The position numbers were made by a program, and so were the translations under genes. A stretch of DNA of 64,000 nucleotides from Nocardioides aromaticivorans (GTDB taxonomy: Bacteria; Actinomycetota; Actinomycetes; Propionibacteriales; Nocardioidaceae), in the NCBI RefSeq assembly GCF_013408525.1, contig NZ_JACBZM010000001.1:558001-622000 (forward strand), in the 5' to 3' direction. Shown piece by piece: positions 1 to 64,000 of this stretch (its first letter is position 1; the number at the start of each line of letters is the position of its first letter). The notes under the pieces are model-generated. The model saw only the letters and a program-made list of their open reading frames with translations, had not been told where the DNA came from and did no database searches.

Positions 1-643
1 CGTTGGACAGGAAGGTCAGCGGGAACATGATCATCATGCCGATGCCCTGGACGGCCTGCGCCGAGCGCGCGATCGTGCCCAGCCAGCAGAAGATCCACGA
101 CAGCGACCAGCCGGCGAAGATGGTCAGCGCCCAGCCCGCGAGCACGCCGAGGAAGCCGCCGCCGGGCCGGTAGCCCATCGCCAGGCCGACGACGATGGTG
201 ATCGTCGCGGCCGTGCCGTAGCGGATCAGGTCGGCGAGCATCGGGCCGGCCAGCGGGGCGATCCGCGCGATCGGGAGGGACTTGAACCGGTCGAAGACGC
301 CCTTGTCCATGTCCTCGCGCATCTGCGTGCCCGTCGCCATCGACGCGGTGAGCGCGGTCTGGGCGAGGATGCCCGGGATGATCAGCGGCAGGTAGTCCGC
401 GACCGAGCCGGAGATCGCGCCACCGAAGATGTAGGCGAACATCGCGGTGAACAGGATCGGCTGCAGGGTCACGTCGAAGAACTGCTCCGGGTTGCGGCGC
501 ATCTTCTTGGTGGCCCGCCACGCCATCGCGAGCGTCTGGTGGACGGTGTCGCGCAGCGAGGGACGGGCGGGGAGCTCGCGGTGGGGGCTCGCGGCGGCCG
601 GCACGGCTGCGCCGGTGGTGGTGTCGGGGAGCAGGGTGGTCAT
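1..643 (-). CDS. ABC-2 type exporter permease, DrrB family (3' end outside window)
   Basis: This is the membrane subunit of a two-component ABC exporter of the daunorubicin-resistance (DrrAB) type, which would pair with the ATPase encoded just upstream. The reading frame starts at an ATG at 641-643 (MTTLLPDTTTG), one base after the ATPase stop, and stays open to the window edge, so at least 214 residues are visible and the C-terminus is cut off. After a polar N-terminus of about 50 residues come hydrophobic stretches containing FTAMFAYIFGGAI and an MxxGxQMREDMxxGxFDRFKSLPI-type motif, which is typical of ABC2 membrane proteins. The exported substrate cannot be told from sequence; lipids or drugs are usual for the family. 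Confidence 0.85.
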   Translation of the reverse strand, partial: MTTLLPDTTTGAAVPAAASPHRELPARPSLRDTVHQTLAMAWRATKKMRRNPEQFFDVTLQPILFTAMFAYIFGGAISGSVADYLPLIIPGILAQTALTASMATGTQMREDMDKGVFDRFKSLPIARIAPLAGPMLADLIRYGTAATITIVVGLAMGYRPGGGFLGVLAGWALTIFAGWSLSWIFCWLGTIARSAQAVQGIGMMIMFPLTFLSN

Positions 644-644
644 G

Positions 645-1613
645 TCAGGCCACCTCCTTGTCGGTGTCGTCCTCGGCGTGGTGTCCGGTGAGGGTCAGGA
701 AGACCTCGTCGAGGGTGGGCTGGCGCACGGCCGCGGTGGTGATGTCGACCTCGCCCTGGCGCAGCGCGATGAGGACGTCGGCGGTCTGGTTGGCGTCGCC
801 GAGCGCGATGTTGAGGCCGCCCGCCTCGGGCGTGAGCACCGGCGCCTCGCCGAGCACCCGCTCGACGATCGCTGCCGCGCGGGCGGTCTGCTCGCGGTCG
901 ACCACGCGCAGGTGCAGGGTGGAGCTACCGACGCTCGACTTGAGCTGGTCCGGCGTACCCTCGGCGACCTTGCGGCCGCGGTCGATGACGGCGATCCGGT
1001 CGGCCAGCTGGTCGGCCTCGTCGAGGTACTGCGTCGTGAGCAGGATCGTCGAGCCCTGCGCGACCAGCTCACGGATCGTGTCCCACATCTGGCCGCGGGT
1101 GCGCGGGTCGAGGCCGGTGGTCGGCTCGTCGAGGAAGATCAGCGGCGGGCGGGCGATGAGCGACGCCGCGAGGTCGAGCCGGCGACGCATGCCGCCGGAG
1201 AAGTTCTGGATCTGGCGGTCCGCCGCCTCCTCCAGGCCGAAGCGGCCGAGCAGGTCGGCGGCGGTACGCCGCGCCTGCGCAGTCGACTGCCCGAGCAGGC
1301 GGGCGAACAGGATGAGGTTCTCCGCGCCGGTGAGGTTCTCGTCGACCGACGCGTACTGGCCGGTGACCCCGACCAGCTGACGGATCCGGTGCGGCTCGCG
1401 TCGTACGTCGACGCCGAAGATCTCGGCCTCGCCGCCGTCGATGGGCAGCAGCGTGGCGAGCATCTTCAGGGTCGTGGTCTTGCCCGCGCCGTTGGGGCCG
1501 AGGACGCCGAAGATCTCGCCCGGCCGGACCTCGAGGTCGATGCCGTCGACGGCGTGGAAGGCCCCGAACCTCTTCACGAGGCCGGTGGCGTGCACTGCGT
1601 TGGTGGCAGTCAT
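645..1613 (-). CDS. ABC exporter ATP-binding protein, DrrA family
   Basis: This 322-residue ATPase would energise the DrrB-like permease that follows one base downstream. It has a Walker A motif (GPNGAGKTT), a signature loop of the FSGGMRRR type and a Walker B (LIFLDEPTTGLDPR). Past the nucleotide-binding domain is a C-terminal extension of about 80 residues, normal for DrrA proteins. The frame is open 23 codons further upstream (to 1682), but the ATG at 1613 is preceded by AAGGAG at a good distance and gives the conserved N-terminus MTATNAVHATGLVKRFG, so I chose it. The family is antibiotic or lipid export; the substrate is unknown. Confidence 0.9.
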   Translation of the reverse strand: MTATNAVHATGLVKRFGAFHAVDGIDLEVRPGEIFGVLGPNGAGKTTTLKMLATLLPIDGGEAEIFGVDVRREPHRIRQLVGVTGQYASVDENLTGAENLILFARLLGQSTAQARRTAADLLGRFGLEEAADRQIQNFSGGMRRRLDLAASLIARPPLIFLDEPTTGLDPRTRGQMWDTIRELVAQGSTILLTTQYLDEADQLADRIAVIDRGRKVAEGTPDQLKSSVGSSTLHLRVVDREQTARAAAIVERVLGEAPVLTPEAGGLNIALGDANQTADVLIALRQGEVDITTAAVRQPTLDEVFLTLTGHHAEDDTDKEVA

Positions 1614-1732
1614 GGGAGTGCTCCTTGTCTGACCGGGGATCGACCCGGTCGATGGGAGGAGCATCCGGCGCCGCGGTTTCACCGCGGCATCACGCCGGTT
1701 TCACGGCGGCCGTGGGCGCCGGGAGACGCGAA

Positions 1733-1759
1733 CGGCCGCCCCGGTGTCCGGGGCGGCCG
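1733..1759 (-). terminator. Intrinsic-type terminator after ilvE
   Basis: Perfect 12-bp arms (cggccgccccgg and its complement) close a 3-base loop (tgt), 14 bases after the ilvE stop. There is no T-run, as is common in high-GC actinobacteria. It separates ilvE from the DrrA gene on the same strand. Confidence 0.7.
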
Positions 1760-1772
1760 CGCGAGAGCAGTC

Positions 1773-2858
1773 CTAGACGATCTTGCGCATCCAGCCGAAG
1801 GTGTCCTCGTTGCGACCGAGCTGGACGCCGACGAGCGCCTCACGGATCCGCATGGTGAGGTCCTGGCTGGCCGGGGCGGCGGTCTCGCCGCCGGCGTACT
1901 TGAGCGAGCCGACGGGGGTGACGACGGCGGCGGTGCCGCAGGCGAAGATCTCGGTGATCCGGCCGCTGGCGACGCCCTCGCGCCACTCGTCGATGCTGAA
2001 CTTCCGCTCGGTGACCTGGTGGCCCATCTTGCCGGCGAGCTCGATGATCGAGGCGCGGGTGATGCCCTCGAGGATGGTGCCCGTCTCCGGCGTGACGATC
2101 GAGCCGTCGTCGAAGACGAAGTACATGTTCATGCCGCCGAGCTCCTCGACGTACTTCCCCTCCTGCGCGTCGAGGAAGACGACCTGGTCGCAGCCGTGGG
2201 CGTAGGCCTCCTGCTGGGCGACGAGGGACGAGGCGTAGTTGCCGCCGGTCTTGGCCGCGCCCATGCCACCACGGCCGGCGCGGGTGTACTCCTCGGTCAG
2301 CCACAGCGTGACCGGCTTGATGCCGCCCTTGAAGTAGGCCCCGGCCGGGCTGGCGATCACCATGAAGGTGACGTGCTGGGCCGGGCGCACGCCGAGGAAC
2401 TTCTCGGAGGCGAACATGAAGGGCCGGATGTAGAGGCTCTTCTCGCCGCCGTCGGCGTTGCCGGGCACCCAGCGGGCGTCGACCTTGACCAGCTCCTCGA
2501 CGGCCTGGACGAAGTCGGGCACCTCGAGGACGGGCAGCGCGAGGCGGTGGCTGGAGCGCTTCATCCGCTCGGCGTTGGCCTCGGGCCGGAACAGCCACAG
2601 CGAGTCGTCCGCGTGGCGGTAGGCCTTCATCCCCTCGAAGGTCTCCTGCGCGTAGTGCAGGACGGCCGCCGCGGGGTCCAGGGTGATCGGTCCGTACGGC
2701 GTGATGCGCGCGTCGTACCAGCCCTTCTCCTGCGTCCACTCGACGGTGAACATGTGGTCGGAGAAGTACGTGCCGAAGCCGGGGTTGGCCAGGATCTCTG
2801 CCAGCCGGGCGTCGTCGGTGGGGTTCGCAGAGAGCGTGGTGGTGATCTGCATGGTCAT
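1773..2858 (-). CDS. ilvE: Branched-chain amino acid aminotransferase IlvE
   Basis: The enzyme interconverts valine, leucine and isoleucine with their 2-oxo acids using PLP and glutamate, the last step of branched-chain amino acid synthesis. The protein has 361 residues, normal for the class IV aminotransferase branch found in actinobacteria. Recognisable stretches are FEGMKAYRH, YIRPFMFA, GGNYASSL (near the PLP lysine in AAKTGGNY) and GTAAVVTPVG. A GAGG lies nine bases before the ATG at 2858. A second ATG at 2852 (MQITTT) follows a TAACCT -10-like hexamer and could serve a leaderless transcript. It lies downstream of leuB on the same strand, separated by a hairpin and a MITE-like element, so it probably has its own promoter. 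Confidence 0.95.
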   Translation of the reverse strand: MTMQITTTLSANPTDDARLAEILANPGFGTYFSDHMFTVEWTQEKGWYDARITPYGPITLDPAAAVLHYAQETFEGMKAYRHADDSLWLFRPEANAERMKRSSHRLALPVLEVPDFVQAVEELVKVDARWVPGNADGGEKSLYIRPFMFASEKFLGVRPAQHVTFMVIASPAGAYFKGGIKPVTLWLTEEYTRAGRGGMGAAKTGGNYASSLVAQQEAYAHGCDQVVFLDAQEGKYVEELGGMNMYFVFDDGSIVTPETGTILEGITRASIIELAGKMGHQVTERKFSIDEWREGVASGRITEIFACGTAAVVTPVGSLKYAGGETAAPASQDLTMRIREALVGVQLGRNEDTFGWMRKIV

Positions 2859-2907
2859 CAGGTTAGTCCTCGTTAACGCGGGAGTGGAATGGGCCGTCTG
2901 CCCGCGT

Positions 2908-2924
2908 GCAGGGGACTCCCCTGC
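2908..2924 (-). terminator. Short hairpin between leuB and ilvE
   Basis: A 7-bp stem (gcagggg / cccctgc) with a 3-base loop. It sits between the MITE-like element and the ilvE start and may be what remains of a leuB terminator. No T-run is seen. Confidence 0.35.
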
Positions 2925-2932
2925 GACGGGCC

Positions 2933-3096
2933 TAGGCCGTGTCTCCCGATCGGCGGTGGATGGACACGCCGTCCAGCGCGTGCGATGGCAAGGCGCCGGT
3001 GCGCGGGCAGACCGGGCGTCTTTCGAGCATCGGCAACGCCGCCAGCGTGCGTGATGGGCGGCGTGGCCGCCGCCGAGGGTCGGGAGACACGGCCTA
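2933..3096. mobile_element. MITE-like element with 15-bp inverted repeats flanked by TA
   Basis: Perfect inverted repeats ggccgtgtctcccga (2935-2949) and its complement (3080-3094) bound about 160 bp with no credible gene. Both outer ends are flanked by TA, which is the target duplication made by IS630/Tc1-mariner type transposases. The right TA lies inside the TAG stop codon of leuB (3094-3096), so the element would have inserted exactly at the end of leuB without changing the protein. No transposase is encoded, so this would be a non-autonomous element. A long hairpin with a transcriptional role is the alternative. Confidence 0.5.
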
Positions 3097-4188
3097 GCCA
3101 GCTACTCGGGCGGCGATCGCGTCGCCGACCTCGGGCGTACGACGCTGCTTCGCGGGGTCGCGCGACTCGAGGTCGGCGAGCACCGCGGCCTCGATCGACG
3201 CTGCGGCCTCGGGGTGGCCGAGGTGGTCGAGGAGCAGCGCGCCGGACAGGATCGCGGCGGTGGGGTCGGCGATGAGCTGGCCGGCGATGTCGGGCGCCGA
3301 GCCGTGGACTGGCTCGAACATCGACGGGGCCGTGCGGTCCGGGTTGACGTTGCCCGAGGCCGCCAGGCCGATGCCGCCGGTGATCGCGGCGGCGAGGTCG
3401 GTGACGATGTCGCCGAACAGGTTGTCGGTGACGATGACGTCGAAGCGCTGCGGGTCGGTGGTCAGGTAGATCATGACCGCGTCGATGTGGCTGTAGTCGG
3501 TGGTGACGTCGGGGAACTCCTTCGCCACCTCCTCGAACAGCCGCCACCAGACCGAGCCGGCGTTGACGAGCACGTTGGTCTTGTGGACCAGCGTCAGCTT
3601 CTTGCGCGGGCGCTTCTGGGCGCGGGCGAAGGCGTCGCGGATGACGCGCTCGACGCCGAAGGCGGTGTTGACGGAGACCTCGGTGGCGACCTCGGCCGGC
3701 GTACCGACGCGCAGCGCGCCGCCGTTGCCGGTGTAAGGGCCCTCGGTGCCCTCACGGACGACGACGAAGTCGATGTCGCCCTTGCCGAGCACGGCGTCGG
3801 ACAGCGGCGCGACCGAGCCCGGGAACAGGCGCGACGGACGCAGGTTGACGTAGTGGTCGAGCTCGAAGCGCAGCTTCAGCAGCAGTCCCCGCTCGAGGAT
3901 GCCCGGCGGCAGGTTCGGGTCGTTCGGCTTGCCGCCGACGGCACCGAGCAGGATCGCGTCCTGGCCGCGGATCTCCTCCAGCACGCTGTCCGGGAGCACC
4001 TCGCCGGTCGCGAGGTAGCGCTCGGCGCCCAGGTCGTACTGCGTCTTCGCGAACTTCAGCTCGGCGGGCGCAGCGACCTCGAGGACCTTGAGCGCCTCCG
4101 CGGTGACCTCGGGACCGATGCCGTCTCCGGGGATGACGGCGAGGTCGACCTGTCCGGTCGCGGGCGTGAAGGGGGTGCTGTCGGTCAT
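3094..4188 (-). CDS. leuB: 3-isopropylmalate dehydrogenase LeuB
   Basis: The enzyme oxidatively decarboxylates 3-isopropylmalate to 2-oxoisocaproate using NAD, the third step of leucine synthesis. Family signs are the N-terminal [24 protein letters not shown], the HKTNVL stretch and the [10 protein letters not shown] metal-site region. The open frame runs 13 codons further upstream, but the ATG at 4188 (MTDSTPFTP) gives a normal 364-residue length. It starts 10 bases after the stop of a 53-residue gene, so the two are probably co-transcribed. The transcript appears to begin at a branched-chain-residue leader peptide (4613-4657) with competing hairpins. The TAG stop coincides with the edge of a MITE-like element. 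Confidence 0.95.
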
Positions 4189-4198
4189 GGTGAAGACG

Positions 4199-4360
4199 TT
4201 AGTTGTCGTCCGGGAACGCGTCGTCACCGTCTCGCAGGGCAGTCCCGTACGCCGGGGTCTCGAGGGCGTCGACGTGGAACGGGTGCTCCGGGTCGTGCTT
4301 CGCCGGGCCCCACTCCTGCGAGTCGCGGTACTGGGTCGTGGGGCGGGTGGTGGTGAACAT
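4199..4360 (-). CDS. Conserved-looking 53-residue protein upstream of leuB, unknown function
   Basis: A frame too short for ordinary gene calling starts at ATG 4358-4360 ([17 protein letters not shown]) and ends with TAA ten bases before leuB. Nearly every third codon position is G or C, as in true genes of this genome, and a GGAG lies at a suitable distance upstream. The product is small, acidic at its C-terminus ([11 protein letters not shown]), hydrophilic and without a signal peptide. Its position between the attenuator and leuB suggests it is translated with leuB. I do not recognise a function; a small binding partner or a translational coupling device are possibilities only. Confidence 0.7.
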
Positions 4361-4561
4361 CGTGGTCTCCGTGAGGGCTGGTGCTGCTGGGCTGATGGTG
4401 GGGATCAGTCCTGGCCTCTCCCACCGCGGCGGGTGGGCGTCAGCTCGTGGATCTCACGGGAGCTCGACTGCGACGGGGGTACGGATCACGCGTTGCCGGC
4501 CGGTGGGCCCGCCGCGGTGCAGTCTGCGGAGAATGCCAGGACTTCAGTTGGATCTGAGAAG

Positions 4562-4628
4562 CCCCGGCGCGAATCGGGGAACGCCGCAATCACCGCGGCG
4601 AGGTGGCCTCTCTCAGGCCTCGCCGCGG
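4562..4628 (-). promoter_or_regulatory. Candidate attenuator hairpins of the leuB transcript
   Basis: Read on the minus strand, the end of the leader peptide gene (4618-4628) pairs perfectly over 11 bp with 4593-4603. The second arm can instead pair over 6 bp (gcggcg/cgccgc) with 4582-4587, and a third small hairpin (ccccg...cgggg, 4562-4579) follows. Mutually exclusive pairings directly downstream of a leader rich in Leu, Val and Ile codons are the hallmark of ribosome-mediated attenuation. No clear T-run is visible, so control might act on translation or through a GC-only terminator. Confidence 0.55.
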
Positions 4629-4657
4629 CGCACGATTACGAGAAGAGCGCTCCGCAT
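4613..4657 (-). CDS. Leader peptide with Leu-Leu-Val-Ile-Val run (leuB attenuator)
   Basis: A 14-codon frame encodes MRSALLVIVRRGEA and stops at TGA 4613-4615. Five consecutive codons specify Leu, Leu, Val, Ile, Val, exactly the residues made by the pathway that leuB serves. Its 3' part forms one arm of an 11-bp hairpin, so ribosome stalling at the branched-chain codons would change the RNA fold. There is no Shine-Dalgarno sequence, but a TAGAGT hexamer 9 bases upstream could be the -10 box of a leaderless or nearly leaderless transcript. Leader peptides of this kind are known for ilv and leu genes in other actinobacteria. Confidence 0.65.
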   Translation of the reverse strand: MRSALLVIVRRGEA

Positions 4658-4666
4658 GATGGGTGC

Positions 4667-4672
4667 ACTCTA
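4667..4672 (-). promoter_or_regulatory. Putative -10 box for the leuB leader transcript
   Basis: TAGAGT on the minus strand fits the actinobacterial TANNNT -10 pattern and lies 9 bases before the leader peptide ATG. No convincing -35 box is seen. Confidence 0.35.
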
Positions 4673-4730
4673 GACCGATGCCGGACGCGATGTCGCGGAA
4701 GCGTCCACGATGCGGGCGCGTCGGGGGGTG

Positions 4731-4798
4731 CATGAATCCCCGGTCGACCGGGGATTCATGCGCTTGTCAGGCGTTGCAACACCTGACAAGCGCATGAA
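4731..4798. repeat. Double-palindrome element, copy 1
   Basis: A perfect 30-bp palindrome (4731-4760, starting catgaatccccgg) is followed by a hairpin with 17-bp perfect arms (4755-4771 and 4782-4798) and a 10-base loop containing the self-complementary gttgcaac. The two structures share the bases attcatg, so they exclude each other in a single-stranded form. A second copy lies at 32081-32147. Short frames read through it on either strand look alike only because of the palindrome. Confidence 0.8.
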
Positions 4799-4916
4799 CC
4801 GCCCCCTCGCCGTGACCGGTGGTGCTGGTGGGACTCCGTACGCCGCAGCGGCAGCCGGTACGACCACGATCCGAGACCGCCGTCCCGGGCCTTGAACGCC
4901 GGGTGAAACTCGTTGC

Positions 4917-5486
4917 ATGAGCGCGCCCCCCGACCTGCCCGACGTGGTGACCCGCGCTTTCGACGTGTCCCGGCGCGCCGGCTACGTGTCCTTCTGCCGC
5001 AACGAGACCGGCCGACTGCTGGCCGCGCTCGCCGCGACCCGTGAGGGGACGATGGCCGAGTTCGGCACCGGCTGCGGCGTCGGCACCGCCTGGCTGCGCT
5101 CGGGGGTCCGCAACGACAAGGCCCGCATCCTCACCGCGGAGCTCGAGCCGCGTCTCGCCGCGGCGGCGAGCGAGATCTTCGTCGACGACCCGCTGGTCGA
5201 CGTACTCGAGGCGGACTGGTCGACCCTCATGGACAAGGGACCGTTCTCGCTGCTGTTCCTCGACTCCGGCGACCCGACCGCGGTGCGGGTCGACAAGATC
5301 GCCGACCTCGTGGAGCCCGGCGGGATCGTCGTCCTCGACGACTTCGTCCCGTGCGAGATGTGGCCGCCGATCACCGGCGGCCGCGTGGACACGCTGCGCG
5401 AGGAGTGGCTCACCGACGAGCGCTTCACGACCGTCGAGGTGATGGTGGCGCCGGACGCGTCGGCGCTGATCGCGACGCGGCGCTAG
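4917..5486 (+). CDS. Class I SAM-dependent methyltransferase, O-methyltransferase-like
   Basis: A 189-residue protein with the SAM-binding glycine-rich motif AEFGTGCGVGTAWL around residues 46-60, an acidic residue after the next strand (TAELEP), and SLLFLDSGDP and PGGIVVLDDF at the positions expected for motifs II-IV. This fits small O-methyltransferases of the catechol or caffeoyl type, although the substrate is unknown. It starts at ATG 4917, divergent from the leuB transcript. Its TAG stop lies inside the 6-bp target duplication of the adjacent insertion sequence, so the insertion only just spared the coding region. Confidence 0.8.
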   Translation: MSAPPDLPDVVTRAFDVSRRAGYVSFCRNETGRLLAALAATREGTMAEFGTGCGVGTAWLRSGVRNDKARILTAELEPRLAAAASEIFVDDPLVDVLEADWSTLMDKGPFSLLFLDSGDPTAVRVDKIADLVEPGGIVVLDDFVPCEMWPPITGGRVDTLREEWLTDERFTTVEVMVAPDASALIATRR

Positions 5487-5532
5487 CTGTACCCGGCCAG
5501 GACGTTGGTAGCGGCGAGCCTGGTTGAACAAA

Positions 5533-5591
5533 CGAGAACCTCCGAATGGGATGTGGCTTGTCTAAGGCCCACTTCCACCCGGAGGTTCTCG
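5533..5591 (+). promoter_or_regulatory. Hairpin that can hide the transposase ribosome binding site
   Basis: The arms cgagaacctccg (5533-5544) and its exact complement (5580-5591) bracket a 35-base loop. The right arm contains the GGAGG Shine-Dalgarno sequence and the first base of the GTG start codon. Transcripts entering from outside the element would fold this arm away, as known for other insertion sequences that avoid activation by read-through. Confidence 0.6.
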
Positions 5592-6556
5592 TGTCCCACG
5601 GTAGTGCCCGGCTGACCGTTCATGGTCGTCGGCTGATCGTTGCCCGCCACCAGGCTGGCTGGCCTCAGGCCCACATCGCCGCGGCGATGGGCGTGTCCCG
5701 CAAATGTGTGAAGACCTGGATCGACAGGTTCGCTGCTGAAGGCGAAGTAGGGCTCATGACCCGGTCGTCGCGCCCGCACTCGATGCCCACCAAGACCCGC
5801 GACGAGGTCGAGCAGAAGGTCCTGGCTGCGCGTGCCGAGCGTCGTGACGGCCCCGACGTTCTCGGACCGAAGGTCGGCGTGCCCGCGCGCACGGTGTCGC
5901 GGATTCTGCGCCGCCACCATGTGCCGTACCTGCGCGAGCTAGATCCGATCACCGGTGAGGTGATCCGGTCCTCGAAGCAGACTGGCGTTCGCTACGAGCG
6001 CGAACGACCAGGCGAGCTGGTGCACATGGACGTCAAGAAGCTCGGCAAGATCCCCGCCGGCGGTGGGTGGAAGGCCCACGGCCGAGGGGCCGGATCGATC
6101 ATGCGTGATCGCAGCACCAAGGTCGGATACGACTACGTGCACTCGCTCGTCGACGACCACTCCAGGCTGGCCTACAGCGAGATCCTGCCGGATGAGAAGG
6201 GCCCCGCCTGTGCAGAGTTCCTCGAGCGAGCCATCGCCTACTTCGCCGCGCACGGCATCGCCCGGATCGAGCGACTGATGACGGACAACGCCTGGGCCTA
6301 CCGATGGTCGCTACGAACGGTGTGCGCCGATCACGGCATCACACAGAAGTTCATCAAGCCGCACTGCCCGTGGCAGAACGGCAAGGTAGAGCGCCTGAAC
6401 CGCACCCTGACTACCGAGTGGGCCTACCGCCAGGTCTTCACCAGCAACGACGAACGCCAGGCCGCCCTTGCGCCCTGGATCGAGCACTACAACACTGAAC
6501 GCCGCCACAGCGCACTCGGAGGCAAGCCGCCAGTCAGCCGGCTGCTACCAACCTGA
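5591..6556 (+). CDS. IS481-family transposase (DDE recombinase)
   Basis: The enzyme would cut and join the ends of the insertion sequence. An N-terminal helix-turn-helix (ARHQAGWPQAHIAAAMGVSRK) is followed by an integrase core of the rve type. Likely catalytic acids are the Asp in LVHMDVKKLG, the Asp in LMTDNAWAY and the Glu in NGKVERLNRT. The frame is open from 5546, but the GTG at 5591 with GGAGG five bases upstream gives MSHGSARLTVHGRRL and a normal length of 321 residues. No frameshift or early stop is seen, so it may be active. Confidence 0.93.
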   Translation: MSHGSARLTVHGRRLIVARHQAGWPQAHIAAAMGVSRKCVKTWIDRFAAEGEVGLMTRSSRPHSMPTKTRDEVEQKVLAARAERRDGPDVLGPKVGVPARTVSRILRRHHVPYLRELDPITGEVIRSSKQTGVRYERERPGELVHMDVKKLGKIPAGGGWKAHGRGAGSIMRDRSTKVGYDYVHSLVDDHSRLAYSEILPDEKGPACAEFLERAIAYFAAHGIARIERLMTDNAWAYRWSLRTVCADHGITQKFIKPHCPWQNGKVERLNRTLTTEWAYRQVFTSNDERQAALAPWIEHYNTERRHSALGGKPPVSRLLPT

Positions 6557-6591
6557 TGGCCGGGTACAGCTAGCGCCTCCCGCGAGGCGGA

Positions 6592-7485
6592 TCAGCCCTC
6601 CCCCGCCGCCTTCCGCTGGTCGTTGGCCACGTTCCGCGCGCTCGTCGACCGCCCCAGTGCCCGGACCTCGGCGTCCATCCGCGGCAGCAGGTCGGGTACG
6701 AACCGCAGGATCGGCAGGTTGCCGACGGCGGAGTTGATGACATTGCGGTTGAGGCCGGCGCCCCGGACCCAGCCCGGGCAGTAGACGTGCCGCGAGCGCT
6801 TCTCCACCCCCTTCACGAACGCCTTCACGCACGCGTCCACGTCCGTCGTCTTGTTGAGCGGCGGCGGGAGCTTGGTGAGCATCTCCTGGAAGGTCGACAG
6901 GTCCTTCTTCGCGTCCTGCACCAGCGGGGTGTCGATCCACGACATGTGCGCGCACCCGACCGCGATGCCGAGGTGGGACACCTCGAGACGCAGCGCGTTG
7001 GCGAAGTGCTCGACCCCCGCCTTGCTGGCGTTGTACGCCGCCAGCCCCGGGGCGGCCGCGAAGGCGGCCAGTGAGGAGACCACCAGCAGGTAGCCCTTCG
7101 TCTTCTCCAGCTCCGGGATCGCGGCCCGCGCGGTGTTGAAGACGCCGGTGATGTTGATGTCGAGGGTGCGCTGGAAGGCCGCGGGGTCGATCGCCATCAC
7201 CGAGCCGTAGCTGGCGATGCCGGCGTTGGCGAGGACCACGTCGAGGCGGCCGAAGCGCTCGACGGCGCTCGCGACCGCGCCCTCCATCGCCGCCAGGTCG
7301 GTGACGTCGGCGACGATCCCCGTGCAGGCGTCGTCACCGATCGCGGCGACGGCCTCCTCCAACGCGGGGCTGTCGAGGTCGGTGAGGACCAGCCTCGCGC
7401 CCTGTGCCGCCAGCGCCTTCGCGGTCTCGAGCCCGATGCCGCGGGCGCCGCCGGTGATGAGGATGACCTGGTCCTTGATCGCCAT
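6592..7485 (-). CDS. Short-chain dehydrogenase/reductase (SDR)
   Basis: A 297-residue NAD(P)-dependent oxidoreductase. It has the TGGARGIG nucleotide-binding motif at residues 11-18, the structural NAG at about 89-91, and the catalytic Ser-Tyr-Lys set (VVSSLAAF then YNASK). The C-terminal third is longer than in minimal SDRs and contains KRSRHVYCPGWVRG, seen in a subgroup of actinobacterial SDRs annotated only generally. The substrate is unknown. It converges on the IS481 element and the methyltransferase gene. Confidence 0.88.
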   Translation of the reverse strand: MAIKDQVILITGGARGIGLETAKALAAQGARLVLTDLDSPALEEAVAAIGDDACTGIVADVTDLAAMEGAVASAVERFGRLDVVLANAGIASYGSVMAIDPAAFQRTLDINITGVFNTARAAIPELEKTKGYLLVVSSLAAFAAAPGLAAYNASKAGVEHFANALRLEVSHLGIAVGCAHMSWIDTPLVQDAKKDLSTFQEMLTKLPPPLNKTTDVDACVKAFVKGVEKRSRHVYCPGWVRGAGLNRNVINSAVGNLPILRFVPDLLPRMDAEVRALGRSTSARNVANDQRKAAGEG

Positions 7486-7550
7486 GGCGGCGATGGTTCC
7501 ACAGCCCGCTGGCCGTGGTCTTGGTGCGCCGGACCAAAGATGAGCCAGGA

Positions 7551-8357
7551 TCAGGCGGTCTCGCCCGGCTGTGCCCTCCGGATCACGATGCGCGTCCAGG
7601 CGCCGAGGTAGACCCGGTCGTCGGGCCCGATCTCGCGCTTCTCCCCCGCCGGCAGCGGGTCATTCGGCAGCGGCCCGACGGCCGAGCCGAGATAGGTCCC
7701 GTTGGACGAGCCGAGGTCCTCCACCCACCAGCGCGTGCCGTCGGTGGTCAGCTGGCAGTGCCGCCGGCTGATCCCGTTGTCGGCGCCGAGGTCGATGTCG
7801 GGGTGGATCCCGCGGCTGCGTGACGTGCGGCCCACGAGGATCGACGTCGTCCGCAGGGGTACGACGACCGGCACGCCCGCCGAGGGCAGCGGATCGGTCG
7901 ACTCCTGGTCGGCGTACCAGTCCGGGTCGATCCAGACCTCCGCGACCCAGGCCTCCCCCAGGGGTGGCGCCACCGAGGAGGGCGCCGACTCCGCGGGCGG
8001 GGCCACCGGTCCCGTGGCGGCCGGCGAGTCACCGGCATCGGCGGACGGGTCGGCCGCCGCGGTGCCGACGGGGGTGTCGAGGTCGAGCACCGACGGGGTC
8101 ACCGGGCGCGGCATCGACCCGGTCGTGTAGTCGTAGCCGCACGCCTCGCAGAAGAGCGCGTTGGGCGGGTTGGCGGCCTGGCAGTTCGGGCAGGCCGACG
8201 TGGTCGGCGCGGGCGTCGGCTCCGGTGCCGCCGGCGCGGGGTCGGGAGCAGCCGGAGCGGCGGTCGTCGTACCACCGCCGGCAGGGATGGGCAGGCCGCA
8301 GACGTCGCAGTAGTCGTCCGAGCCGGACTCGTGCCCGGACGGGCAGGTGGAGGTCAC
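7551..8357 (-). CDS. Zinc-ribbon and FHA domain protein
   Basis: A 268-residue protein with a Cys-rich N-terminus (C5, C17, C20: DDYCDVCG), a second ribbon (CPNCQAANPPNALFCEACG, around 57-75) and a C-terminal forkhead-associated domain (GRTSRSRGIHPDIDLG, then ISRRHCQL and SSNGTYLG, about 175-260). FHA domains bind phosphothreonine, so this is the expected receptor or effector of the PknG-type kinase in the same operon, comparable in role to mycobacterial GarA but with added ribbons. It starts with GTG inside the stop codon of the preceding VWA gene (GTGA overlap) and is the last gene of the ten-gene operon. Confidence 0.88.
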   Translation of the reverse strand: MTSTCPSGHESGSDDYCDVCGLPIPAGGGTTTAAPAAPDPAPAAPEPTPAPTTSACPNCQAANPPNALFCEACGYDYTTGSMPRPVTPSVLDLDTPVGTAAADPSADAGDSPAATGPVAPPAESAPSSVAPPLGEAWVAEVWIDPDWYADQESTDPLPSAGVPVVVPLRTTSILVGRTSRSRGIHPDIDLGADNGISRRHCQLTTDGTRWWVEDLGSSNGTYLGSAVGPLPNDPLPAGEKREIGPDDRVYLGAWTRIVIRRAQPGETA

Positions 8358-9640
8358 GGCGTCTCCTTGCGGATCCTCGTGGTCTTGGTGGACGCGGTGT
8401 CGAGCGCCATCTCGTCGGCCTTGTCGACGGCACGCTTGAGCCGGACCGTGCCGGTCTCCTCGTTCTCGACGTCGACGACCTTCCGCAGCTTGCTGGTGGC
8501 CTCGTCGTTGCCGGTCTCGGCGGCGAGCTGGACCGCACGGCCGAGCTTGGTCGTCGCGGTCGCCTCGTCACCGGAGGCCTTGGCCGCGAGGCCCTCCTGG
8601 ATCATCTGCGCGAGCTCGGTCTGCCCGGTGTAGTGGGCGACCTGCTGGTCGATGCGGGTGGTCAGCTCGGAGTTGTTGGACCAGGTCGCCTTCACCAGGC
8701 CCTGCGTCACGACGTCGTCGCCGATCGCGAGCTGCACCCGCGCGGCCAGCTGCTCCTGGCCGATCGCCTTCGCCGGCACCCGGACGGCGACGTGGTAGTC
8801 ACGCGACTCGTCGGACCAGGCGCCCGTCGGGTAGTCACCGGTCAGCGGGTTGACGGGGGTACGACGGCTGGTGAGGTCTTCGACCGTCGGCGACACCTGC
8901 CGCACGAAGAGCACCTCCGCGCCCTGCGGCGTCCACACCCGCAGCGACGCGTCGGCGACACCGCGGGACATGGCGTTGCGCATGATCTCCTCGAACTGCG
9001 CCTTCATCTCCGCGGGGCTCGGGATGATGTCGACCGTGCCGAGCAGGGCCTGCGCGATCCGGCGGATCTCGGCGACCTGCCAGTCGGTGCCGGCGCCGCG
9101 GCAGTCGGCCTGGAAGTAGCCGGTGGCGCGGTTGATCGCCTCGTCGAGGCGGCCGGGGCGTTCGCGGTTCTCGCCGTCGGTGAGCAGCAGCACGTGGCGC
9201 TGGGTCACCTCGGCGACCGATGCGAAGAGCTGGCCGGCGAGGTCGAGCCAGGTGCTGATCGCCGTACCGCCGCTGCCGACGAAGCGGCCGATCGCGTCGG
9301 AGGCCGCCTGGCGTGCGGAGGGGTCCATGCGGACCATGCCCGGGCCGCTGGAGACCTGCGGGAAGGCGAGCATCGCGCGGTCGGCGCCCGCGATGACGGC
9401 GAAGTAGGTGCCGTCGACGATCTCGGCGAGCGCCGCCTGCGCGGCCTCCTTCGCCGCGGCCATCGTCGCGGGCCCCATCGAGCCGGAGGTGTCGACGATG
9501 ATGATCTCGCCGGCCGAGCCGGAGCCGCCCTGTCCGGCCGTGCCGGCGCCGGAGCAGGTCACCGTCACGATCGCGTTGACGTCGGTCCCGCCGTCGGGCA
9601 GGAACTCGTTCTGGTAGACGGAAGCGGTGAACTCAGCCAT
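8354..9640 (-). CDS. VWA domain protein of the PknG operon
   Basis: A 428-residue protein whose von Willebrand A domain has the metal-site DTSGSMG motif (about residues 50-56), the second threonine in GGTAIST and LLTDGENRE. VWA proteins of this kind act as scaffolds or regulators with kinases and PP2C phosphatases, for example in the TerY-type triads. The C-terminal part (about 240-428) is a mixed alpha/beta region of no recognised family. The start at 9640 has AGGAGGAG upstream and overlaps the PP2C gene by 8 bases. The long frame upstream is a shadow. Confidence 0.88.
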   Translation of the reverse strand: MAEFTASVYQNEFLPDGGTDVNAIVTVTCSGAGTAGQGGSGSAGEIIIVDTSGSMGPATMAAAKEAAQAALAEIVDGTYFAVIAGADRAMLAFPQVSSGPGMVRMDPSARQAASDAIGRFVGSGGTAISTWLDLAGQLFASVAEVTQRHVLLLTDGENRERPGRLDEAINRATGYFQADCRGAGTDWQVAEIRRIAQALLGTVDIIPSPAEMKAQFEEIMRNAMSRGVADASLRVWTPQGAEVLFVRQVSPTVEDLTSRRTPVNPLTGDYPTGAWSDESRDYHVAVRVPAKAIGQEQLAARVQLAIGDDVVTQGLVKATWSNNSELTTRIDQQVAHYTGQTELAQMIQEGLAAKASGDEATATTKLGRAVQLAAETGNDEATSKLRKVVDVENEETGTVRLKRAVDKADEMALDTASTKTTRIRKETP

Positions 9641-10781
9641 CGCTCGGCTCTCCTCCTGGGGTCGGCGTCTGGCCATTCTGCCCGAGGGCGGTCTGCCCGG
9701 GATCGACGCGGGCCAGCGCTGCGGTGATGTTGTCGTGCCCGCCCGCGCCGTTGGCGAAGGCGACGAGTGCGGTGGCGATCGTGAGCGGCTCGGTGGAGCC
9801 GACGGCGTGGACCTGCTCGGCGATCGCCTCGGGGGTCGAGGCGTAGTTCCACAGGCCGTCGGAGCAGGCCAGGAGCCAACCCGGCTCGGTGACCTCCAGG
9901 CTGCCGACGGTCGGCACGAAGTCCTCCGAGTCACGGCCCAGCCACTTGGTGATCGCGTGGGCCTGCGGGCCGTTCTCCGCGACCTCCCGCGGTACGCCGG
10001 AGGCGATCTGCGCCTGTGCGACGGAGTCGTCGACCGAGAGCTGCACCGGGGTGCCGGCGTCGGGGATCCAGTAGGTCCGCGAGTCACCGATGTTGGCCCA
10101 GCTGATCCGGGCGCCCTCCAGCACGGCCGTGGTGAAGGTGGCCGAGGCGGGGTTGGTCGAGTCGGGGTCGGTGACGGCGATGATCGCGGTGTTGGCCGCG
10201 GCCGCGGCGTTGGCGAACACCTTGGCGACGGCGGCGTCGCGGCCCTGCGGCGTCCCCATGCCGGCGGGGAGCGGGACGCGCAGCACCTCGCGCGCCGCCC
10301 GGGCGCCGGCGAGCGAGGCGACGTCGGAGTCGATCGAGTTGGAGACCCCGTCCATCACGACCAGCACGGCCCGTGAGCCGGGCGCCTGGCCGGCGAGGAG
10401 CGCCATGGCGTCCTCGTTGCGGCTCTTGCCGATCGCCTTGTCGCACACGCCGGCCACCCACGGGGCGGGCTGCTCCTCGAAGTGGTCGCGCTCGCTGGGG
10501 GCCTTCGTCCCGCACTCCAGGCAGTAGAGGTCGGGACCGACCTCTCCCCCGCACTCCGTGCAGGGCCGACGGCCCGCGGGAGCGGGCGGGTCCGGCAGCG
10601 CCGAGGCGGGCTTGCGGGTGGGCGCGCTGATCGGCGCGTCGCCGAGGGGGTGGTCGGCGTCGCCCCCGGGCGCAGTCATCGGCGCGGCGGGAGCCGCGAC
10701 CGTCGTACCGAGCTGGGCGCCGCAGGCCTCGCAGAAGCGGGCACCCTCGGTGACGGCCGTGCCGCAGGAGGGACAGGTCAC
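9633..10781 (-). CDS. PP2C-type protein phosphatase with N-terminal zinc ribbons
   Basis: A 382-residue Ser/Thr phosphatase. Two zinc ribbons come first (CPSCGTAVTEGARFCEACG at 2-20 and CTECGGEVGPDLYCLECG near 77-94). The PP2C fold follows with KSRNEDAMA (about 119), VVMDGVSNS (about 142), NIGDSR (about 233), CSDGLWNY (about 307) and GGHDNIT (about 347), supplying the usual metal-binding aspartates. It would oppose the kinase encoded immediately upstream. The GTG start overlaps the kinase stop (GTGA). Confidence 0.92.
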   Translation of the reverse strand: MTCPSCGTAVTEGARFCEACGAQLGTTVAAPAAPMTAPGGDADHPLGDAPISAPTRKPASALPDPPAPAGRRPCTECGGEVGPDLYCLECGTKAPSERDHFEEQPAPWVAGVCDKAIGKSRNEDAMALLAGQAPGSRAVLVVMDGVSNSIDSDVASLAGARAAREVLRVPLPAGMGTPQGRDAAVAKVFANAAAAANTAIIAVTDPDSTNPASATFTTAVLEGARISWANIGDSRTYWIPDAGTPVQLSVDDSVAQAQIASGVPREVAENGPQAHAITKWLGRDSEDFVPTVGSLEVTEPGWLLACSDGLWNYASTPEAIAEQVHAVGSTEPLTIATALVAFANGAGGHDNITAALARVDPGQTALGQNGQTPTPGGEPSDG

Positions 10782-13201
10782 GTCAGGCTCCAGTTCCGCA
10801 CGGCGTTGGCCTGGTTGACCAGCTCGACCCGCTCCTTCACGTCGATGGCGTCGCGCGCCAGCGAGCGCAGGGCGTTCTCGAGGCCGTCGCGCACCCCCAC
10901 CTCGGTCGCGGCGACGGAGCCGATCCGGGCGCCCTCGGGCACCTGCCCGTTGCCGGAGACGACCGGCAGCGCCTCGGTGAGGATCCGCACCGTGTAGCGC
11001 TGGCGGGTCCTGCCGTCGATGCTCGAGGACTCGATGGTCCGCATCGCCTGGTCGAGCACGGCGAGGTCGTGCGCACCGCCGGAGAGCAGCACCTCCGCCC
11101 GCTGCTGGCGGGCCTCGGTGTAGCCGCGGCTGGTGTTCGGGACGAGGTCGAGCGCGGCCACGGCACCCGGGGTGTCCTTGCGGTCGGCCCGCACGCGGGC
11201 CATGCCGAAGGCCGCCGGCGGGACGTACGCCGCGTCCGTGGCGACGCACACCTGGTAGAGCCCCTCGGCCACCTCCGGCAGGCCGCCGCGCTCGCAGGCG
11301 AAGGCCAGCGCCAGCTTGGGCGCGAGCTCGCCGGGGACCTGCTGGTAGACCGCGTTGAAGGACGCCTTCGCCGTCTCCCAGTCCTGCGCCTGTACGGCGG
11401 CCAGGCCCTCGATCCACAGCGCGCGCCACTCCCAGGGGTCGGCCGCGAGGAGCGCCTGCGCGTGCGCCTGCGCGCCCTTCGCGTCGGACAGCTCGAGGGC
11501 GGCGCGGGCGCGGGCCAGCCACACCTCGGCGCTGTCCTCCGGTGCCTGCTGCAGGTCGGCGAGCCGCTTCTTCGGGTCGTCGGCGCTGATCGACGACAGC
11601 CAGCTGTGCTGTGGGTCGGTGGTGTCCTCGCGCAGCTTCGGCAGCTGGCTCCACTCGGTGATCGGTCGCGAGGTCGCCGGCGACTCGAAGAGCACGGAGG
11701 CCGCCGACGTGGTCGCGGTCCCCTGCCGCTTGCGGGCCACGACCTCGCGCAGCACGCCGAGCACCTGGGAGCGCATCTCGTCGACGGAGGCGAACCGGTC
11801 GGCCGGGTCAGGGGCGCAGCACTTCGCGACCAGCTGGTAGAGCGAGTCGTTCTCCTGGAACAGCGGCGTGGAGTCGACCGGCGGCAGGCTGTGCAGGTAG
11901 GTGCCCTGGTAGCCGCGGAACTCCATCGTCAGCACGACGAGCGTGCGCCCGATCGTGTAGATGTCCGAGGCGACCGACGGCCCGATCTCCGCGACCTCCG
12001 GCGCCTGGTAGCCGACCGTGCCGTAGATCGCCGACTCCTCGTCGTCGATCCGGCGGACGCCGCCGAGGTCGATCAGCTTCATCGCGTCGCCGACCTGGAT
12101 CATGTTGTCGGGCTTGAAGTCGCAGTAGACGAGGCCGAGGTCGTGGAGGTACTGGAACGCCGGCAGCAGCTCGAGGATGTAGGCCAGCGCCTGGTCGACC
12201 GGCAGCGGGTCGTAGGCGCCGTTGTTGGCGGCCATCCGCTGCTTGAGGATCTGCTTGAGGGACTTGCCGCCGACGTACTCCATGACGATGTAGCCCGCAC
12301 CCTCGTGCGTCACGAAGTTGTAGATCTCGACGATGAGCGGGTGCTCGACCTGGGCGAGGAACTGCTGCTCGGCGATCGCCGCCGCCAGCGCGTCCGGGTC
12401 GCCGGAGTTCAGCAGGCCCTTGAGCACGACCCAGCGGTTGGACACGTTGCGGTCGCGGGCGAGGTAGATCCAGCCGAGGCCACCGTGCGCGAGCGCGCCC
12501 GCGACCTCGTACTGCCCCGCGACGAGGTCGCCCTGCTGCAGCTTCGGGGTGAACGAGAACTGCTGGCCGCAGTTGGGGCAGAAGCCCTCGCTGCGACCGG
12601 GCTGCCCGTTGATGCTGCGTCCCACCGGGTTGCCGCACTTGGAGCAGCTGCGCTTGTCCTCGGGCACCTGCGGGTCGGCCATGATCGCCTTGGCGGCGTC
12701 CACCGGCGGTGCGGGAGGTACGACGGTCAGGCCGGCGCCGAGCCGGGCCGAGCGCATCCGCTGCGAGCCGGTGCGGGTGCGCCGCGTGGCGTAGCTGCCC
12801 GTCGTACCGGCGCGCTTGGAGCCGATCGCCGCCGACTGCACGCGGCTGGCGGCCGTGGCGGACGTCCCCTCGCGGCCCGAGAGCGGCTGCGACTCCGCGA
12901 TGGCCGCGGCCTCGGCGACGCGTGCGCCGGGCAGGGCGGGCGAGCCGCACACGTCGCAGTAGCCGTCGAGGATCTTGCCGGTGCACCCGGGCTGCGGGCA
13001 GGGGTCGCCGTTGGCGCCGCGGGAGGCCTTGAGCGTGCCCGTGGCCGTCACGCCGGCGGGGCCGGGCAGTGCGGACGCCGCCGTCGCGGCAGGGGCTGCG
13101 GGGGCTGCGGGGGCTGCGGCGGCGCTGTCGCCGGCCATGCCGCAGACGTCGCAGTAGCCGTCGACGATGCTGCCCGTGCAGCCGGGCTGGGTGCAGCTCA
13201 T
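10778..13201 (-). CDS. pknG: Serine/threonine protein kinase PknG with extra zinc ribbons
   Basis: An 807-residue cytosolic kinase. Two short Cys modules at 3-20 and 68-85 (both with GCTGxIxDGYCDVCG) precede a rubredoxin-like module (CSKCGNPVGRS...FCPNCG, 185-211) like that of mycobacterial PknG. The kinase domain (about 225-500) has GALAHGGLGWIY, VLK, the catalytic YCDFKPDN (about 357) and IDLGG in place of DFG, again as in PknG. The rest (about 520-807) is TPR-like. The linker at about 125-160 is rich in Thr, Ser and Arg and could hold autophosphorylation sites for the FHA partner. In mycobacteria PknG controls glutamate metabolism through an FHA protein. The ATG at 13201 has AAGGAG upstream and overlaps the preceding stop (ATGA). 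Confidence 0.95.
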   Translation of the reverse strand: MSCTQPGCTGSIVDGYCDVCGMAGDSAAAAPAAPAAPAATAASALPGPAGVTATGTLKASRGANGDPCPQPGCTGKILDGYCDVCGSPALPGARVAEAAAIAESQPLSGREGTSATAASRVQSAAIGSKRAGTTGSYATRRTRTGSQRMRSARLGAGLTVVPPAPPVDAAKAIMADPQVPEDKRSCSKCGNPVGRSINGQPGRSEGFCPNCGQQFSFTPKLQQGDLVAGQYEVAGALAHGGLGWIYLARDRNVSNRWVVLKGLLNSGDPDALAAAIAEQQFLAQVEHPLIVEIYNFVTHEGAGYIVMEYVGGKSLKQILKQRMAANNGAYDPLPVDQALAYILELLPAFQYLHDLGLVYCDFKPDNMIQVGDAMKLIDLGGVRRIDDEESAIYGTVGYQAPEVAEIGPSVASDIYTIGRTLVVLTMEFRGYQGTYLHSLPPVDSTPLFQENDSLYQLVAKCCAPDPADRFASVDEMRSQVLGVLREVVARKRQGTATTSAASVLFESPATSRPITEWSQLPKLREDTTDPQHSWLSSISADDPKKRLADLQQAPEDSAEVWLARARAALELSDAKGAQAHAQALLAADPWEWRALWIEGLAAVQAQDWETAKASFNAVYQQVPGELAPKLALAFACERGGLPEVAEGLYQVCVATDAAYVPPAAFGMARVRADRKDTPGAVAALDLVPNTSRGYTEARQQRAEVLLSGGAHDLAVLDQAMRTIESSSIDGRTRQRYTVRILTEALPVVSGNGQVPEGARIGSVAATEVGVRDGLENALRSLARDAIDVKERVELVNQANAVRNWSLT

Positions 13202-14325
13202 GGCGTCTCCTTGGTGAGCCAGGTCTGGTAGGTCGTGACGAGCTGGCGGGCCACGGCCATCGGGCACGGGCGACGCTCCAGCAGGGCGCGCGCGGCGCGC
13301 TCGCTCTCGGCCAGGTCGGGGTTGTCGGCGAGGCGAGCGGCGCGGGCCTTCGCGACGTAGCCGTCGAGGAGCCCGACGAGCTGGGTGTGCTCGTCGAGCG
13401 CGGCGGCGTACGCGTGCTGCGCGACCTCCATCGCCTGCGCCACCCGGTCGAGGCGCTCCAGGTAGGGCTCGATCCCCTCCGGGGTGACCGGCACCGGACC
13501 GAGCAGCTCGACGTCGGGGACGGCGTAGCGCGGCGCCGGGTCGACGGTGGCGACCGCCGTCTCGGCGAGCTTGGCCAGGGCGGCCTCGCGGGCCTCGAGG
13601 TCCGCGCGGAGCTCGCGTGCGGAGAGGACCTTGCTGCGGGCGTCGCGGCGGCGCGCGTTGCCGACGATCAGGTCGCGCTCGAAGGTCGTCGCCTCGGCCT
13701 CCAGCGGACCGAGCATGCCCCCCACGTCGCCGCCGCGCTCCGCCTTGGCCGTCAGCACCTCGAGCCGGGCCATCAGCTCGGCCAGGCGCTCGATCGCGGC
13801 GTCGCGGCTGTTGGCGGGCTCGAGGCCCACCTGGTCGCGGATCCGCTCCAGCTGGGCGCGCAGCTCACGGATCCGGGTCGCCGACCTGTCCGCGTCGGGC
13901 ACCAGCGCGAGGCGGGTGCGGAGCTGGCCGGTCAGCGCGTCGCAGAGCCGGCCGGCCTCGGGCAGCGACACCGCCAACCCGCCGGGCAGCTCGGACGCGC
14001 TGTCGAGGCGCCCCCACACGAGCGCGGAGATCCGCTCCCGCTCCTGGCGGAGCACCCGTCCGCCGTCCCACGTCGCGAAGACGAGCTGGTAGCGGTCGGC
14101 GATCGCCTTCCAGAGCGCCAGCGCGAGGGACATGTCGCCCGCGAGCTCGCCACCCCGACCCGCCGCGATCGCGGCTCGGTCGAGCTCGTCGAGCTCCGAT
14201 CGTCGTACCCGCAGCCAGGTGTCGAGCTCGGCCAGGTAGGTCTGGATCGCCGCAGGGTCCAGCGCGTCCCCGAGCTTGCCGGGGGCGGTGGGGGCGGTGG
14301 CGGTCGCGGCCTGCTGCACGGTCAC
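13198..14325 (-). CDS. Predicted coiled-coil protein of the glnH-pknG operon
   Basis: A 375-residue, Ala/Arg/Glu/Leu-rich soluble protein with long helical heptad-like stretches (for example LAELMARLEVLTAKAERG and ARELRADLEAREAALAKL). No signal peptide or membrane segment is seen. I recognise no catalytic family. Because it lies between the solute-binding lipoprotein and the kinase with 4-base overlaps on both sides, an adaptor between GlnX and PknG is a reasonable guess. The GTG at 14325 overlaps the glnH stop (GTGA); the frame upstream of it is not needed. Confidence 0.75.
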   Translation of the reverse strand: MTVQQAATATAPTAPGKLGDALDPAAIQTYLAELDTWLRVRRSELDELDRAAIAAGRGGELAGDMSLALALWKAIADRYQLVFATWDGGRVLRQERERISALVWGRLDSASELPGGLAVSLPEAGRLCDALTGQLRTRLALVPDADRSATRIRELRAQLERIRDQVGLEPANSRDAAIERLAELMARLEVLTAKAERGGDVGGMLGPLEAEATTFERDLIVGNARRRDARSKVLSARELRADLEAREAALAKLAETAVATVDPAPRYAVPDVELLGPVPVTPEGIEPYLERLDRVAQAMEVAQHAYAAALDEHTQLVGLLDGYVAKARAARLADNPDLAESERAARALLERRPCPMAVARQLVTTYQTWLTKETP

Positions 14326-15287
14326 CGGCCGTACTGCGGGGTCGGCGGCGTCGCGTCGCCGAGGTAGGGCTCGAGCCACTCGTCGTACGACGCCTGCCAG
14401 TCGCCGTTGCTGCGCCGCTCCTCGAGGACGGAGTTGACGAAGCGGATCAGGGCGACGTCGTCCTGGTTGGCGCCGATGCCGTAGGGCTCGTCGGTGAGCT
14501 TCTTCTGCTCGGGAACCTCGGCATAGGGGTCCTGCGCGGCCAGACCGGCGAGCACCGTGTCGTCGCCGGTGATCGCGTCGACCTCACCCTGCTGGAACTT
14601 CACCAGGCATCCCGTGTGGTTGGCTGCCGCCACCGTCACGACGTCGGGCTGGATCTTCTTGATGTTGTCGATGCTGGTGGACCCGGCCGGAGCGCAGACC
14701 TTCTTGCCCGACAGCGACTTCACGCCCTTCTTCTCGAAGGCCGCGACGTCGTCCTCGCGGACCAGCACCTTCTGTGTCGCGTTGTAGTAGACGGCGGAGA
14801 AGCCGATCTGGCTCCAGCGCGTGCAGTTCATCGTGTAGTTGCGGGCAACGAGATCGATCTCCTGCTCGTGCGTCTCACCGTCGATGGTCGCACCGAGCAG
14901 CGTGGGACGCTCGGCCGCGCTGATGACGCGCAACTGGAGGTCGACGCCGAGCGCGTCGGCGATGGCCTGGGCGACATCGATGTCGAAGCCCTGGATCTCA
15001 CTGTCCTTGAAGGGATTGGCCCATCCCATCTGGAAGGTGTCTGCGGAGACTCCGACGACCAGCCGGTCCTCGTTGAGCAGCTGCGCCCTGGCGGCACCGC
15101 GGTCAGTGCTCGGCGCGTACGACTGGGTCGGGTTGTCGCACTCGACCGGCTTCGTGCCGGCGGCAGGCGTGCTCCCTGCCGCCTTCGGCGGCGGGACCAC
15201 GGTCTCGTCGTAGCCGCAGGCGCCGAGCAGGAGCAGTGCAGCCGTGAGCGTGGTGGCGAGCACGCGCGGCGTCGTCGCACGGATCAC
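14322..15287 (-). CDS. glnH: Amino-acid-binding lipoprotein GlnH
   Basis: A 321-residue extracellular solute-binding protein (family 3) with a lipoprotein signal: hydrophobic LLLLGAC with the lipidated Cys at 24. The ligand-binding region contains QMGWANPFKDSEIQGFDIDVAQAI, recognisable for polar amino acid binding proteins, and later FQQGEVDAITGDD. In mycobacteria GlnH binds aspartate or glutamate outside the membrane and signals through GlnX to PknG. The same gene order here supports a sensing role rather than uptake, and no transporter genes are near. It overlaps glnX by ATGA. Confidence 0.92.
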   Translation of the reverse strand: MIRATTPRVLATTLTAALLLLGACGYDETVVPPPKAAGSTPAAGTKPVECDNPTQSYAPSTDRGAARAQLLNEDRLVVGVSADTFQMGWANPFKDSEIQGFDIDVAQAIADALGVDLQLRVISAAERPTLLGATIDGETHEQEIDLVARNYTMNCTRWSQIGFSAVYYNATQKVLVREDDVAAFEKKGVKSLSGKKVCAPAGSTSIDNIKKIQPDVVTVAAANHTGCLVKFQQGEVDAITGDDTVLAGLAAQDPYAEVPEQKKLTDEPYGIGANQDDVALIRFVNSVLEERRSNGDWQASYDEWLEPYLGDATPPTPQYGR

Positions 15288-16603
15288 GAGAACTCCCTCC
15301 GTCGCTCGCCGATACCTCGGGCGACGAAGGCCGCTGCGCCCAGTCCGAGCAGCAGGGACAGGATGCTGACCGCCAGCGCCAGTCCCCGACCGCTCTCGAG
15401 GTCGCCGGTGACGTTGTCGCTTGCCGTCGCCACGATGGTCTCCGATGCGCTGTCGAAGGCGTTGAGCGGCTTCGACGAGCCGTCATCACCGGTGGTCGTC
15501 GCGAGGTCGCGGGCCTTCGTCCAGTGGCCGCCGTCGTCCTGCTTCCGGATCTCCCGGTAGACCGCGTCGTAGTCGCTCCACTGCTCACCGGTGTCACGGC
15601 GAGACGATTTCTTGACGACCTCCGCCGACTTCTCCCAGTTGGTCACGTAGGTGGCACCGGAGCCGCGCTTGATCAGCGCGAGGCTCTCGTTGGCCTTGGC
15701 GTCGTTCGCCGCGGTCCGGGCGTTGGCCTGCGAGATCGCCAGCGCGAGGTCGCCCTCACGCAGGCTGTCGTTGGAGTTGTCCCGCAGCCACGCACCGACG
15801 ACACCCACGATCGTCACGACCAGCACGATCGCGCCCGCGATGGCGACACCCTTGTTGACCCGCCTCCGGAAGGCGCCGGCCAGCTGCTGGTTGATGACGA
15901 ACAGAGCCGCGAGGGCGAGGACCCCGACCAGCAGCAGCCAGAACGGGTGCTGACCGTTCATGGAGCCCTCTGCTCGGTCGGTGTTGGCTGCGACGAGGGC
16001 GGCGAGGATCGGGATCGCGGCGTCGATGGGGTCGGAGGTGTCGGTCGCGGGCACGGAGTTGCGCAGCGCGGTGCTGGCCCCGCTGAGGTACTCCGCGCCG
16101 ACGGGATAGCCGAGACGGTTGTAGTCGCGAGCCTGGGCCACCGCGGTGACGTAGTCGTTGACCCGGAGGGCCAGCTCCTCCAGGACCGCACGATCCTTCG
16201 GCTGCGCGTCGGCCGCGGCGGTGATGCCCGTCAGCACGTCGTCGATCGCGGCGTCGTACTCCGCGCGCTGCCCTGCATCCTCCAGGCCACCGACCAGGAA
16301 GGCGTTCGTCGCGAGGGCGTCCGCACGGAGCAGCGACGACTGGATCTTCTGGACGCGGACGAGCTGCTGGGTGTCGTCAGCCGCCCGGCCGTCCGCCTGC
16401 CACCCCAGGAACTGCACGAGCGCGCTGACGATGCCGAACACGATCGCCACCGTCATCCCGATCAGCTGCCAGCGGTTGAGCAGGGCGGGGGTGTCGACGT
16501 GGCCCTGGTCGGCTGACGCCGTCGCCGACGTCGTGGCGGGGGCGGCCGCGGGAGCGGGGGCCGCAGGCGGCGGGGCTGCCTGCGGGGGGGCGGTCTGGCT
16601 CAC
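15284..16603 (-). CDS. glnX: Membrane sensor protein GlnX
   Basis: A 439-residue membrane protein. A proline/alanine-rich cytosolic N-terminus is followed by a membrane helix (about 45-67), a helical extracellular domain to about 220, two further helices (about 222-275), a second extracellular helical region, and a last helix near 407-430 ending in RRREFS. This two-module, four-helix layout resembles chemoreceptor sensing domains and matches GlnX of mycobacteria, the link between GlnH and PknG. It overlaps its neighbours on both sides by 4 bases. Confidence 0.88.
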   Translation of the reverse strand: MSQTAPPQAAPPPAAPAPAAAPATTSATASADQGHVDTPALLNRWQLIGMTVAIVFGIVSALVQFLGWQADGRAADDTQQLVRVQKIQSSLLRADALATNAFLVGGLEDAGQRAEYDAAIDDVLTGITAAADAQPKDRAVLEELALRVNDYVTAVAQARDYNRLGYPVGAEYLSGASTALRNSVPATDTSDPIDAAIPILAALVAANTDRAEGSMNGQHPFWLLLVGVLALAALFVINQQLAGAFRRRVNKGVAIAGAIVLVVTIVGVVGAWLRDNSNDSLREGDLALAISQANARTAANDAKANESLALIKRGSGATYVTNWEKSAEVVKKSSRRDTGEQWSDYDAVYREIRKQDDGGHWTKARDLATTTGDDGSSKPLNAFDSASETIVATASDNVTGDLESGRGLALAVSILSLLLGLGAAAFVARGIGERRREFS

Positions 16604-18444
16604 GACTGCTCCTCGGGGGCGGCGGGCCGGTCGGGCCGGCGGGGGTGCTGGGGCAGGGTGGTCTCGGTGCCGAACGGACCGGCCGCCTCCTGCGCCGGAG
16701 GTGCCGGCGGCGGGGGTGGCGGGGGCGGCGGGGCCGCGGACGGCTTGACGATCAGGGTCGCCTCCGCGCCGCTGAGCGGCGACGCCTCCAGCTCCGGCTC
16801 CGGAACGGGCTGGGGTTCGGGCTGAGGCTCGCGCTGAGGCTCCGGCTCGGGCTGGGGCTCGGGGACGAACGGCTCCACCGGCTCGGCCGGCGGCGCGTCG
16901 GCCGGCGGCACGACCTCGCCCTCGGCTGCCGGCGCATCGGCCGCATCCGGCGCGGTGTCGTTGGGGTCGACGACCAGGTCCTCGGGCTCGAGGGTGCGCA
17001 GCTGCTCCAGCGTCGGCTCGGCGATGTCGCGCAGGCGCCAGGCGTGGCGGCCGATCGCGGCCTCCATCAGGTTGCGCACGAAGCGCGCGTTGCCGAAGGA
17101 CGGACCCCGCGGGGTCTCGGCGAGGATCTCCTTCAGCCGCGTGACGACCGCGTCGCTCGCGTCGTAGTCGGCGCCGGAGACCATCGAGCTGAAGATGCCG
17201 ACCAGCTCGTCGTCGGTGTAGTTGGCGAAGTCGATGGTGGTGCGGAAGCGGCTCTCGAGGCCGGGGTTCTCGGAGATGAAGACCGCCATGGGGAGCGGGT
17301 AGCCGGCGACGATGACCACGAGGTCGTCGCGCTTGTCCTCCATCTCCTTCACGAGGGTGTCGATCGCCTCCTTGCCGTACTGGTCGCCGGAGAGCGAGTA
17401 CGCCTCGTCGATGAACAGCACGCCGCCCTCGGCCGACGCCACGACCTCGGCGGTCTTCGCGGCCGTCTGGCCGAGATAGCCCGCGACGAGCTCGGAGCGG
17501 TCGACCTCGACCAGCTGGCCCTTCGAGAGCAGCCCGAGGGCGCGGTAGATCCCTGCGACGAGCCGGGCGACCGTCGTCTTGCCGGTGCCCGGGTTGCCGT
17601 TGAAGACCAGGTGGCGGGTGATCGTCGGGGTGTCCAGGCCGGCCTTCTTGCGCAGCCCCTCGACCCGCAGCACCGCGGCCTGCCGGTGGATCTCGCCCTT
17701 GACGTTGGCGAGACCGATGAGGGCGTCGAGCTCCGCGAGGAGCTCCTCGACCGTCTTGGTCGGCTCCTCCGGCTTCGCGGGCTCCTCGGCCGGCTTCTCC
17801 GGCTCCGCCGCCTGCGTCTGTACGCCGTCAGCGGGGCCGCCCGCGGACGGAACCGCCGGCGCAGGACCGGTCACCGGGTCGGCGGGGAGGAGCGGCGCGG
17901 CGTCGTTGAGCGCGCCGAGCTGGCGTCGTACCTGCTCACCGACGCGGCGGACCTGCTCCAGCACCTCGTCGCCAACGCCCGGGACCGGCTGCCGCTCGGG
18001 CAGCTGGAAGGCGCCCGGACCGCCGACGGGCGGGGTCAGTCCGGCGCTGCCACCACCCAGCTGGGCGGTGGTCACGGTGGTCGCCGCGCCGACGGCGTCG
18101 GGCCCGGGCTCGCCGAGCCGGGAGCCGGCGAGGGCGGCGTCGGCGAGCGCGCCGGCGTAGTCGGCGGAGTGGGGGGACTTCTCCAGCAGCAGCTGGGCCA
18201 TCAGCGGCGTCGGCCCGGCCCGGAAGCGGTTGCCGCGCTTGGCGGCGAGCATGTGCTCCTCCGCCGACCGATCCCGCCCGGTCTGGATGCACCAGTCGAC
18301 GAACGCGCCGCGCGAGCGCTCCGAGACCGTGGCCGCGACGGCCTCGCCCTCCGCCCGGGCGGCTGCCTCGTCCGCACCAGCGGCACGGGCGACGGCCGCG
18401 AGCGCGTCGAGCGCGTCGGCGAGGCTGCCGACCGGCGCCGTCAC
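16600..18444 (-). CDS. CbbX/CfxQ-type AAA+ ATPase
   Basis: A 614-residue protein with one AAA+ module (about 230-470): GNPGTGKTT near 282, VLFIDEAYSL near 335, and the C-terminal GNARFVRN sensor region. The N-terminal 200 residues are helical and Pro/Ala-rich, and the C-terminal 130 are extremely Pro/Glu-rich (PEPQPEPEPQREP-like), a likely flexible tail. Relatives remodel Rubisco (CbbX) or serve type VII secretion (EccA), but no such genes are here. In this operon it may remodel the TelA or PknG complex; that is inference. The GTG start overlaps the preceding gene (GTGA). Confidence 0.85.
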   Translation of the reverse strand: MTAPVGSLADALDALAAVARAAGADEAAARAEGEAVAATVSERSRGAFVDWCIQTGRDRSAEEHMLAAKRGNRFRAGPTPLMAQLLLEKSPHSADYAGALADAALAGSRLGEPGPDAVGAATTVTTAQLGGGSAGLTPPVGGPGAFQLPERQPVPGVGDEVLEQVRRVGEQVRRQLGALNDAAPLLPADPVTGPAPAVPSAGGPADGVQTQAAEPEKPAEEPAKPEEPTKTVEELLAELDALIGLANVKGEIHRQAAVLRVEGLRKKAGLDTPTITRHLVFNGNPGTGKTTVARLVAGIYRALGLLSKGQLVEVDRSELVAGYLGQTAAKTAEVVASAEGGVLFIDEAYSLSGDQYGKEAIDTLVKEMEDKRDDLVVIVAGYPLPMAVFISENPGLESRFRTTIDFANYTDDELVGIFSSMVSGADYDASDAVVTRLKEILAETPRGPSFGNARFVRNLMEAAIGRHAWRLRDIAEPTLEQLRTLEPEDLVVDPNDTAPDAADAPAAEGEVVPPADAPPAEPVEPFVPEPQPEPEPQREPQPEPQPVPEPELEASPLSGAEATLIVKPSAAPPPPPPPPPAPPAQEAAGPFGTETTLPQHPRRPDRPAAPEEQS

Positions 18445-18950
18445 TGCGACCCCAGGTTGAGGTCGCCACCGGTCGAGGAGTGCCCGAACTTCGCGTCCAG
18501 GAACTGTCCGTGCGCGACCAGCGCCTGGGCGTCGGCGCGGTTGGCCGCATCGAAGATCTTGTCCATCGTGGCTCCGAGCAGCTCGAGTTGTTCGATGAGG
18601 ATCATCAGCGCGGTCTTCTGGCCGTCGATCGGCCGGGTGTCGGCCCAGTCGCGGGGCAGGCGGAGGTAGCCGTCGACCGCCTCGGGCAGGTAGTCCGTCG
18701 CGGTCGCGACGACCGAGAAGGCCTCGAGGCTGCCGAGCCCCATCTGCTGCAGGCGCGGCAGCGTCTGGTGGATCGTGCGCGCGATCCGCACGACGCGCGA
18801 GACCACCACCGGCGGCGCGTTGCCGTCCCGGAGCATCGCGTTGATCCGGTTCAGCGCCGCGAGGATGTCCTTCTCGGTCGGCGGTGGCGGGGCGGCGTAC
18901 TGCTGCTCCTCAGCGTCCCTGCCCCGCTTGAACCACGACTTCAGCCCCAC
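18441..18950 (-). CDS. 169-residue protein of the telA-pknG operon, unknown function
   Basis: It starts at GTG 18950 (MGLKSWFKRGRDAEEQ, reading the GTG as Met), 38 bases after telA, and ends inside the start of the AAA+ gene (GTGA). It is helical, with an amphipathic basic N-terminus that could touch the membrane and a core including IARTIHQTLPRLQQMG and TDYLPEAVDGYLRLP. No family is named by me. Similar small helical proteins often accompany TelA. A structural partner of TelA or the ATPase is plausible. Confidence 0.7.
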   Translation of the reverse strand: MGLKSWFKRGRDAEEQQYAAPPPPTEKDILAALNRINAMLRDGNAPPVVVSRVVRIARTIHQTLPRLQQMGLGSLEAFSVVATATDYLPEAVDGYLRLPRDWADTRPIDGQKTALMILIEQLELLGATMDKIFDAANRADAQALVAHGQFLDAKFGHSSTGGDLNLGSQ

Positions 18951-18988
18951 CCGATCCCGTCCTGTCCCCTCGGCCGGCGACCGCGCGC

Positions 18989-20218
18989 TCAGCCGATGTC
19001 CAGCGTGCCGGCGGCATTGCGCGCGTCGTGCTGCTGGACCCGGTCGAGGTACGCCTTGGACTTCTGGACCTCGTTCTCGAGGACGCCGATGGTGGTCGAC
19101 ATGTTGTCGAGCGCCTTGAGCTTGAACTCGTCGATCGAGTCCATCGTGGCGTAGATGTTGGCGAAGGCGGCCTGGAGCTGCTCGATGCCGATCGTCGACG
19201 ACGCCGCCTGCTCCTGGATGCGCGCGGAGTTGTCCTTGAGCATCTCGGAGGTGCGCTGGATCATCGCCGAGGTCGTCGTGTTGAGCGCCGTGATCTGGTC
19301 GAGGACCAGCTTCTGGTTGCTCAGTGCTTGGGCGACGATGACCGCGGTCCGCAGGGCGGAGATCGTGGTCGTGGTGGCCCGGTCGACACCCTTGATGAGC
19401 TCGATGTTGTTCTTGATGATGATGTCGATCGCCAGGTAGGCCTGGATCGACACCGCGAGCTGGGTGAGCAGGTCCTGGTGCTTCTGGCGGACGTAGAACA
19501 GCACGTCCTGCGAGAGCGTCTTGGCCGTCTCCGGGTCGCTGAGCTCGAGCTCGGCGATCTTCGCGGACAGCTTGGCATCGAGCTTCTCGGCGACGTAGAT
19601 GTACTGGTTGAGGCGTCCCATGACCGACCAGAGGTTGGTCTTCTCGAGGTTGAGCGCCACGTTGTCCTTGGTCAGCTCGTCCTGGCCGCTGCGCAGCGAG
19701 TGCAGGATGCCGTTGAGCTGGGTCTGCGAGGACTGGTACTTGCGGAAGTAGTCCTCGATCTTGTCGTTGAAGGGCAGCTTGTTCCACCACTTCTTCGCGC
19801 CGGTGGCCTGGCCCGGGTCGAGGTCCTCGACCGTACGACGGAGGTCGAGCAGCGTCTTGCCGACGGTGGAGCCCTCGGACAGACCGCCCGCCTTGAGCGC
19901 GCTGACCGGCTTGTCGAGCATCCGGTTGGACGTCTCGGCGGCCTTGCGGATGTCGGCGTCGCCCATGGTGCGGACGTTCTCCGCCTGCGCCGCGAACTCC
20001 GGGCTGCCGGCCTTCGTCGAGGTCAGCGAGGTGAGGAAGTTGTCGACCTTCGCGTCGAGCTCGGGCACCATCGCCGCCTCGACCTGCGGCGCCATCTTCG
20101 GCGCCTGGGTCTCGACGACGGGCGCGGCCGGCTCGGGCGCGGTGAGTGTGAGGGCAGGCTCGGGGGGTGCGAGCGGGCTGGGCTCGGGAGCGGGTGCCTG
20201 GGAACCATCGGTGGTCAT
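18989..20218 (-). CDS. telA: TelA-family (toxic anion resistance) protein
   Basis: A 409-residue protein, mostly long helices after a Pro/Ala-rich N-terminal 50 residues. The stretch from YVRQKHQDLLTQLAV through IIKNNIELIKGVDRATTTTI to ALDNMSTTIGVLENEVQKSK is characteristic of the TelA family, known from tellurite and cell-envelope stress loci. The ATG at 20218 is preceded at 7 bases by TAGGCT, a -10-like box, so the operon may begin as a leaderless transcript. It is the first of ten genes read toward 7551. Confidence 0.92.
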   Translation of the reverse strand: MTTDGSQAPAPEPSPLAPPEPALTLTAPEPAAPVVETQAPKMAPQVEAAMVPELDAKVDNFLTSLTSTKAGSPEFAAQAENVRTMGDADIRKAAETSNRMLDKPVSALKAGGLSEGSTVGKTLLDLRRTVEDLDPGQATGAKKWWNKLPFNDKIEDYFRKYQSSQTQLNGILHSLRSGQDELTKDNVALNLEKTNLWSVMGRLNQYIYVAEKLDAKLSAKIAELELSDPETAKTLSQDVLFYVRQKHQDLLTQLAVSIQAYLAIDIIIKNNIELIKGVDRATTTTISALRTAVIVAQALSNQKLVLDQITALNTTTSAMIQRTSEMLKDNSARIQEQAASSTIGIEQLQAAFANIYATMDSIDEFKLKALDNMSTTIGVLENEVQKSKAYLDRVQQHDARNAAGTLDIG

Positions 20219-20225
20219 GGCCCCG

Positions 20226-20231
20226 AGCCTA
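20226..20231 (-). promoter_or_regulatory. Putative -10 box of the telA-pknG operon
   Basis: TAGGCT on the minus strand, 7 bases before the telA ATG, fits TANNNT. The spacing predicts that transcription starts at or next to the start codon. No clear -35 box. Confidence 0.4.
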
Positions 20232-20258
20232 TCCACGGAACCCACCCTTCATGCAGGG

Positions 20259-20951
20259 TCAGCGCAGAAGTTCAGGGTCCGCCTCAGGGATGCCACCGAC
20301 CCGGCCGAGCGGGCCCAGATCGACGAGGAACCACGGCATCATCCACTGGGCGATCGGCCCGATGGCGAGCGCGTAGGCGACCGTGCCGACGCCGAGCGTG
20401 CCGCCCAGGAGCAGGCCGATCACGACGACGGCGACCTCGAGGGCGGTGCGCACCAGCCGGATCGAGAGACCGGTACGACGGGCGAGGCCGGTCATCAGGC
20501 CGTCCCGGGGTCCGCGGCCGAGCTGGGCGCCGATGTAGAGCGCGGTGGCCAGTCCGCAGAGCACGATGCCGCCGACCATCAGCGCCACCCGGGCGGCCAT
20601 CGCGTGCGGGGCGTCGAGCACGGCGAGCGTGAGGTCGGCGGAGAGACCGACCACGATCGCGTTGGAGATCGTGGCGATGCCGGGCTTCTCCCGCAGCGGG
20701 ATCCAGAGCACGAGCACCACGAAGCTGAAGAGGACCACCGCCTGGCCCAGCGTGATCGGCACGTGGCGGATGAACCCGGAGTGCAGCACGTCCCAGGGAG
20801 CCAGGCCGATGTCGCCGCGCACCATGAGGGCGAGGCTGGCGCCGTACAGGAAGAGGCCGACGTAGAGCTGGACGAGACGGCGCGGCAGGCGGCCGGCACG
20901 GAGCTGGGTGATCGGGCCGAGGTCGGCGAGCTGCACGGTCGAGCTGGACAT
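20259..20951 (-). CDS. YczE/YitT-like membrane protein
   Basis: A 230-residue integral membrane protein with five to six hydrophobic helices and motifs typical of the YczE family (YGASLALMVRGDIGLAPWDVLHSG and LGRGPRDGLM). The function of the family is unknown. It is divergent from a MocR-type regulator, a pairing repeatedly seen in bacteria, suggesting that the regulator controls it. The ATG at 20951 (MSSSTVQLADLGP) was chosen because the upstream codons lie in the shared promoter region. Confidence 0.82.
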   Translation of the reverse strand: MSSSTVQLADLGPITQLRAGRLPRRLVQLYVGLFLYGASLALMVRGDIGLAPWDVLHSGFIRHVPITLGQAVVLFSFVVLVLWIPLREKPGIATISNAIVVGLSADLTLAVLDAPHAMAARVALMVGGIVLCGLATALYIGAQLGRGPRDGLMTGLARRTGLSIRLVRTALEVAVVVIGLLLGGTLGVGTVAYALAIGPIAQWMMPWFLVDLGPLGRVGGIPEADPELLR

Positions 20952-20969
20952 GGGACCAGCCTGTCCGGG

Positions 20970-20994
20970 ATTGGACTGTTTCCAAATAGCCAAT
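20970..20994. promoter_or_regulatory. Putative MocR operator between yczE-like gene and regulator
   Basis: The 61-base divergent spacer holds attgg (20970-20974) and its complement ccaat (20990-20994) as outer arms. An inner ttgg/ccaa pair (20971-20974, 20982-20985) shares the left arm. It is the only AT-rich, symmetrical stretch in the spacer, so it is a good candidate for regulator binding. Confidence 0.45.
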
Positions 20995-21012
20995 CATGAG
21001 AGAGTGGCCTGT

Positions 21013-22473
21013 ATGAGCCAGACCACCTTGACCGCCGCACGGCTGGCGGCCCTCGTCGACGGCTTCGACCGCTCCCCCGCGTACGCCGGCCTCGCCGACG
21101 CCCTGCGCGAGCTGATCGGCGACGGCCGGATCGGCTACGGCACCCGCCTGCCCAGCGAGCGCGACCTGACCGAGGCGCTCGGCGTCTCGCGGACCACCGT
21201 GACCCGCGCCTACGCCCGGCTCCGCGACACCGCCTACGCCGAGGCCCGGCAGGGGTCGGGGACCTTCACCCGCCTGCCCGGCGGTCGCACCCGGGCGCTG
21301 GACCGGGCCCTGTGGCCCAGCGACGTCGGCAACGGCGTCATCGACCTGGTCTGCGCGGCCGCCACCGCTCCGCCCGGCATCGCCGCGCTGTACGCCGAGG
21401 CCGCCGCCGAGCTGCCCGCCCACCTCGGCAGCCACGGGTACTTCCCCGCCGGCATGCCCGCCCTGCAGGCCGCGATCGCCGCGAGGTACGACGCCCGGGG
21501 GCTGCCGACCGATCCCGACCAGGTGATCGTGACGCCCGGCGCGCTGGCCGCGACCGCCGTGGTCGGCGCCGCACTCGCGGGTCCGCGTGACCGGGTGCTG
21601 ATGGAGTCGCCGACCTACCCCAACGCGGTGCAGGCGCTGCGCAGCGGCGGTGGGCGGCTCGCGACGACCACCCTCGACCCGCTGGGCTGGGACCTCGACG
21701 CGATCGGCGCGGCACTCGCGCGACACCGGCCGCGCCTGGTGCACCTGATGCCCGACTTCCACAACCCGACGGGGCTGGTGATGTCGGAGCCGGACCGCGC
21801 GGCCTATGCCCGGCTCCTGGCCCGCCACGACGCCATCGCCGTCGTCGACGAGGCCCACCACCTGCTCCACCTGGACGAGGATCCCGCGTTCGTCGCGCGG
21901 CGCCCGTTCGCGTCGTACAGCAAGGACGCGATCTGCGTGGGCAGCGCCAGCAAGAGCGTGTGGGGCGGACTGCGGCTCGGCTGGATCCGTGCACCGCACG
22001 CGCTCGTCGACCGGCTCACCCGCGCCCGCGTCGGGCTGGACCTGGGGGCGCCGGTGCTCGAGCAGCTGGTCCTCACCCGGCTGCTCACCAGCAGCATGGA
22101 CGACGTCGTGGCGATCCAGCGCACCCGCCTGCGCGAGCAGCGCGACGCCCTCGCCGGCGCACTGGCCGAGCGCCTCCCCGACTGGGAGTTCCGGATGCCG
22201 GCCGGCGGGATGGCGCTGTGGTGCCGCCTGCCCGCGAGCGGGGCGACCGCACTGTCGACCGAGGCCGAGCGGCACGGCGTACTGCTGGCTCCCGGGCCGT
22301 CCTTCGCACCGGAGGGTGGCCTGGACCGCTACCTGCGGATCCCGTACGCGATCGCGGCGCCCCAGCTCGTCGAGGCCGTGGACCGGATCGCCGACGCCTG
22401 GGCCGTCGTCAGCAGCGGGCGGACGGGGTCGCCCACGCCGCCGTCAGGCAGCGAACCGGTCCTCGTCGCCTGA
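21013..22473 (+). CDS. MocR-type regulator (GntR helix-turn-helix plus aminotransferase-like domain)
   Basis: A 486-residue transcription factor. The N-terminal winged helix (about 18-85; LPSERDLTEALGVSRTTVTRAYARL) is of the GntR type, and the C-terminal 370 residues are a fold type I aminotransferase domain with SASKSVWGG supplying the PLP lysine. MocR proteins sense PLP or amino compounds. ATG 21013 was chosen as it gives MSQTTLTAARLAALV; upstream codons fall in the divergent promoter region. The neighbour on the other strand, a YczE-like membrane protein, is the likely target. Confidence 0.92.
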   Translation: MSQTTLTAARLAALVDGFDRSPAYAGLADALRELIGDGRIGYGTRLPSERDLTEALGVSRTTVTRAYARLRDTAYAEARQGSGTFTRLPGGRTRALDRALWPSDVGNGVIDLVCAAATAPPGIAALYAEAAAELPAHLGSHGYFPAGMPALQAAIAARYDARGLPTDPDQVIVTPGALAATAVVGAALAGPRDRVLMESPTYPNAVQALRSGGGRLATTTLDPLGWDLDAIGAALARHRPRLVHLMPDFHNPTGLVMSEPDRAAYARLLARHDAIAVVDEAHHLLHLDEDPAFVARRPFASYSKDAICVGSASKSVWGGLRLGWIRAPHALVDRLTRARVGLDLGAPVLEQLVLTRLLTSSMDDVVAIQRTRLREQRDALAGALAERLPDWEFRMPAGGMALWCRLPASGATALSTEAERHGVLLAPGPSFAPEGGLDRYLRIPYAIAAPQLVEAVDRIADAWAVVSSGRTGSPTPPSGSEPVLVA

Positions 22474-22476
22474 CGG

Positions 22477-24066
22477 TCAGAGGATGTCGACGGCGTGGAT
22501 CGAGGTGGCCTCGATGGCGGCCTCGATCTCGGCGAGGGTCTCGCCCGGGATCGCGGAGTCGACGGACAGCGCCACCAGCGCCTCGCCGCCCTTGGTCTCG
22601 CGGGAGACCTGCATGCCGGCGATGTTGACCTGCGCCTGGCCGAGGATCTGGCCGACGGTGCCGACCATGCCGGGCCGGTCGACGTAGGTGAAGAACGCGA
22701 GGTGGTCGGTCGGCTCGATGTCGATGTCGTAGCCGTTGACCTCGACGAGCCGCTCGCGCTGGTGGATGCCGACCAGCGTGCCGCTGACGGACACCTGGGT
22801 GCCGTCGGCGAGGGTGCCGCGCAGCGTGATCAGGTTGCGGTGGTCGGGGCTGTCGCTGTCCGTGACGAGGCGTACGGCGACGCCGCGCTCGGCCGAGAGC
22901 AGGGGCGCGTTGACGTAGGAGACCTGGTCCTCGACGACGCTGCTGAACACGCCCTTGAGGGCCGCGAGCTCGAGCACCTTGACGTCCTGCTCGGCGATCT
23001 CGCCGCGGACCTCGACATCGAGGCTCTGCGCGACCTCGCCGGCCACGGCCGTGAAGATCTGGCCGAGCCGCTCGGTGAGCGGGATGCCGGGGCGCACGTC
23101 CTCGGCGATGACGCCGCCCTGGACGTTGACCGCGTCGGGGACGAGCTCGCCGGACAGCGCGAGGCGCACCGACTTCGCGACGGCGATGCCGGCCTTCTCC
23201 TGGGCCTCGTCGGTCGAGGCCCCCAGGTGCGGCGTGGCGACGACGTTCTCCAGCTCGAAGAGCGGGCTGTCGGTGCAGGGCTCCTTGGCGAACACGTCGA
23301 GGCCGGCTGCGCCGATGCGACCGGTCTTGAGGGCGTCGTACAGGGCCGCCTCGTCGACGATGCCGCCCCGGGCGGCGTTGACGAGCACCAGCTGCGGCCG
23401 CGCCTTCGCGAGCTGCTCGGCACCGATCAGGCCGACCGTCTCGGGCGTCTTCGGCAGGTGGACCGACATGAAGTCGGACTCGGCCATGAGGGTGTCGAGG
23501 TCGACCAGGCGCACGCCCATCTGCGCGGCGCGGCCGGGCTGCACGTAGGGGTCGTAGGCGATGACGTTCATGCCGAAGGCGGCGAGGCGCTGGGCGACGA
23601 GGACGCCGATCCGGCCGAGGCCGACGATGCCGACGGTCTTCTCGAAGAGCTCGATGCCGGTGTACTTCGAGCGCTTCCACTCACCGTTGCGCAGCGCGGC
23701 GTGCGCCGGCGAGACGTGGCGGGCGGCGGCGAGCATCAGCGCGACGGCGAGCTCGGCGGCGGACACGATGTTGGAGGTCGGGGCGTTGACGACCATCACG
23801 CCGGACTGGGTCGCCGCCTTCACGTCGACGTTGTCGAGCCCGACCCCCGCGCGGGCGATCACCTTGAGCCGCTTGGCCGCCGCAAGCGCCTCGGCGTCGA
23901 CCTTGGTCGCCGAGCGGACGAGGATCGCGTCGACGTCGGCGATCGCGGGCAGCAGCTCCGCACGGTCGGCACCGTTGCAGTGCCGGATCTCGAAGTCCGG
24001 GCCGAGCGCCTCGACGGTGGCGGGGCTGAGCTCTTCGGCAATGAGGACGACGGGGCGATCAGTCAC
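22477..24066 (-). CDS. serA: D-3-phosphoglycerate dehydrogenase SerA
   Basis: First step of serine synthesis: NAD-dependent oxidation of 3-phosphoglycerate. The 529-residue length is that of the long actinobacterial type with catalytic and NAD domains (GLGRIGVLVAQRL near 148, ARGGIVDEAAL near 230), an intervening domain (about 320-450) and a C-terminal ACT domain (YVDRPGMVGTVGQILG, about 457-529) that usually binds serine for feedback control. The GTG start at 24066 has GAAGGA nine bases upstream. The stop lies three bases from that of the MocR gene. Confidence 0.96.
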   Translation of the reverse strand: MTDRPVVLIAEELSPATVEALGPDFEIRHCNGADRAELLPAIADVDAILVRSATKVDAEALAAAKRLKVIARAGVGLDNVDVKAATQSGVMVVNAPTSNIVSAAELAVALMLAAARHVSPAHAALRNGEWKRSKYTGIELFEKTVGIVGLGRIGVLVAQRLAAFGMNVIAYDPYVQPGRAAQMGVRLVDLDTLMAESDFMSVHLPKTPETVGLIGAEQLAKARPQLVLVNAARGGIVDEAALYDALKTGRIGAAGLDVFAKEPCTDSPLFELENVVATPHLGASTDEAQEKAGIAVAKSVRLALSGELVPDAVNVQGGVIAEDVRPGIPLTERLGQIFTAVAGEVAQSLDVEVRGEIAEQDVKVLELAALKGVFSSVVEDQVSYVNAPLLSAERGVAVRLVTDSDSPDHRNLITLRGTLADGTQVSVSGTLVGIHQRERLVEVNGYDIDIEPTDHLAFFTYVDRPGMVGTVGQILGQAQVNIAGMQVSRETKGGEALVALSVDSAIPGETLAEIEAAIEATSIHAVDIL

Positions 24067-24126
24067 AGCGGTGTCCTTCGCGGGAACGTGCGGGTGGAGA
24101 CGTGCACGACGCTGTGCGCGCTCGCC

Positions 24127-24156
24127 ACAGTACCCCCACGGGGAGCGTGTTTCTAA
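24127..24156 (-). promoter_or_regulatory. Putative serA promoter
   Basis: On the minus strand TTAGAA (24151-24156) and TACTGT (24127-24132) are 18 bases apart and lie about 60 bases before the serA start, resembling -35 and -10 boxes. This is the most AT-rich part of the spacer. Confidence 0.4.
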
Positions 24157-24187
24157 CTTGTGAACACGGAGTGGTCAGGCCCCGTGA

Positions 24188-25462
24188 TCACGCGAAGAGC
24201 GCCTGGCCGACCCACTCCCCCTCGGCCACTCCGGGGGGTACGGCGAACAGTGCCTGGCCGGTGAATCGGAGGTACTCCATGAGCGCGTCGTTCCTCGACA
24301 TCGCCCGCTGCAGCGGGATGAAGTGCGTGCGCGGGTCGCGCAGGTAGGCGATGAAGAACAGCCCCGCGTCGAGGCCACCGACGTCGTTGCTGCCGTCGAC
24401 GAAGTTGTAACCGCGGCGCAGGATCCGGACGCCGTCGTTGGCGTCGGGGTGCACGACGCGGACGTGCGCGTCGGTCGGGATGATCGGCCCGTTCGAGCCC
24501 GACATCGCGAAGTCCGGCTCGGTGAACTCCTCGCCGCCCGACAGGGGCGCGCCGGAGCCCTTGGTGCGCCCGACGAACTGCTCCTGCGACTCGAGCGGCT
24601 GCCGGTCCCAGACCTCGATGGTCATGTTGATCCGGCGGGTCACCAGGTACGAGCCGCCGGCGAGCCAGCCGGCCCTCGGGTCGTCCTCGGCGCCGACCCA
24701 GACGTGCTCGTCGAGGGCGGCGGTCTCCTCCGCCTTGATGTTGGCCGTGCCGTCCTTGAACCCGAAGAGGTTGCGCGGCGTCGACTGGCTGGTCGAGGTC
24801 GTCGAGGTCCGGCCGAATCCCAGCTGCGACCAGCGCACGGCCGTCGTACCGAACCCGATGCGGACCAGGTTGCGGATCGCGTGGACGGCGACCTGCGGGT
24901 CGTCCGCGCAGGCCTGGATGCAGATGTCGCCGTCGCTGCGGGCCGGGTCGAGGACGTCGGCGGAGAAGCGCGGCAGCTGCTCGAGCGCCTCCGGGCGGCG
25001 GTCGGCGATGCCGAACCTGTCCTTGCCGTCGGCGTCGACGAACAGCCCCGGGCCGAAGCCGAAGGTGATGGTGAGCCCGCTCGGCGGCAGGTCGAGCGCC
25101 TCGCCGGTGTCGTCGGGTGGCACGTTGCCGGGGCCGTCGACGGCGCCGACGGGGCCTGCGGACTCGCCGTTCGTCATCCGCGCAGCTGCCTCGGTCCATG
25201 CCTTCAGCAGCGCGACCAGCTCGTCGCGGTCGTCGGTGGTGACGTCGAGCGCGACGAAGTGCAGCCGGTCCTGGGCGGGCGTGACGATGCCGGCCTGCCG
25301 CTCGCCGTGGAAGGGGTACGACGCCACCGGGCCCGCGACCGGAGTGGTCTCGGGAGCGGTGAGGCGTCCGGCGGCGAACGCGCCGGCGACCCCGGCGGCG
25401 GCCGCGCCCCCGCCGAGGAGGCCGCGCCGGCTGAGCCGGGCCGGGCCGCCTGCCGCGGTCAG
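24188..25462 (-). CDS. efeB: Dye-decolourising peroxidase EfeB (Tat-exported heme enzyme)
   Basis: A heme peroxidase exported folded by the Tat system: the N-terminus has LSRRGLLGGG followed by an alanine-rich hydrophobic stretch and an AxA-like site. The DyP core has GFKDGTANI (the GxxDG motif), VHPDANDGVRILRRGYNF with the heme-ligating region, and LFFIAYLRDPRTHF near the end. It is the third partner of the EfeUOB iron system. No ATG, GTG or TTG exists in frame before the twin-arginine motif. The only sensible start is CTG at 25460-25462, which overlaps the efeO stop as CTGA, giving 424 residues. Confidence 0.9.
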   Translation of the reverse strand: MTAAGGPARLSRRGLLGGGAAAAGVAGAFAAGRLTAPETTPVAGPVASYPFHGERQAGIVTPAQDRLHFVALDVTTDDRDELVALLKAWTEAAARMTNGESAGPVGAVDGPGNVPPDDTGEALDLPPSGLTITFGFGPGLFVDADGKDRFGIADRRPEALEQLPRFSADVLDPARSDGDICIQACADDPQVAVHAIRNLVRIGFGTTAVRWSQLGFGRTSTTSTSQSTPRNLFGFKDGTANIKAEETAALDEHVWVGAEDDPRAGWLAGGSYLVTRRINMTIEVWDRQPLESQEQFVGRTKGSGAPLSGGEEFTEPDFAMSGSNGPIIPTDAHVRVVHPDANDGVRILRRGYNFVDGSNDVGGLDAGLFFIAYLRDPRTHFIPLQRAMSRNDALMEYLRFTGQALFAVPPGVAEGEWVGQALFA

Positions 25463-26655
25463 GACGTCACCGCCGGCGTGAGCCTGGAGAGCGGCTCGGA
25501 GAGCGCGTTGACGGCGTCGGAGAGGGCCTTGACCTCGTCCTTCGACAGCTCGGTGTAGGACACGAAGCCGTCGCCCGACCGGTGCTGGTCGAGCAGCTCC
25601 TGCAGGGCGCCGAACTTGGCGTCGAGCTCGTCGGCGAGCGCGGCGTCCTTGGTCGCGAGCAGCGGCTTCACGCCCTCGTAGGCGACGCGGGCGCCGTCGA
25701 CGTTGGCCTGGAAGTCCCACAGGTCGGTGTGCGACCAGGCCTCCTCCTCGCCGGTGATCTTGCCGGTGGCGACCTCCTCGAGCAGGCCGATCGAGCCGTT
25801 GGCGATCGCGTCGATCGGGTAGGTCAGCGCGTCCTTGCCGGTGGCGTGGATGCGCCGGTCGAGCTCGGTCGTGTTCGCGAGCAGGTCGTCGGCGTAGGTC
25901 GCGCGCTGCTGCGGGGTGAGCACCCGGTAGCCCGTGGCGTCCTGCGGCCACAGGTCCTTCTCGATGCGGTGCCAGCCGGTCCACTTCTCGCCGGCCGCGA
26001 AGTCGACGTCGGCCTCACGCGCGTCGGTCTTCGGGTCGAGGTCGCCGAAGGACTCCGCGACGGTCTCGATGCGCTCCCAGTGCTCGCGCGCCTTCGGGTA
26101 GAGCGCGCGCGCCTCGTCGTCCTTGCCGTCCTTGTAGAGCTGGACGAACTCCTTCGTCCGGAGCAGCAGCTGGTCGGACTGGTCCTGCACGTAGGAGCGG
26201 TAGTTGGCCTGCGCCTGGTCGATCAGCTCCTGGTCGGAGGCGCTGACCCCGGCCTCGTCGTCGGAGTGGCTGACCGCGAACTTCGCGCGGATGCCCTCGC
26301 CGACCATGCCCGGCTTGCAGGCGGTGAAGTAGTCGCCCTCGGGCGCGTTGACCGTGAGCTTCTTGGTCAGGTTGGGACCGATGTTCTCGACCTCGCCGAC
26401 GATCCGCAGTCCGTCGCTGCCGAGCAGGTAGAACTCGGTCACGTCGCTGCCGGTGTTGGTGACGTCGAAGGTCAGCGTGCCCGCGGGGGCCTCGACCGCG
26501 GACAGCTCGCACGCGACGTCGCTCGACGTGACCGTCACGGCGCGGGCGTCGCCGCCCTTGTCGCCGTCCGAGGAGGCGTTCTCGGTGCACGCCGCGAGGG
26601 CGGGTACGACGGCCAGCGTGGCCACCGAGGCGAGGAGGGTCGTGCGGATGCGCAT
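25459..26655 (-). CDS. efeO: EfeO iron-uptake lipoprotein/periplasmic component
   Basis: A 398-residue extracytoplasmic protein. A signal peptide ends in LAVVPALAAC, so it is probably lipid-anchored at that Cys. A cupredoxin-like domain follows (about 40-140) and then the M75 peptidase-like imelysin domain, with GWHRIEKDLW (HxxxE motif) and DFQANVDGARVAYEG. In EfeUOB it is thought to bind or oxidise ferrous iron for the permease. The ATG at 26655 lies 17 bases after efeU. Confidence 0.93.
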   Translation of the reverse strand: MRIRTTLLASVATLAVVPALAACTENASSDGDKGGDARAVTVTSSDVACELSAVEAPAGTLTFDVTNTGSDVTEFYLLGSDGLRIVGEVENIGPNLTKKLTVNAPEGDYFTACKPGMVGEGIRAKFAVSHSDDEAGVSASDQELIDQAQANYRSYVQDQSDQLLLRTKEFVQLYKDGKDDEARALYPKAREHWERIETVAESFGDLDPKTDAREADVDFAAGEKWTGWHRIEKDLWPQDATGYRVLTPQQRATYADDLLANTTELDRRIHATGKDALTYPIDAIANGSIGLLEEVATGKITGEEEAWSHTDLWDFQANVDGARVAYEGVKPLLATKDAALADELDAKFGALQELLDQHRSGDGFVSYTELSKDEVKALSDAVNALSEPLSRLTPAVTS

Positions 26656-26672
26656 GGAGGGGTGCTCCTGGT

Positions 26673-27527
26673 TCAGGACGCCGCGGGCGTCGGACGAGAG
26701 GTGGGGATCCGGGTGCGGAACAGGAAGAGGAGGCCGACCGGCACGACGTACACGACCCAGGCGAGGGCCTCGAGCCTCGTCGTGGCGGGCGAGAAGTTGA
26801 AGACGCCCTTGAGGAGCGTGCCGTACCAGGACGACGGCGGGATCACGTCGGAGACGTCGAAGGCCAGGCTGTGCAGGCCCGGCAGGATCCCGGCCTCCTG
26901 CAGGTCGTGGATGCCGTAGGCCAGGACGCCGCCGGCGACGACGATCAGGAAGGCGCCGGTCCAGGTGAAGAAGGCGGTCAGGTTGAGCCGCACCGCTCCC
27001 CGGTAGATCAGGTGGCCGAGGAGGACCGCGACGAGGATGCCGAGCAGGGCGCCGACGAGCGGCTCCCAGGTGGGCGTCACCGAGCCGGCTGCGTCGCGGG
27101 TGCCGGCCTGGGTGGCGGCCCACAGGAAGAGCGCGGTCTCCAGGCCCTCGCGCCCGACCGCGAGCATCGCGACGAGGGCGAGCGACCACCGGCCGGCGTC
27201 GGCGGCCCGGTCGACCTGGCCGCGCAGCTCCGCGCCGAGCCCGCGCGCGGCGGTGGACATCCAGAAGATCATCCAGGTCACGAACGCGACGGCGACCAGC
27301 GACAGCGTCCCGCCGATGGCCTCCTGGGCCTCGAAGGTGAGCCCACGGGGACCGAAGGTCAGCGCGGCGCCGAAGGCGAGCGCGACCCCGACGGCCAGGC
27401 CGACTCCGGCCCAGATCCGCGGCAGCAGCTCCCGGCGCCCGGACTTGACCAGGTAGGCCACCAGGATGCTGACCACCAGCGCGGCCTCGAGGCCTTCGCG
27501 CAGTCCGATCAGGAAGTTGGCGAGCAC
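26673..27527 (-). CDS. efeU: EfeU iron permease (OFeT/FTR1 family)
   Basis: A 284-residue membrane protein with seven hydrophobic helices and the two REGLE motifs that bind iron in this family (LREGLEAAL near residue 9 and GREGLETALF near 128). It is the first gene of efeUOB. A near-consensus IdeR/DtxR box 20 bases upstream indicates repression when iron is plentiful. Confidence 0.95.
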   Translation of the reverse strand: MLANFLIGLREGLEAALVVSILVAYLVKSGRRELLPRIWAGVGLAVGVALAFGAALTFGPRGLTFEAQEAIGGTLSLVAVAFVTWMIFWMSTAARGLGAELRGQVDRAADAGRWSLALVAMLAVGREGLETALFLWAATQAGTRDAAGSVTPTWEPLVGALLGILVAVLLGHLIYRGAVRLNLTAFFTWTGAFLIVVAGGVLAYGIHDLQEAGILPGLHSLAFDVSDVIPPSSWYGTLLKGVFNFSPATTRLEALAWVVYVVPVGLLFLFRTRIPTSRPTPAAS

Positions 27528-27546
27528 GGTTCGCCAATGTACGCCG

Positions 27547-27565
27547 TTTGCTTAGCCTCACCTAA
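27547..27565 (-). promoter_or_regulatory. IdeR/DtxR iron box before efeUOB
   Basis: The minus-strand 19-mer TTAGGTGAGGCTAAGCAAA follows the consensus TTAGGTTAGGCTAACCTAA with 15 of 19 positions identical, including the TTAGG and GGCTAA cores. It lies just before the efeU start, where a repressor would block transcription. Confidence 0.8.
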
Positions 27566-27610
27566 CCGGGGTCCATTTCCGATGGCACCGGATGCGCGTA
27601 GCCTCCCGTC

Positions 27611-28354
27611 ATGGGGAAGGGGTCGCGCGACCTCGAACGACCGGGCCTCCTGCTCGCCGGGGCCCTGGTCCTCCTGCTGTGCGTGCTGGCGACCGCGTCC
27701 GGGCAGGGCGTCGACTGGCCGGTCCTCGAGTCGGACCCGCCCTCGGTGTCCGAGGGCGAGCGGCCGACCGACGACATCACCGGCGAGCGGGGCGGCGAGC
27801 CCGAGGAGGCGGACCACGACCGGGACCGGTCCGGCGACGGCGACGGCCTGCTGCTGCCGGGCCGCGCCGCCGCGGTCGCGCTGGTCGTCGCGCTCGGCCT
27901 GGTGCTCGCCGCCGTGCTCGTCCGGCTGCGCTTCTCGCTGCGCCACCGCCGGCGCCGGGACGGCCGCCCCGCGGCCGGCCTCCTCCTCGACCCGGTCGAG
28001 CCCGAGACGCTCGACGACGCCGACGCGCTGGCCGAGGCGCTGGCCGAGGGCATCGCCGACCTGGACGCCGGAACCGCGCGCAACGGCATCGTCGCGGCCT
28101 GGCTCCGGCTCGAGGCCGCCACCGAGTCCGAGCGCTTCCACCGCGATCCCGCCGACACCCCGGCCGAGTTCGTGGCGCACGTGCTGGCGTCGTACGACCT
28201 CGATGGCGGGGCGATCGACCGCCTCGCCGTGCTCTACCGCGAGGCGCGCTTCTCGCAGCACGCCCTCGGGGAGGCCCAGCGGTCCGAGGCCGCGGCCTGC
28301 CTGGCCACCCTGCTGCGGGGCCTGCCCGCAGCGCGACGGAGGAACGTCCGATGA
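27611..28354 (+). CDS. DUF4129 membrane protein
   Basis: A 247-residue protein with an N-terminal membrane helix (LLLAGALVLLLCVLA), an acidic external loop, a second helix (about 88-106) and a cytosolic DUF4129 domain (AAWLRLEAATESERFHRDPADTPAEF). DUF4129 proteins accompany MoxR ATPases, DUF58 proteins and transglutaminase-like membrane enzymes. TAGCCT ends 6 bases before the ATG, so the operon may be leaderless. First of five overlapping genes. Confidence 0.82.
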   Translation: MGKGSRDLERPGLLLAGALVLLLCVLATASGQGVDWPVLESDPPSVSEGERPTDDITGERGGEPEEADHDRDRSGDGDGLLLPGRAAAVALVVALGLVLAAVLVRLRFSLRHRRRRDGRPAAGLLLDPVEPETLDDADALAEALAEGIADLDAGTARNGIVAAWLRLEAATESERFHRDPADTPAEFVAHVLASYDLDGGAIDRLAVLYREARFSQHALGEAQRSEAAACLATLLRGLPAARRRNVR

Positions 28355-28730
28355 CCCTCGCCCTGATCGCTGCCGTCGTCGCGACCGCGACCCTCGTCGT
28401 CCTCGCCCTCGTGCTCGCCGGGGAGGTCCCGGAGATCGTGTGGCCCGACGAGGAGCCGCTGCACGTGCGCGACGACCGGGCCCACGACCTGCAGCTCACC
28501 CACCTCGCCCGGCTGGTAGCCGCCCAGGACCCGACCGCCCTCCATGCCGAGGTGGTCGAGGTCGTCGACCAGCTCCTGGGTACGACGGCCGTCCTCGCGG
28601 GTCCTGCGGGGATCGCCCCGCGCTCGGCCCTGCCCGGGGAGGTGCGCCGCTTCCTCGACCGGCCACCCCTCGACTCCCCCGACCGCTACCGCCGGCAGCT
28701 CGCCGGCGTTCTCGACCGGCTGGAGGAGCT

Positions 28731-28734
<4 letters not shown>
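28351..28734 (+). CDS. Small membrane-anchored protein of the MoxR operon
   Basis: A 127-residue protein starting in the previous stop (ATGA) and ending in the next start (GTGA). One N-terminal membrane helix (LIAAVVATATLVVLALVLAG) is followed by a helical soluble part. I recognise no domain. Its place between DUF4129 and MoxR is conserved in many actinobacterial clusters of this type, so it is likely a subunit of the same membrane assembly. Confidence 0.75.
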
Positions 28735-29710
<976 letters not shown>

Positions 29711-29714
<4 letters not shown>

Positions 29715-31009
29715 GCACCATGGGTTGGCACCCCACCCACGCCCACCTGCGGGCGGTGACCCTCGGCTTCGGCCTGCTCCTCGTCGGCATCGTGCTCGGC
29801 CGGATCGACCTCGTCGTGCTGGCGACCCCGCTGCTGCTGGTCGCGCTCGCCGGCGCCGCGTCCCGCCCGCGCGTCGTACCCGCCGTGGCGGCGACCGGCG
29901 GCTCGCTCGCCGTGCACGAGGGCGAGGACCTGCTCTGGTCGGCGACCGTCGAGGACCTGCCGCCCGGCGGCGTGGTCGCCGCCCACCACCCCGGCCAGCG
30001 CTGGCTCGAGGTGGAGCCCGCGGACGGCCTCCTCGTGCCGGAGGAGGGCGGGGTCGCGCGGGCGGAGATCGGGCTCCGCCCGGTCCGGTGGGGCCGGCGC
30101 ACGCTGGGCGCCCCCGCCGTCACCGCGTACGACGCCTGGGCGGCCTGGCGCTGGGTGGCGGACCGCCCGCAGCCGCTCCGGCTGACGGTCCTGCCGTCGA
30201 AGGAGCAGGTCGACACGACCGCTCCCGCACCCCACCCGAACGGGCTGGTCGGGCAGGAGCGGGCCGGCCGTCCGGGCGAGGGCACCGAGTTCGCGAAGGT
30301 GCGCCCGTTCGAGCCGGGCGACCGGCTGCGGCGGATCCACTGGGCGGCCTCGGCCCGCACCGGGACGCTCCACGTGACGGCGACGCACGCCGACGAGGAC
30401 GCCCACGTCGTGCTGCTGGTCGACGCGGTCAACGACGTGGGCGCGAGCGAGGGCATCACGGGCGCCCGCAGCAGCATGGACCTCGCCGTGCGCGCGGCGG
30501 CGGTGCTGGCCGAGCACTTCCTGCGCCGGGGCGACCGGGTCGGGCTGCGGGTGTTCGGCGACTGGCGGGTCAGCTTCCTGCCCTCGTCGTCGGGCCGCCA
30601 CCAGCTGCGACGGCTGCTCGACACGCTCGCCCTGGTGGAGCCCGGCACGGCCCGTGGCGAGGACGCGCTCGCGGCCCGCCAGGGTCTCGGCGCGGGCACC
30701 CTGGCGATCCTGTTGTCCCCACTGATCGAGCCCGCGTCGACCCAGCAGGTCGCCATGCTGACCAGTGCCGGCATCGACGTGGTCGTCGTCGACACGCTGC
30801 CGGCCGAGCTGGCGAGCGGCGCCGGCCCCGGCGGCACGCCCGAGGAGCGGCTGGCCTGGCGGCTGCGGATGCTGCAGCGCCGCGTCGAGCGCGACCGGAT
30901 GGCGTCGCTGGGCATCCCGGTCGTCACCTGGGCCGGTCCGCACAGCATCGACCGCGTCCTGCGCGACCTCACCCGGCGCTCGTCGACGCCACGCATGGTG
31001 CGGCGATGA
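29711..31009 (+). CDS. DUF58 protein
   Basis: A 432-residue protein with two N-terminal membrane helices (about 18-55), a beta-rich middle and the DUF58 signature region (FAKVRPFEPGDRLRRIHWAASART, about 197-220). The VWA-like C-terminal half follows. The family is the regular partner of MoxR ATPases; its exact role is unknown. It begins with GTG overlapping the moxR stop (GTGA). Confidence 0.9.
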
Positions 31010-31539
31010 GCGGCCTGCAGGTCACCGTCCGCGACCGCCGGGGTCGCTGGGTCGCCACCCTGTCCCCCGCCGCCGTCGGCCGTTGGCTCCTCGTGGTCGG
31101 GCCGATGCTCGCGGTCGTGGTCGCCGTCGCGACCGCCGCACCCGACAGCCCGTGGTGGCCGGCCGCGGTCGTCGGGCTGCTCGCGCTCGGGTCCGCCGAG
31201 CTGCCCGACAGTCCTGCTCCCCTGCTCACCCTGGGCGTCGCCGCGGCATGGTGGGTGGCCGCCGTCCCCGACCCGACGGGCGGTCCCGTCCTCGTCGTGG
31301 CCGTGGCCTTCCTCGTCTTCCACACGACGACCGCGTACGCCGCCTCGGGCCCGCCCGGCCGCACGGCGGACCGCCGGGTCGTGCGCGCCGTGGTCTCCCG
31401 GACGACGCCGATCGGGGCGGCGACCCTCGCCGTCGGGGTGCTCGCGGTCGCGGCGGAGGGGACGGACGTCGTACCGGGGGCGGTGGTGGTGGCGCTGCTC
31501 GCCCTGGCCGCACTGGCGTGGCTGACGACCAGGCAGTGA
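31006..31539 (+). CDS. Hydrophobic membrane protein, last gene of the MoxR operon
   Basis: A 177-residue protein with about five hydrophobic helices and no soluble domain. It overlaps DUF58 by ATGA. It takes the place where related clusters carry a transglutaminase-type membrane protein, but it has no catalytic domain. Function unknown. Confidence 0.75.
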   Translation: MSGLQVTVRDRRGRWVATLSPAAVGRWLLVVGPMLAVVVAVATAAPDSPWWPAAVVGLLALGSAELPDSPAPLLTLGVAAAWWVAAVPDPTGGPVLVVAVAFLVFHTTTAYAASGPPGRTADRRVVRAVVSRTTPIGAATLAVGVLAVAAEGTDVVPGAVVVALLALAALAWLTTRQ

Positions 31540-31622
31540 GACCCGGCGGGCCCCGGTGCGCGGCGGTCCCGGTGACTACTAGGGTCGGATCCAGCGAGCT
31601 TCACGGGACGAAGGAGTCAGGC

Positions 31623-32075
31623 ATGCGGGTGTTCACGACGTTCGAGGAGGTCGCCGAGGCGGCCGGCACCGATCTCGGCACGAGCGAGTGGGTGACCATC
31701 GACCAGCGCCGGGTGAACCAGTTCGCCGACGCGACCGGCGACCACCAGTGGATCCACGTCGACATGGAGCGCGCCAAGGAAGGCCCCTTCGGGGGGACCA
31801 TCGCCCACGGCTACCTGACCCTGTCGCTGGTGCCGTGGCTCGGCAGCCAGGTCTTCACGCTGCGCACCCCGGGCGCCAAGCTCAACTACGGCGTCAACAA
31901 GGTCCGCTTCCCCCACCCGCTGCTGGTGGGCAAGCGGATCCGCCTGCACGTGAAGATGGGCGAGGTCGTCGACATCCCCAGCGGCAAGCAGCTCACCGTG
32001 CAGCACACGATCGAGATCGAGGGCGAGGACAAGCCCGCCTGTGTCGCGGAGACGGTCGTCCTGCTGCTGCCCTGA
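31623..32075 (+). CDS. MaoC-like (R)-hydratase/dehydratase
   Basis: A 150-residue hot-dog-fold protein. The catalytic Asp/His region reads NQFADATGDHQWIHVD with GGTIAHGYLTLSL following, as in enoyl-CoA hydratases of the MaoC type, which act on acyl-CoA or polyketide intermediates. AAGGAG precedes the ATG at 31623. No lipid genes are adjacent, so the substrate is open. It converges with a DsbA-like gene, and a double-palindrome repeat lies in between. Confidence 0.9.
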   Translation: MRVFTTFEEVAEAAGTDLGTSEWVTIDQRRVNQFADATGDHQWIHVDMERAKEGPFGGTIAHGYLTLSLVPWLGSQVFTLRTPGAKLNYGVNKVRFPHPLLVGKRIRLHVKMGEVVDIPSGKQLTVQHTIEIEGEDKPACVAETVVLLLP

Positions 32076-32080
32076 CGCTG

Positions 32081-32147
32081 CATGAATCCCCGGTCGACCG
32101 GGTATTCATGCACTTGTCAGGCGTTGCAACACCCGACAAGTGCATGA
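32081..32147. repeat. Double-palindrome element, copy 2
   Basis: This matches the element at 4731-4798 base for base apart from six positions. One change in the left arm of the second hairpin (g to a, 32112) is balanced by a partner change (c to t, 32141), keeping the base pair. One mismatch (32133) would be a G-U wobble on the minus strand. It lies between convergent genes, 5 bases after the MaoC-like stop. Confidence 0.8.
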
Positions 32148-32160
32148 GCTGCCGGACGAG

Positions 32161-32805
32161 TCAGGCGTCGGCCCGGCTGCTCCAAGCCTGCTCGAGCGCC
32201 TGCTCGAACAGCTCGGTCGGCTGCGCGCCGGAGATCCCGAAGCGTCCGTCGATGACGAAGAAGGGCACGCCGGACGAGCCGTAGGCGCGCGCCTGCGCGA
32301 CGTCGGCCATGACCTCGTCGCGGTACTCGTCGCCGGCCAGCACCTCGTCGACCCGGCCCGCGTCGAGACCGGCCTCGGCCGCCGCCTTGCGGAGCACGTC
32401 GTGGTCGCCGAGCGACTCACCACGGGTGAAGTACGCCGCCAGCACCTGCTCCATCAGCTCGTGCTGCCGGCCCTCCGCCTCGGCCAGGTGCAGCAGCCGG
32501 TGGGCGGTGAGGGTGCGGGCGTGCAGGGCGTCGGCGTGCGCGAAGGTGAGCCCCTCGCCGGCGGCGACCTCGTCCGCGCGCGCCATCATGGCGCGGGTGC
32601 CGGCCTCGTCGGCGCCGAACTTCCGGCCCAGCACGGTCACCGTCGACTCGGTGCCGACCTCGGGGGCGAAGGGGTCCAGCTCGTAGGAGCGGTAGACGAC
32701 CTCCACCTCGTCCGCGTGCTCGAACCCGGCGACCGCCTTCTCCAGGCGTCGCTTGCCGATGTAGCACCACGGACAGACGACGTCGGCCCAGATCTCGATA
32801 CGCAC
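32161..32805 (-). CDS. DsbA-family oxidoreductase, FrnE-like
   Basis: A 214-residue thioredoxin-fold protein with the CPWC active-site motif (VVCPWCYIGKRRLE, Cys at about 11 and 14) and the cis-proline region SSGVPFFVIDGRFGISGAQP. FrnE/DsbA-like proteins of this kind are cytosolic 2-hydroxychromene isomerase relatives or disulfide enzymes, and no signal peptide is present. Divergent from an ABC exporter operon. Confidence 0.92.
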   Translation of the reverse strand: MRIEIWADVVCPWCYIGKRRLEKAVAGFEHADEVEVVYRSYELDPFAPEVGTESTVTVLGRKFGADEAGTRAMMARADEVAAGEGLTFAHADALHARTLTAHRLLHLAEAEGRQHELMEQVLAAYFTRGESLGDHDVLRKAAAEAGLDAGRVDEVLAGDEYRDEVMADVAQARAYGSSGVPFFVIDGRFGISGAQPTELFEQALEQAWSSRADA

Positions 32806-32824
32806 GAGGGGTGCAACGCGTCGT

Positions 32825-32870
32825 ACCCCTGAATGCTTCCCCTGACCCGCCTCAGGGTCGGCTCAGGGGT
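32825..32870. promoter_or_regulatory. Symmetrical four-site operator candidate upstream of ABC operon
   Basis: Half-sites CCCTGA at 32827 and 32840 and their complements TCAGGG at 32852 and 32863 form nested inverted repeats (outer ACCCCTGA...TCAGGGGT) in the divergent spacer between the DsbA-like gene and the ABC ATPase gene. Such symmetry suggests binding of a dimeric or tetrameric regulator; its identity is unknown. Confidence 0.5.
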
Positions 32871-32926
32871 CGGTCAAGGGATCTGCCCGAAGCGCCCGAG
32901 GCCTGCTCCCGGCGAGGCTTCGGGCC

Positions 32927-33853
32927 ATGATCACAGTCGAGTCGCTCTCCAAGACCTACGGCAGCTTCACCGCTGTCGACAACGTGTCGTTCACCGCCGC
33001 GCCGGGCCGGGTCACCGGCTTCCTCGGCCCCAACGGTGCCGGCAAGTCCACCACCATGCGGGTCATGGTCGGACTGACCAACCCGGGCAGCGGCGAGGTC
33101 CGCGTCCTGGGCCGTCGGTTCCGCGACCTGCCCGACCCGGGCCGCGAGGTCGGCGTGCTGCTGGACGCCTCCGCCCAGCACGCGGGCCGCACCGGTCGCG
33201 AGATCCTCACCATCGCCGCCCTGACGATGGGCCTGCCGCGCACCCGCGTGGACGAGATGCTCGAGCGGGTCAGCCTCACGCCCGACGAGGCCAGCCGCCG
33301 CGTGCGCAACTACTCCCTCGGCATGCGCCAGCGGCTCGGCATCGGCACCGCGCTGATGGGCGACCCCGAGGTGCTCATCCTCGACGAGCCGGCCAACGGC
33401 CTCGACCCGGCCGGCATCCGCTGGATGCGCGACCTGCTGCGCGACTTCGCCGACCAGGGCGGCACGGTGCTCCTGTCGAGCCACCTGCTGCACGAGATCG
33501 AGGTCATCGCCGACGACATCGTCGTCATCGGCAACGGCCGGATCGTCGCCCAGGGCACCAAGGACGAGCTGCTGGCCGGCGCCGGCACCCTCGTTCGCTC
33601 CGCCGACGGTACGGCGCTCGCGGGCGCCCTCCAGGCCGCCGGCATCACCGCCCGGCCGAGCTCGGGCGGCGCCGTCCTCGCCGAGGCCGACCTGACCCGG
33701 GTCGGCCAGGCCGCCTTCGCGGCCGGCATCGCCGTCACCGAGCTGCGCGCCGCCGACGGCGCCGGCCTCGAGGAGATGTTCCTCGCGCTGACCGCCGAGA
33801 GCCAGCGCGACACCGTGAACCACGCCTCGACCACCGAAGGAGCAGCAGCATGA
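32927..33853 (+). CDS. ABC transporter ATP-binding protein
   Basis: A 308-residue ATPase of the CcmA/NatA group with GPNGAGKST, the signature YSLGMRQRLG and Walker B VLILDEPANGLDP, plus a C-terminal extension of about 90 residues. It precedes two ABC-2 type permeases with a 4-base overlap, forming a three-gene exporter operon. The substrate is unknown; bacitracin or lantibiotic-type exporters look like this. Confidence 0.94.
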   Translation: MITVESLSKTYGSFTAVDNVSFTAAPGRVTGFLGPNGAGKSTTMRVMVGLTNPGSGEVRVLGRRFRDLPDPGREVGVLLDASAQHAGRTGREILTIAALTMGLPRTRVDEMLERVSLTPDEASRRVRNYSLGMRQRLGIGTALMGDPEVLILDEPANGLDPAGIRWMRDLLRDFADQGGTVLLSSHLLHEIEVIADDIVVIGNGRIVAQGTKDELLAGAGTLVRSADGTALAGALQAAGITARPSSGGAVLAEADLTRVGQAAFAAGIAVTELRAADGAGLEEMFLALTAESQRDTVNHASTTEGAAA

Positions 33854-34671
33854 GCGCCACCACCCTCGAGCAGGCCTCCGCAGCCGTCGTACCCGCTGCG
33901 GCGCGGACGCGTCCGGCGCCGGCCGCCACGCCGTTCCGCCGCGTCGTGGGCGTCGAGCTCCGCAAGATGTTCGACACCCGCTCCGGCTTCTGGCTGATGG
34001 CCAGCATCGTGATCGCCTCGGTGATCGCGACCACCCTGACCGTCCTCCTGGGCGACCGGGACTCCCTGACCTTCGACTCGTTCGCGGCCGCCGTCGGCAG
34101 CCCGATGTCGATCGTCCTCCCGGTGATCGGCGTGCTCGCCGTGACCAGCGAGTGGAGCCAGCGCACGTCGCTGACGACCTTCACCCTGGTGCCCAGCCGG
34201 CCGCGGGTGCTCGCCGCCAAGCTGCTCAACACCCTCGCCATCGGCGCGCTCGGCATGCTCGTCGCGCTCGCGGTCGGCGCAGCCGGCAACCTGATCACCT
34301 CGGCGATCACCGGTGTCGACGCCCAGTGGGACATCTCCGCCGGAACCTTCGCCCAGATCGTGCTGGCCAACGAGCTCGGCATGCTGCTCGGCTTCGCGCT
34401 GGGCCTGCTGTTCCGCAACTCCCCCGCCGCGATCGTCGGCTACTTCGTGACCGCGCTGGTCCTGCCCGGGCTGACCAGCGCCCTCGCGTCCACCCAGCAG
34501 TGGTGGGCGGACAACGGCGCGTGGTTCGACCTGAACCAGACCCGCTTCCTCCTCTTCGACTCGACCCTCACCGGCCAGGAGTGGGCGCAGCTCGCCGTCA
34601 CCTCGGCGCTGTGGATCGTGCTCCCGCTGCTCGTCGGCCTGCGCCTGGTGCTGCGGTCCGAGGTGAAGTGA
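33850..34671 (+). CDS. ABC-2 type permease, paralog 1
   Basis: A 273-residue membrane protein with six hydrophobic segments. The motif TPFRRVVGVELRKMFDTRSGFWL and SEWSQRTSLTTFTLVPSRPRVL recur almost unchanged in the following gene. Starts within the ATPase stop (ATGA). It would form a heterodimeric channel with paralog 2. Confidence 0.9.
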   Translation: MSATTLEQASAAVVPAAARTRPAPAATPFRRVVGVELRKMFDTRSGFWLMASIVIASVIATTLTVLLGDRDSLTFDSFAAAVGSPMSIVLPVIGVLAVTSEWSQRTSLTTFTLVPSRPRVLAAKLLNTLAIGALGMLVALAVGAAGNLITSAITGVDAQWDISAGTFAQIVLANELGMLLGFALGLLFRNSPAAIVGYFVTALVLPGLTSALASTQQWWADNGAWFDLNQTRFLLFDSTLTGQEWAQLAVTSALWIVLPLLVGLRLVLRSEVK

Positions 34672-34674
34672 GCC

Positions 34675-35499
34675 ATGACCGCCACCACCGTCGAGACGGG
34701 CACGGGCAGGGGCGCCGGCCAGGCCGCCCCCGCCCGTGCCGTCCCCGCCGCGACCCCGTTCCGCCGCGTGCTCCACGTCGAGCTGCGCAAGATGTTCGAC
34801 ACCCGCTCGGGGCTCTGGCTGATGGTGGGCGTCGCGGCCCTCTCGGTCATCGCGACCGTCGCCGTGATCCTGTTCGCCCCCGATGACCAGATCACCTACG
34901 AGAGCTTCGCGACGGCCATCGGCCTGCCGCTCTCGGTCATCCTGCCGATGATCGCCATCCTCGGGATCACGAGCGAGTGGAGCCAGCGCAGCGGACTGAC
35001 GACGTTCACCCTGGTCCCGAGCCGGGGCCGGGTGATCGGCGCCAAGGCCGCCGCGACCCTCCTGGTCGGCGTGGTGTCGATGGCCGTCGCGTTCGCGGTC
35101 GGTGCCCTCGGCAACCTGGCGGGCTCGGCCGTGGCCGGCGTCGACACCGTCTGGAACGTCTCGCTCGGCGCCGTGCCGCAGATCGTGCTCGGCAACCTCG
35201 TCGGGATGGCGGTCGGCTTCGCGCTCGGCGTCGTGCTCCGCAGCTCCCCGGCCGCGATCGTCGGCTACTTCGTCGTGTCGTTCGTGATGCCGGGCATCCT
35301 CGTGCTGCTGGCCGAGGTGCGCGAGTGGTTCGCGGACCTCCAGCCGTGGGTCGACTGGAACACCAGCCAGGTCACGCTCTTCGACGGAGCCACGGACACG
35401 GCGCGGGAGTGGGCGATGCTAGGGACCACCTCGGCCATCTGGATCGTGCTGCCCCTCGTCGTGGGCGGGTTGTTCGTGCGCCGCTCCGAGGTGAAGTAG
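34675..35499 (+). CDS. ABC-2 type permease, paralog 2
   Basis: A 274-residue paralog of the preceding permease, three bases downstream, with the shared LRKMFDTRSGLWLMVGVA, EWSQRSGLTTFTLVPSRG and SSPAAIVGYFVVSFVMPG segments and the same C-terminal RSEVK. The pair arose by tandem duplication. A hairpin terminator follows. Confidence 0.9.
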   Translation: MTATTVETGTGRGAGQAAPARAVPAATPFRRVLHVELRKMFDTRSGLWLMVGVAALSVIATVAVILFAPDDQITYESFATAIGLPLSVILPMIAILGITSEWSQRSGLTTFTLVPSRGRVIGAKAAATLLVGVVSMAVAFAVGALGNLAGSAVAGVDTVWNVSLGAVPQIVLGNLVGMAVGFALGVVLRSSPAAIVGYFVVSFVMPGILVLLAEVREWFADLQPWVDWNTSQVTLFDGATDTAREWAMLGTTSAIWIVLPLVVGGLFVRRSEVK

Positions 35500-35509
35500 G
35501 ACGCGACGT

Positions 35510-35550
35510 CGACGGCTCGTTCCCGCACTCGTGCCGGGGGCGAGCCGTCG
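35510..35550 (+). terminator. Hairpin terminator of the ABC exporter operon
   Basis: Ten-base perfect arms cgacggctcg (35510-35519) and cgagccgtcg (35541-35550) start 11 bases after the second permease stop; gcgttctt follows. Confidence 0.6.
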
Positions 35551-35635
35551 GCGTTCTTGCCCGAAATGGGTGAGTCGCCGGAGGTCGAATGGTGCGACTC
35601 TCGACTCGTCTCGGCCGAGTCAATGGGGGGCACCT

Positions 35636-38515
35636 GTGCGTCATCCACACCGTCGGACCCTGAGCGTCGTCCTCGCCGCGGCACTGGCCGCCGCCGCCCT
35701 CACCGCGGCGGCCGCCGGCCCACCGGCCGGGGCGCAGCCGGCCCACCAGCGACTGATCCCGTCCGCGGTCCCGGCCACCACACCCAACATCCTCGACGGC
35801 CGGATCCTCGCGATCGCCGAGGTCGGGCGCAAGGTGTTCGTCGGGGGGACGTTCACCATCGCCCAGAACCCCGGCACGAGCGCGCAGCTCCCCACGCCGT
35901 ACCTCCTCGCCTACGACCGGCTCACCGGCACCCTCGACCAGACCTTCGCACCGGCGCTCGACGGCAGCGTCAACGCGCTGGTGCCGTCGGCGGACGGAAG
36001 CGCCCTGTACGTCGCCGGGACCTTCAAGCTCGCCGGTACGACGAAGGTCCGCAACATCATCAAGATCGACACGTCCACCGGCGCCCTGGTGACGGCGTTC
36101 CGCAACCCCAGCCCCAACGGCAGCGTGCTGGACATCGCACTGGTCGGCAACCGGCTGCTGCTCGCCGGCAGCTTCACGACCGTGGCGACCCTGCCCCGCG
36201 CCGGGCTCGCGTCCCTGGACGCGACCACGGGGGCCGTCGACGACTACCTGAGGATCGCGGTCGACACCAACCACAACTGGCCCTCGGGCACGGCGAAGGC
36301 GCCGGTCGGCGTCGCGAAGCTCGCCGCGAGCCCGGACGGCACCCGGCTGGCCGCGATCGGCAACTTCAAGCACGCCGACGGGCTGGACCGCGACCAGGTG
36401 ATGCTGGTCAACCTGGGGCCGGACAGCGCCACGGTCGCCCCGGACTGGAAGACGCTGCGCTACACGCCGGCGTGCCAGAAGAATGCCTTCGACTCCTACG
36501 TCCGCGACGTCGACTTCTCCCCCGACGGCTCCTACTTCGTGGTGGCGTCGAGCGGCGCCGGCTACAACGGCACGCTGTGCGACTCGGCCGCTCGCTTCGA
36601 CGTCGCGGTGACGGGCCAGGACGTGCAACCGGTCTGGCAGGCCGCGACCGGCCAGGACTCGCTGCTCTCGGTGTCGGTCGCCGACAACGCGGTCTACGTC
36701 GGCGGTCACCAGAAGTGGCTGAACGCGATCCAGAGCGGCGCCGACGAGCAGGCCGGTCAGGTGCCGCGGCCCGGCCTGGCCGCGCTCGACCCGGACAACG
36801 GCATCCCGCTGACGTGGAACCCCGGCCGCAACCCCACGGGCGTGGGGGCCGAGGAGCTGCTGGCCACTGACAACGGCATCTACGTGGGCAGCGACACCGA
36901 GTACATCGGCGACGGACTCTACCGCCGTGCCCGGCTCGCCTTCTTCCCCGTCGACGGGGGCAGCGCGCCCGTCTCGATCGCCGATCCGGTTCTCCCGCGC
37001 AGCCTCTACCGGCTGTCCGGTACGACGGTCACCACGCGGGCCTTCACCGGCACGACGGCCACCACGCCGACGACCGTCCCGACCACCGGCGGCGCGAACT
37101 GGAACAGCGTCCGTGGTGCGTTCATGGTCGGCACCAAGCTGGTGTACGGCGCCAACGACAACAAGCTGCACTACCGGACCTTCGACGGCTCGGCCTTCGG
37201 TCCGGACACCGTGATCGACCCCTACAACGACCCGGTGTGGAGCAACGTGACGCTCAGCGGCGGGACCCGCACCTACCGCGGCCGGGTGCCCACGTTGTAC
37301 GGCCAGCTGTCGGGCGTCACCGGAATGGCCTACGCCCAGCACCGGCTGTACTACACGCGCTCGGGGCAGAGCAAGATCTTCTGGCGGTGGTTCTCCCCCG
37401 ACAGCCTGATCGTGGGCGCCCAGGAGTTCAGCGTCCCCTCCTCCGCCTTCCCGGTGCTGCGCGACGTGCGCAACCTCTTCTACGCGGACGGACGGCTCTG
37501 GGCGGGGATGACCACCAACGACCTGTGGAGCATGCCGGTGACGAACGGCATCGCGAGTGGCGGCTGGACGCGGATCAGCGGCGGCGGCATCGACACCAAC
37601 CCGCAATGGTCCTCGGGCACGATGTTCCTCGGCCCGTTGACGAACCAGCTGCCCACGTCGTCGTTCACGACCACCTGCGCGGGCCAGACGTGCGCCTTCG
37701 ACGGCCGCGCCTCGACCGACGCCGACGGCACCGTCGTCGGCTGGTCCTGGGACTTCGGCGACGGCACCACGGCGACCGGGCCGCAGCCGAGCCACCTCTA
37801 CACCGCGGCGGGGACCTACCAGGTCACCCTCACCGTGACCGACGAGAGGGGCGGCACGGGGTCCTCGGCCCAGCCCGTCGTGATCGAGGGCACGACCAGC
37901 CCGGTGGCGTTCCGCGACTCGACCGGCAAGGTCACCAATGCGACGAGCATCGTGTCCCCGATCCCGGCGACGGCCCAGGCCGGCGACGGGCTCGTCGCGG
38001 TGGTCTCGACCGCGACGACCACGGTGCCGGCGGCGCCGGCCGGGTGGACCCAGGTGGGCCAGGCGGCGACGACCGACTCCATGACGACCGTGGTCTGGCA
38101 ACGGGTCGCTGCCGCCGACGACGCGGGGCGCAATGTCACCGTGGCCTTCGGCGCGACCGCCGTCAAGGCCACCCTGACGGTGCTCGCGTACTCCGGCACC
38201 GACCCCGGCGGCCCCGTCGCCGCGCTCGCCGGCGCAGCCGAGACGACCGCCACGACGGCCCATCGCAGTCCGACGGTCACCACTCCCGGTGGCTGGGTGG
38301 TCACCGTGTGGTCCGACCGCTCGTCCGCGACGACCACCTTCGCGGAACCGGCCGGCTCGAGCGTGCGCCAGCGCCTGATCGGCGTCGGTGGCGGGCACGT
38401 CGACCAGCTCGTCGTCGACACCGGCGGCCCCGTCGCGGCAGGACAGTACGGCGACCAGGTGGCCTCGACCGACGCCGCCGCCAAGGGGTCGAGCGTCGTC
38501 ATCGCCCTGCACTGA
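35636..38515 (+). CDS. Large secreted beta-propeller/PKD domain protein
   Basis: A 959-residue exported protein. After a signal peptide (VRHPHRRTL then a long alanine-rich hydrophobic run ending GAQPA) come repeats of the form VGGTFT / YVAGTFKLAG / LLAGSFTTV that resemble delta-60/propeller repeats (about 30-470), a second module (about 480-680), a PKD domain (FDGRASTDADGTVVGWSWDFGDG, about 690-760) and a C-terminal beta domain. It probably acts outside the cell or on its surface; ligand unknown. The GTG at 35636 was chosen because it puts the basic N-terminus directly before the hydrophobic signal; the frame is open further upstream. Confidence 0.85.
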   Translation: MRHPHRRTLSVVLAAALAAAALTAAAAGPPAGAQPAHQRLIPSAVPATTPNILDGRILAIAEVGRKVFVGGTFTIAQNPGTSAQLPTPYLLAYDRLTGTLDQTFAPALDGSVNALVPSADGSALYVAGTFKLAGTTKVRNIIKIDTSTGALVTAFRNPSPNGSVLDIALVGNRLLLAGSFTTVATLPRAGLASLDATTGAVDDYLRIAVDTNHNWPSGTAKAPVGVAKLAASPDGTRLAAIGNFKHADGLDRDQVMLVNLGPDSATVAPDWKTLRYTPACQKNAFDSYVRDVDFSPDGSYFVVASSGAGYNGTLCDSAARFDVAVTGQDVQPVWQAATGQDSLLSVSVADNAVYVGGHQKWLNAIQSGADEQAGQVPRPGLAALDPDNGIPLTWNPGRNPTGVGAEELLATDNGIYVGSDTEYIGDGLYRRARLAFFPVDGGSAPVSIADPVLPRSLYRLSGTTVTTRAFTGTTATTPTTVPTTGGANWNSVRGAFMVGTKLVYGANDNKLHYRTFDGSAFGPDTVIDPYNDPVWSNVTLSGGTRTYRGRVPTLYGQLSGVTGMAYAQHRLYYTRSGQSKIFWRWFSPDSLIVGAQEFSVPSSAFPVLRDVRNLFYADGRLWAGMTTNDLWSMPVTNGIASGGWTRISGGGIDTNPQWSSGTMFLGPLTNQLPTSSFTTTCAGQTCAFDGRASTDADGTVVGWSWDFGDGTTATGPQPSHLYTAAGTYQVTLTVTDERGGTGSSAQPVVIEGTTSPVAFRDSTGKVTNATSIVSPIPATAQAGDGLVAVVSTATTTVPAAPAGWTQVGQAATTDSMTTVVWQRVAAADDAGRNVTVAFGATAVKATLTVLAYSGTDPGGPVAALAGAAETTATTAHRSPTVTTPGGWVVTVWSDRSSATTTFAEPAGSSVRQRLIGVGGGHVDQLVVDTGGPVAAGQYGDQVASTDAAAKGSSVVIALH

Positions 38516-38575
38516 CTGCCCGGCCGGTGCCGTCCTGTGTCCCCACGACGGCATCGGCCCGGGTAGCGTCGGGAC

Positions 38576-39010
38576 ATGGAGCTGACCTCGGCGTGGTGGT
38601 TCTGGGCCCTGCTCTCGGCCGTCTTCGCGGCCCTCACGGCGATCTTCGCCAAGGTCGGCGTGAAGGAGATCGACTCCGACGTCGCGACCTTCGTTCGCAC
38701 GGTCGTGATCCTCGTGACCCTCGGCCTGATCCTGCTGGCGCTCGGGAAGTTCCACTCCCCCGGCGAGGTCGGCGGCCGCACCTGGCTCTTCCTGGTGCTG
38801 TCGGGCCTGGCCACGGGCGCGTCGTGGATCTGCTACTTCCGGGCGCTCAAGGTCGGCGACGCCTCGTTGGTGGCGCCGGTCGACAAGCTCAGCGTCGTGC
38901 TGGTCGCGGTCTTCGGCGTGACGCTGCTCGGGGAGCGGCTCTCGCTCCTGCAGTGGGGCGGGATCGCCCTGGTCGGCGCCGGTGCGGTGCTGCTGGTGGT
39001 CAGCGGCTGA
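38576..39010 (+). CDS. Half-length EamA (drug/metabolite transporter) protein
   Basis: A 144-residue membrane protein with five hydrophobic helices covering one EamA repeat (SAVFAALTAIFAKVGVKEI near the start; APVDKLSVVLVAVFGVTLLGE near the end). Ordinary family members have two repeats and about 300 residues, so this form must dimerise. TAGCGT lies 6 bases before the ATG, suggesting leaderless expression. Its 3' end overlaps the convergent XRE gene by 11 bases. Confidence 0.88.
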   Translation: MELTSAWWFWALLSAVFAALTAIFAKVGVKEIDSDVATFVRTVVILVTLGLILLALGKFHSPGEVGGRTWLFLVLSGLATGASWICYFRALKVGDASLVAPVDKLSVVLVAVFGVTLLGERLSLLQWGGIALVGAGAVLLVVSG

Positions 39011-39287
39011 CGTCGGGCTGGAAGTCCGGCAGCAGGTCGACGATCGGCACCTCGAGCACCTGGCTCAGCGACACCAGGGTCAGCAGCTGCGGGTTCATCG
39101 GCGTGCCCGGGCGCGACTCGCCCTTCTCGAACTTCTGGTAGGTGAAGCCCGCGATGCCGGCGAGATGCGCGACCCGCTCCTGGCTGAGGCCCTTCGCGAG
39201 CCGGGCCCGCTGCAGGTTCACCCCGAGCTCGCGCGCGTAGGCCTGCCAGCTGTCGTCCGCACGCTTGCCCGCCACGCCCACCATCAT
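39000..39287 (-). CDS. XRE-family helix-turn-helix regulator
   Basis: A 95-residue DNA-binding protein with one Cro/C1-type helix-turn-helix (LQRARLAKGLSQERVAHLAGIAGFTYQKFEKG, about 25-57) and a short C-terminal helix. Two adjacent ATG codons (39287, 39284) are possible starts. A perfect CATAC/GTATG inverted repeat lies 26 bases upstream, a likely self-regulation site. Confidence 0.88.
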   Translation of the reverse strand: MMVGVAGKRADDSWQAYARELGVNLQRARLAKGLSQERVAHLAGIAGFTYQKFEKGESRPGTPMNPQLLTLVSLSQVLEVPIVDLLPDFQPDVSR

Positions 39288-39290
39288 CCA

Positions 39291-39324
39291 CGTATGACCA
39301 CCCGGAAGGGACCATACTCGTATG
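39291..39324. promoter_or_regulatory. Putative autoregulatory operator of the XRE gene
   Basis: catac-tc-gtatg (39313-39324) is a perfect inverted repeat, and a further cgtatg half-site is at 39291-39296, next to the start codon. Both lie in an AT-rich patch in an otherwise GC-rich spacer. Confidence 0.45.
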
Positions 39325-39448
39325 CTAATCGGACAACTGGCTGCCTGCCGACGACCTGTGGACGACGGCCCCGGCGACGGGTGCATGCGTCGGGCGCGGG
39401 TCCTAGGGTCCGGCTGACGGAGCAAGGGACATCTCGGGGGTGAGGCGC

Positions 39449-39817
39449 ATGACCGGTGGCGACGGCGTGCGGGCGGCAGCACAGGCGGGCCGCCCGCCCT
39501 GGCCCGACGGGCGCTGCCCACCGTGGTGCACCCGCGAGCACGCCGCCGACGACCACCCCGAGGACCGCTACCACCAGAGCGAGCCGGCGCTGCTGCCGGT
39601 CGTCGCGGGCCCCGCCGACACGGTGCCGGTCACGGCCTCCCTGCGGCCGCTCACCCTCGTGGTGCGCGCCGGCCGCCATGACGCCGACGACCGCACCTGG
39701 CTGGTCGTCGAGGCGACGGAGGCCGCCCGGCCCCGCATGGTGCTGACCGTCGAGGGGGCCCGGGCGCTGGCGGAAGCCCTCCTGGCCCAGCTCGACGCCG
39801 TCGGCGTCGACGGGTGA
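39449..39817 (+). CDS. DUF6907 domain protein
   Basis: A 122-residue small actinobacterial protein with the signature CPPWCTREHAADDHPEDRYHQSE (Cys, His and acidic residues, maybe metal binding) and a beta-rich second half. The family's function is unknown; relatives are frequent near XRE regulators, as here. ATG 39449 follows a GGGGGTGAGG stretch; a GTG at 39440 in frame is an alternative start. Confidence 0.8.
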   Translation: MTGGDGVRAAAQAGRPPWPDGRCPPWCTREHAADDHPEDRYHQSEPALLPVVAGPADTVPVTASLRPLTLVVRAGRHDADDRTWLVVEATEAARPRMVLTVEGARALAEALLAQLDAVGVDG

Positions 39818-39832
39818 GACGGGTGAGACGCG

Positions 39833-39867
39833 GACGCCCCCGGATCCACACGGGATCCGGGGGCGTC
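39833..39867. terminator. Bidirectional terminator between DUF6907 gene and ilvC
   Basis: Perfect 15-bp arms (gacgcccccggatcc and its complement) with a 5-base loop lie between two convergent genes: 15 bases after the DUF6907 stop and 20 bases from the ilvC stop. It can serve both strands. Confidence 0.8.
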
Positions 39868-39887
39868 GGGCGTCGTACGACGGAAGG

Positions 39888-41486
<1,599 letters not shown>

Positions 41487-41487
<1 letters not shown>

Positions 41488-43247
41488 CAGAGGTCGTCCT
41501 CGTCGAACTGGGGCGCGAGGTCGCGCGCGTACTTGATGTCGTCGTTGCTGGTGCCGGCGGCGACCATCGGCCACACCATGGCGTCACGGTGGACCCGGAA
41601 GTCCACGACGACCGGGACGTCGTTGATCTCCATCGCCTTGGCGATGGTCGCGTCGACGTCGTCGGGCGACTCGCAGGCCAGGCCGACGCAGCCGTAGGCG
41701 TCGGCCAGCTTCACGAAGTCGGGGATCCGCTTCGACTGCAGGTCGGTGTTGGAGTAGCGGCTGTTGTAGAACAGCGTCTGCCACTGGCGCACCATGCCGA
41801 GCGACTCGTTGTTGATGACCGCGACCTTGATCGGGATGTTGTTGATCGCGCAGGTGGCGAGCTCCTGGTTGGTCATCTGGAAGCAGCCGTCGCCGTCGAC
41901 CGCCCACACCGTCTGGTCGGGCATCGCGACCTTGGCGCCCATCGCGCCGGGGACGGCGAAGCCCATGGTGCCGAGGCCACCGGAGTTGATCCAGGTGTTC
42001 GGCTTCTCGTAGCTCACGAACTGGGCCGCCCACATCTGGTGCTGGCCGACGCCCGCGGTGTAGATGGTGTTGTCGCCGGAGATCACGCCGAGGCGCTCGA
42101 TGACGTACTGCGGGGAGAGGCCGCCGTCGGTGGGCGTCTCGTAGCCGAGCGGGTACTTCTTCTTCACCCCGGCGCAGAACGCGACCCAGCCCTCGTAGTC
42201 GCCCGTGTTGCCGGCCTCCTGCTCGGTGCGCAGGGTCGTGATCAGGTCGACGAGGACCTCACGCACGTCGCCCACGATCGGGACGTCGGCGTAGCGGTTC
42301 TTGCCGATCTCGGCCGGGTCGATGTCGGCGTGGATCACCTTCGCGCCGGGCGCGAAGGAGTCGAGGTTGCCGGTCACGCGGTCGTCGAAGCGGGCGCCGA
42401 GGCTGATGATCAGGTCGCTCTTCTGCAGCGCGGCCACGGCAGCCACGGTGCCGTGCATCCCCGGCATGCCGAGGTGCTGCGGGTGGCTGTCGGGGAACGC
42501 GCCGCGCGCCATCAGCGTGGTGATCACCGGGATGCCGGTGAGCTCGGCGAGGGTCGCCAGCTCCCTGGCCGCGCCGGAGCGGATGGTGCCGCCGCCGACG
42601 TACAGGACGGGCTTGCGGGACTCGAGGATCAGCCGGGCCGCCTCGCGGATCTGCTTGGCGTGCGGCCGGGTCACCGGGCGGTAGCCGGGGAGGGTGACCT
42701 CGGTCGGCCAGGCGTACGACGTCGTCGCCTGCAGTGCCGACTTGGTGACGTCGACGAGTACCGGGCCGGGGCGACCGGTCGAGGCGATGTGGAAGGCCTC
42801 GGCGATCTTGACCGGGATCTCCGCCGGGTCGGTGACGAGGAAGTTGTGCTTGGTGATCGGCATCGTGATGCCGCGGATGTCCGCCTCCTGGAAGGCGTCC
42901 GTGCCGATCATCGAGGCACCGACCTGGCCGGTGATCGCGACCATCGGGACCGAGTCCATGTGCGCGTCGGCGATCGGGGTGACCAGGTTGGTCGCCCCCG
43001 GGCCGGAGGTCGCCATGCAGACGCCCACGCGGCCCGACGCCGAGGCGTAGCCCTGCGCGGCGTGGCCGGCGCCCTGCTCGTGGCGTACGAGGATGTGCCG
43101 GATGCTGCTGTCCATCAGCGGGTCGTAGGCCGGGAGGATCGCGCCTCCCGGGATGCCGAAGATGTCCGTGACACCTGCCGCCTCGAGCGACCGGACCAGG
43201 CTCTGCGCGCCGGTCATCGTCTCGCCCGAGCCCTGCTGCTCAGTCAT
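41487..43247 (-). CDS. ilvB: Acetolactate synthase large subunit IlvB
   Basis: The ThDP- and FAD-dependent catalytic subunit that condenses pyruvate with pyruvate or 2-oxobutyrate. It has 586 residues; motifs include [21 protein letters not shown] [15 protein letters not shown] (activating Glu) near residue 60 and the ThDP-binding [19 protein letters not shown] near 450. Of two ATGs, that at 43247 has AGGA at better spacing than the one at 43256. The gene is preceded by a leader peptide and a strong terminator, so its expression should follow branched-chain amino acid supply. Confidence 0.96.
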
Positions 43248-43310
43248 CCGACTCATTCCTGTCTCTGCTGCTTGCCGGCCTGCGCCGGCGGGGGTGTGGT
43301 TCGTCGTACA

Positions 43311-43345
43311 AACAAAAACCCCTCTGTTGCGGAGGCAACGAGGGG
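43311..43345 (-). terminator. Attenuator terminator of ilvBNC
   Basis: On the minus strand cccctcgttgc and gcaac-a-gagggg form a long stem followed by gtttttgttt, an unusually good T-run for this genome. It lies 22 bases after the leader peptide stop and before ilvB, the classic attenuator arrangement. Confidence 0.9.
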
Positions 43346-43367
43346 TGGGACGCGACGTCTGACGAGG

Positions 43368-43409
43368 TCAGGCGGCGCGTCCGGTGCGTACGAGAAGCTG
43401 CTGATGCAT
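43368..43409 (-). CDS. Leader peptide of the ilvBNC attenuator
   Basis: A 13-codon frame encodes MHQQLLVRTGRAA with consecutive Leu, Leu, Val codons and ends 22 bases before the terminator hairpin. Ribosome stalling at these codons under branched-chain amino acid shortage would favour antitermination. Similar leaders are established for ilvB in other actinobacteria. A GGTGGG lies shortly before the ATG. Confidence 0.8.
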   Translation of the reverse strand: MHQQLLVRTGRAA

Positions 43410-43446
43410 GCGCCCACCGTACGCCGCCCCGGTCGTGCCGTCGAAT

Positions 43447-43474
43447 AACGTAGCGCCCCCGTCCCAGATACCAA
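43447..43474 (-). promoter_or_regulatory. Putative ilvBNC promoter
   Basis: On the minus strand TTGGTA (43469-43474) and TACGTT (43447-43452) are 16 bases apart, a reasonable -35/-10 pair, about 40 bases before the leader peptide. Confidence 0.6.
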
Positions 43475-43484
43475 GACGCGCGTC

Positions 43485-44351
43485 TCATGGAATGACCTCG
43501 GCACGGAGTGCGGAGAGGGTCTCGTCGAGCCCCGCGAGGGCCTCGGCAGCGAGCTTCTCGGCGTGCCCGGCGACCAGCTCGTACGACGCCCGGTCGGCGC
43601 GGTCGGCCTGCCCGGCCGCGCACCGGCGCACGTGCTCGGCCAGCAGCAGGGCGTCGCGGTGGTCGCCGAGCGCGCCCTGGACCCGGTGCCCGAGCCCGCC
43701 GAGCACCCGCAGGGAGCCGTCGACGTCGACGGAGGCGACCGCGTCGGCCGTGTGCCGCAGCCGCCGGCCGGCCTTGCGGAGGCCGTGCCGGGCCTCCTCG
43801 ACCCCCTCGGCAGCGACGACGGCGTCGGCGCGGGCCAGCACCCGGCGGGCCTGGCGGCGTACGGCCTTCGTCGCCACGCCGGCCGCGGGCCGGCGGGCGC
43901 GGCGGGCCAGGGCCGGTGACTCGGTCCAGGTGGCGAGCAGTGCGTCGAGCGCCCGCACGCCGGGGCCGGCGTGCCAGCCGACCAGTGCGGCGTGGGCGGC
44001 GGCGTGACGGACGAGCAGGGGGCCGACCAGCGCCTCGCCGAGCGCGTCGCCCCGCGCGTCGGCCAGTCCGAGGGCGTCGAGCGCGGCGGTCACGTCGGCG
44101 GCCCGGACCTCCAGGTCACGGCACTCCCCCAGCAGGTCGCCGTACGACGCCAGGGCGGCCGCGAGCTCCGCCGACCGGTCCGGGTCGAAGCAGCGGCGGA
44201 AGGCGGCGAGCACGTTCCGCAGGCGTCGTACCGTCGTGCGGAGCTGGTGCACCGCGTCGGGCTCGTCGGACAACGCTCCTGCGCGCCGGGCCGTCAGGTC
44301 CGCGGCGAGGCGGCCGATCTCTGCGGCGAGCAGCTCCCCAGCCGTGGTCAC
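43485..44351 (-). CDS. CHAD domain protein
   Basis: A 288-residue, Arg/Ala-rich helical protein with conserved histidines (AVHQLRTTVRRLRNVL near 34 and EARHGLRKAGRRLRHTADAV near 187) that define the CHAD domain, which binds inorganic polyphosphate. Many CHAD proteins carry a CYTH domain as well, but none is fused here. GGGAGG lies eight bases before the GTG at 44351, so I prefer it to the upstream GTG at 44375. Confidence 0.9.
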   Translation of the reverse strand: MTTAGELLAAEIGRLAADLTARRAGALSDEPDAVHQLRTTVRRLRNVLAAFRRCFDPDRSAELAAALASYGDLLGECRDLEVRAADVTAALDALGLADARGDALGEALVGPLLVRHAAAHAALVGWHAGPGVRALDALLATWTESPALARRARRPAAGVATKAVRRQARRVLARADAVVAAEGVEEARHGLRKAGRRLRHTADAVASVDVDGSLRVLGGLGHRVQGALGDHRDALLLAEHVRRCAAGQADRADRASYELVAGHAEKLAAEALAGLDETLSALRAEVIP

Positions 44352-44411
44352 TGCCCCATCCTCCCATCCGGACACGACGTCCCGGACGGGGCAGTGACCC
44401 CGGGGTCCTTG

Positions 44412-45476
44412 CTACTTCAGCGAGCCGATGACCAGCGACACCTGGATCGGCATCGGGCGGCCCCAGTCACCGTCGAGCGCCGTCACCGGGATGTCGTTGC
44501 GGGCCAGCGCCGTCGTGTCGGCGTTGCGCCGGGTCTCGGTGGCGGGCGCGCCGGCCACCAGGCGGTAGGTGCCACCGGTCGCGGGGACGTCGTCGAGGAA
44601 GGTGAGGCCCAGGTCGCTGCTGTAGCCGACATCGGCCTGGACGGCCTTGCCGAGCGTCTCACCGGCCCCGACGAAGGGGTGGTTGACGTTGAGGACGAGG
44701 CCGGCCGTCAGCGCGTTGCGCTTGCGCAGCGCGGTGACCAGCTTGACCGCGAAGTCGGCGGTCGCGGCGAAGGGCACGTTCGGGATCTGGGCCAGGTCGC
44801 GCGGCGCCTCGGCGCTGAACGCGATCGCCGGGACGCCGTACTCGTGCGCGGTGACGACCGCGCCGACCGTGCCGGAGTGGTTGAGCGTGGCGCCGATGTT
44901 CTGCCCGAAGTTCGTGCCGGAGAGGACGAGGTCCGGGCCGGCGGGCCAGTAGTTGGCGGCGAAGCGCTTGAGCGCGATGTTGACCGCGTCGGCCGGGGAA
45001 CCGGACGGCGTCGTCGAGGAGCAGGGAGCGGCGGCGACGCAGACGCCGAAGACCGCACCGGCGCTCGGGCTGCCGGCGCAGTCGCCCGCGTACGCCGCCG
45101 GCGGCGTGACGGCCTGGACGGTCATCGAGACCGGGGCGAAGCCGGGCGAGGTCATCCGTGCGCCGGCGCCGCTCTGCTGCGACCACGGCGCCACGACGAG
45201 CACGTCGGCTCCCGCGGCACACAGCGCCTTGCGCAGCACGTACAGGCCCTTGCCGTCGGTGCCGTAGCCCGCGTCCAGGCCGCGCGCGCTGTCGTCGTTG
45301 GTGAGCAGCACCTTGAGCCCGGCGAGCGCGGGCGAGGCGGCCGCGGCGACCGGCGCCGGGGCCGGGGCGGCACTGCCGGGGGCCGCGACGACGGCACCGG
45401 CGAGAGCGGCGGCCAGGGCCACGCCGGCGGCGGCGAGGCGCGGGGCCCGGCGCGGGGACACGGACGGAACACGCAT
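44412..45476 (-). CDS. Secreted SurE-like 5'/3'-nucleotidase
   Basis: A 354-residue protein with a signal peptide (basic start, then alanine-rich hydrophobic run to about residue 40) and a SurE fold: LLTNDDSARGLDA holds the metal-binding Asp pair, followed by APWSQQSGAG, the SGTNFGQNIG loop and TVGAVVTAHEYGVPAIAFS. SurE enzymes hydrolyse nucleoside monophosphates; an exported form may salvage phosphate or nucleosides. GAGGAG precedes the ATG. Divergent from a LysR regulator. Confidence 0.88.
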   Translation of the reverse strand: MRVPSVSPRRAPRLAAAGVALAAALAGAVVAAPGSAAPAPAPVAAAASPALAGLKVLLTNDDSARGLDAGYGTDGKGLYVLRKALCAAGADVLVVAPWSQQSGAGARMTSPGFAPVSMTVQAVTPPAAYAGDCAGSPSAGAVFGVCVAAAPCSSTTPSGSPADAVNIALKRFAANYWPAGPDLVLSGTNFGQNIGATLNHSGTVGAVVTAHEYGVPAIAFSAEAPRDLAQIPNVPFAATADFAVKLVTALRKRNALTAGLVLNVNHPFVGAGETLGKAVQADVGYSSDLGLTFLDDVPATGGTYRLVAGAPATETRRNADTTALARNDIPVTALDGDWGRPMPIQVSLVIGSLK

Positions 45477-45506
45477 GACGACTCCTCGAACGGGGTGCGA
45501 AGGAAG

Positions 45507-45520
45507 TGGAACGCGTTCTA
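45507..45520. promoter_or_regulatory. TNNAACNNGTTNNA-type operator between surE-like and LysR genes
   Basis: tggaacgcgttcta contains the palindrome gaacgcgttc and fits the pattern TnnAACnnGTTnnA known for the TetR-type repressor KstR. A single match of this kind may be accidental, but its symmetry and place in a divergent promoter deserve note. Confidence 0.35.
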
Positions 45521-45587
45521 GATTCGTGGCGGGCGTCACACGACGTCCAAGACCCGTTCGGCATGCCCGGGAGAGAGGAGGCGGACG

Positions 45588-46460
45588 GTGAACATCCAGC
45601 AGCTGCGGTACGTCGTCGCGACGGCCGAGCACGGCAGCATGACCGCGGCCGCGGCGGCGGTCCCGGTGGCCCAGCCCGCCCTGAGCCGCGCCGTGCGCCA
45701 GCTCGAGCGCGAGCTCGGGACCACCCTGTTCGAACGGTCCGGGCGCGGCGTCGCCCTCACGGCCGACGGGGAGTCGTTCGTCCGGCGGGTCCGCGAGGTG
45801 CTGGCCAGCATCGACGCCCTGCGCACCGCCGCGACCAGTGCCGATCCCGCCGCTCCCCTGGTCATCGCGGCGTCGCCGACCCTGCAGGCGGCGATGGCGA
45901 TCCCGATCCTAGCCGCGCTGCGCGACCACGGCGTCGTCGTACCGACGCGGCTGGTGGGGTGCGCGTCGTCGAACGAGGTGGTCGACCTGGTCGAGGCCGG
46001 TCGCGCCGACCTCGGCATCTGCGACAGCGCCGTGACCACCGGGCTGACCGTGTCCGGCATCGGCCGGGCCGAGGTCCGGCTCTACTCCCCCGCCGCGACC
46101 GACCTGCCTGAGCGGGTGACCTTCGCCGACCTCGCCGGCCTGCCCCTCGTGCTGCCGACCGCGGGCACGGCCCGGCGCGAGGCACTCGACGGCTTCTTCG
46201 CCCGGTGCGGCGTCACCCCCGAGGTGGCGGTCGAGACCGACGAGCGCAACGCGTGGCTCGCCGCCGTCAGCCACGGCCTCGCGTCGTGCATCTGGCACAG
46301 CGTCGACCGCTCCCGCGACCCGCTGCCCGGCGTCGTCGCCCGCAGCTTCGAGCCGCCGATGCACCGCGACCTGGCCGCCGTGCACCGCGCGGGCAACCCG
46401 TCGCCGGCGCTGGTGCCGCTGCTCGACGTGCTGCGGCAGGTGGGGTCGCTGGTCGGCTGA
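45588..46460 (+). CDS. LysR-type transcriptional regulator
   Basis: A 290-residue regulator with the standard N-terminal winged helix (NIQQLRYVVATAEHGSMTAAA, LSRAVRQLERELGTTLFERSGRG, residues 1-60) and a periplasmic-binding-protein-like effector domain. GTG at 45588 follows GAGGAGG. The effector is unknown; the divergent surE-like gene is the natural target. The stop lies two bases from the remnant of a VOC gene at the edge of an island. Confidence 0.94.
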   Translation: MNIQQLRYVVATAEHGSMTAAAAAVPVAQPALSRAVRQLERELGTTLFERSGRGVALTADGESFVRRVREVLASIDALRTAATSADPAAPLVIAASPTLQAAMAIPILAALRDHGVVVPTRLVGCASSNEVVDLVEAGRADLGICDSAVTTGLTVSGIGRAEVRLYSPAATDLPERVTFADLAGLPLVLPTAGTARREALDGFFARCGVTPEVAVETDERNAWLAAVSHGLASCIWHSVDRSRDPLPGVVARSFEPPMHRDLAAVHRAGNPSPALVPLLDVLRQVGSLVG

Positions 46461-46462
46461 GG

Positions 46463-46528
46463 TCAGTCGGGCAGCACGATCGCCGACAGCCCCGGGTCGG
46501 GGTTGAACGCGATCTCCCACCAGAAGCC
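46463..46528 (-). pseudogene. Isolated 3' end of a VOC (glyoxalase-fold) gene, copy A
   Basis: The minus strand reads GFWWEIAFNPDPGLSAIVLPD and a stop, clearly the same as the C-terminus RWEIAYNPDPKLGAIVLPD of the intact VOC protein at 49950-50417. All codons are GC-ending, as in host genes. Homology stops abruptly near 46528, where lower-GC island DNA begins. It looks like the original 3' end of the VOC gene, displaced by inserted DNA. Confidence 0.75.
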
Positions 46529-46569
46529 TCTGCCACGACTGGTCCGCCGAACTAGAAGCCGACTACATC

Positions 46570-46722
46570 TCACTTGTTGCGCCAATCAATCAGCAGCAGG
46601 GCCGGCACCTCGTGAAACACGCGGGAATGGCCGCCGTTCCTGCTGGTGAACCACACGCCGCCGCGAACCGTCTCCTTGAGACCCTTCGTGGCTACAGAAT
46701 CTTGGTAAGCCGATGCGGCCGC
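46570..46722 (-). pseudogene. Possible gene remnant in the island, unknown
   Basis: An open frame after the ASCH gene reads VRGGVWFTSRNGGHSRVF and ends IDWRNK before a stop at 46570. It looks protein-like, but no start codon with a ribosome binding site is present below the ASCH stop. It may be the tail of a lost gene or a short gene with an unusual start. No family recognised. Confidence 0.3.
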
Positions 46723-46723
46723 G

Positions 46724-47230
46724 TCAGCCGACGGGCGCAGCCTCCGAGCCGTTCCTGAGGATCCGGCCGATCCCACGCCCGAGTTTCGCTGCCCCGCGAG
46801 CCAGTGACCGCTCCGGAGCAATCGAACCAATCACGTCCGCAGCCAAGTACTGGAATGACTGCGGCGGTCTGAGAGTCGGGTCGATCTCGGAGAGCGGTAG
46901 GGGCGAGGCGAGGCGCTGCACACGCCGGACCTTGATCACGTGTGCAGTGGCAGCACCGGCGTAGTAAGCGTTGAAGGCGGTCTTCTCGATTGCACCGACA
47001 TCGCTGTACTTGCGCCAAGCACTCGACGGACTGAGTGCCTCGACCCCGTCTACTTCGAAGATGCCCACCACCATCTTCGTCGGGGCCGTCGCGTAGACAA
47101 CGACGTGCGTTACGTCATCGGCGAGCGGCGTCCGACGGAACTCGACCGACTTGGTCCCAGCCAGAATCGCCTCGGCGTACTGCGGGTGGATCGAGAACAG
47201 TGCTACGCGCCCAATCGCTGCCGAAGCCAT
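46724..47230 (-). CDS. ASCH-domain protein (PUA-like fold, RNA-related)
   Basis: A 168-residue protein with an N-terminal ASCH-like domain: LFSIHPQYAEAILAGTKSVEFRR, followed by VVYATAPTKMVVGIFEVD. ASCH domains are PUA relatives thought to bind RNA or modified bases. AAGGAG lies 4 bases before the ATG at 47230, and the gene overlaps the upstream PIN-GNAT gene by 28 bases, so both are made together. Codon use is less GC-biased than in the chromosome around it, indicating acquired DNA. Confidence 0.75.
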   Translation of the reverse strand: MASAAIGRVALFSIHPQYAEAILAGTKSVEFRRTPLADDVTHVVVYATAPTKMVVGIFEVDGVEALSPSSAWRKYSDVGAIEKTAFNAYYAGAATAHVIKVRRVQRLASPLPLSEIDPTLRPPQSFQYLAADVIGSIAPERSLARGAAKLGRGIGRILRNGSEAAPVG

Positions 47231-48705
47231 TGCGCTCCTTCGGGTCGCGTGCGTGTGATTGCTTGTGGCCAGGTCCGTGCGACGCCCGCCCGTTTCAGGT
47301 CTTCCAGCGTGATGGGGTCCTCCCTTAGAACCCGGTCCTGTCGAAACAACACGACTAGGACCTCTCCGTTCCGCACACGATCCTCGATCTGCGCGTAGGA
47401 GTAGACCGTCCGCCGACCGACCAACGCCGCGATCTCGGCGGGGTCTCGGCTGACGTACGTCTGCTCACACACACCCACCACAAAGACCGCCTTCTCATCG
47501 TGACTCCGATAAAACAGCAACGGAGATCCCGGCACGAGGAGGCGGGTCGGCGAGTTGCAGAGATACGCCTTCCGGAGCGCGTTTCCGAACGGCTGAGTCT
47601 GGTGTCCCAGCAGTTCCGGGAAGAGACCTCCCTGCGGATCGAATGGCTCGGCATCCGGAAACAGCACCTGATGCCAACGCGGCTCGATCGGCACCAGAAA
47701 GGGTTGCACCCCGACCATCCGCAGTGCGGGCGGCCCATGCGTCACGTGGAACTCAAGTGGAGACATCGAGGCAGGTGCGAGGGACCCTCGCAGATCTTTC
47801 GCCAGAACCAACTCGCCTGCGTCGGTCGTGACAGGCTGCACCCTGAACCCGAAGTCATCGAGCAAGTCGATCAGCGCCTGCTGCTTGGCAAAGACCGTGA
47901 CGAAGATGCCCGCCATCTCGTCGGTGTGGGCTTGTTCAAAGATGGCCTTGAGGAGCAACTCTCCGTACTTCTGCCCGCTGTAGTTTGAAGCGACCTTGAA
48001 GGTACTGATCTTCAACAGCGGGCCAGGAACTCCGTGCTCTCCGCTTGGTTCAATCTTGAGCAGCGCGATCGCAGCGTGTGCATCGTTCTGTCCATCGATT
48101 AGGAGCGCGTCCCGCCCACCTTGCGCGGCCTTCTCCTGAAACCACCTATCGAAGGCCGCCCCTCCGTAGTCCTGGCGAAGACCGTCGAAGATCTCGTCAT
48201 CCAGCCTCAGCTCGTGGGCCTTCACCCGGCGAACCGACGGCGGAGGAGTCGGAGGCGCCGGGTGCAAATTACGGAGGAACGCGATCGCGTCCGCAAGGGT
48301 CAGGACCCGGTCACCGATGCCGAGCCGATGGGCCTTCGAATGGATGCCTTGATCCTGTGTGACCAGATAGCCCACCGCGTGTCCCAAAACGGCGGCGAGC
48401 AGGTGTTGATCGACATCGTCGTTCGAGCCAGGAGTTGGCACACCAAGTTCGGCCCGCTGGTCGTCACTGATCGCGGGAGGACTCACGACGCGCTCGTACC
48501 GCTCGAACACGGTCAAGCGTGCCGATCGCTTCGCTGCATCCTTAATCCGCGCAAAGTCGTCCAGCGAGGCGGGATGCACCCGGAGGTCGTGGTGATGGGT
48601 CGTGGCCAGCCGGTGGAACTCCATCGCGAGGGCAGCGTCCGGCTCGACCGTTATGGACAGCGGATCACTCTTGATCGCGATGTTGCTGTCGAGCAGGAAC
48701 AGCAT
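47203..48705 (-). CDS. PIN - GNAT - PUA/EVE-like three-domain protein
   Basis: A 500-residue protein. The N-terminal 150 residues look like a PIN nuclease: LFLLDSNIAIKSDP gives the first acid, NDDVDQHLLAAVLGHAV and LVTQDQGIHSKA the later ones. The middle (about 180-330) is a GNAT acetyltransferase fold (STFKVASNYSGQKYGELLLKAI, then VFAKQQALIDLLDDFGF). The C-terminal part (about 340-480; RLLVPGSPLLFYRSHDEKAVF) resembles EVE/PUA-like domains. Nuclease, acetyltransferase and RNA-binding folds with an ASCH partner suggest a toxin or defence role. Start ATG 48705 was chosen as the PIN motif begins there; the frame opens further upstream. Confidence 0.75.
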   Translation of the reverse strand: MLFLLDSNIAIKSDPLSITVEPDAALAMEFHRLATTHHHDLRVHPASLDDFARIKDAAKRSARLTVFERYERVVSPPAISDDQRAELGVPTPGSNDDVDQHLLAAVLGHAVGYLVTQDQGIHSKAHRLGIGDRVLTLADAIAFLRNLHPAPPTPPPSVRRVKAHELRLDDEIFDGLRQDYGGAAFDRWFQEKAAQGGRDALLIDGQNDAHAAIALLKIEPSGEHGVPGPLLKISTFKVASNYSGQKYGELLLKAIFEQAHTDEMAGIFVTVFAKQQALIDLLDDFGFRVQPVTTDAGELVLAKDLRGSLAPASMSPLEFHVTHGPPALRMVGVQPFLVPIEPRWHQVLFPDAEPFDPQGGLFPELLGHQTQPFGNALRKAYLCNSPTRLLVPGSPLLFYRSHDEKAVFVVGVCEQTYVSRDPAEIAALVGRRTVYSYAQIEDRVRNGEVLVVLFRQDRVLREDPITLEDLKRAGVARTWPQAITRTRPEGAQWLRQRLGA

Positions 48706-48887
48706 GCCGACAGCATGGCGGCCGAACAGCGCTAACCAGGCGATTTCGACCGGAAATGCGGGGGCAGATCCAGACTGAACCGGCAAAATCGCCCGGTCAG
48801 CATCACCGAAAGGCGATTGGCACTTGAGTACAACGCGCTAGGACGATCGAACCGAGTCCTGGATCGATCCGTGGCTAGGATCGCACC

Positions 48888-49211
48888 ATGTGGCGTCGCC
48901 ATCAGCGCACGTGGTTCGTGCCGGTGCAGGACGGCGTGGTCGGCTGGGTTTCGGGAGGAGAGCCGATCGACGGCTGCGACCTAGTGTCGGCACTTATCTT
49001 CGCTCCCACGCCGGAGGCGGTAGAGCAACGGATGGAGCAGATCGGGCTGTGGAGCCCGTACACCATGCCGAAGTTCTACAAGCATGGCCGTTCTGGCGTC
49101 GCGGCCGCCGTTGCCGATCCCGAGGGTTTCGTCTGGAATCGTGCCGACGGAGGCTCATGGATGCCGTCGTCGGACTTGCCGCGCCCGCTGAGCGGTCCAC
49201 CGTCGGAGTAG
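48888..49211 (+). CDS. 107-residue island protein, unknown function
   Basis: Divergent from the PIN-GNAT gene. A TAGGAT hexamer lies 6 bases before the ATG, fitting a leaderless promoter. The protein (MWRRHQRTWFVPVQDG, later DPEGFVWNRADGGSWMPSSD) is rich in aromatic residues and has no signal or membrane segment. No family recognised. Confidence 0.55.
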   Translation: MWRRHQRTWFVPVQDGVVGWVSGGEPIDGCDLVSALIFAPTPEAVEQRMEQIGLWSPYTMPKFYKHGRSGVAAAVADPEGFVWNRADGGSWMPSSDLPRPLSGPPSE

Positions 49212-49236
49212 CCGAGTTTTCGCGACCTGCGGCGCT

Positions 49237-49386
49237 CTACCCCGGCAAGACGATCCGCCCAGACTGGGGTCTGGGTTGAAGGGGACCTCCCCACCGGCAC
49301 CCGCCCGGGTCTGAGCAATCGCCCGCGTACCCGTGAACGAATCTCGGGGTGGTTCGGTCTGCCAAGAACCCGGTCATACCCGGACC
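49237..49386 (-). pseudogene. Degenerate 3' end of a VOC gene, copy B
   Basis: From the stop at 49237-49239 the minus strand runs collinear with the intact VOC gene (offset 713) for about 150 bases. It encodes TPRFVHGYAG, DCSDPGG and RIVLPG where the intact protein has TPRFVHGYSG, YFSDPDG and AIVLPD. A single extra codon is the only length difference. Homology ends near 49386; upstream the frame is closed. About 90 % identity in the best 40 bases shows a copy event, not chance. Confidence 0.8.
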
Positions 49387-49393
49387 TGTCGGC

Positions 49394-49582
49394 CTATCCG
49401 AGGACTCTTCTCAGGTGCTTGTCGGCAGCCTTCTGCGCCTCCTGCGCCGAGGCTCGCCATTGCCCGCCTCCCCCTGCGCCGCACGAACATCGCCATCGAA
49501 AGGGACCAGTGCGGAGACGTTCGTTGCTGGCGATCACCTCAATGATGTGTCCGTCCGTGAGTTCATCGTCATCCGTCACCAC
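49394..49582 (-). CDS. 62-residue island protein with a CxC motif, unknown
   Basis: Starts with GTG three bases after the stop of the 116-residue gene, so probably co-translated. The sequence includes FRWRCSCGAGGGGQWRAS and a helical tail ending AADKHLRRVLG. The Cys pair could help bind metal. No family recognised. Confidence 0.5.
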   Translation of the reverse strand: MVTDDDELTDGHIIEVIASNERLRTGPFRWRCSCGAGGGGQWRASAQEAQKAADKHLRRVLG

Positions 49583-49585
49583 AAG

Positions 49586-49936
49586 TCACCAGACCCAGTG
49601 CTTCGACTGCTGGTCGAGTTCGGCGATGCCCGGCGCGTACAGGCGCACTGCCTCTGGGCCGACCCGGGCGTCCTCGTCCAGCGGGAACGCGAGACGGTTC
49701 TCTCCCGAGTCGATTGCGACGTAGCGATCCGGAACGACCTCTACATGATCAACCCGCTTACCGATCAGATAGGGCAGCGTCTTCTCACCTACGCCCCAAC
49801 ACGCGATCATTCCAAACGGCTTCGTATAGCCGGTCAGAACGATATCGCCGAAGTGCACCTCGATGAAGTCATGTACGAACGCGACGGCGGTGATCCTTTC
49901 ACCCACGAGCACAGCGGCCAGCCCGGAATCGTCCAT
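49586..49936 (-). CDS. 116-residue protein downstream of the VOC gene, unknown
   Basis: Begins 13 bases after the VOC stop (ATG 49936). The protein is beta-rich (ITAVAFVHDFIEVHFGD, then LIGKRVDHVEVVPDRYVAI) and resembles small actinobacterial proteins of unknown role, some of which act as immunity or accessory factors. GC content and codon use are lower than in flanking host genes. Confidence 0.65.
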   Translation of the reverse strand: MDDSGLAAVLVGERITAVAFVHDFIEVHFGDIVLTGYTKPFGMIACWGVGEKTLPYLIGKRVDHVEVVPDRYVAIDSGENRLAFPLDEDARVGPEAVRLYAPGIAELDQQSKHWVW

Positions 49937-49949
49937 GGAGTGATCGTGC

Positions 49950-50417
49950 CTAATCCGGCAGCACAATCGCACCTAGTTTCGGGTCCGGGTTGTAGGCGAT
50001 CTCCCATCGGTAGCCGTCCGGGTCTGAGAAGTAGCCCGAGTACCCGTGAACGAACCTCGGGGTTCCGTCTTCCAACAACCCGGTGTAGCCGCCCCAGTCG
50101 CGCCGTACGGCCTCCTCGACGTGGGGCGAGCCGGCGGCGCGGGCGGTCGACAGCACGGCATCGACGGCCTCGGGCGTGGCGAGGTTGTGGGCGATGGTGA
50201 TCGGCGCGACGCCGTGGCCGGTCATCAGCGCGCCGACCTCGGCCTCGAAGTGGCTGCGCTCCCACAGCGAGAGCACGAGGTGCTCGCCGGCCCGGAACAT
50301 GATCACCTCCCCCGGCACGTCGAGCTCGGGGGTCCAGCCGAGCCCGTCGACGTAGAAGCGGCGGGTGACGTCGATGTCCGCGACAGCGAGGGTGACGAAG
50401 CTGATCCGCTGGTCCAT
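49950..50417 (-). CDS. VOC-family (glyoxalase/bleomycin resistance fold) protein, mosaic 3' end
   Basis: A 155-residue protein with two beta-alpha-beta-beta-beta units (FVTLAVADIDVTRRFYVDGLGW; GYSGYFSDPDGYRWEI) typical of vicinal oxygen chelate enzymes. The substrate is unknown. GAGG lies five bases before ATG 50417. The 5' two thirds use GC-ending codons, whereas the last 50 codons contain AAA, CTA, GGT and ATT, unlike host genes. So the 3' end appears to have been replaced by incoming DNA, and two further partial copies of this end exist at 46463 and 49237. Confidence 0.88.
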   Translation of the reverse strand: MDQRISFVTLAVADIDVTRRFYVDGLGWTPELDVPGEVIMFRAGEHLVLSLWERSHFEAEVGALMTGHGVAPITIAHNLATPEAVDAVLSTARAAGSPHVEEAVRRDWGGYTGLLEDGTPRFVHGYSGYFSDPDGYRWEIAYNPDPKLGAIVLPD

Positions 50418-50505
50418 GTCCTCGACAGTGCCACGGCACGCCGACATCGCTCGCGCAGCTCGTCGACACGAGTGACGGCGGTCACTCCGGCTCGTTGGAC
50501 CGGGC

Positions 50506-51510
50506 ATGCTCCGACGCCGTCCCCCCACCCGTCCGGCTGCCCGCACCGCTGCCGTCGTGGCCGCGCTCACCTCCCTCGCACTCGCCCCGGCTGTCGCCGG
50601 CGGCGACGCTCCCGTGGCGCACGCGGAGCCCGCGGCGTCGTACACGGAGTACGTCGCGCTGGGTGACTCCTGGTCCGCCGACGTGGTCCTCTTCGACCGC
50701 AACGGCTTCCCGGACGCGACCCACGCGCCCGTGGACTGCTTCCAGTCGCACACCAACTACCCGAAGCTGGTCGCGAAGGCGCTCGGCGTCACGACCTTCC
50801 GCGACGCCACCTGCGGCTCGGCGACGACCGAGCACTTCACGCAGCCGCAGGAGCTGCCGATGGGCGGGGTCAACCCGCCGCAGTTCGACCGGCTCACGCC
50901 CACGACGGACCTGGTCACGGTCGGCATCGGCGGCAACGACGCGGAGGTCGCGAGCGGCGCGATGAGCTGCATCTCCGCCAGCCCGGTCAGCCTGCCCGCG
51001 CCGAGGCTGCCGCTGCCCGACATCATCCCGCTCATCGACGAGTCGACGCTGCCGCTCGGCGCGTGCAAGGAGCGCTTCACCGCCGGGGGCGTCGACCGGT
51101 TGGCCGAGAACGTCGCCGCCTCCGAGGACAAGGTCGTCGAGGCGCTCAAGGAGATCAGGCGCCGCTCGCCGCACGCGCGCGTGCTGCTGGTCAACTACCT
51201 GGACGCGATCCCCGAGCGCGGCTGCTGGCCGATCGTGCCGATCACCAACACCGACATGGCCTACCTGCACTCGGTCTTCGTGAAGCTCAACGACATGCTC
51301 GCCGAGGCGGCTCGCCGCGGCGGCGCCGAGCTCGTCGACACGCACCCGCTGAGCACGGGGCACCACGTGTGCACCGGTCCACTGACCCGGTATGTCGAGG
51401 GCCTGGGCATCGTCTCGCTCAACGACCTCGCCGTCGCCGTACCCGCCCACCCGAACGCCGCCGGAGCCCGCTCCCAGGCGCGGTCGGTGCTGGCGCAGCT
51501 GGGTCGCTAG
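50506..51510 (+). CDS. Secreted SGNH/GDSL-type esterase or lipase
   Basis: A 334-residue exported hydrolase with a signal peptide (Arg-rich start, hydrophobic core to about residue 40). Block I is VALGDSWSAD with the nucleophile Ser, block III is GIGGNDAEV, and the catalytic Asp/His pair is in PAHPNAAG near the end. Six or more cysteines could form disulfides, as in Streptomyces lipases of this group. The stop overlaps that of the convergent GNAT gene. Confidence 0.9.
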   Translation: MLRRRPPTRPAARTAAVVAALTSLALAPAVAGGDAPVAHAEPAASYTEYVALGDSWSADVVLFDRNGFPDATHAPVDCFQSHTNYPKLVAKALGVTTFRDATCGSATTEHFTQPQELPMGGVNPPQFDRLTPTTDLVTVGIGGNDAEVASGAMSCISASPVSLPAPRLPLPDIIPLIDESTLPLGACKERFTAGGVDRLAENVAASEDKVVEALKEIRRRSPHARVLLVNYLDAIPERGCWPIVPITNTDMAYLHSVFVKLNDMLAEAARRGGAELVDTHPLSTGHHVCTGPLTRYVEGLGIVSLNDLAVAVPAHPNAAGARSQARSVLAQLGR

Positions 51511-52211
51511 CGCCGGGCCGCGAGCGAGGTCCGCTGCACGCCGGCGTCGTCGAAGTTGGCGGGGTCGAGCCAGCGCTGGTGCGCTGCGCGCACGGCCGGC
51601 CACTCCGCGTCGGTGACCGAGAACCAGTCCGTGTCGCGGTTGCGGCCCTGGGTGACCATGTGGTTGCGGAAGCGGCCCTCCTCGACGAAGCCGAGGCGCA
51701 GGGCGGCCCGCCGCGAGGGCTCGTTGAGGCTGTCGCACTTCCACTCGAAGCGGCGGTAGCCGAGCTCGTCGAACGCGTGCGCCATCAGCAGGTGGATCGC
51801 CTCGGTGGCCGCGCGGGTGCGCTGCAACGCCTTCCCGAGGAGCACCCCCGCGACCTCCACCTGTCCGTGCCCCGGCTCGATGCGCGTGTACGACGCCAGG
51901 CCGGTCGCCCTCCCCGCCCGCTCCCCCTCCAGCGGCACCAGCGCGAAGGTCACCAGCGCGGGGTCGTCGAGGTGGGCGGCGAGGTGCATCCACAGCTCCG
52001 CGAGCGTGGTCGGGCGCGGGATCGGCCGGTAGGTCCAGAGGTCTCCGTCGTCGGGCCCGCAGGTCGCGGCGTGGAGGTCGGCGTACTGGGCGGACGAGAG
52101 CGGGCGCAGCTCGACGTAGCGGCCGGTGATCGTGACCGGCTCCGGCCACGGACGCGGCTCCCAGCCGGGGACCTCGTCGCCGACGGCCTGCCCGAAGGCG
52201 TTGGTCACCAC
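51507..52211 (-). CDS. GNAT acetyltransferase, RimJ/RimL-like
   Basis: A 234-residue N-acetyltransferase with TGRYVELRPL at the start of the fold, VEVAGVLLGKALQRTRAATEAIHLL in the acetyl-CoA-binding region and EWKCDSLNEPSRRAALRLGF at the end, which is the RimJ/RimL subgroup. The substrate is unknown. The next upstream gene ends 4 bases before. Confidence 0.9.
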   Translation of the reverse strand: MVTNAFGQAVGDEVPGWEPRPWPEPVTITGRYVELRPLSSAQYADLHAATCGPDDGDLWTYRPIPRPTTLAELWMHLAAHLDDPALVTFALVPLEGERAGRATGLASYTRIEPGHGQVEVAGVLLGKALQRTRAATEAIHLLMAHAFDELGYRRFEWKCDSLNEPSRRAALRLGFVEEGRFRNHMVTQGRNRDTDWFSVTDAEWPAVRAAHQRWLDPANFDDAGVQRTSLAARR

Positions 52212-52215
52212 GGGG

Positions 52216-53178
52216 TCACCAGCGGTCGCGGAGCCGGGCGTCGACGTCGGAGGTGACGGGGTCGTCGGCGGAGCGCACGAACACGGCCGTCACGGTGCCC
52301 CCGTCCGTGCCGAGCCGGTCACGAAGGTCCCGCCAGTCGGCCAGGTTGGGGTGCTCGACGGCCGTGCACGCCTCCGCCGGCGACAGCGCGGTGATCGCCT
52401 CGTCGAGCTGCTCGGCGCTGACCTCCAGGCTCGCCGTGGACCCGTCGTGCTTCAGCACGGTCGCCAGGACCACGGCAGGCAGGCCGTGGACGCCACCGGG
52501 CCGGTTGACCAGGCCCGGCTCACCGTCCAGCGCGAGGCCGAAGGAGACCGGGAAGCGCCACCCCTCGATCTGCGCCGCCAACCGGTCCCGGATCGTGCGC
52601 AACCCCTCGACGGTCGACCACTCGCCCAGCGGGTCGAAGTCGAAGGCGGGCAGGCCGTCGATGCTGGTGCGGTTCTTGCGGCGGCGGTAGTCGGCCGAGC
52701 CCTCGATCCCCTTGCGCTCGAAGTACGGCTGCAGCAGGTCCCGCTCGCCGGCGTACTCCATCAGGGGCACGCCGAAGCCGCAGGAGTCGGAGATCCGCTC
52801 GATGTCGACGACGATCACGGCTCGGGCGCCCGGCAGATCGACGAAGAGCGGCTCGAGCAGGACGTACTCGTCGTCGTAGCGCGTGACGACCCGGCCGCGG
52901 CCGTGGAAGCGGACGATATTGGGCGCCCCCTCGAAGGCGCAGAACATGACCGTGACGCGACCGTTCTCGCGCAGGTGGGCGATGGTCTCGCTGCCGCTCC
53001 CCGAGGTGTCGAGCCAGGCGAAGGTGTGCTCGTCGAGCATCCGGAAGGTGCCCGGGATGCCGCGGGGCGAGAGGTTGACGTGGCCGTCCTCGGCGAGCGG
53101 CGAGGTCGCCACGAAGAACATCCGCTGGCTCTCGACGAAGTCGAGGAGGCGGCCGGTGACGCGGGAGTGGATCTTCAT
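52216..53178 (-). CDS. Pyridoxamine 5'-phosphate oxidase-like (PPOX) flavoprotein
   Basis: A 320-residue protein whose first half has a split-barrel flavin/F420-binding fold (FFVATSPLAEDGHVNLSPRG, MLDEHTFAWLDTSGSGSETIAHL, RVTVMFCAFEGAPNIVRFHGRG). The C-terminal 150 residues form an extra domain of unknown type. Possibly a general stress flavoprotein. Same-strand neighbours are ilvD and GNAT with very short gaps. Confidence 0.85.
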   Translation of the reverse strand: MKIHSRVTGRLLDFVESQRMFFVATSPLAEDGHVNLSPRGIPGTFRMLDEHTFAWLDTSGSGSETIAHLRENGRVTVMFCAFEGAPNIVRFHGRGRVVTRYDDEYVLLEPLFVDLPGARAVIVVDIERISDSCGFGVPLMEYAGERDLLQPYFERKGIEGSADYRRRKNRTSIDGLPAFDFDPLGEWSTVEGLRTIRDRLAAQIEGWRFPVSFGLALDGEPGLVNRPGGVHGLPAVVLATVLKHDGSTASLEVSAEQLDEAITALSPAEACTAVEHPNLADWRDLRDRLGTDGGTVTAVFVRSADDPVTSDVDARLRDRW

Positions 53179-53187
53179 CGGCCGGTC

Positions 53188-54870
53188 CTACGACGTCACG
53201 GCGCCGACGGCGGCGGACTGGACGGTCCTGGCGTACTTGCCGAGGACGCCGCGGGTGTACTTGGGCGGCAGCGGCTCCCAGCCGGCCCGGCGCGCCGCGA
53301 GCTCGGCCTCGTCGACCGCGAGCTCGAGGGTGCGGTTGGCGACGTCGAGGGTGATCCGGTCGCCGTCGCGGACGAACGCGATCGGGCCACCGTCCACGGC
53401 CTCGGGAGCGATGTGCCCGACGCACAGACCGGTGGTGCCACCCGAGAACCGGCCATCGGTCACCAGCACGACGTCCTTGCCGAGCCCGGCGCCCTTGATC
53501 GCACCGGTGATGGCCAGCATCTCGCGCATGCCCGGGCCGCCCTTGGGACCCTCGTAGCGGATGACGACGACGTCGCCGGAGACGATCCGGCCCTCCTCGA
53601 GGGCGTCCATGGCCGCCCGCTCGCCGTCGAAGACGCGGGCGGTGCCGCTGTAGACCGAGTCGTCGAAGCCGGCGCTCTTGACGACCGCGCCCTCCGGGGC
53701 GAGGGAGCCCTTGAGGATGGTCAGGCCGCCGCTCTTGTGGATCGGGGCGTCGAGCGGACGGATGACCGTGCCGTCGACCGCCGGCGGGGCGAGCTCGTCG
53801 AGGTTCTCGGCCATCGTCTTCCCGGTCACGGTCAGGCAGTCGCCGTGCATGAGCCCCGCGTCGAGCAGGGCCCGCATCACCATCGGGATGCCGCCGATCT
53901 TGTCGACGTCGTTCATGACGTACCTGCCGAACGGCTTCATGTCCGCCAGGTGCGGCACCTTGTCGCCGATCCGGTTGAAGTCGTCGAGGGTCAGCTCGAC
54001 CTCCGCCTCGTTGGCGATCGCCAGCAGGTGGAGGACGGCGTTGGTGGAGCCGCCGAGGGCCATCACCACGGCGATCGCGTTCTCGAACGCCTCGCGCGTC
54101 ATGATCTGGCGGGCGGTGATCCCCTGGCGCAGGAGGTTCACCACGGCCTCCCCCGACCGGTGCGCGAAGCCGTCGCGGCGCCGGTCCACCGCCGGCGGGG
54201 CGGCGCTGCCCGGCAGCGACATGCCCAGGGCCTCGCCGACCGAGGCCATGGTGTTGGCGGTGTACATGCCGCCGCAGGCACCCTCGCCCGGGCAGATCGC
54301 GCGCTCGATGCGGTCGACCTCCTCGCGGGTGATCTTGCCGGCGAGGCACGCACCGACGGCCTCGAAGGCATCGATGATCGTCACGTCGCGGCCGTCGACC
54401 TGTCCGGGCATGATCGAGCCGGCGTACAGGAAGACACTGGCGAGGTCGAGCCGCGCGGCCGCCATCAGCATCCCCGGCAGCGACTTGTCACAGCCCGCGA
54501 GCAGGACCGAGCCGTCGAGGCGCTCGGCGTTCATCACGACCTCGACGGAGTCGGCGATGACCTCCCGCGAGACCAGCGAGAAGTGCATCCCCTCGTGGCC
54601 CATCGAGATGCCGTCGGACACCGAGATCGTCCCGAACTCCAGCGGGTAGCCGCCGGCCGCGTGCACGCCGTTCTTGACCGCCTTGGCGAGCCGGTCGAGG
54701 GACAGGTTGCAGGGGGTGATCTCGTTCCAGCTGGACGCGACGCCGATCTGCGACTTCGCGAAGTCCGCGTCGCCCATGCCGACCGCGCGGAGCATCCCCC
54801 GGGCGGCGGCCTTCTCGAGGCCGTCGGTGACGTCGCGCGAACGGGGCTTGATGTCGGGGGCGTCGCTCAT
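53188..54870 (-). CDS. ilvD: Dihydroxy-acid dehydratase IlvD, short (560-residue) type
   Basis: Dehydrates 2,3-dihydroxy-isovalerate and -methylvalerate in valine and isoleucine synthesis. Cluster-ligating cysteines are in [12 protein letters not shown] and [17 protein letters not shown]; the C-terminal region has GRFSGGTTG. The 560-residue form with an N-terminal [10 protein letters not shown] belongs to the [2Fe-2S] subfamily common in actinobacteria. It stands 38 bases downstream of a second, distinct ilvD. Confidence 0.95.
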
Positions 54871-54908
54871 GTCCCAAGGTTAGGGCGTCGCCCCCGCCCG
54901 CCGGACCG

Positions 54909-56756
54909 TCAGTCCGGAACCCGCCGGTAGGCGCCGTCGGAGGCCGCGGTGGCCATCGACGCGTAGGCCCGCAGCGCTGCCGACACCGGCCGCTGGCGGT
55001 CCTGCGGGGTCCAGGGCCGGTCCCGCTTCTCCTGCAGCACCCGGCGCTCGGACAGCGTGTGCTCGTCGACGTCGAGGTGGATCGACCGGTTGGGGATGTC
55101 GATCGAGATCGGGTCGCCGTCGTCGATCAGCGCGATCAGGCCGCCGCCGGCCGCCTCGGGCGAGATGTGGCCGATGGACAGGCCGCTGGTGCCGCCGGAG
55201 AAGCGCCCGTCGGTGATCAGCGCGCACTTCTGGCCGAGCCCACGACCCTTCAGGAAGGCCGTCGGGTAGAGCATCTCCTGCATGCCGGGGCCGCCCTTGG
55301 GGCCCTCGTAGCGGATGACCACCACGTGGCCCTCCTCGACCTTCTTGCCGAGGATCCCCTCGACCGCCGCGTCCTGGGACTCGAAGACGATCGCCGTGCC
55401 CTGGAAGACCAGGCAGTCGTCGGGCACGCCGGCGGTCTTCACGACGCAGCCGTCGACCGCGATGTTGCCGGTCAGGATCGCCAGCCCGCCGTCGGCGGAG
55501 TAGGCGTGCTCGAAGTCGCGGATGCAGCCCTCGGCGGCGTCGGTGTCGAGCGTGCCCCAGCGGTTCTCGGTGGAGAACGGCTCCGTCGTACGCACGCCGC
55601 CGGGCGCGGCCTGGAAGAGCTCCAGCGCCTCGGGCGACGGGTCCTCGCCGCGGATGTCCCACTTCCCGAGCCACGCGTCGAGGTCGGGCGAGTGAACCGA
55701 GTGCACGTCCTCCTTGAGCGCGCCGCCACGGCGCAGCTCGCCGAGGAGCGCGGGGATGCCGCCGGCGCGGTGGACGTCCTCCATGTGGAACTTCGGGGAG
55801 TTCGGCGCCACCTTGGACAGGCACGGGACGCGGCGCGAGATCGCGTCGATGTCGTGGACGTCGAAGTCGAGCTCCGCCTCGCGGGCGGCCGCCAGCAGGT
55901 GGAGCACGGTGTTGGTCGAGCCGCCCATGGCGACGTCGAGGGCGACGGCGTTCTCGAACGCCGACCGGCTGGCGATGTTGCGCGGCAGGACCGACTCGTC
56001 GTCCTGCTCGTAGTAGCGGCGGCACAGGTCCATCACGACCCGGCCGGCCTCCTCGAAGAGCGCACGGCGCTTGGCGTGCGTGGCCAGGGTCGAGCCGTTG
56101 CCCGGCAGCGAGAGGCCGATCGCCTCGGTGAGGCAGTTCATCGAGTTGGCCGTGAACATGCCCGAGCAGGAGCCGCAGGTCGGGCAGGCCGAGCGCTCGA
56201 TGGTGTCGAGCTGCTCGTCGGTGACTGCGTCGTTGGCGGAGGCCACCATCGCGTCGACCAGGTCGAGCTTGCTGTGGACGATGCCCTCGATGGCGGTGGT
56301 CTTGCCGGCCTCCATCGGGCCGCCGGACACGAACACGACCGGGATGTTGAGCCGCAGGGCCGCCAGCAGCATGCCCGGGGTGATCTTGTCGCAGTTGGAG
56401 ATGCACACGATGGCGTCGGCACAGTGCGCCTGCACCATGTACTCGACCGCGTCCGCGATCAGCTCGCGGCTGGGCAGCGAGTAGAGCATGCCGCCGTGGC
56501 CCATCGCGATGCCGTCGTCGACGGCGATCGTGTTGAACTCCTTGGCCACGCCACCGGACGCCACGACCGACTCCGCCACGATCTTCCCGAGGTCACGCAG
56601 GTGGACGTGTCCGGGGACGAACTCGGTGAAGGAGTTCGCGATGGCGATGATCGGCTTGCCGAAGTCCGAGTCGGTCATGCCGGTGGCGCGCCAGAGGGCA
56701 CGCGCGCCGGCCATGTTGCGGCCCGAGGTGGACGTCGCGGAGCGGAGGGTGGGCAT
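54909..56756 (-). CDS. ilvD: Dihydroxy-acid dehydratase IlvD, long (615-residue) enterobacterial type
   Basis: A 615-residue dehydratase starting [27 protein letters not shown], the form found in Escherichia coli, with cysteines in [12 protein letters not shown] and [18 protein letters not shown] for a [4Fe-4S] cluster. Having this and the shorter enzyme side by side is unusual: their clusters should differ in oxygen sensitivity. Preceded by a cluster of palindromes. Confidence 0.95.
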
Positions 56757-56782
56757 GGGTCAAGGGTACGGCTCGGCCTGTG

Positions 56783-56901
56783 GCGGGAGATTCACCGGCC
56801 GACCGGTGAAACTCCCGCACCTGGACGACGAAACTCACGCTTGGACGATGAAACTTCGTCGTCCAACCGTGAGTTTCACCGGCCGGCCGGTGAAACTCAC
56901 G
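56783..56901. repeat. Cluster of three large palindromes
   Basis: Palindrome one (56783-56818) has 16-bp arms with one mismatch around ccga. The second (56822-56865) has 11-bp arms tggacgacgaa/ttcgtcgtcca with a 22-base loop. The third (56868-56901) is a perfect 34-bp palindrome cgtgagtttcaccggcc and complement. All share the modules gagtttcaccgg and tttcrtcgtcca. The third covers the stop codon of the SRPBCC gene. Likely a REP/BIME-like cluster or terminators. Confidence 0.8.
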
Positions 56902-57346
56902 CGGCCTCGGCAGCCGCCTTCAGCGACGCCAGCCCCTTCGTGAAGTCCCTGCCGATCGCCTTGTCGAAGAACAGCTTCCCCAGCACCGCGAACGCCAGGT
57001 TGCGCTGGCCGGCCATCGTCCATGCCACCCTGGTGCCCTCGCCCGCGGGGGCGAGGTCGAAGGTGACCACGTTGCTGGCCTTGAACGGCTTGAGGAACTC
57101 GAGGTCGACGACCACCTGCTCCGGGGTGATCGAGGTGAAGGTCATCGACCCCTCGCCGGCCTTCTTGTTGCCGGACCAGGCGTACGACGCCCCGACCCCG
57201 GCGCCGTCGTACACACGGTGCAGGTCGGGGTCGAGGTCCTCCCACGGCGACCAGGCGCGCCACTCGTGGAAGTCGGCGACCAGGCCGTGGACCACGGCGG
57301 GCGGGGCGTCGATGGTCGTGGAGTAGGTGTGCGAGAACGCAGGCAT
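56897..57346 (-). CDS. SRPBCC/polyketide cyclase-like protein
   Basis: A 149-residue START-like fold protein (FSHTYSTTIDAPPAVVHGLVADFHEWRAWSPWE, later EGTRVAWTMAGQRN) that binds a hydrophobic ligand in its cavity; the ligand is unknown. TAGCGT ends 7 bases before ATG 57346, so it may be leaderless. The frame is open upstream but has no better start. Confidence 0.88.
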   Translation of the reverse strand: MPAFSHTYSTTIDAPPAVVHGLVADFHEWRAWSPWEDLDPDLHRVYDGAGVGASYAWSGNKKAGEGSMTFTSITPEQVVVDLEFLKPFKASNVVTFDLAPAGEGTRVAWTMAGQRNLAFAVLGKLFFDKAIGRDFTKGLASLKAAAEAA

Positions 57347-57372
57347 GGTGCGAACGCTACTGAGGATCGGCG

Positions 57373-58452
57373 TCAGGCGACGCCGGCCTTGACCGACATC
57401 ACGTCGGGCAGGTCGGCCGCGATCTGGCGCCACGACTCGCCGTCGTCGGCGGAGGCCCAGACCGAGCCGTTGCGGGCCCCGAAGTAGAGCCCGGCCGGGT
57501 CGTGGGAGTCGGCACACATCGCGTCGCGCATGACGCCGACGTAGAACGCCTCCGGCAGGCCCTTGCCGTACGGCGTCCAGGACTCGCCCGCGTCGTCGGA
57601 GCGCCACACCCGCGGCTCGGCGCCGGGCGGGTAGCGCCGGTCGCCGCCGCCGAGCGGGAAGACCCAGATCGTGTCCGGCTGGTGCGGGTGGACGACGATC
57701 GGGAAGCCGAAGTCGCTCGGCAGGTCGTCGCCGATGGACGTCCACGAGCCGCCCTCGTCGTCGGAGCGGTAGACGCCGCCGTGGTTCTGGGCGTAGAGCC
57801 GCTCGGGCCGCGACGGGTGACGGGTGACCTTGTGGACGCACTGGCCGAACTCCGGGTAGCGCTGGTCCTCGGGCAGGAAGTCGGCGCGGATGCCCTGGTT
57901 GCGCGGCTCCCAGGAGGCTCCGCCGTCGGTCGTGCGGTAGACGCCGCCGGTCGAGATCGCCACCGTCATCGACGACGGGTCGCTGGGGTGCGGGAGGACG
58001 GTGTGGAAGGCCTGGCCGCCGAAGCCGGCGCCCCACTCCGCACGGTGGGGGTGGTTCCACAGCCCCTCCTCGAGGGCGAAGGTCGCCCCGCCGTCGCGGG
58101 AGGTGAACACCGCCCCCGGCTCCGTGCCGGCGTGCAGGACGCCCTCACCGGCGCCGGGCACGACCTGCCAGATCCGCTCCACCGTCGCGCCGGCTCCCTC
58201 GGGGAAGCGGATCGCGCCGTTGGGGGTCTCCTGCCAGGTCTCGCCGAGGTCGTCGGACCACCGCAGCTGCGGGCCGAGCCAGCTGGAGGAGGCGCCGGCG
58301 AAGAGCCGTGGCGCACTCCCCCGGGTGTCGACGAGGCAGGAGTAGACCTCCTCCATGTCGTGGTGCGGCCCGGTGAACGACCAGTCCTCCCGGTCGTCCG
58401 AGCGGCCCACCCACAGTCCCTTGCGTGTCCCCACCATGAGGATCGTCGTCAT
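57373..58452 (-). CDS. BNR/Asp-box repeat beta-propeller protein (sialidase-like fold)
   Basis: A 359-residue cytosolic protein with six Asp-box motifs (SDDLGETW, SRDGGATF, TTDGGASW, SDDEGGSW, SDDAGESW, SADDGESW) evenly spaced, predicting a six- or seven-bladed propeller. No signal peptide and no sialidase arginine triad are evident, so it is probably not a glycosidase. GGAGG precedes ATG 58452. Confidence 0.88.
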   Translation of the reverse strand: MTTILMVGTRKGLWVGRSDDREDWSFTGPHHDMEEVYSCLVDTRGSAPRLFAGASSSWLGPQLRWSDDLGETWQETPNGAIRFPEGAGATVERIWQVVPGAGEGVLHAGTEPGAVFTSRDGGATFALEEGLWNHPHRAEWGAGFGGQAFHTVLPHPSDPSSMTVAISTGGVYRTTDGGASWEPRNQGIRADFLPEDQRYPEFGQCVHKVTRHPSRPERLYAQNHGGVYRSDDEGGSWTSIGDDLPSDFGFPIVVHPHQPDTIWVFPLGGGDRRYPPGAEPRVWRSDDAGESWTPYGKGLPEAFYVGVMRDAMCADSHDPAGLYFGARNGSVWASADDGESWRQIAADLPDVMSVKAGVA

Positions 58453-58601
58453 CCCAGCCTCCAGCTCGTCGTCCCTGTCTCCCCACTGTGACCCCCACCA
58501 CCGACAAAAGTCATCGGCGACCGGCCGGTCGTCCGGGCCGATCGTTGAGTCCGTGCCCGCCACGGATGTAGCGGGCCCGCCGCGGCCCCGACAGTGGAGC
58601 C

Positions 58602-58916
58602 ATGACGACGCTGCTGGTGACGCTCGACCTCACTCCCGAGCGGAGCGAGGACGTCCTGGTCCGGCTCCGCGGCGAGGCGGCGCCCTGGCTGCGCCGGCTC
58701 CCCGGGTTCGCGACCAGCCGCTGGCTGCTGACCGGCGCCCACGACCGCTGCTATGTCGTCGTCGAGGTCGAGGACGGGTACGCCGACGACGCCTCCCGAG
58801 CGCTCCACGACGCGATGGCCCCCGGCGCCCACGACACCGCCCGGTCGTGGTGGTGCGAGCGGATCGAGGACGTCGTCGACCTCGGCCTGGCCGCGCGCCC
58901 GCCCGTCACTCCCTGA
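58602..58916 (+). CDS. Small dimeric alpha/beta-barrel-like protein
   Basis: A 104-residue protein (MTTLLVTLDLTPERSEDVLVRLRGEA) with a ferredoxin-like alpha/beta pattern like antibiotic-biosynthesis monooxygenase relatives. No catalytic residues recognised. It converges with the LuxR-type regulator, four bases apart. Confidence 0.7.
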   Translation: MTTLLVTLDLTPERSEDVLVRLRGEAAPWLRRLPGFATSRWLLTGAHDRCYVVVEVEDGYADDASRALHDAMAPGAHDTARSWWCERIEDVVDLGLAARPPVTP

Positions 58917-58920
58917 GCCG

Positions 58921-61746
58921 TCACTGCGTGAGGTACGACGCCAGGGCGCCCCGGTCCGCCGCCCCGGTCCGCTGCAGCAGCCGGGTCACATGGGTCTCGA
59001 CCGTGCGGACGGAGAGGTAGAGGCGCTCGGCGATCTGCTTGTTCTGCAGCCCCTCGACGACGAGCTCGAGGACGTCGTACTCGCGTGCGGTGACGCCGAT
59101 CCGCTGCAGGTGGGCGGGCACCCGCTGGCTGCCGGCCGCCTTGCGCGGCACCGCGAACCCGGCGTCGCGCATGGCGACGCGACAGCTCGACGCGGCCTCG
59201 GTCAGCCCGTAGCCGACCAGCCCGTCGAGGGCGTGGCGGAACCACCGCTCGGGCTCGCCCCAGCCGTCCCTCGCGGCGGCGATCGCGACCAGGAGCCGCG
59301 CCTGGAGCTCCGGCCAGGGCTCGCGGCCCGGCAGGCCCCACTCGGCGTCGGCGAAGACCCGCTCGGCCTCGGCGCGCTCGCCGGCCCGGCCGAGCGCGAT
59401 GGCGTCGGCGTAGCGCAGGGCGAACCAGTTGTGGGGGCTGTTGGCCTGGGGCCCGCTACGGACCTCCTCGCGGGCGTCGGCGCCGTCGCCGAGGGCGGTC
59501 TCGAGCAGCGCCCAGAGCCCGCGCAGCGAGAAGGGCAGGCTCGGGAACCGCCGGTGGTAGTCCATCGCGGTGGCGAGGTGGCCCCGGGCCTCGTCGTACC
59601 GGCCGTGGGCGAGGGCGACGAACGACCGCACGTGGCCGGGGACGCCGACGGCGCGGACCGCCTCGTCCATCGGCTTGTCGGCGGCCGCGGCGAGGTCGGC
59701 CTCCATCGCGTCGAGCTGCCCCGCCAGGCCGCGGGTGGCGGCGCGGAGCACGTGCGCGACGGCGAGGTCGGGCAGCCGGAGCCGCTCCATCATCGTGATC
59801 GCGTTGTCGATCGCCTCCATGGCGTCGTCGAGCTCGAGGTAGCGCATCCGCAGGAGGTTGAGGTCGAGCTCGATGCGCGCCGCCGTCGCGATGGCGCCCG
59901 CCTCGAGCGCGACCCGGCGGGCCGCCGCGAGGCGCTCGTCGGTGGGCCGGCGGGCGGCGAGGTCGAGCGCGCCGAGCGCGGCGAGCAGGCGGGCACGCCA
60001 CAGCGGCAGCCCGACCTCCTCGGCGAGCCGGTAGCCGGCCTCGAAGGCCTCCTCGGCGGCGACGAAGTCGCGAGCCCGCTCGGCCCGGCCGAGCACCTCC
60101 CACGCCTCGCAGGCGATCTCCGGACGGTCCGCGCCGACCACCGCCAGCGCTGCCTGTGCCCGCTCCGCGGCGCCCAGGTCGTCCTGCCGGCCCAGCGCGA
60201 GCCGGGCCGCGAGGACCTCCTCCTGCGCCGGGTCGTGACCGGCGGCGGCGACCAGCTGGGCCTCGGCCTGGTCCCACTCGCCGCCGGCGAGCAGCGCCCG
60301 CGCCAGCCGGAGCCGTACGACGGCCAGCCGGCCCGGCTCGTCGACGAGCTCCTCGGTCAGCCGCTCCCCCGCGGCGAGCGCCCGCGGCACGTCACCCGCG
60401 AGGGCCTGCACCTCGACCTCCAGCTCCCGCGCCTCCCGCTCGGCCGCGCTGCCGACCGGGACCCGGTGGAAGGCACGGTCCAGCGCCTCCTGGGCGCTGG
60501 CGAGCGCGCCCCGGGTGACCGCGTCGCGTGCGGTGGCGAGCCACAGCCCCGCGGAGCGGCCGTCGTCGCCGGCAGCCTCGTAGAGCTCGGCGAGCTGGAG
60601 GTGGTCCTCGGCCTCGTCCGCGGTGCGTCCGGCCAGTGCGGCGGCCAACAGGCCGGCGAGCCGGGACCGGTCGGGCGCGAGCAGGCCGGCGAGCACCGCC
60701 TCGCGGGTGAGGGCGTGCCGGAAGGCGAACCGGTCGGGCGGGACGCTGACGACGAGCCGCTGGTCCGCCAGTCGGCGCAGGCCGTCCGCGAGGGCGGCCT
60801 CGTCCAGCCCGAGCGCGTCCCCGACGGCCCGCCAGTCGAACTCGACGCCGAGCAGTGCCGCCGCGCCGGCGATCTCGCGCCCGACGGCACCCGCCGCGTC
60901 CAGGCGGCCGTCCACCGAGCGGGCGAAGGGCCGTGGGACCACCACGGCGACCGGAGCGGTGAGCACCCAGCGCCCGTCCTGCTCGGCCAGCACGCCGCTG
61001 TCCCGCAGGTCGGCGAGCATCTCCTCGACGAAGAGCGGGTAGCCCGCGCTGTACTGCTGCAGCCAGCCCACCAGCTCCGCGGGCGGCTCAGCGTCGAGGC
61101 AGGCGCGGGCGACCGCGGCGACGTCGTCGTCGGGCAGCGGCTGCAGGTCCACCACGTCGGCCGAGCGCCGCCACTCGAGCGCGGTCACCAGCTCCTGCAC
61201 CGCCGGCGCCTCGTGGAGGCGGACGGTCGCGACCACGACCAGGGGCACGTCGCGGGCGTTGTCGGCGACGTACTCGAGCACGGCGAGGGTCTCCGGGTCG
61301 GCCCAGTGCAGGTCCTCGACGACCAGCACCATGCCCGGCTCGGGGACGGCCTGGGCGAGGCGCAGCAGGCCCTCGCCGAGCAGCATCACCGACGACGGGC
61401 TGTCCGGCGCCGTCGGGCCGAGCTGGGGCGCGAGCCGCGCCATCGTCGGGAGGTACGGCGCCAGCGAGCGGTCGTCCGGGACGTCGTTGCGCCGCAGCCA
61501 GGCCAGCAGCGCCTCGCCGAGCGGGCGCAGGGGCGTGGGGGTGCCCGACGGGACGGCCCGCCCGGACAGCACCGCGAGCCCCCGGTCGGCGGCCTCGGCG
61601 AGCACCGCGCTCGCGAGCCGCGACTTGCCGATGCCCGGGTCGCCGCGCAGCACCCAGAGCCCGCCCTGACCTGCGGAGACGCCGTCGAGGGCGGCGCGGA
61701 GGCGCGCTCGCTCCACCGTCCGCGAGACGAGCACCGGGGAGCGCAC
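58921..61746 (-). CDS. Large LuxR-family ATP-binding regulator (LAL type)
   Basis: A 941-residue regulator: N-terminal AAA/STAND ATPase (LRGDPGIGKSRLA near 33, VVEDLHWAD near 130), a long TPR-like helical middle (about 350-850) and a C-terminal LuxR helix-turn-helix (VTAREYDVLELVVEGLQNKQIAERLYLSVRTVETHVTRL, last 65 residues). Such proteins act as ligand-sensing activators. The GTG at 61746 is 6 bases after TACGAT, fitting a leaderless start. No obvious target operon is adjacent except the secreted proteins read in the other direction. Confidence 0.92.
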   Translation of the reverse strand: MRSPVLVSRTVERARLRAALDGVSAGQGGLWVLRGDPGIGKSRLASAVLAEAADRGLAVLSGRAVPSGTPTPLRPLGEALLAWLRRNDVPDDRSLAPYLPTMARLAPQLGPTAPDSPSSVMLLGEGLLRLAQAVPEPGMVLVVEDLHWADPETLAVLEYVADNARDVPLVVVATVRLHEAPAVQELVTALEWRRSADVVDLQPLPDDDVAAVARACLDAEPPAELVGWLQQYSAGYPLFVEEMLADLRDSGVLAEQDGRWVLTAPVAVVVPRPFARSVDGRLDAAGAVGREIAGAAALLGVEFDWRAVGDALGLDEAALADGLRRLADQRLVVSVPPDRFAFRHALTREAVLAGLLAPDRSRLAGLLAAALAGRTADEAEDHLQLAELYEAAGDDGRSAGLWLATARDAVTRGALASAQEALDRAFHRVPVGSAAEREARELEVEVQALAGDVPRALAAGERLTEELVDEPGRLAVVRLRLARALLAGGEWDQAEAQLVAAAGHDPAQEEVLAARLALGRQDDLGAAERAQAALAVVGADRPEIACEAWEVLGRAERARDFVAAEEAFEAGYRLAEEVGLPLWRARLLAALGALDLAARRPTDERLAAARRVALEAGAIATAARIELDLNLLRMRYLELDDAMEAIDNAITMMERLRLPDLAVAHVLRAATRGLAGQLDAMEADLAAAADKPMDEAVRAVGVPGHVRSFVALAHGRYDEARGHLATAMDYHRRFPSLPFSLRGLWALLETALGDGADAREEVRSGPQANSPHNWFALRYADAIALGRAGERAEAERVFADAEWGLPGREPWPELQARLLVAIAAARDGWGEPERWFRHALDGLVGYGLTEAASSCRVAMRDAGFAVPRKAAGSQRVPAHLQRIGVTAREYDVLELVVEGLQNKQIAERLYLSVRTVETHVTRLLQRTGAADRGALASYLTQ

Positions 61747-61960
61747 GCCCGCATCGTAGTGAGGTTGGCTCCGCCTTGGGTCCGTGTTGTCTCCGTGCTG
61801 CCCTCCCTTGCTTCCGTGGCGGCTCCGGATGCCCGCGCACCCCGCCCCGGACGAACGTTGGCGACACCAGCCGGATCCCCCACCGGAAAACCTGCAAGGT
61901 CCACCGGCCCCGGCGCTCCCACTCCCAGGAGCAGGTCCCCCCAACGAAAGGCAGATCCCC

Positions 61961-63880
61961 ATGCGCAGCAAGGTTCTCGGACTCGCCGCCGCAGCCATCA
62001 CGGCCGGCGCCCTCACTTTCGTCCCCTCCGTCCCGGCAGGGGCCGTGGGGGGCATCGACGGCGGCAACATCAGCGGCTCGGGCGACGTCCCCAACTCGGT
62101 CGACGTCGCCGCCTTCGGCTCCGGCGACGCAGTCGCCGCGTGGGCCCGCCCGGTCCCCGGCGGCACGAAGGTGTACGCCGCCATCGCCACCAACGGCGTG
62201 TGGGGCGCGCCCAAGGCCGTCACCGCGGCGGCGGTCACCGACGCACACGACGTGCACGCCGTCGCCAACGACGCCGGCGACCTCGCGGTCGTGTGGAACC
62301 AGACCACGGGCGGGGAGCACAAGGTGCGCGGATCGCGCTACCTCCCCAACGGCACCTGGGACGGCTCGACCCTGCTCAGCCCGGCCGTCGACATCGAGAC
62401 CGTCACCGGTATCGGTGCTGGGATCGACGGCGCCGGGCGTGTGCATGTCGCCTACCAGTCCGAGGACGCGGACATCGAGACGGCCCGCGCGACGTTCTGG
62501 ATGAAGGACGCCGCTCCCCAGTTCACCGACTTCGGCGCGAACAGCTTCAAGCCCTCGATCGACGTCAACCCCGCGGGTGCGGCCCTGCTGTCGTACTTCA
62601 AGTTCACCAACGGCGGCTCGATCTTCGTCACCCGCCGCAATGCGTCGCTCGGCTGGCTGGGCCCGAAGGCGGTCGCCTGGCCTGACAAGACCACCGACGA
62701 GAGCGTCGTCGGGCTCGCCGACGACGGTCGCGGCGCCGTGCTGATCGGCGGCCTGGAGGACGCCAAGGCCCGCGCCGTGGTCTCGAAGGTCGGTACGAGC
62801 GGCAGTCTCGGCGCGGTCAACGTGCTGTCCAGCGGCAACACGGCCATCCACCGGGACCTCGCGGTCAGCCCGAACGGCACCCTGCAGGCGTCCTGGTCGA
62901 CGTACGAGAACTCGTCGTACGTGATCCGCCAGGCGGTGGCGAAGCCCGACGAGGGCTTCGGGACCAGTGGCCTCGCCGACCCTTCCACCGTGACCTACCA
63001 GCCCCACGTCGGCCTGATCGGCGACCGCCGCAACCAGGTCGTCGTACACGACGACGCGGACGCCCTCACCCTGCGCCACCGCACCAACCCGATCCTGCCG
63101 TTCAGCACCTACGCCGCAGGCACCCAGGACAGCGGAGCGTTCGCGGCCGACATGGACCGCGACGGGAACGCCGTCGTCGTAGGCGTCCGGGAGAACGGGC
63201 TCTCCTCGTTCGTCAATGCCGACTGGCTCGATGTCACGGGCCCGCGGGCCGACGTGACCGCTCCGGGCCCCCAGGTGACGTCCAAGGCCTTCGACGTGAC
63301 CTGGTCGGCGACGGACTCCCTCGCGGGTCTCAAGTCGAGCGACGTCATCTCCAGCTCGGCCGCGTGGAACAGCGGGACGTTCAGCGACCCGGAGGTCGTC
63401 GGCTCCAACCTGGTCTCCGGCCCGCTCCACGTCAGCGGCGGCCTCGGCCGGACCTACTGCTACGAGGTCCAGTCCGAGGACCTGGTCGAGAACATCGGCC
63501 AGCGGTCGGCCCGCCGGTGCACGTCGGTCCCGCTCGACGACACCGCCCTGCTCGGCTCCGGCTGGAGCCGCGCGGCGAAGTCCGGCCAGTTCAACGGCAC
63601 CTGGACCACCACCTCCACCAAGGGCCGCACCCTGACCCGCGCCGGCATCAAGGCCAAGCGCCTCGCCCTCGTCGCCAACCGGGTCCCCAACGGCGGCCTC
63701 GTCGAGGTCCGCTGGAACGGCACCCTGCTCAAGAAGGTCAGCCTCAAGGGCAGCGCCGCGACCAAGAAGGCCTACCCGATCGTCACCTGGGCGGGCCTGC
63801 ACACCGGGACGCTGACGATCAAGGTCATCAGCGCCAGCGGCCGCCCCGTCCGCATCGACGGCCTCGTCGTCGCGAAGTAG
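61961..63880 (+). CDS. Secreted repeat protein, tandem copy 1
   Basis: A 639-residue exported protein. The signal peptide (MRSKVLGLAAAAITAGALTF...PAGA) is followed by beta-rich propeller-like repeats (about 30-430) and a C-terminal beta domain (TGPRADVTAPG, then a disulfide-capable YCYEVQSED/RRCTSVPLDD region). It has no enzyme motif that I recognise and may be a surface or adhesion protein. AAAGG precedes ATG 61961. A gene with a near-identical start follows. Confidence 0.8.
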   Translation: MRSKVLGLAAAAITAGALTFVPSVPAGAVGGIDGGNISGSGDVPNSVDVAAFGSGDAVAAWARPVPGGTKVYAAIATNGVWGAPKAVTAAAVTDAHDVHAVANDAGDLAVVWNQTTGGEHKVRGSRYLPNGTWDGSTLLSPAVDIETVTGIGAGIDGAGRVHVAYQSEDADIETARATFWMKDAAPQFTDFGANSFKPSIDVNPAGAALLSYFKFTNGGSIFVTRRNASLGWLGPKAVAWPDKTTDESVVGLADDGRGAVLIGGLEDAKARAVVSKVGTSGSLGAVNVLSSGNTAIHRDLAVSPNGTLQASWSTYENSSYVIRQAVAKPDEGFGTSGLADPSTVTYQPHVGLIGDRRNQVVVHDDADALTLRHRTNPILPFSTYAAGTQDSGAFAADMDRDGNAVVVGVRENGLSSFVNADWLDVTGPRADVTAPGPQVTSKAFDVTWSATDSLAGLKSSDVISSSAAWNSGTFSDPEVVGSNLVSGPLHVSGGLGRTYCYEVQSEDLVENIGQRSARRCTSVPLDDTALLGSGWSRAAKSGQFNGTWTTTSTKGRTLTRAGIKAKRLALVANRVPNGGLVEVRWNGTLLKKVSLKGSAATKKAYPIVTWAGLHTGTLTIKVISASGRPVRIDGLVVAK

Positions 63881-63885
63881 TCGAG

Positions 63886-63924
63886 GACGCGGCCGGAGAA
63901 AGTGCAAGGTCCTCCGGCCGCGTC
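63886..63924 (+). terminator. Hairpin terminator after the secreted protein gene
   Basis: Perfect 13-bp arms gacgcggccggag/ctccggccgcgtc with a 13-base loop begin six bases after the stop. The loop aaagtgcaaggtc recurs, less paired, in front of the first gene. Confidence 0.7.
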
Positions 63925-63973
63925 GCTCCTACCCGCACGAGCACCCGTTCCCTCCTCCACGAAAGGCACGACC

Positions 63974-64000
63974 ATGCGCACGCAGCTCCTCGGACTGGCC
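63974..64000 (+). CDS. Start of a second secreted protein, tandem copy 2 (cut by window end)
   Basis: ATG 63974 begins MRTQLLGLA, parallel to MRSKVLGLA of the preceding gene, with the same gaaaggca ribosome-binding region 9-13 bases upstream. Only nine codons are visible. Similarity of leader and signal start suggests a tandem duplication. Confidence 0.6.

Follow-up and report, generated by a model that had tools for sequence, protein, structure and literature searches.

A ten-gene operon of Nocardioides aromaticivorans as a candidate signalling machine joining a TelA module to a PknG module

Closest described systems and the layout of the locus

PknG signalling is regarded as a nutrient switch that consists of three genes and acts on a single metabolic enzyme. 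We know of no name for the larger module glnX-glnH-orf5-pknG-pp2c-vwa-fha, seven genes long, that occurs in other actinobacteria. According to the passages cited here, signalling through the GlnX-GlnH-PknG system of mycobacteria and Corynebacterium glutamicum requires GlnH, GlnX and the TPR of PknG (PMC6069109, PMC8546545); the TelA/YaaN-XpaC pair of Firmicutes (Listeria lmo1966-lmo1967, B. subtilis xpaC-yaaN), in which telA adjoins a small partner gene, belongs to an envelope-stress setting (PMC12791056, PMC3498285); and the TerY-P triad is defined by a kinase fused to a C-terminal zinc ribbon (PMC11090510).

We analysed a window of 64,000 nucleotides, the whole stretch of DNA under study, from N. 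aromaticivorans, a soil-dwelling member of the Nocardioides group. Its positions 7551-20218 hold, on the minus strand, ten open reading frames free of internal stops, transcribed in the order telA, orf9, aaa, glnX, glnH, orf5, pknG, pp2c, vwa, fha (Table 1). Reading of these frames confirmed the ten overlapping genes of a preliminary description, in which eight of nine junctions overlap by 4-8 bases: orf9/aaa, aaa/glnX, glnX/glnH, glnH/orf5, orf5/pknG, pknG/pp2c and vwa/fha by four bases, and pp2c/vwa by eight (vwa ATG at 9640, pp2c end at 9633), with a 38-base gap at telA/orf9 as the sole non-overlapping junction. The domain names given there (TelA, PknG, PP2C, VWA, FHA, AAA+, GlnH) also held in domain searches. 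A membrane protein gene on the same strand (20259-20993) ends 40 bases upstream of telA, in a position conserved in relatives, and telA may therefore not be the first gene of the unit.

Table 1. Genes and conserved segments of the operon, in order of transcription
Feature	Coordinates	Strand	Basis
telA, TelA family, 409 aa, first in conserved block	18989..20218	-	PF05816 2.7e-92
orf9, 169 aa helical bundle, TelA-partner family	18441..18950	-	hhalign, AlphaFold model
aaa, AAA+ ATPase, 614 aa, SpoVK/CbbX/EccA-like, Pro-rich C-tail	16600..18444	-	PF00004, PF17866 (AAA + lid)
glnX, membrane signal transducer, 439 aa	15284..16603	-	NCBIfam GlnX subfamily match
GlnX R247 and N250, short loop between middle membrane helices	15854..15865	-	among 6 invariant columns
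GlnX G430 and R434, C-terminal tail	15302..15316	-	among 6 invariant columns
glnH, lipoprotein amino-acid-binding protein, 321 aa	14322..15287	-	SBP_bac_3
orf5, 375 aa coiled-coil protein, usual pknG neighbour	13198..14325	-	hhalign, structure model
pknG, Ser/Thr kinase, 807 aa	10778..13201	-	PF16918, PF00069, PF16919
pp2c, PP2C phosphatase, 382 aa, two N-terminal zinc ribbons	9633..10781	-	PF13672 + zinc ribbon
vwa, VWA protein, MIDAS motif and VWA_3_C domain, 428 aa	8354..9640	-	PF18571 8.1e-20
VWA C-terminal Ser/Thr tail, 14 residues, 409-422, putative phospho-switch	8375..8416	-	alignment
fha, 268 aa, two zinc ribbons and one FHA domain	7551..8357	-	PF00498 1.9e-11, DZR

The locus shares with the three-gene system a related GlnH, a GlnX-type protein, a PknG with rubredoxin, kinase and TPR domains, and the order glnX-glnH-(orf5)-pknG. 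Unlike that system, represented among our loci by L052-L054 with glnX-glnH-pknG only, it places a further seven genes in a single overlapping unit, lacks GlnH in some operons and carries an FHA protein of its own that is not OdhI/GarA. The seven-gene module is closer, with pp2c, vwa and fha adjoining pknG in 18 of 43 pknG loci outside the lineage, an orf5 homologue and a VWA tail of the same type; however, telA and the AAA gene were not found in those loci, and in some of them (L027-L030, L032, L034-L036) glnX-glnH lies behind fha. The telA-orf9 arrangement resembles the Firmicutes pair, except that an AAA+ ATPase and a kinase are joined to it here and that XpaC-type Pfam models gave no match up to E 1 among 14 orf9-like proteins. 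As the preliminary description noted in likening them to the TerY triads, a VWA protein, a PP2C and a Ser/Thr kinase occur together, in a TelA context. Their genes stand side by side, and zinc ribbons are a further shared feature. By contrast with the triad as defined in the cited passage, the kinase has N-terminal ribbons, a rubredoxin domain and a C-terminal TPR, so that the likeness is functional at most, and an extracellular receptor half is present.

Joining and inheritance of the two halves

On balance, we lean towards the reading that the ten genes form one inherited signalling machine, in which a VWA phospho-switch would control TelA-orf9 together with the AAA+ ATPase. The preliminary description had asked whether telA-AAA+ and glnX-pknG usually occur apart, and they do so outside this lineage and stand together inside it. 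In outside loci, all chosen by hand and several reaching contig edges, telA was found at 0 of 43 pknG loci and pknG at 0 of 29 telA loci; the outside forms are the seven-gene module and, separately, a telA-orf9 pair. Of the 43 class genomes that carry both genes, 34 have the halves at separate places, which counts against a tight physical need for one another. All 90 telA-linked PknGs (71 distinct, the other 19 being the same genome twice because named and unnamed loci overlap) form one clade with no others inside it in a 133-sequence tree (FastTree, clade support 0.979, midpoint root). Given this single clade and the separate halves elsewhere, the fusion looks single: the TelA and PknG modules were apparently joined once, after which the order was strictly kept.

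Within the lineage, loci were mapped with profiles made from the operon itself, which may miss remote relatives. All ten genes lie in order at 28 of 31 mapped loci, including L010, in which glnH is split over two frames; the exceptions are one loss of glnH, one pknG in two frames and one contig end. Split genes also occur elsewhere (glnH in L184; pknG in L108, L157, L164 and L212), and the order in L092 and L181 is the usual one when sorted by match position. Of the 63 named telA loci followed by 8.6 kb or more of sequence, 62 have pknG in the same place, a biased rate because the scan kept only close relatives of the window's telA (best 80 of 185); scaffold gaps interrupt the remaining one, whose other genes are found at another point of its assembly. 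L226, a candidate for telA without pknG, was rejected, since assembly N runs cut its AAA gene and the remainder lies at L228.

Across the genus, pknG is present in 27 of 78 genomes, and those 27 also carry VWA_3_C and a telA no more than 9 kb away, whereas the 51 operon-less genomes carry no lone pknG, telA or VWA_3_C marker, bar one ter-type telA. Trees of the two halves agree (patristic distances r = 0.94, 50 of 65 splits common), with five strongly supported splits in conflict, across 68 loci in which duplicate genomes inflate the comparison. These matching trees and the joint presence and absence support the view that the two halves are one inherited unit, kept or lost together, and in this respect the earlier interpretation is borne out.

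Four-base overlaps alone are frequent in genomes of such bacteria. Among relatives, an overlap of four was found at aaa/glnX in 88 of 94 loci, glnX/glnH in 70 of 72 and orf5/pknG in 81 of 90, and more loosely at glnH/orf5 (46/76) and vwa/fha (15/36); these counts lean high because start codons were picked close to the upstream stop, and roughly one locus in five duplicates a genome already counted. Judged by these counts, it is the conservation of order and overlaps, not the overlaps themselves, that goes beyond chance. Between telA and orf9 the genes are separated by a gap in 106 of 109 loci, which counts against one machine.

That gap, the separation of the halves in outside loci and a TelA-AAA pair without pknG at L079 are what would be expected from shared expression only, in which the halves are co-transcribed for the same condition while PknG keeps its own targets and TelA-orf9-AAA acts alone. 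We hold this account to be unlikely, though deserving of some weight, since the aaa/glnX joint that overlaps so regularly is the one between the halves and the operon-less genomes lack lone markers but for that ter-type telA.

Components, the VWA tail and the question of output

TelA family membership is clear (PF05816, 309.8 bits against a cut-off of 30). The two proteins formerly listed as of unknown family can now be placed: orf9 is homologous to proteins adjoining telA in other genomes (hhalign probability 99.9; AlphaFold pLDDT 87), and orf5 to the protein encoded beside pknG in other actinobacteria (hhalign probability 97.6, E 3.6e-12; structure model pLDDT 88.7). The ATPase had been called CbbX-type. 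It is an AAA+ ATPase with active-site residues intact in 98-99 of 103 sequences (some genomes counted twice), but the CbbX label is better widened to SpoVK/CbbX/EccA-like, as SpoVK scores best and no equivalog cut-off is reached (SpoVK 274.2/423, CbbX 227.1/459, EccA 226.3/467 bits). An ETT-like phospho-motif in its Pro-rich tail was discarded as a candidate, being present in the window and not conserved in relatives.

GlnX falls under the curated cut-offs (NF058618 subfamily 198.9/250 bits, NF041460 equivalog 62.4/780 bits) and matches over nearly its full length, which makes it a diverged GlnX relative. An alignment of 26 GlnX gave six invariant columns, mainly on the presumed cytoplasmic face; in a wider count that includes some genomes twice, N250 is kept in 95 of 97, G430 in 95 of 97 and R434 in 94 of 97. 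A segment AK..ES...GSG, found in 65 of 76 GlnH-bearing operons versus 1 of 15 GlnH-less ones, was considered as a GlnH contact site and rejected; it is a lineage marker only, because it is absent from all 24 outside-lineage GlnX that also have GlnH (duplicate genomes inflate the operon counts). GlnH itself is plainly related to its mycobacterial counterpart, GlnH 6h1u being the best match among solved structures (E 6.3e-51, residues 47-319), and belongs with the GlnH of PknG operons, its lipoprotein Cys24 being conserved in 74 of 76, a count that again includes some genomes twice. In 18 operons, including metagenome assemblies of uncertain completeness, GlnH is missing and the remaining genes are kept. 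With the invariant GlnX positions lying mainly on the presumed inner face, this loss indicates that the amino-acid receptor is a replaceable part of the operon, and not its core as first described.

PknG combines two N-terminal zinc ribbons, rubredoxin, kinase and C-terminal TPR domains, with all three family models above cut-off (PF16919 90.2, PF00069 101.5, PF16918 174.7 bits) and PknG 2pzi as its best solved structure (E 1.5e-137). Its active-site residues are intact in 92-94 of 94 sequences, the six catalytic residues of PP2C in 92 of 92 and the VWA MIDAS in 87 of 87, with some genomes counted twice in each. The VWA tail is identical in 30 of 30 aligned VWAs, no window of the protein being more conserved, and a Ser/Thr tail occurs in all 46 complete operon VWAs (45 distinct). 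Outside the lineage, the tail, under a pattern defined after the sequences had been seen, is present in 17 of 17 VWAs adjoining PP2C versus 0 of 11 without it; this match is not independent evidence per genome, because the two groups differ in ancestry too. PknG and PP2C probably phosphorylate and dephosphorylate this tail as a switch, with the FHA protein as its reader; the FHA-domain residues of that protein are retained by eye in all but one of 30 loci, the exception being a His-to-Gln change in L011. VWAs of outside seven-gene loci carry the tail with no TelA nearby, and the switch would therefore predate the fusion, and TelA need not be its target.

The ordinary PknG pathway, in which the output would reach 2-oxoglutarate dehydrogenase by way of OdhI/GarA, as it does in mycobacteria and corynebacteria, and the other genes would only tune it, seems improbable to us here. 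GlnH and PknG are clear relatives of the mycobacterial proteins, and an OdhI homologue lies elsewhere in the genome (171.9 bits against a cut-off of 200). However, OdhI homologues (165-191 bits) occur in 78 of 78 genus genomes and thus in all 51 that lack PknG, with an N-terminal Thr-rich segment that looks alike, by eye, with and without pknG; moreover, the operon FHA protein is not OdhI/GarA (NF041660, 32.2 bits against 200), and 18 operons do without GlnH. In C. glutamicum, OdhI can be phosphorylated by other kinases too, as the cited passage states (PMC9769921), and its retention without pknG is therefore still compatible with OdhI as a PknG target here.

Most improbable is a switch of the TerY-P kind for metal sensing or defence, in which PknG, PP2C and FHA would sense metal through their zinc ribbons and TelA would be the effector. 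In its favour, the three enzymes are adjacent, the ribbons are there, SpoVK-type ATPases accompany TerY-P systems in some restriction systems according to the cited passage (PMC11090510), and 30 kinase models of PADLOC match the kinase (best PD-T4-6, 5.4e-38, as any such kinase may). Against it, the kinase ribbons are N-terminal and the TPR C-terminal, PADLOC gives no VWA or PP2C match, the chromosomal site of the operon is the same in 24 of 27 genomes (hand tally from coordinates), unlike a defence island, and TerD genes are no commoner with the operon (15/27) than without it (30/51; hand tally).

Proposed machine and its meaning

In the favoured reading of one inherited machine, a TelA module (telA, orf9, AAA+) would have been joined once to the seven-gene PknG module. 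An outside signal, amino acids via GlnH where present or else one perceived by GlnX's own outer domains, would change GlnX, whose small conserved inner face, probably with orf5, would set PknG activity. PknG would place phosphate on the VWA Ser/Thr tail and PP2C remove it, and the phosphorylated tail would be bound by the FHA protein. This tail switch would act on TelA-orf9 as an envelope- or stress-protective effector, in a complex that the AAA+ ATPase would remodel. The sequence evidence for this model is the single clade, the order and overlaps, the joint presence and absence, the intact active sites, the tail-PP2C match and the loss of GlnH; phosphorylation of the tail by PknG, its reading by the FHA protein, physical contact between the two halves, the effector role of TelA and remodelling by the ATPase are, to us, plausible extensions of it. 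More tentatively, and with some doubt on our part, the machine may be sensor-swappable, with the VWA phospho-tail and FHA adaptor driving TelA-orf9-AAA+, GlnH optional, and an output in membrane or stress protection, not 2-oxoglutarate dehydrogenase.

If true, a TelA protein would receive an explicit input from the VWA tail, and PknG would act through a second output outside metabolism. The tail points to residues worth mutating first, and a lineage in which the halves are joined and GlnH can be dropped makes the questions of the PknG pathway and of TelA action testable in harmless soil bacteria.

The operon and its distribution

On the minus strand of a 5.26-Mb genome whose closest named relatives are Nocardioides and Pimelobacter, ten genes follow one another in the order telA, orf9, AAA+, glnX, glnH, orf5, pknG, pp2c, vwa and fha, joined by seven overlaps of 4 bases, one overlap of 8 bases and one gap of 38 bases. 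The domain content named in the preliminary description was borne out, with small corrections to the ATPase subtype and the closeness of GlnX: for the AAA+ ATPase, called CbbX-type there, SpoVK ranked best, followed by CbbX and EccA, each below the cut-off, and GlnX is by profile score a diverged relative of its family. Zinc ribbons were present on PknG, PP2C and FHA, and four CxxC knuckles per protein were counted in 29 of 31 PknGs and 27 of 31 PP2Cs, some N-termini being uncertain. The gene whose end lies 40 bases upstream of telA, in the same orientation, encodes a membrane protein; it is kept near telA in most operon-bearing genomes of the genus and may be co-transcribed with the operon. 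No counterpart of the window's IS481-type transposase gene was found in the flanks retrieved for the remaining mapped loci.

Positions of the features discussed
Feature	Sequence	Position	Strand	Remark
Ten-gene operon	window	7551-20218	-	telA to fha
Membrane-protein gene	window	20259-20993	-	upstream of telA
IS481-type transposase gene	window	5546-6556	+	between downstream flank of operon and leuB
ter-type TelA locus	L110 (G540)	8569-11448		TerD - telA - orf9-like - TerD; genome without the operon
OdhI/GarA homologue	G000:C1	4553190-4553558		homologue of this genus

Among 296 genomes sampled across the class, the PknG TPR domain was found in 108 and TelA in 59. Comparison of coordinates in the 43 genomes with both placed them at most 9 kb apart in nine; in the other 34 they were on separate contigs or no closer than 78 kb. 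The nine comprised seven of the window's own genus (its genome included), G411 from the same taxonomic order, and G253 from the same class. Within a genus sample of 78 genomes, pknG occurred in 27, and the same 27 carried telA within 9 kb and a VWA_3_C domain; one further genome, G540, had telA without pknG. All ten genes were found in 28 of 31 mapped loci of operon type, a count that includes L010, where glnH is split over two frames; the exceptions were L103, which lacks glnH, L108, with pknG in two frames, and L109, which stops at a contig edge past pp2c. Among the best 80 of 185 relatives retained from a search with the window's TelA, many of them duplicating genomes of the mapped and genus loci, pknG followed in the same gene order in 62 of the 63 telA loci with at least 8.6 kb downstream, the 63rd being interrupted by assembly gaps. 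Operon-bearing taxa include Janibacter, Nostocoides, Terrabacter, Ornithinimicrobium, Micropruina, Propionicimonas and Propionicicella. The operon is real and conserved, and apparently of single origin.

Separate halves and a joined block

The comparison outside this lineage covered 43 pknG loci and 29 telA loci, hand-picked from the survey lists. On mapping, telA was found in none of the 43 and pknG in none of the 29; because these loci hold only one half, a PknG module and a TelA module each exist alone. The genes pp2c, vwa and fha adjoin pknG in 18 of the 43; most of these loci also contain glnX and glnH, and wherever a homologue of orf5 was sought it was present (orf5 against ten neighbour proteins, hhalign, 97.6%, E 3.6e-12). 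An orf9 relative occurred in 18 of the 29 telA loci (hhalign, 99.9%, E 7e-31) and was not found in the Streptomyces-like telA loci L071-L078; in L079, telA directly overlaps an AAA+ gene and pknG is absent.

In a tree of 133 PknG sequences, all 90 telA-linked PknGs (71 distinct) formed one clade with no other member (support 0.979). For 68 loci, separate trees of the two halves agreed in 50 of 65 splits, with a distance correlation of r = 0.94, and five strongly supported splits of the first half's tree conflicted with that of the second. Given the PknG clade and the matching half trees, the fusion looks to have happened once and to have been inherited thereafter as a block.

Two side observations concern relatives of these proteins. 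Seven loci from large, probably Streptomyces-like genomes (L040, L041, L046-L050) encode a second, diverged PknG-TPR protein adjoining a VWA protein, with neither PP2C nor GlnH in the locus, and in several cases the VWA protein has a terminal zinc ribbon in place of the Ser/Thr tail. Many orf9 proteins and relatives carry a short SxLDL-like motif at the C-terminal end, possibly a docking peptide.

By hand tally, the block lies between the membrane-protein gene and leuB in 24 of 27 genus genomes, including G586, where it spans a contig break; G330, G485 and G539 carry it at other sites. Where it is absent, the two flanking genes lie at most 12 kb apart in 39 of 51 genomes (at most 1.4 kb in 16; hand tally), and in the remaining 12 they are distant or lie on separate contigs, or one of the pair was not detected. 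Judged by the three markers pknG, telA and VWA_3_C, the block is kept or lost whole.

An optional sensor and a retained OdhI/GarA

Among the best 80 of 185 TelA relatives, glnH was absent from 18 loci that extend to pknG. The best GlnH-like match in those genomes reached at most 104.6 bits, the level of ordinary transporter proteins, compared with 262-297 bits in three genomes whose operon includes glnH, and three of the 18 gave no match at E 1e-5; several of the 18 are metagenome assemblies, in which a copy could go unseen if the assembly is incomplete, except at the usual site. The 12 glnH-less loci with sufficiently complete genes fell into a single clade whichever half was used for the tree (supports 0.994 and 1.0), and L103 represents a separate loss. 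In L103 (G569), glnH alone was naturally lost and the remaining nine genes keep their order, so that this locus is a natural control for what GlnH does. GlnX of the glnH-less loci scored just 34-130 bits against the family profile and was shorter by a third in L196 and L203. Six GlnX columns were invariant over 26 sequences, among them R247 and N250 in the middle-helix loop and G430 and R434 in the C-terminal tail; loop and tail are presumed to form the cytoplasmic face, by analogy with the published topology of GlnX from C. glutamicum (PMC9769921). Judged from these sequences, GlnH is a replaceable, optional part of the operon.

An OdhI/GarA homologue was detected in all 78 genus genomes, at 165-191 bits and thus always below the cut-off of 200, and is therefore kept by the 51 genomes without PknG. 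By eye, its Thr-rich N-terminal segment was alike in 14 genomes with PknG and 20 without, three fetched loci yielding no row. Corynebacterial OdhI is a short form, unlike that of this genus: the homologues of G000 and L111-L147 bear an N-terminal zinc ribbon wherever the N-terminus was printed and, in most, a Thr-rich (D/E)xTATI-like segment.

The VWA tail and a proposed pathway

Beyond its VWA_3_C domain, the VWA protein ends in a 14-residue Ser/Thr tail that was identical in all 30 aligned VWAs, making it the protein's best-conserved window (mean 1.00 versus 0.86 elsewhere). The looser pattern L[DE][TA]xS[TV]xT was found in 46 of 46 complete operon VWAs (45 distinct), namely 30 from the window and mapped loci and 16 from TelA-search loci, 42 of the latter's 58 VWAs being excluded as the fetched stretch ends inside them. 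Among outside VWAs, all 17 whose locus includes PP2C had it and none of the 11 lacking PP2C did, groups that also differ by ancestry, the pattern having been picked after the sequences were viewed. Across 2130 ORFs of more than 150 aa in operon loci, it ends 30, all of them VWAs. The FHA residues were intact by eye in 29 of 30 loci, L011 having Gln for His. Encoded adjacently, the kinase, phosphatase, pThr-binding FHA domain and conserved Thr tail are candidate parts of one switch.

The preliminary description had proposed a single complex leading from an outer amino-acid receptor to a phosphorylation switch. In our model, an outside signal would reach GlnX, to which GlnH adds an optional front end for amino acids, and would pass from the inner face of GlnX to PknG, whose TPR is required for signalling (PMC6069109, PMC8546545). 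The orf5 product, a long coiled coil, would be a natural adaptor. The state of the VWA tail would depend on PknG and PP2C and be read by the FHA protein, with the TelA-orf9 pair as the likely effector and the AAA+ protein as a putative remodeller. In Listeria, disruption of a TelA gene reportedly raised nisin susceptibility 4-fold (PMC12791056). The whole pathway, from GlnX through PknG/PP2C and the VWA tail/FHA to TelA-orf9, reaches past the sequence evidence, and we infer each step as probable.

The published form of the operon, in the text of PMC6069109, PMC8546545 and PMC9769921, is glnX-glnH-pknG. Within the open-licence literature, subscription papers being outside the scope, we found no description of the enlarged ten-gene unit and no paper linking PknG with toxic anion resistance. 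The TerY-P triads (PMC11090510) resemble the operon in enzyme content but differ in kinase architecture. The VWA tail offers the best handle on the operon, which is a variant form of the PknG signalling system in which the receptor is optional.
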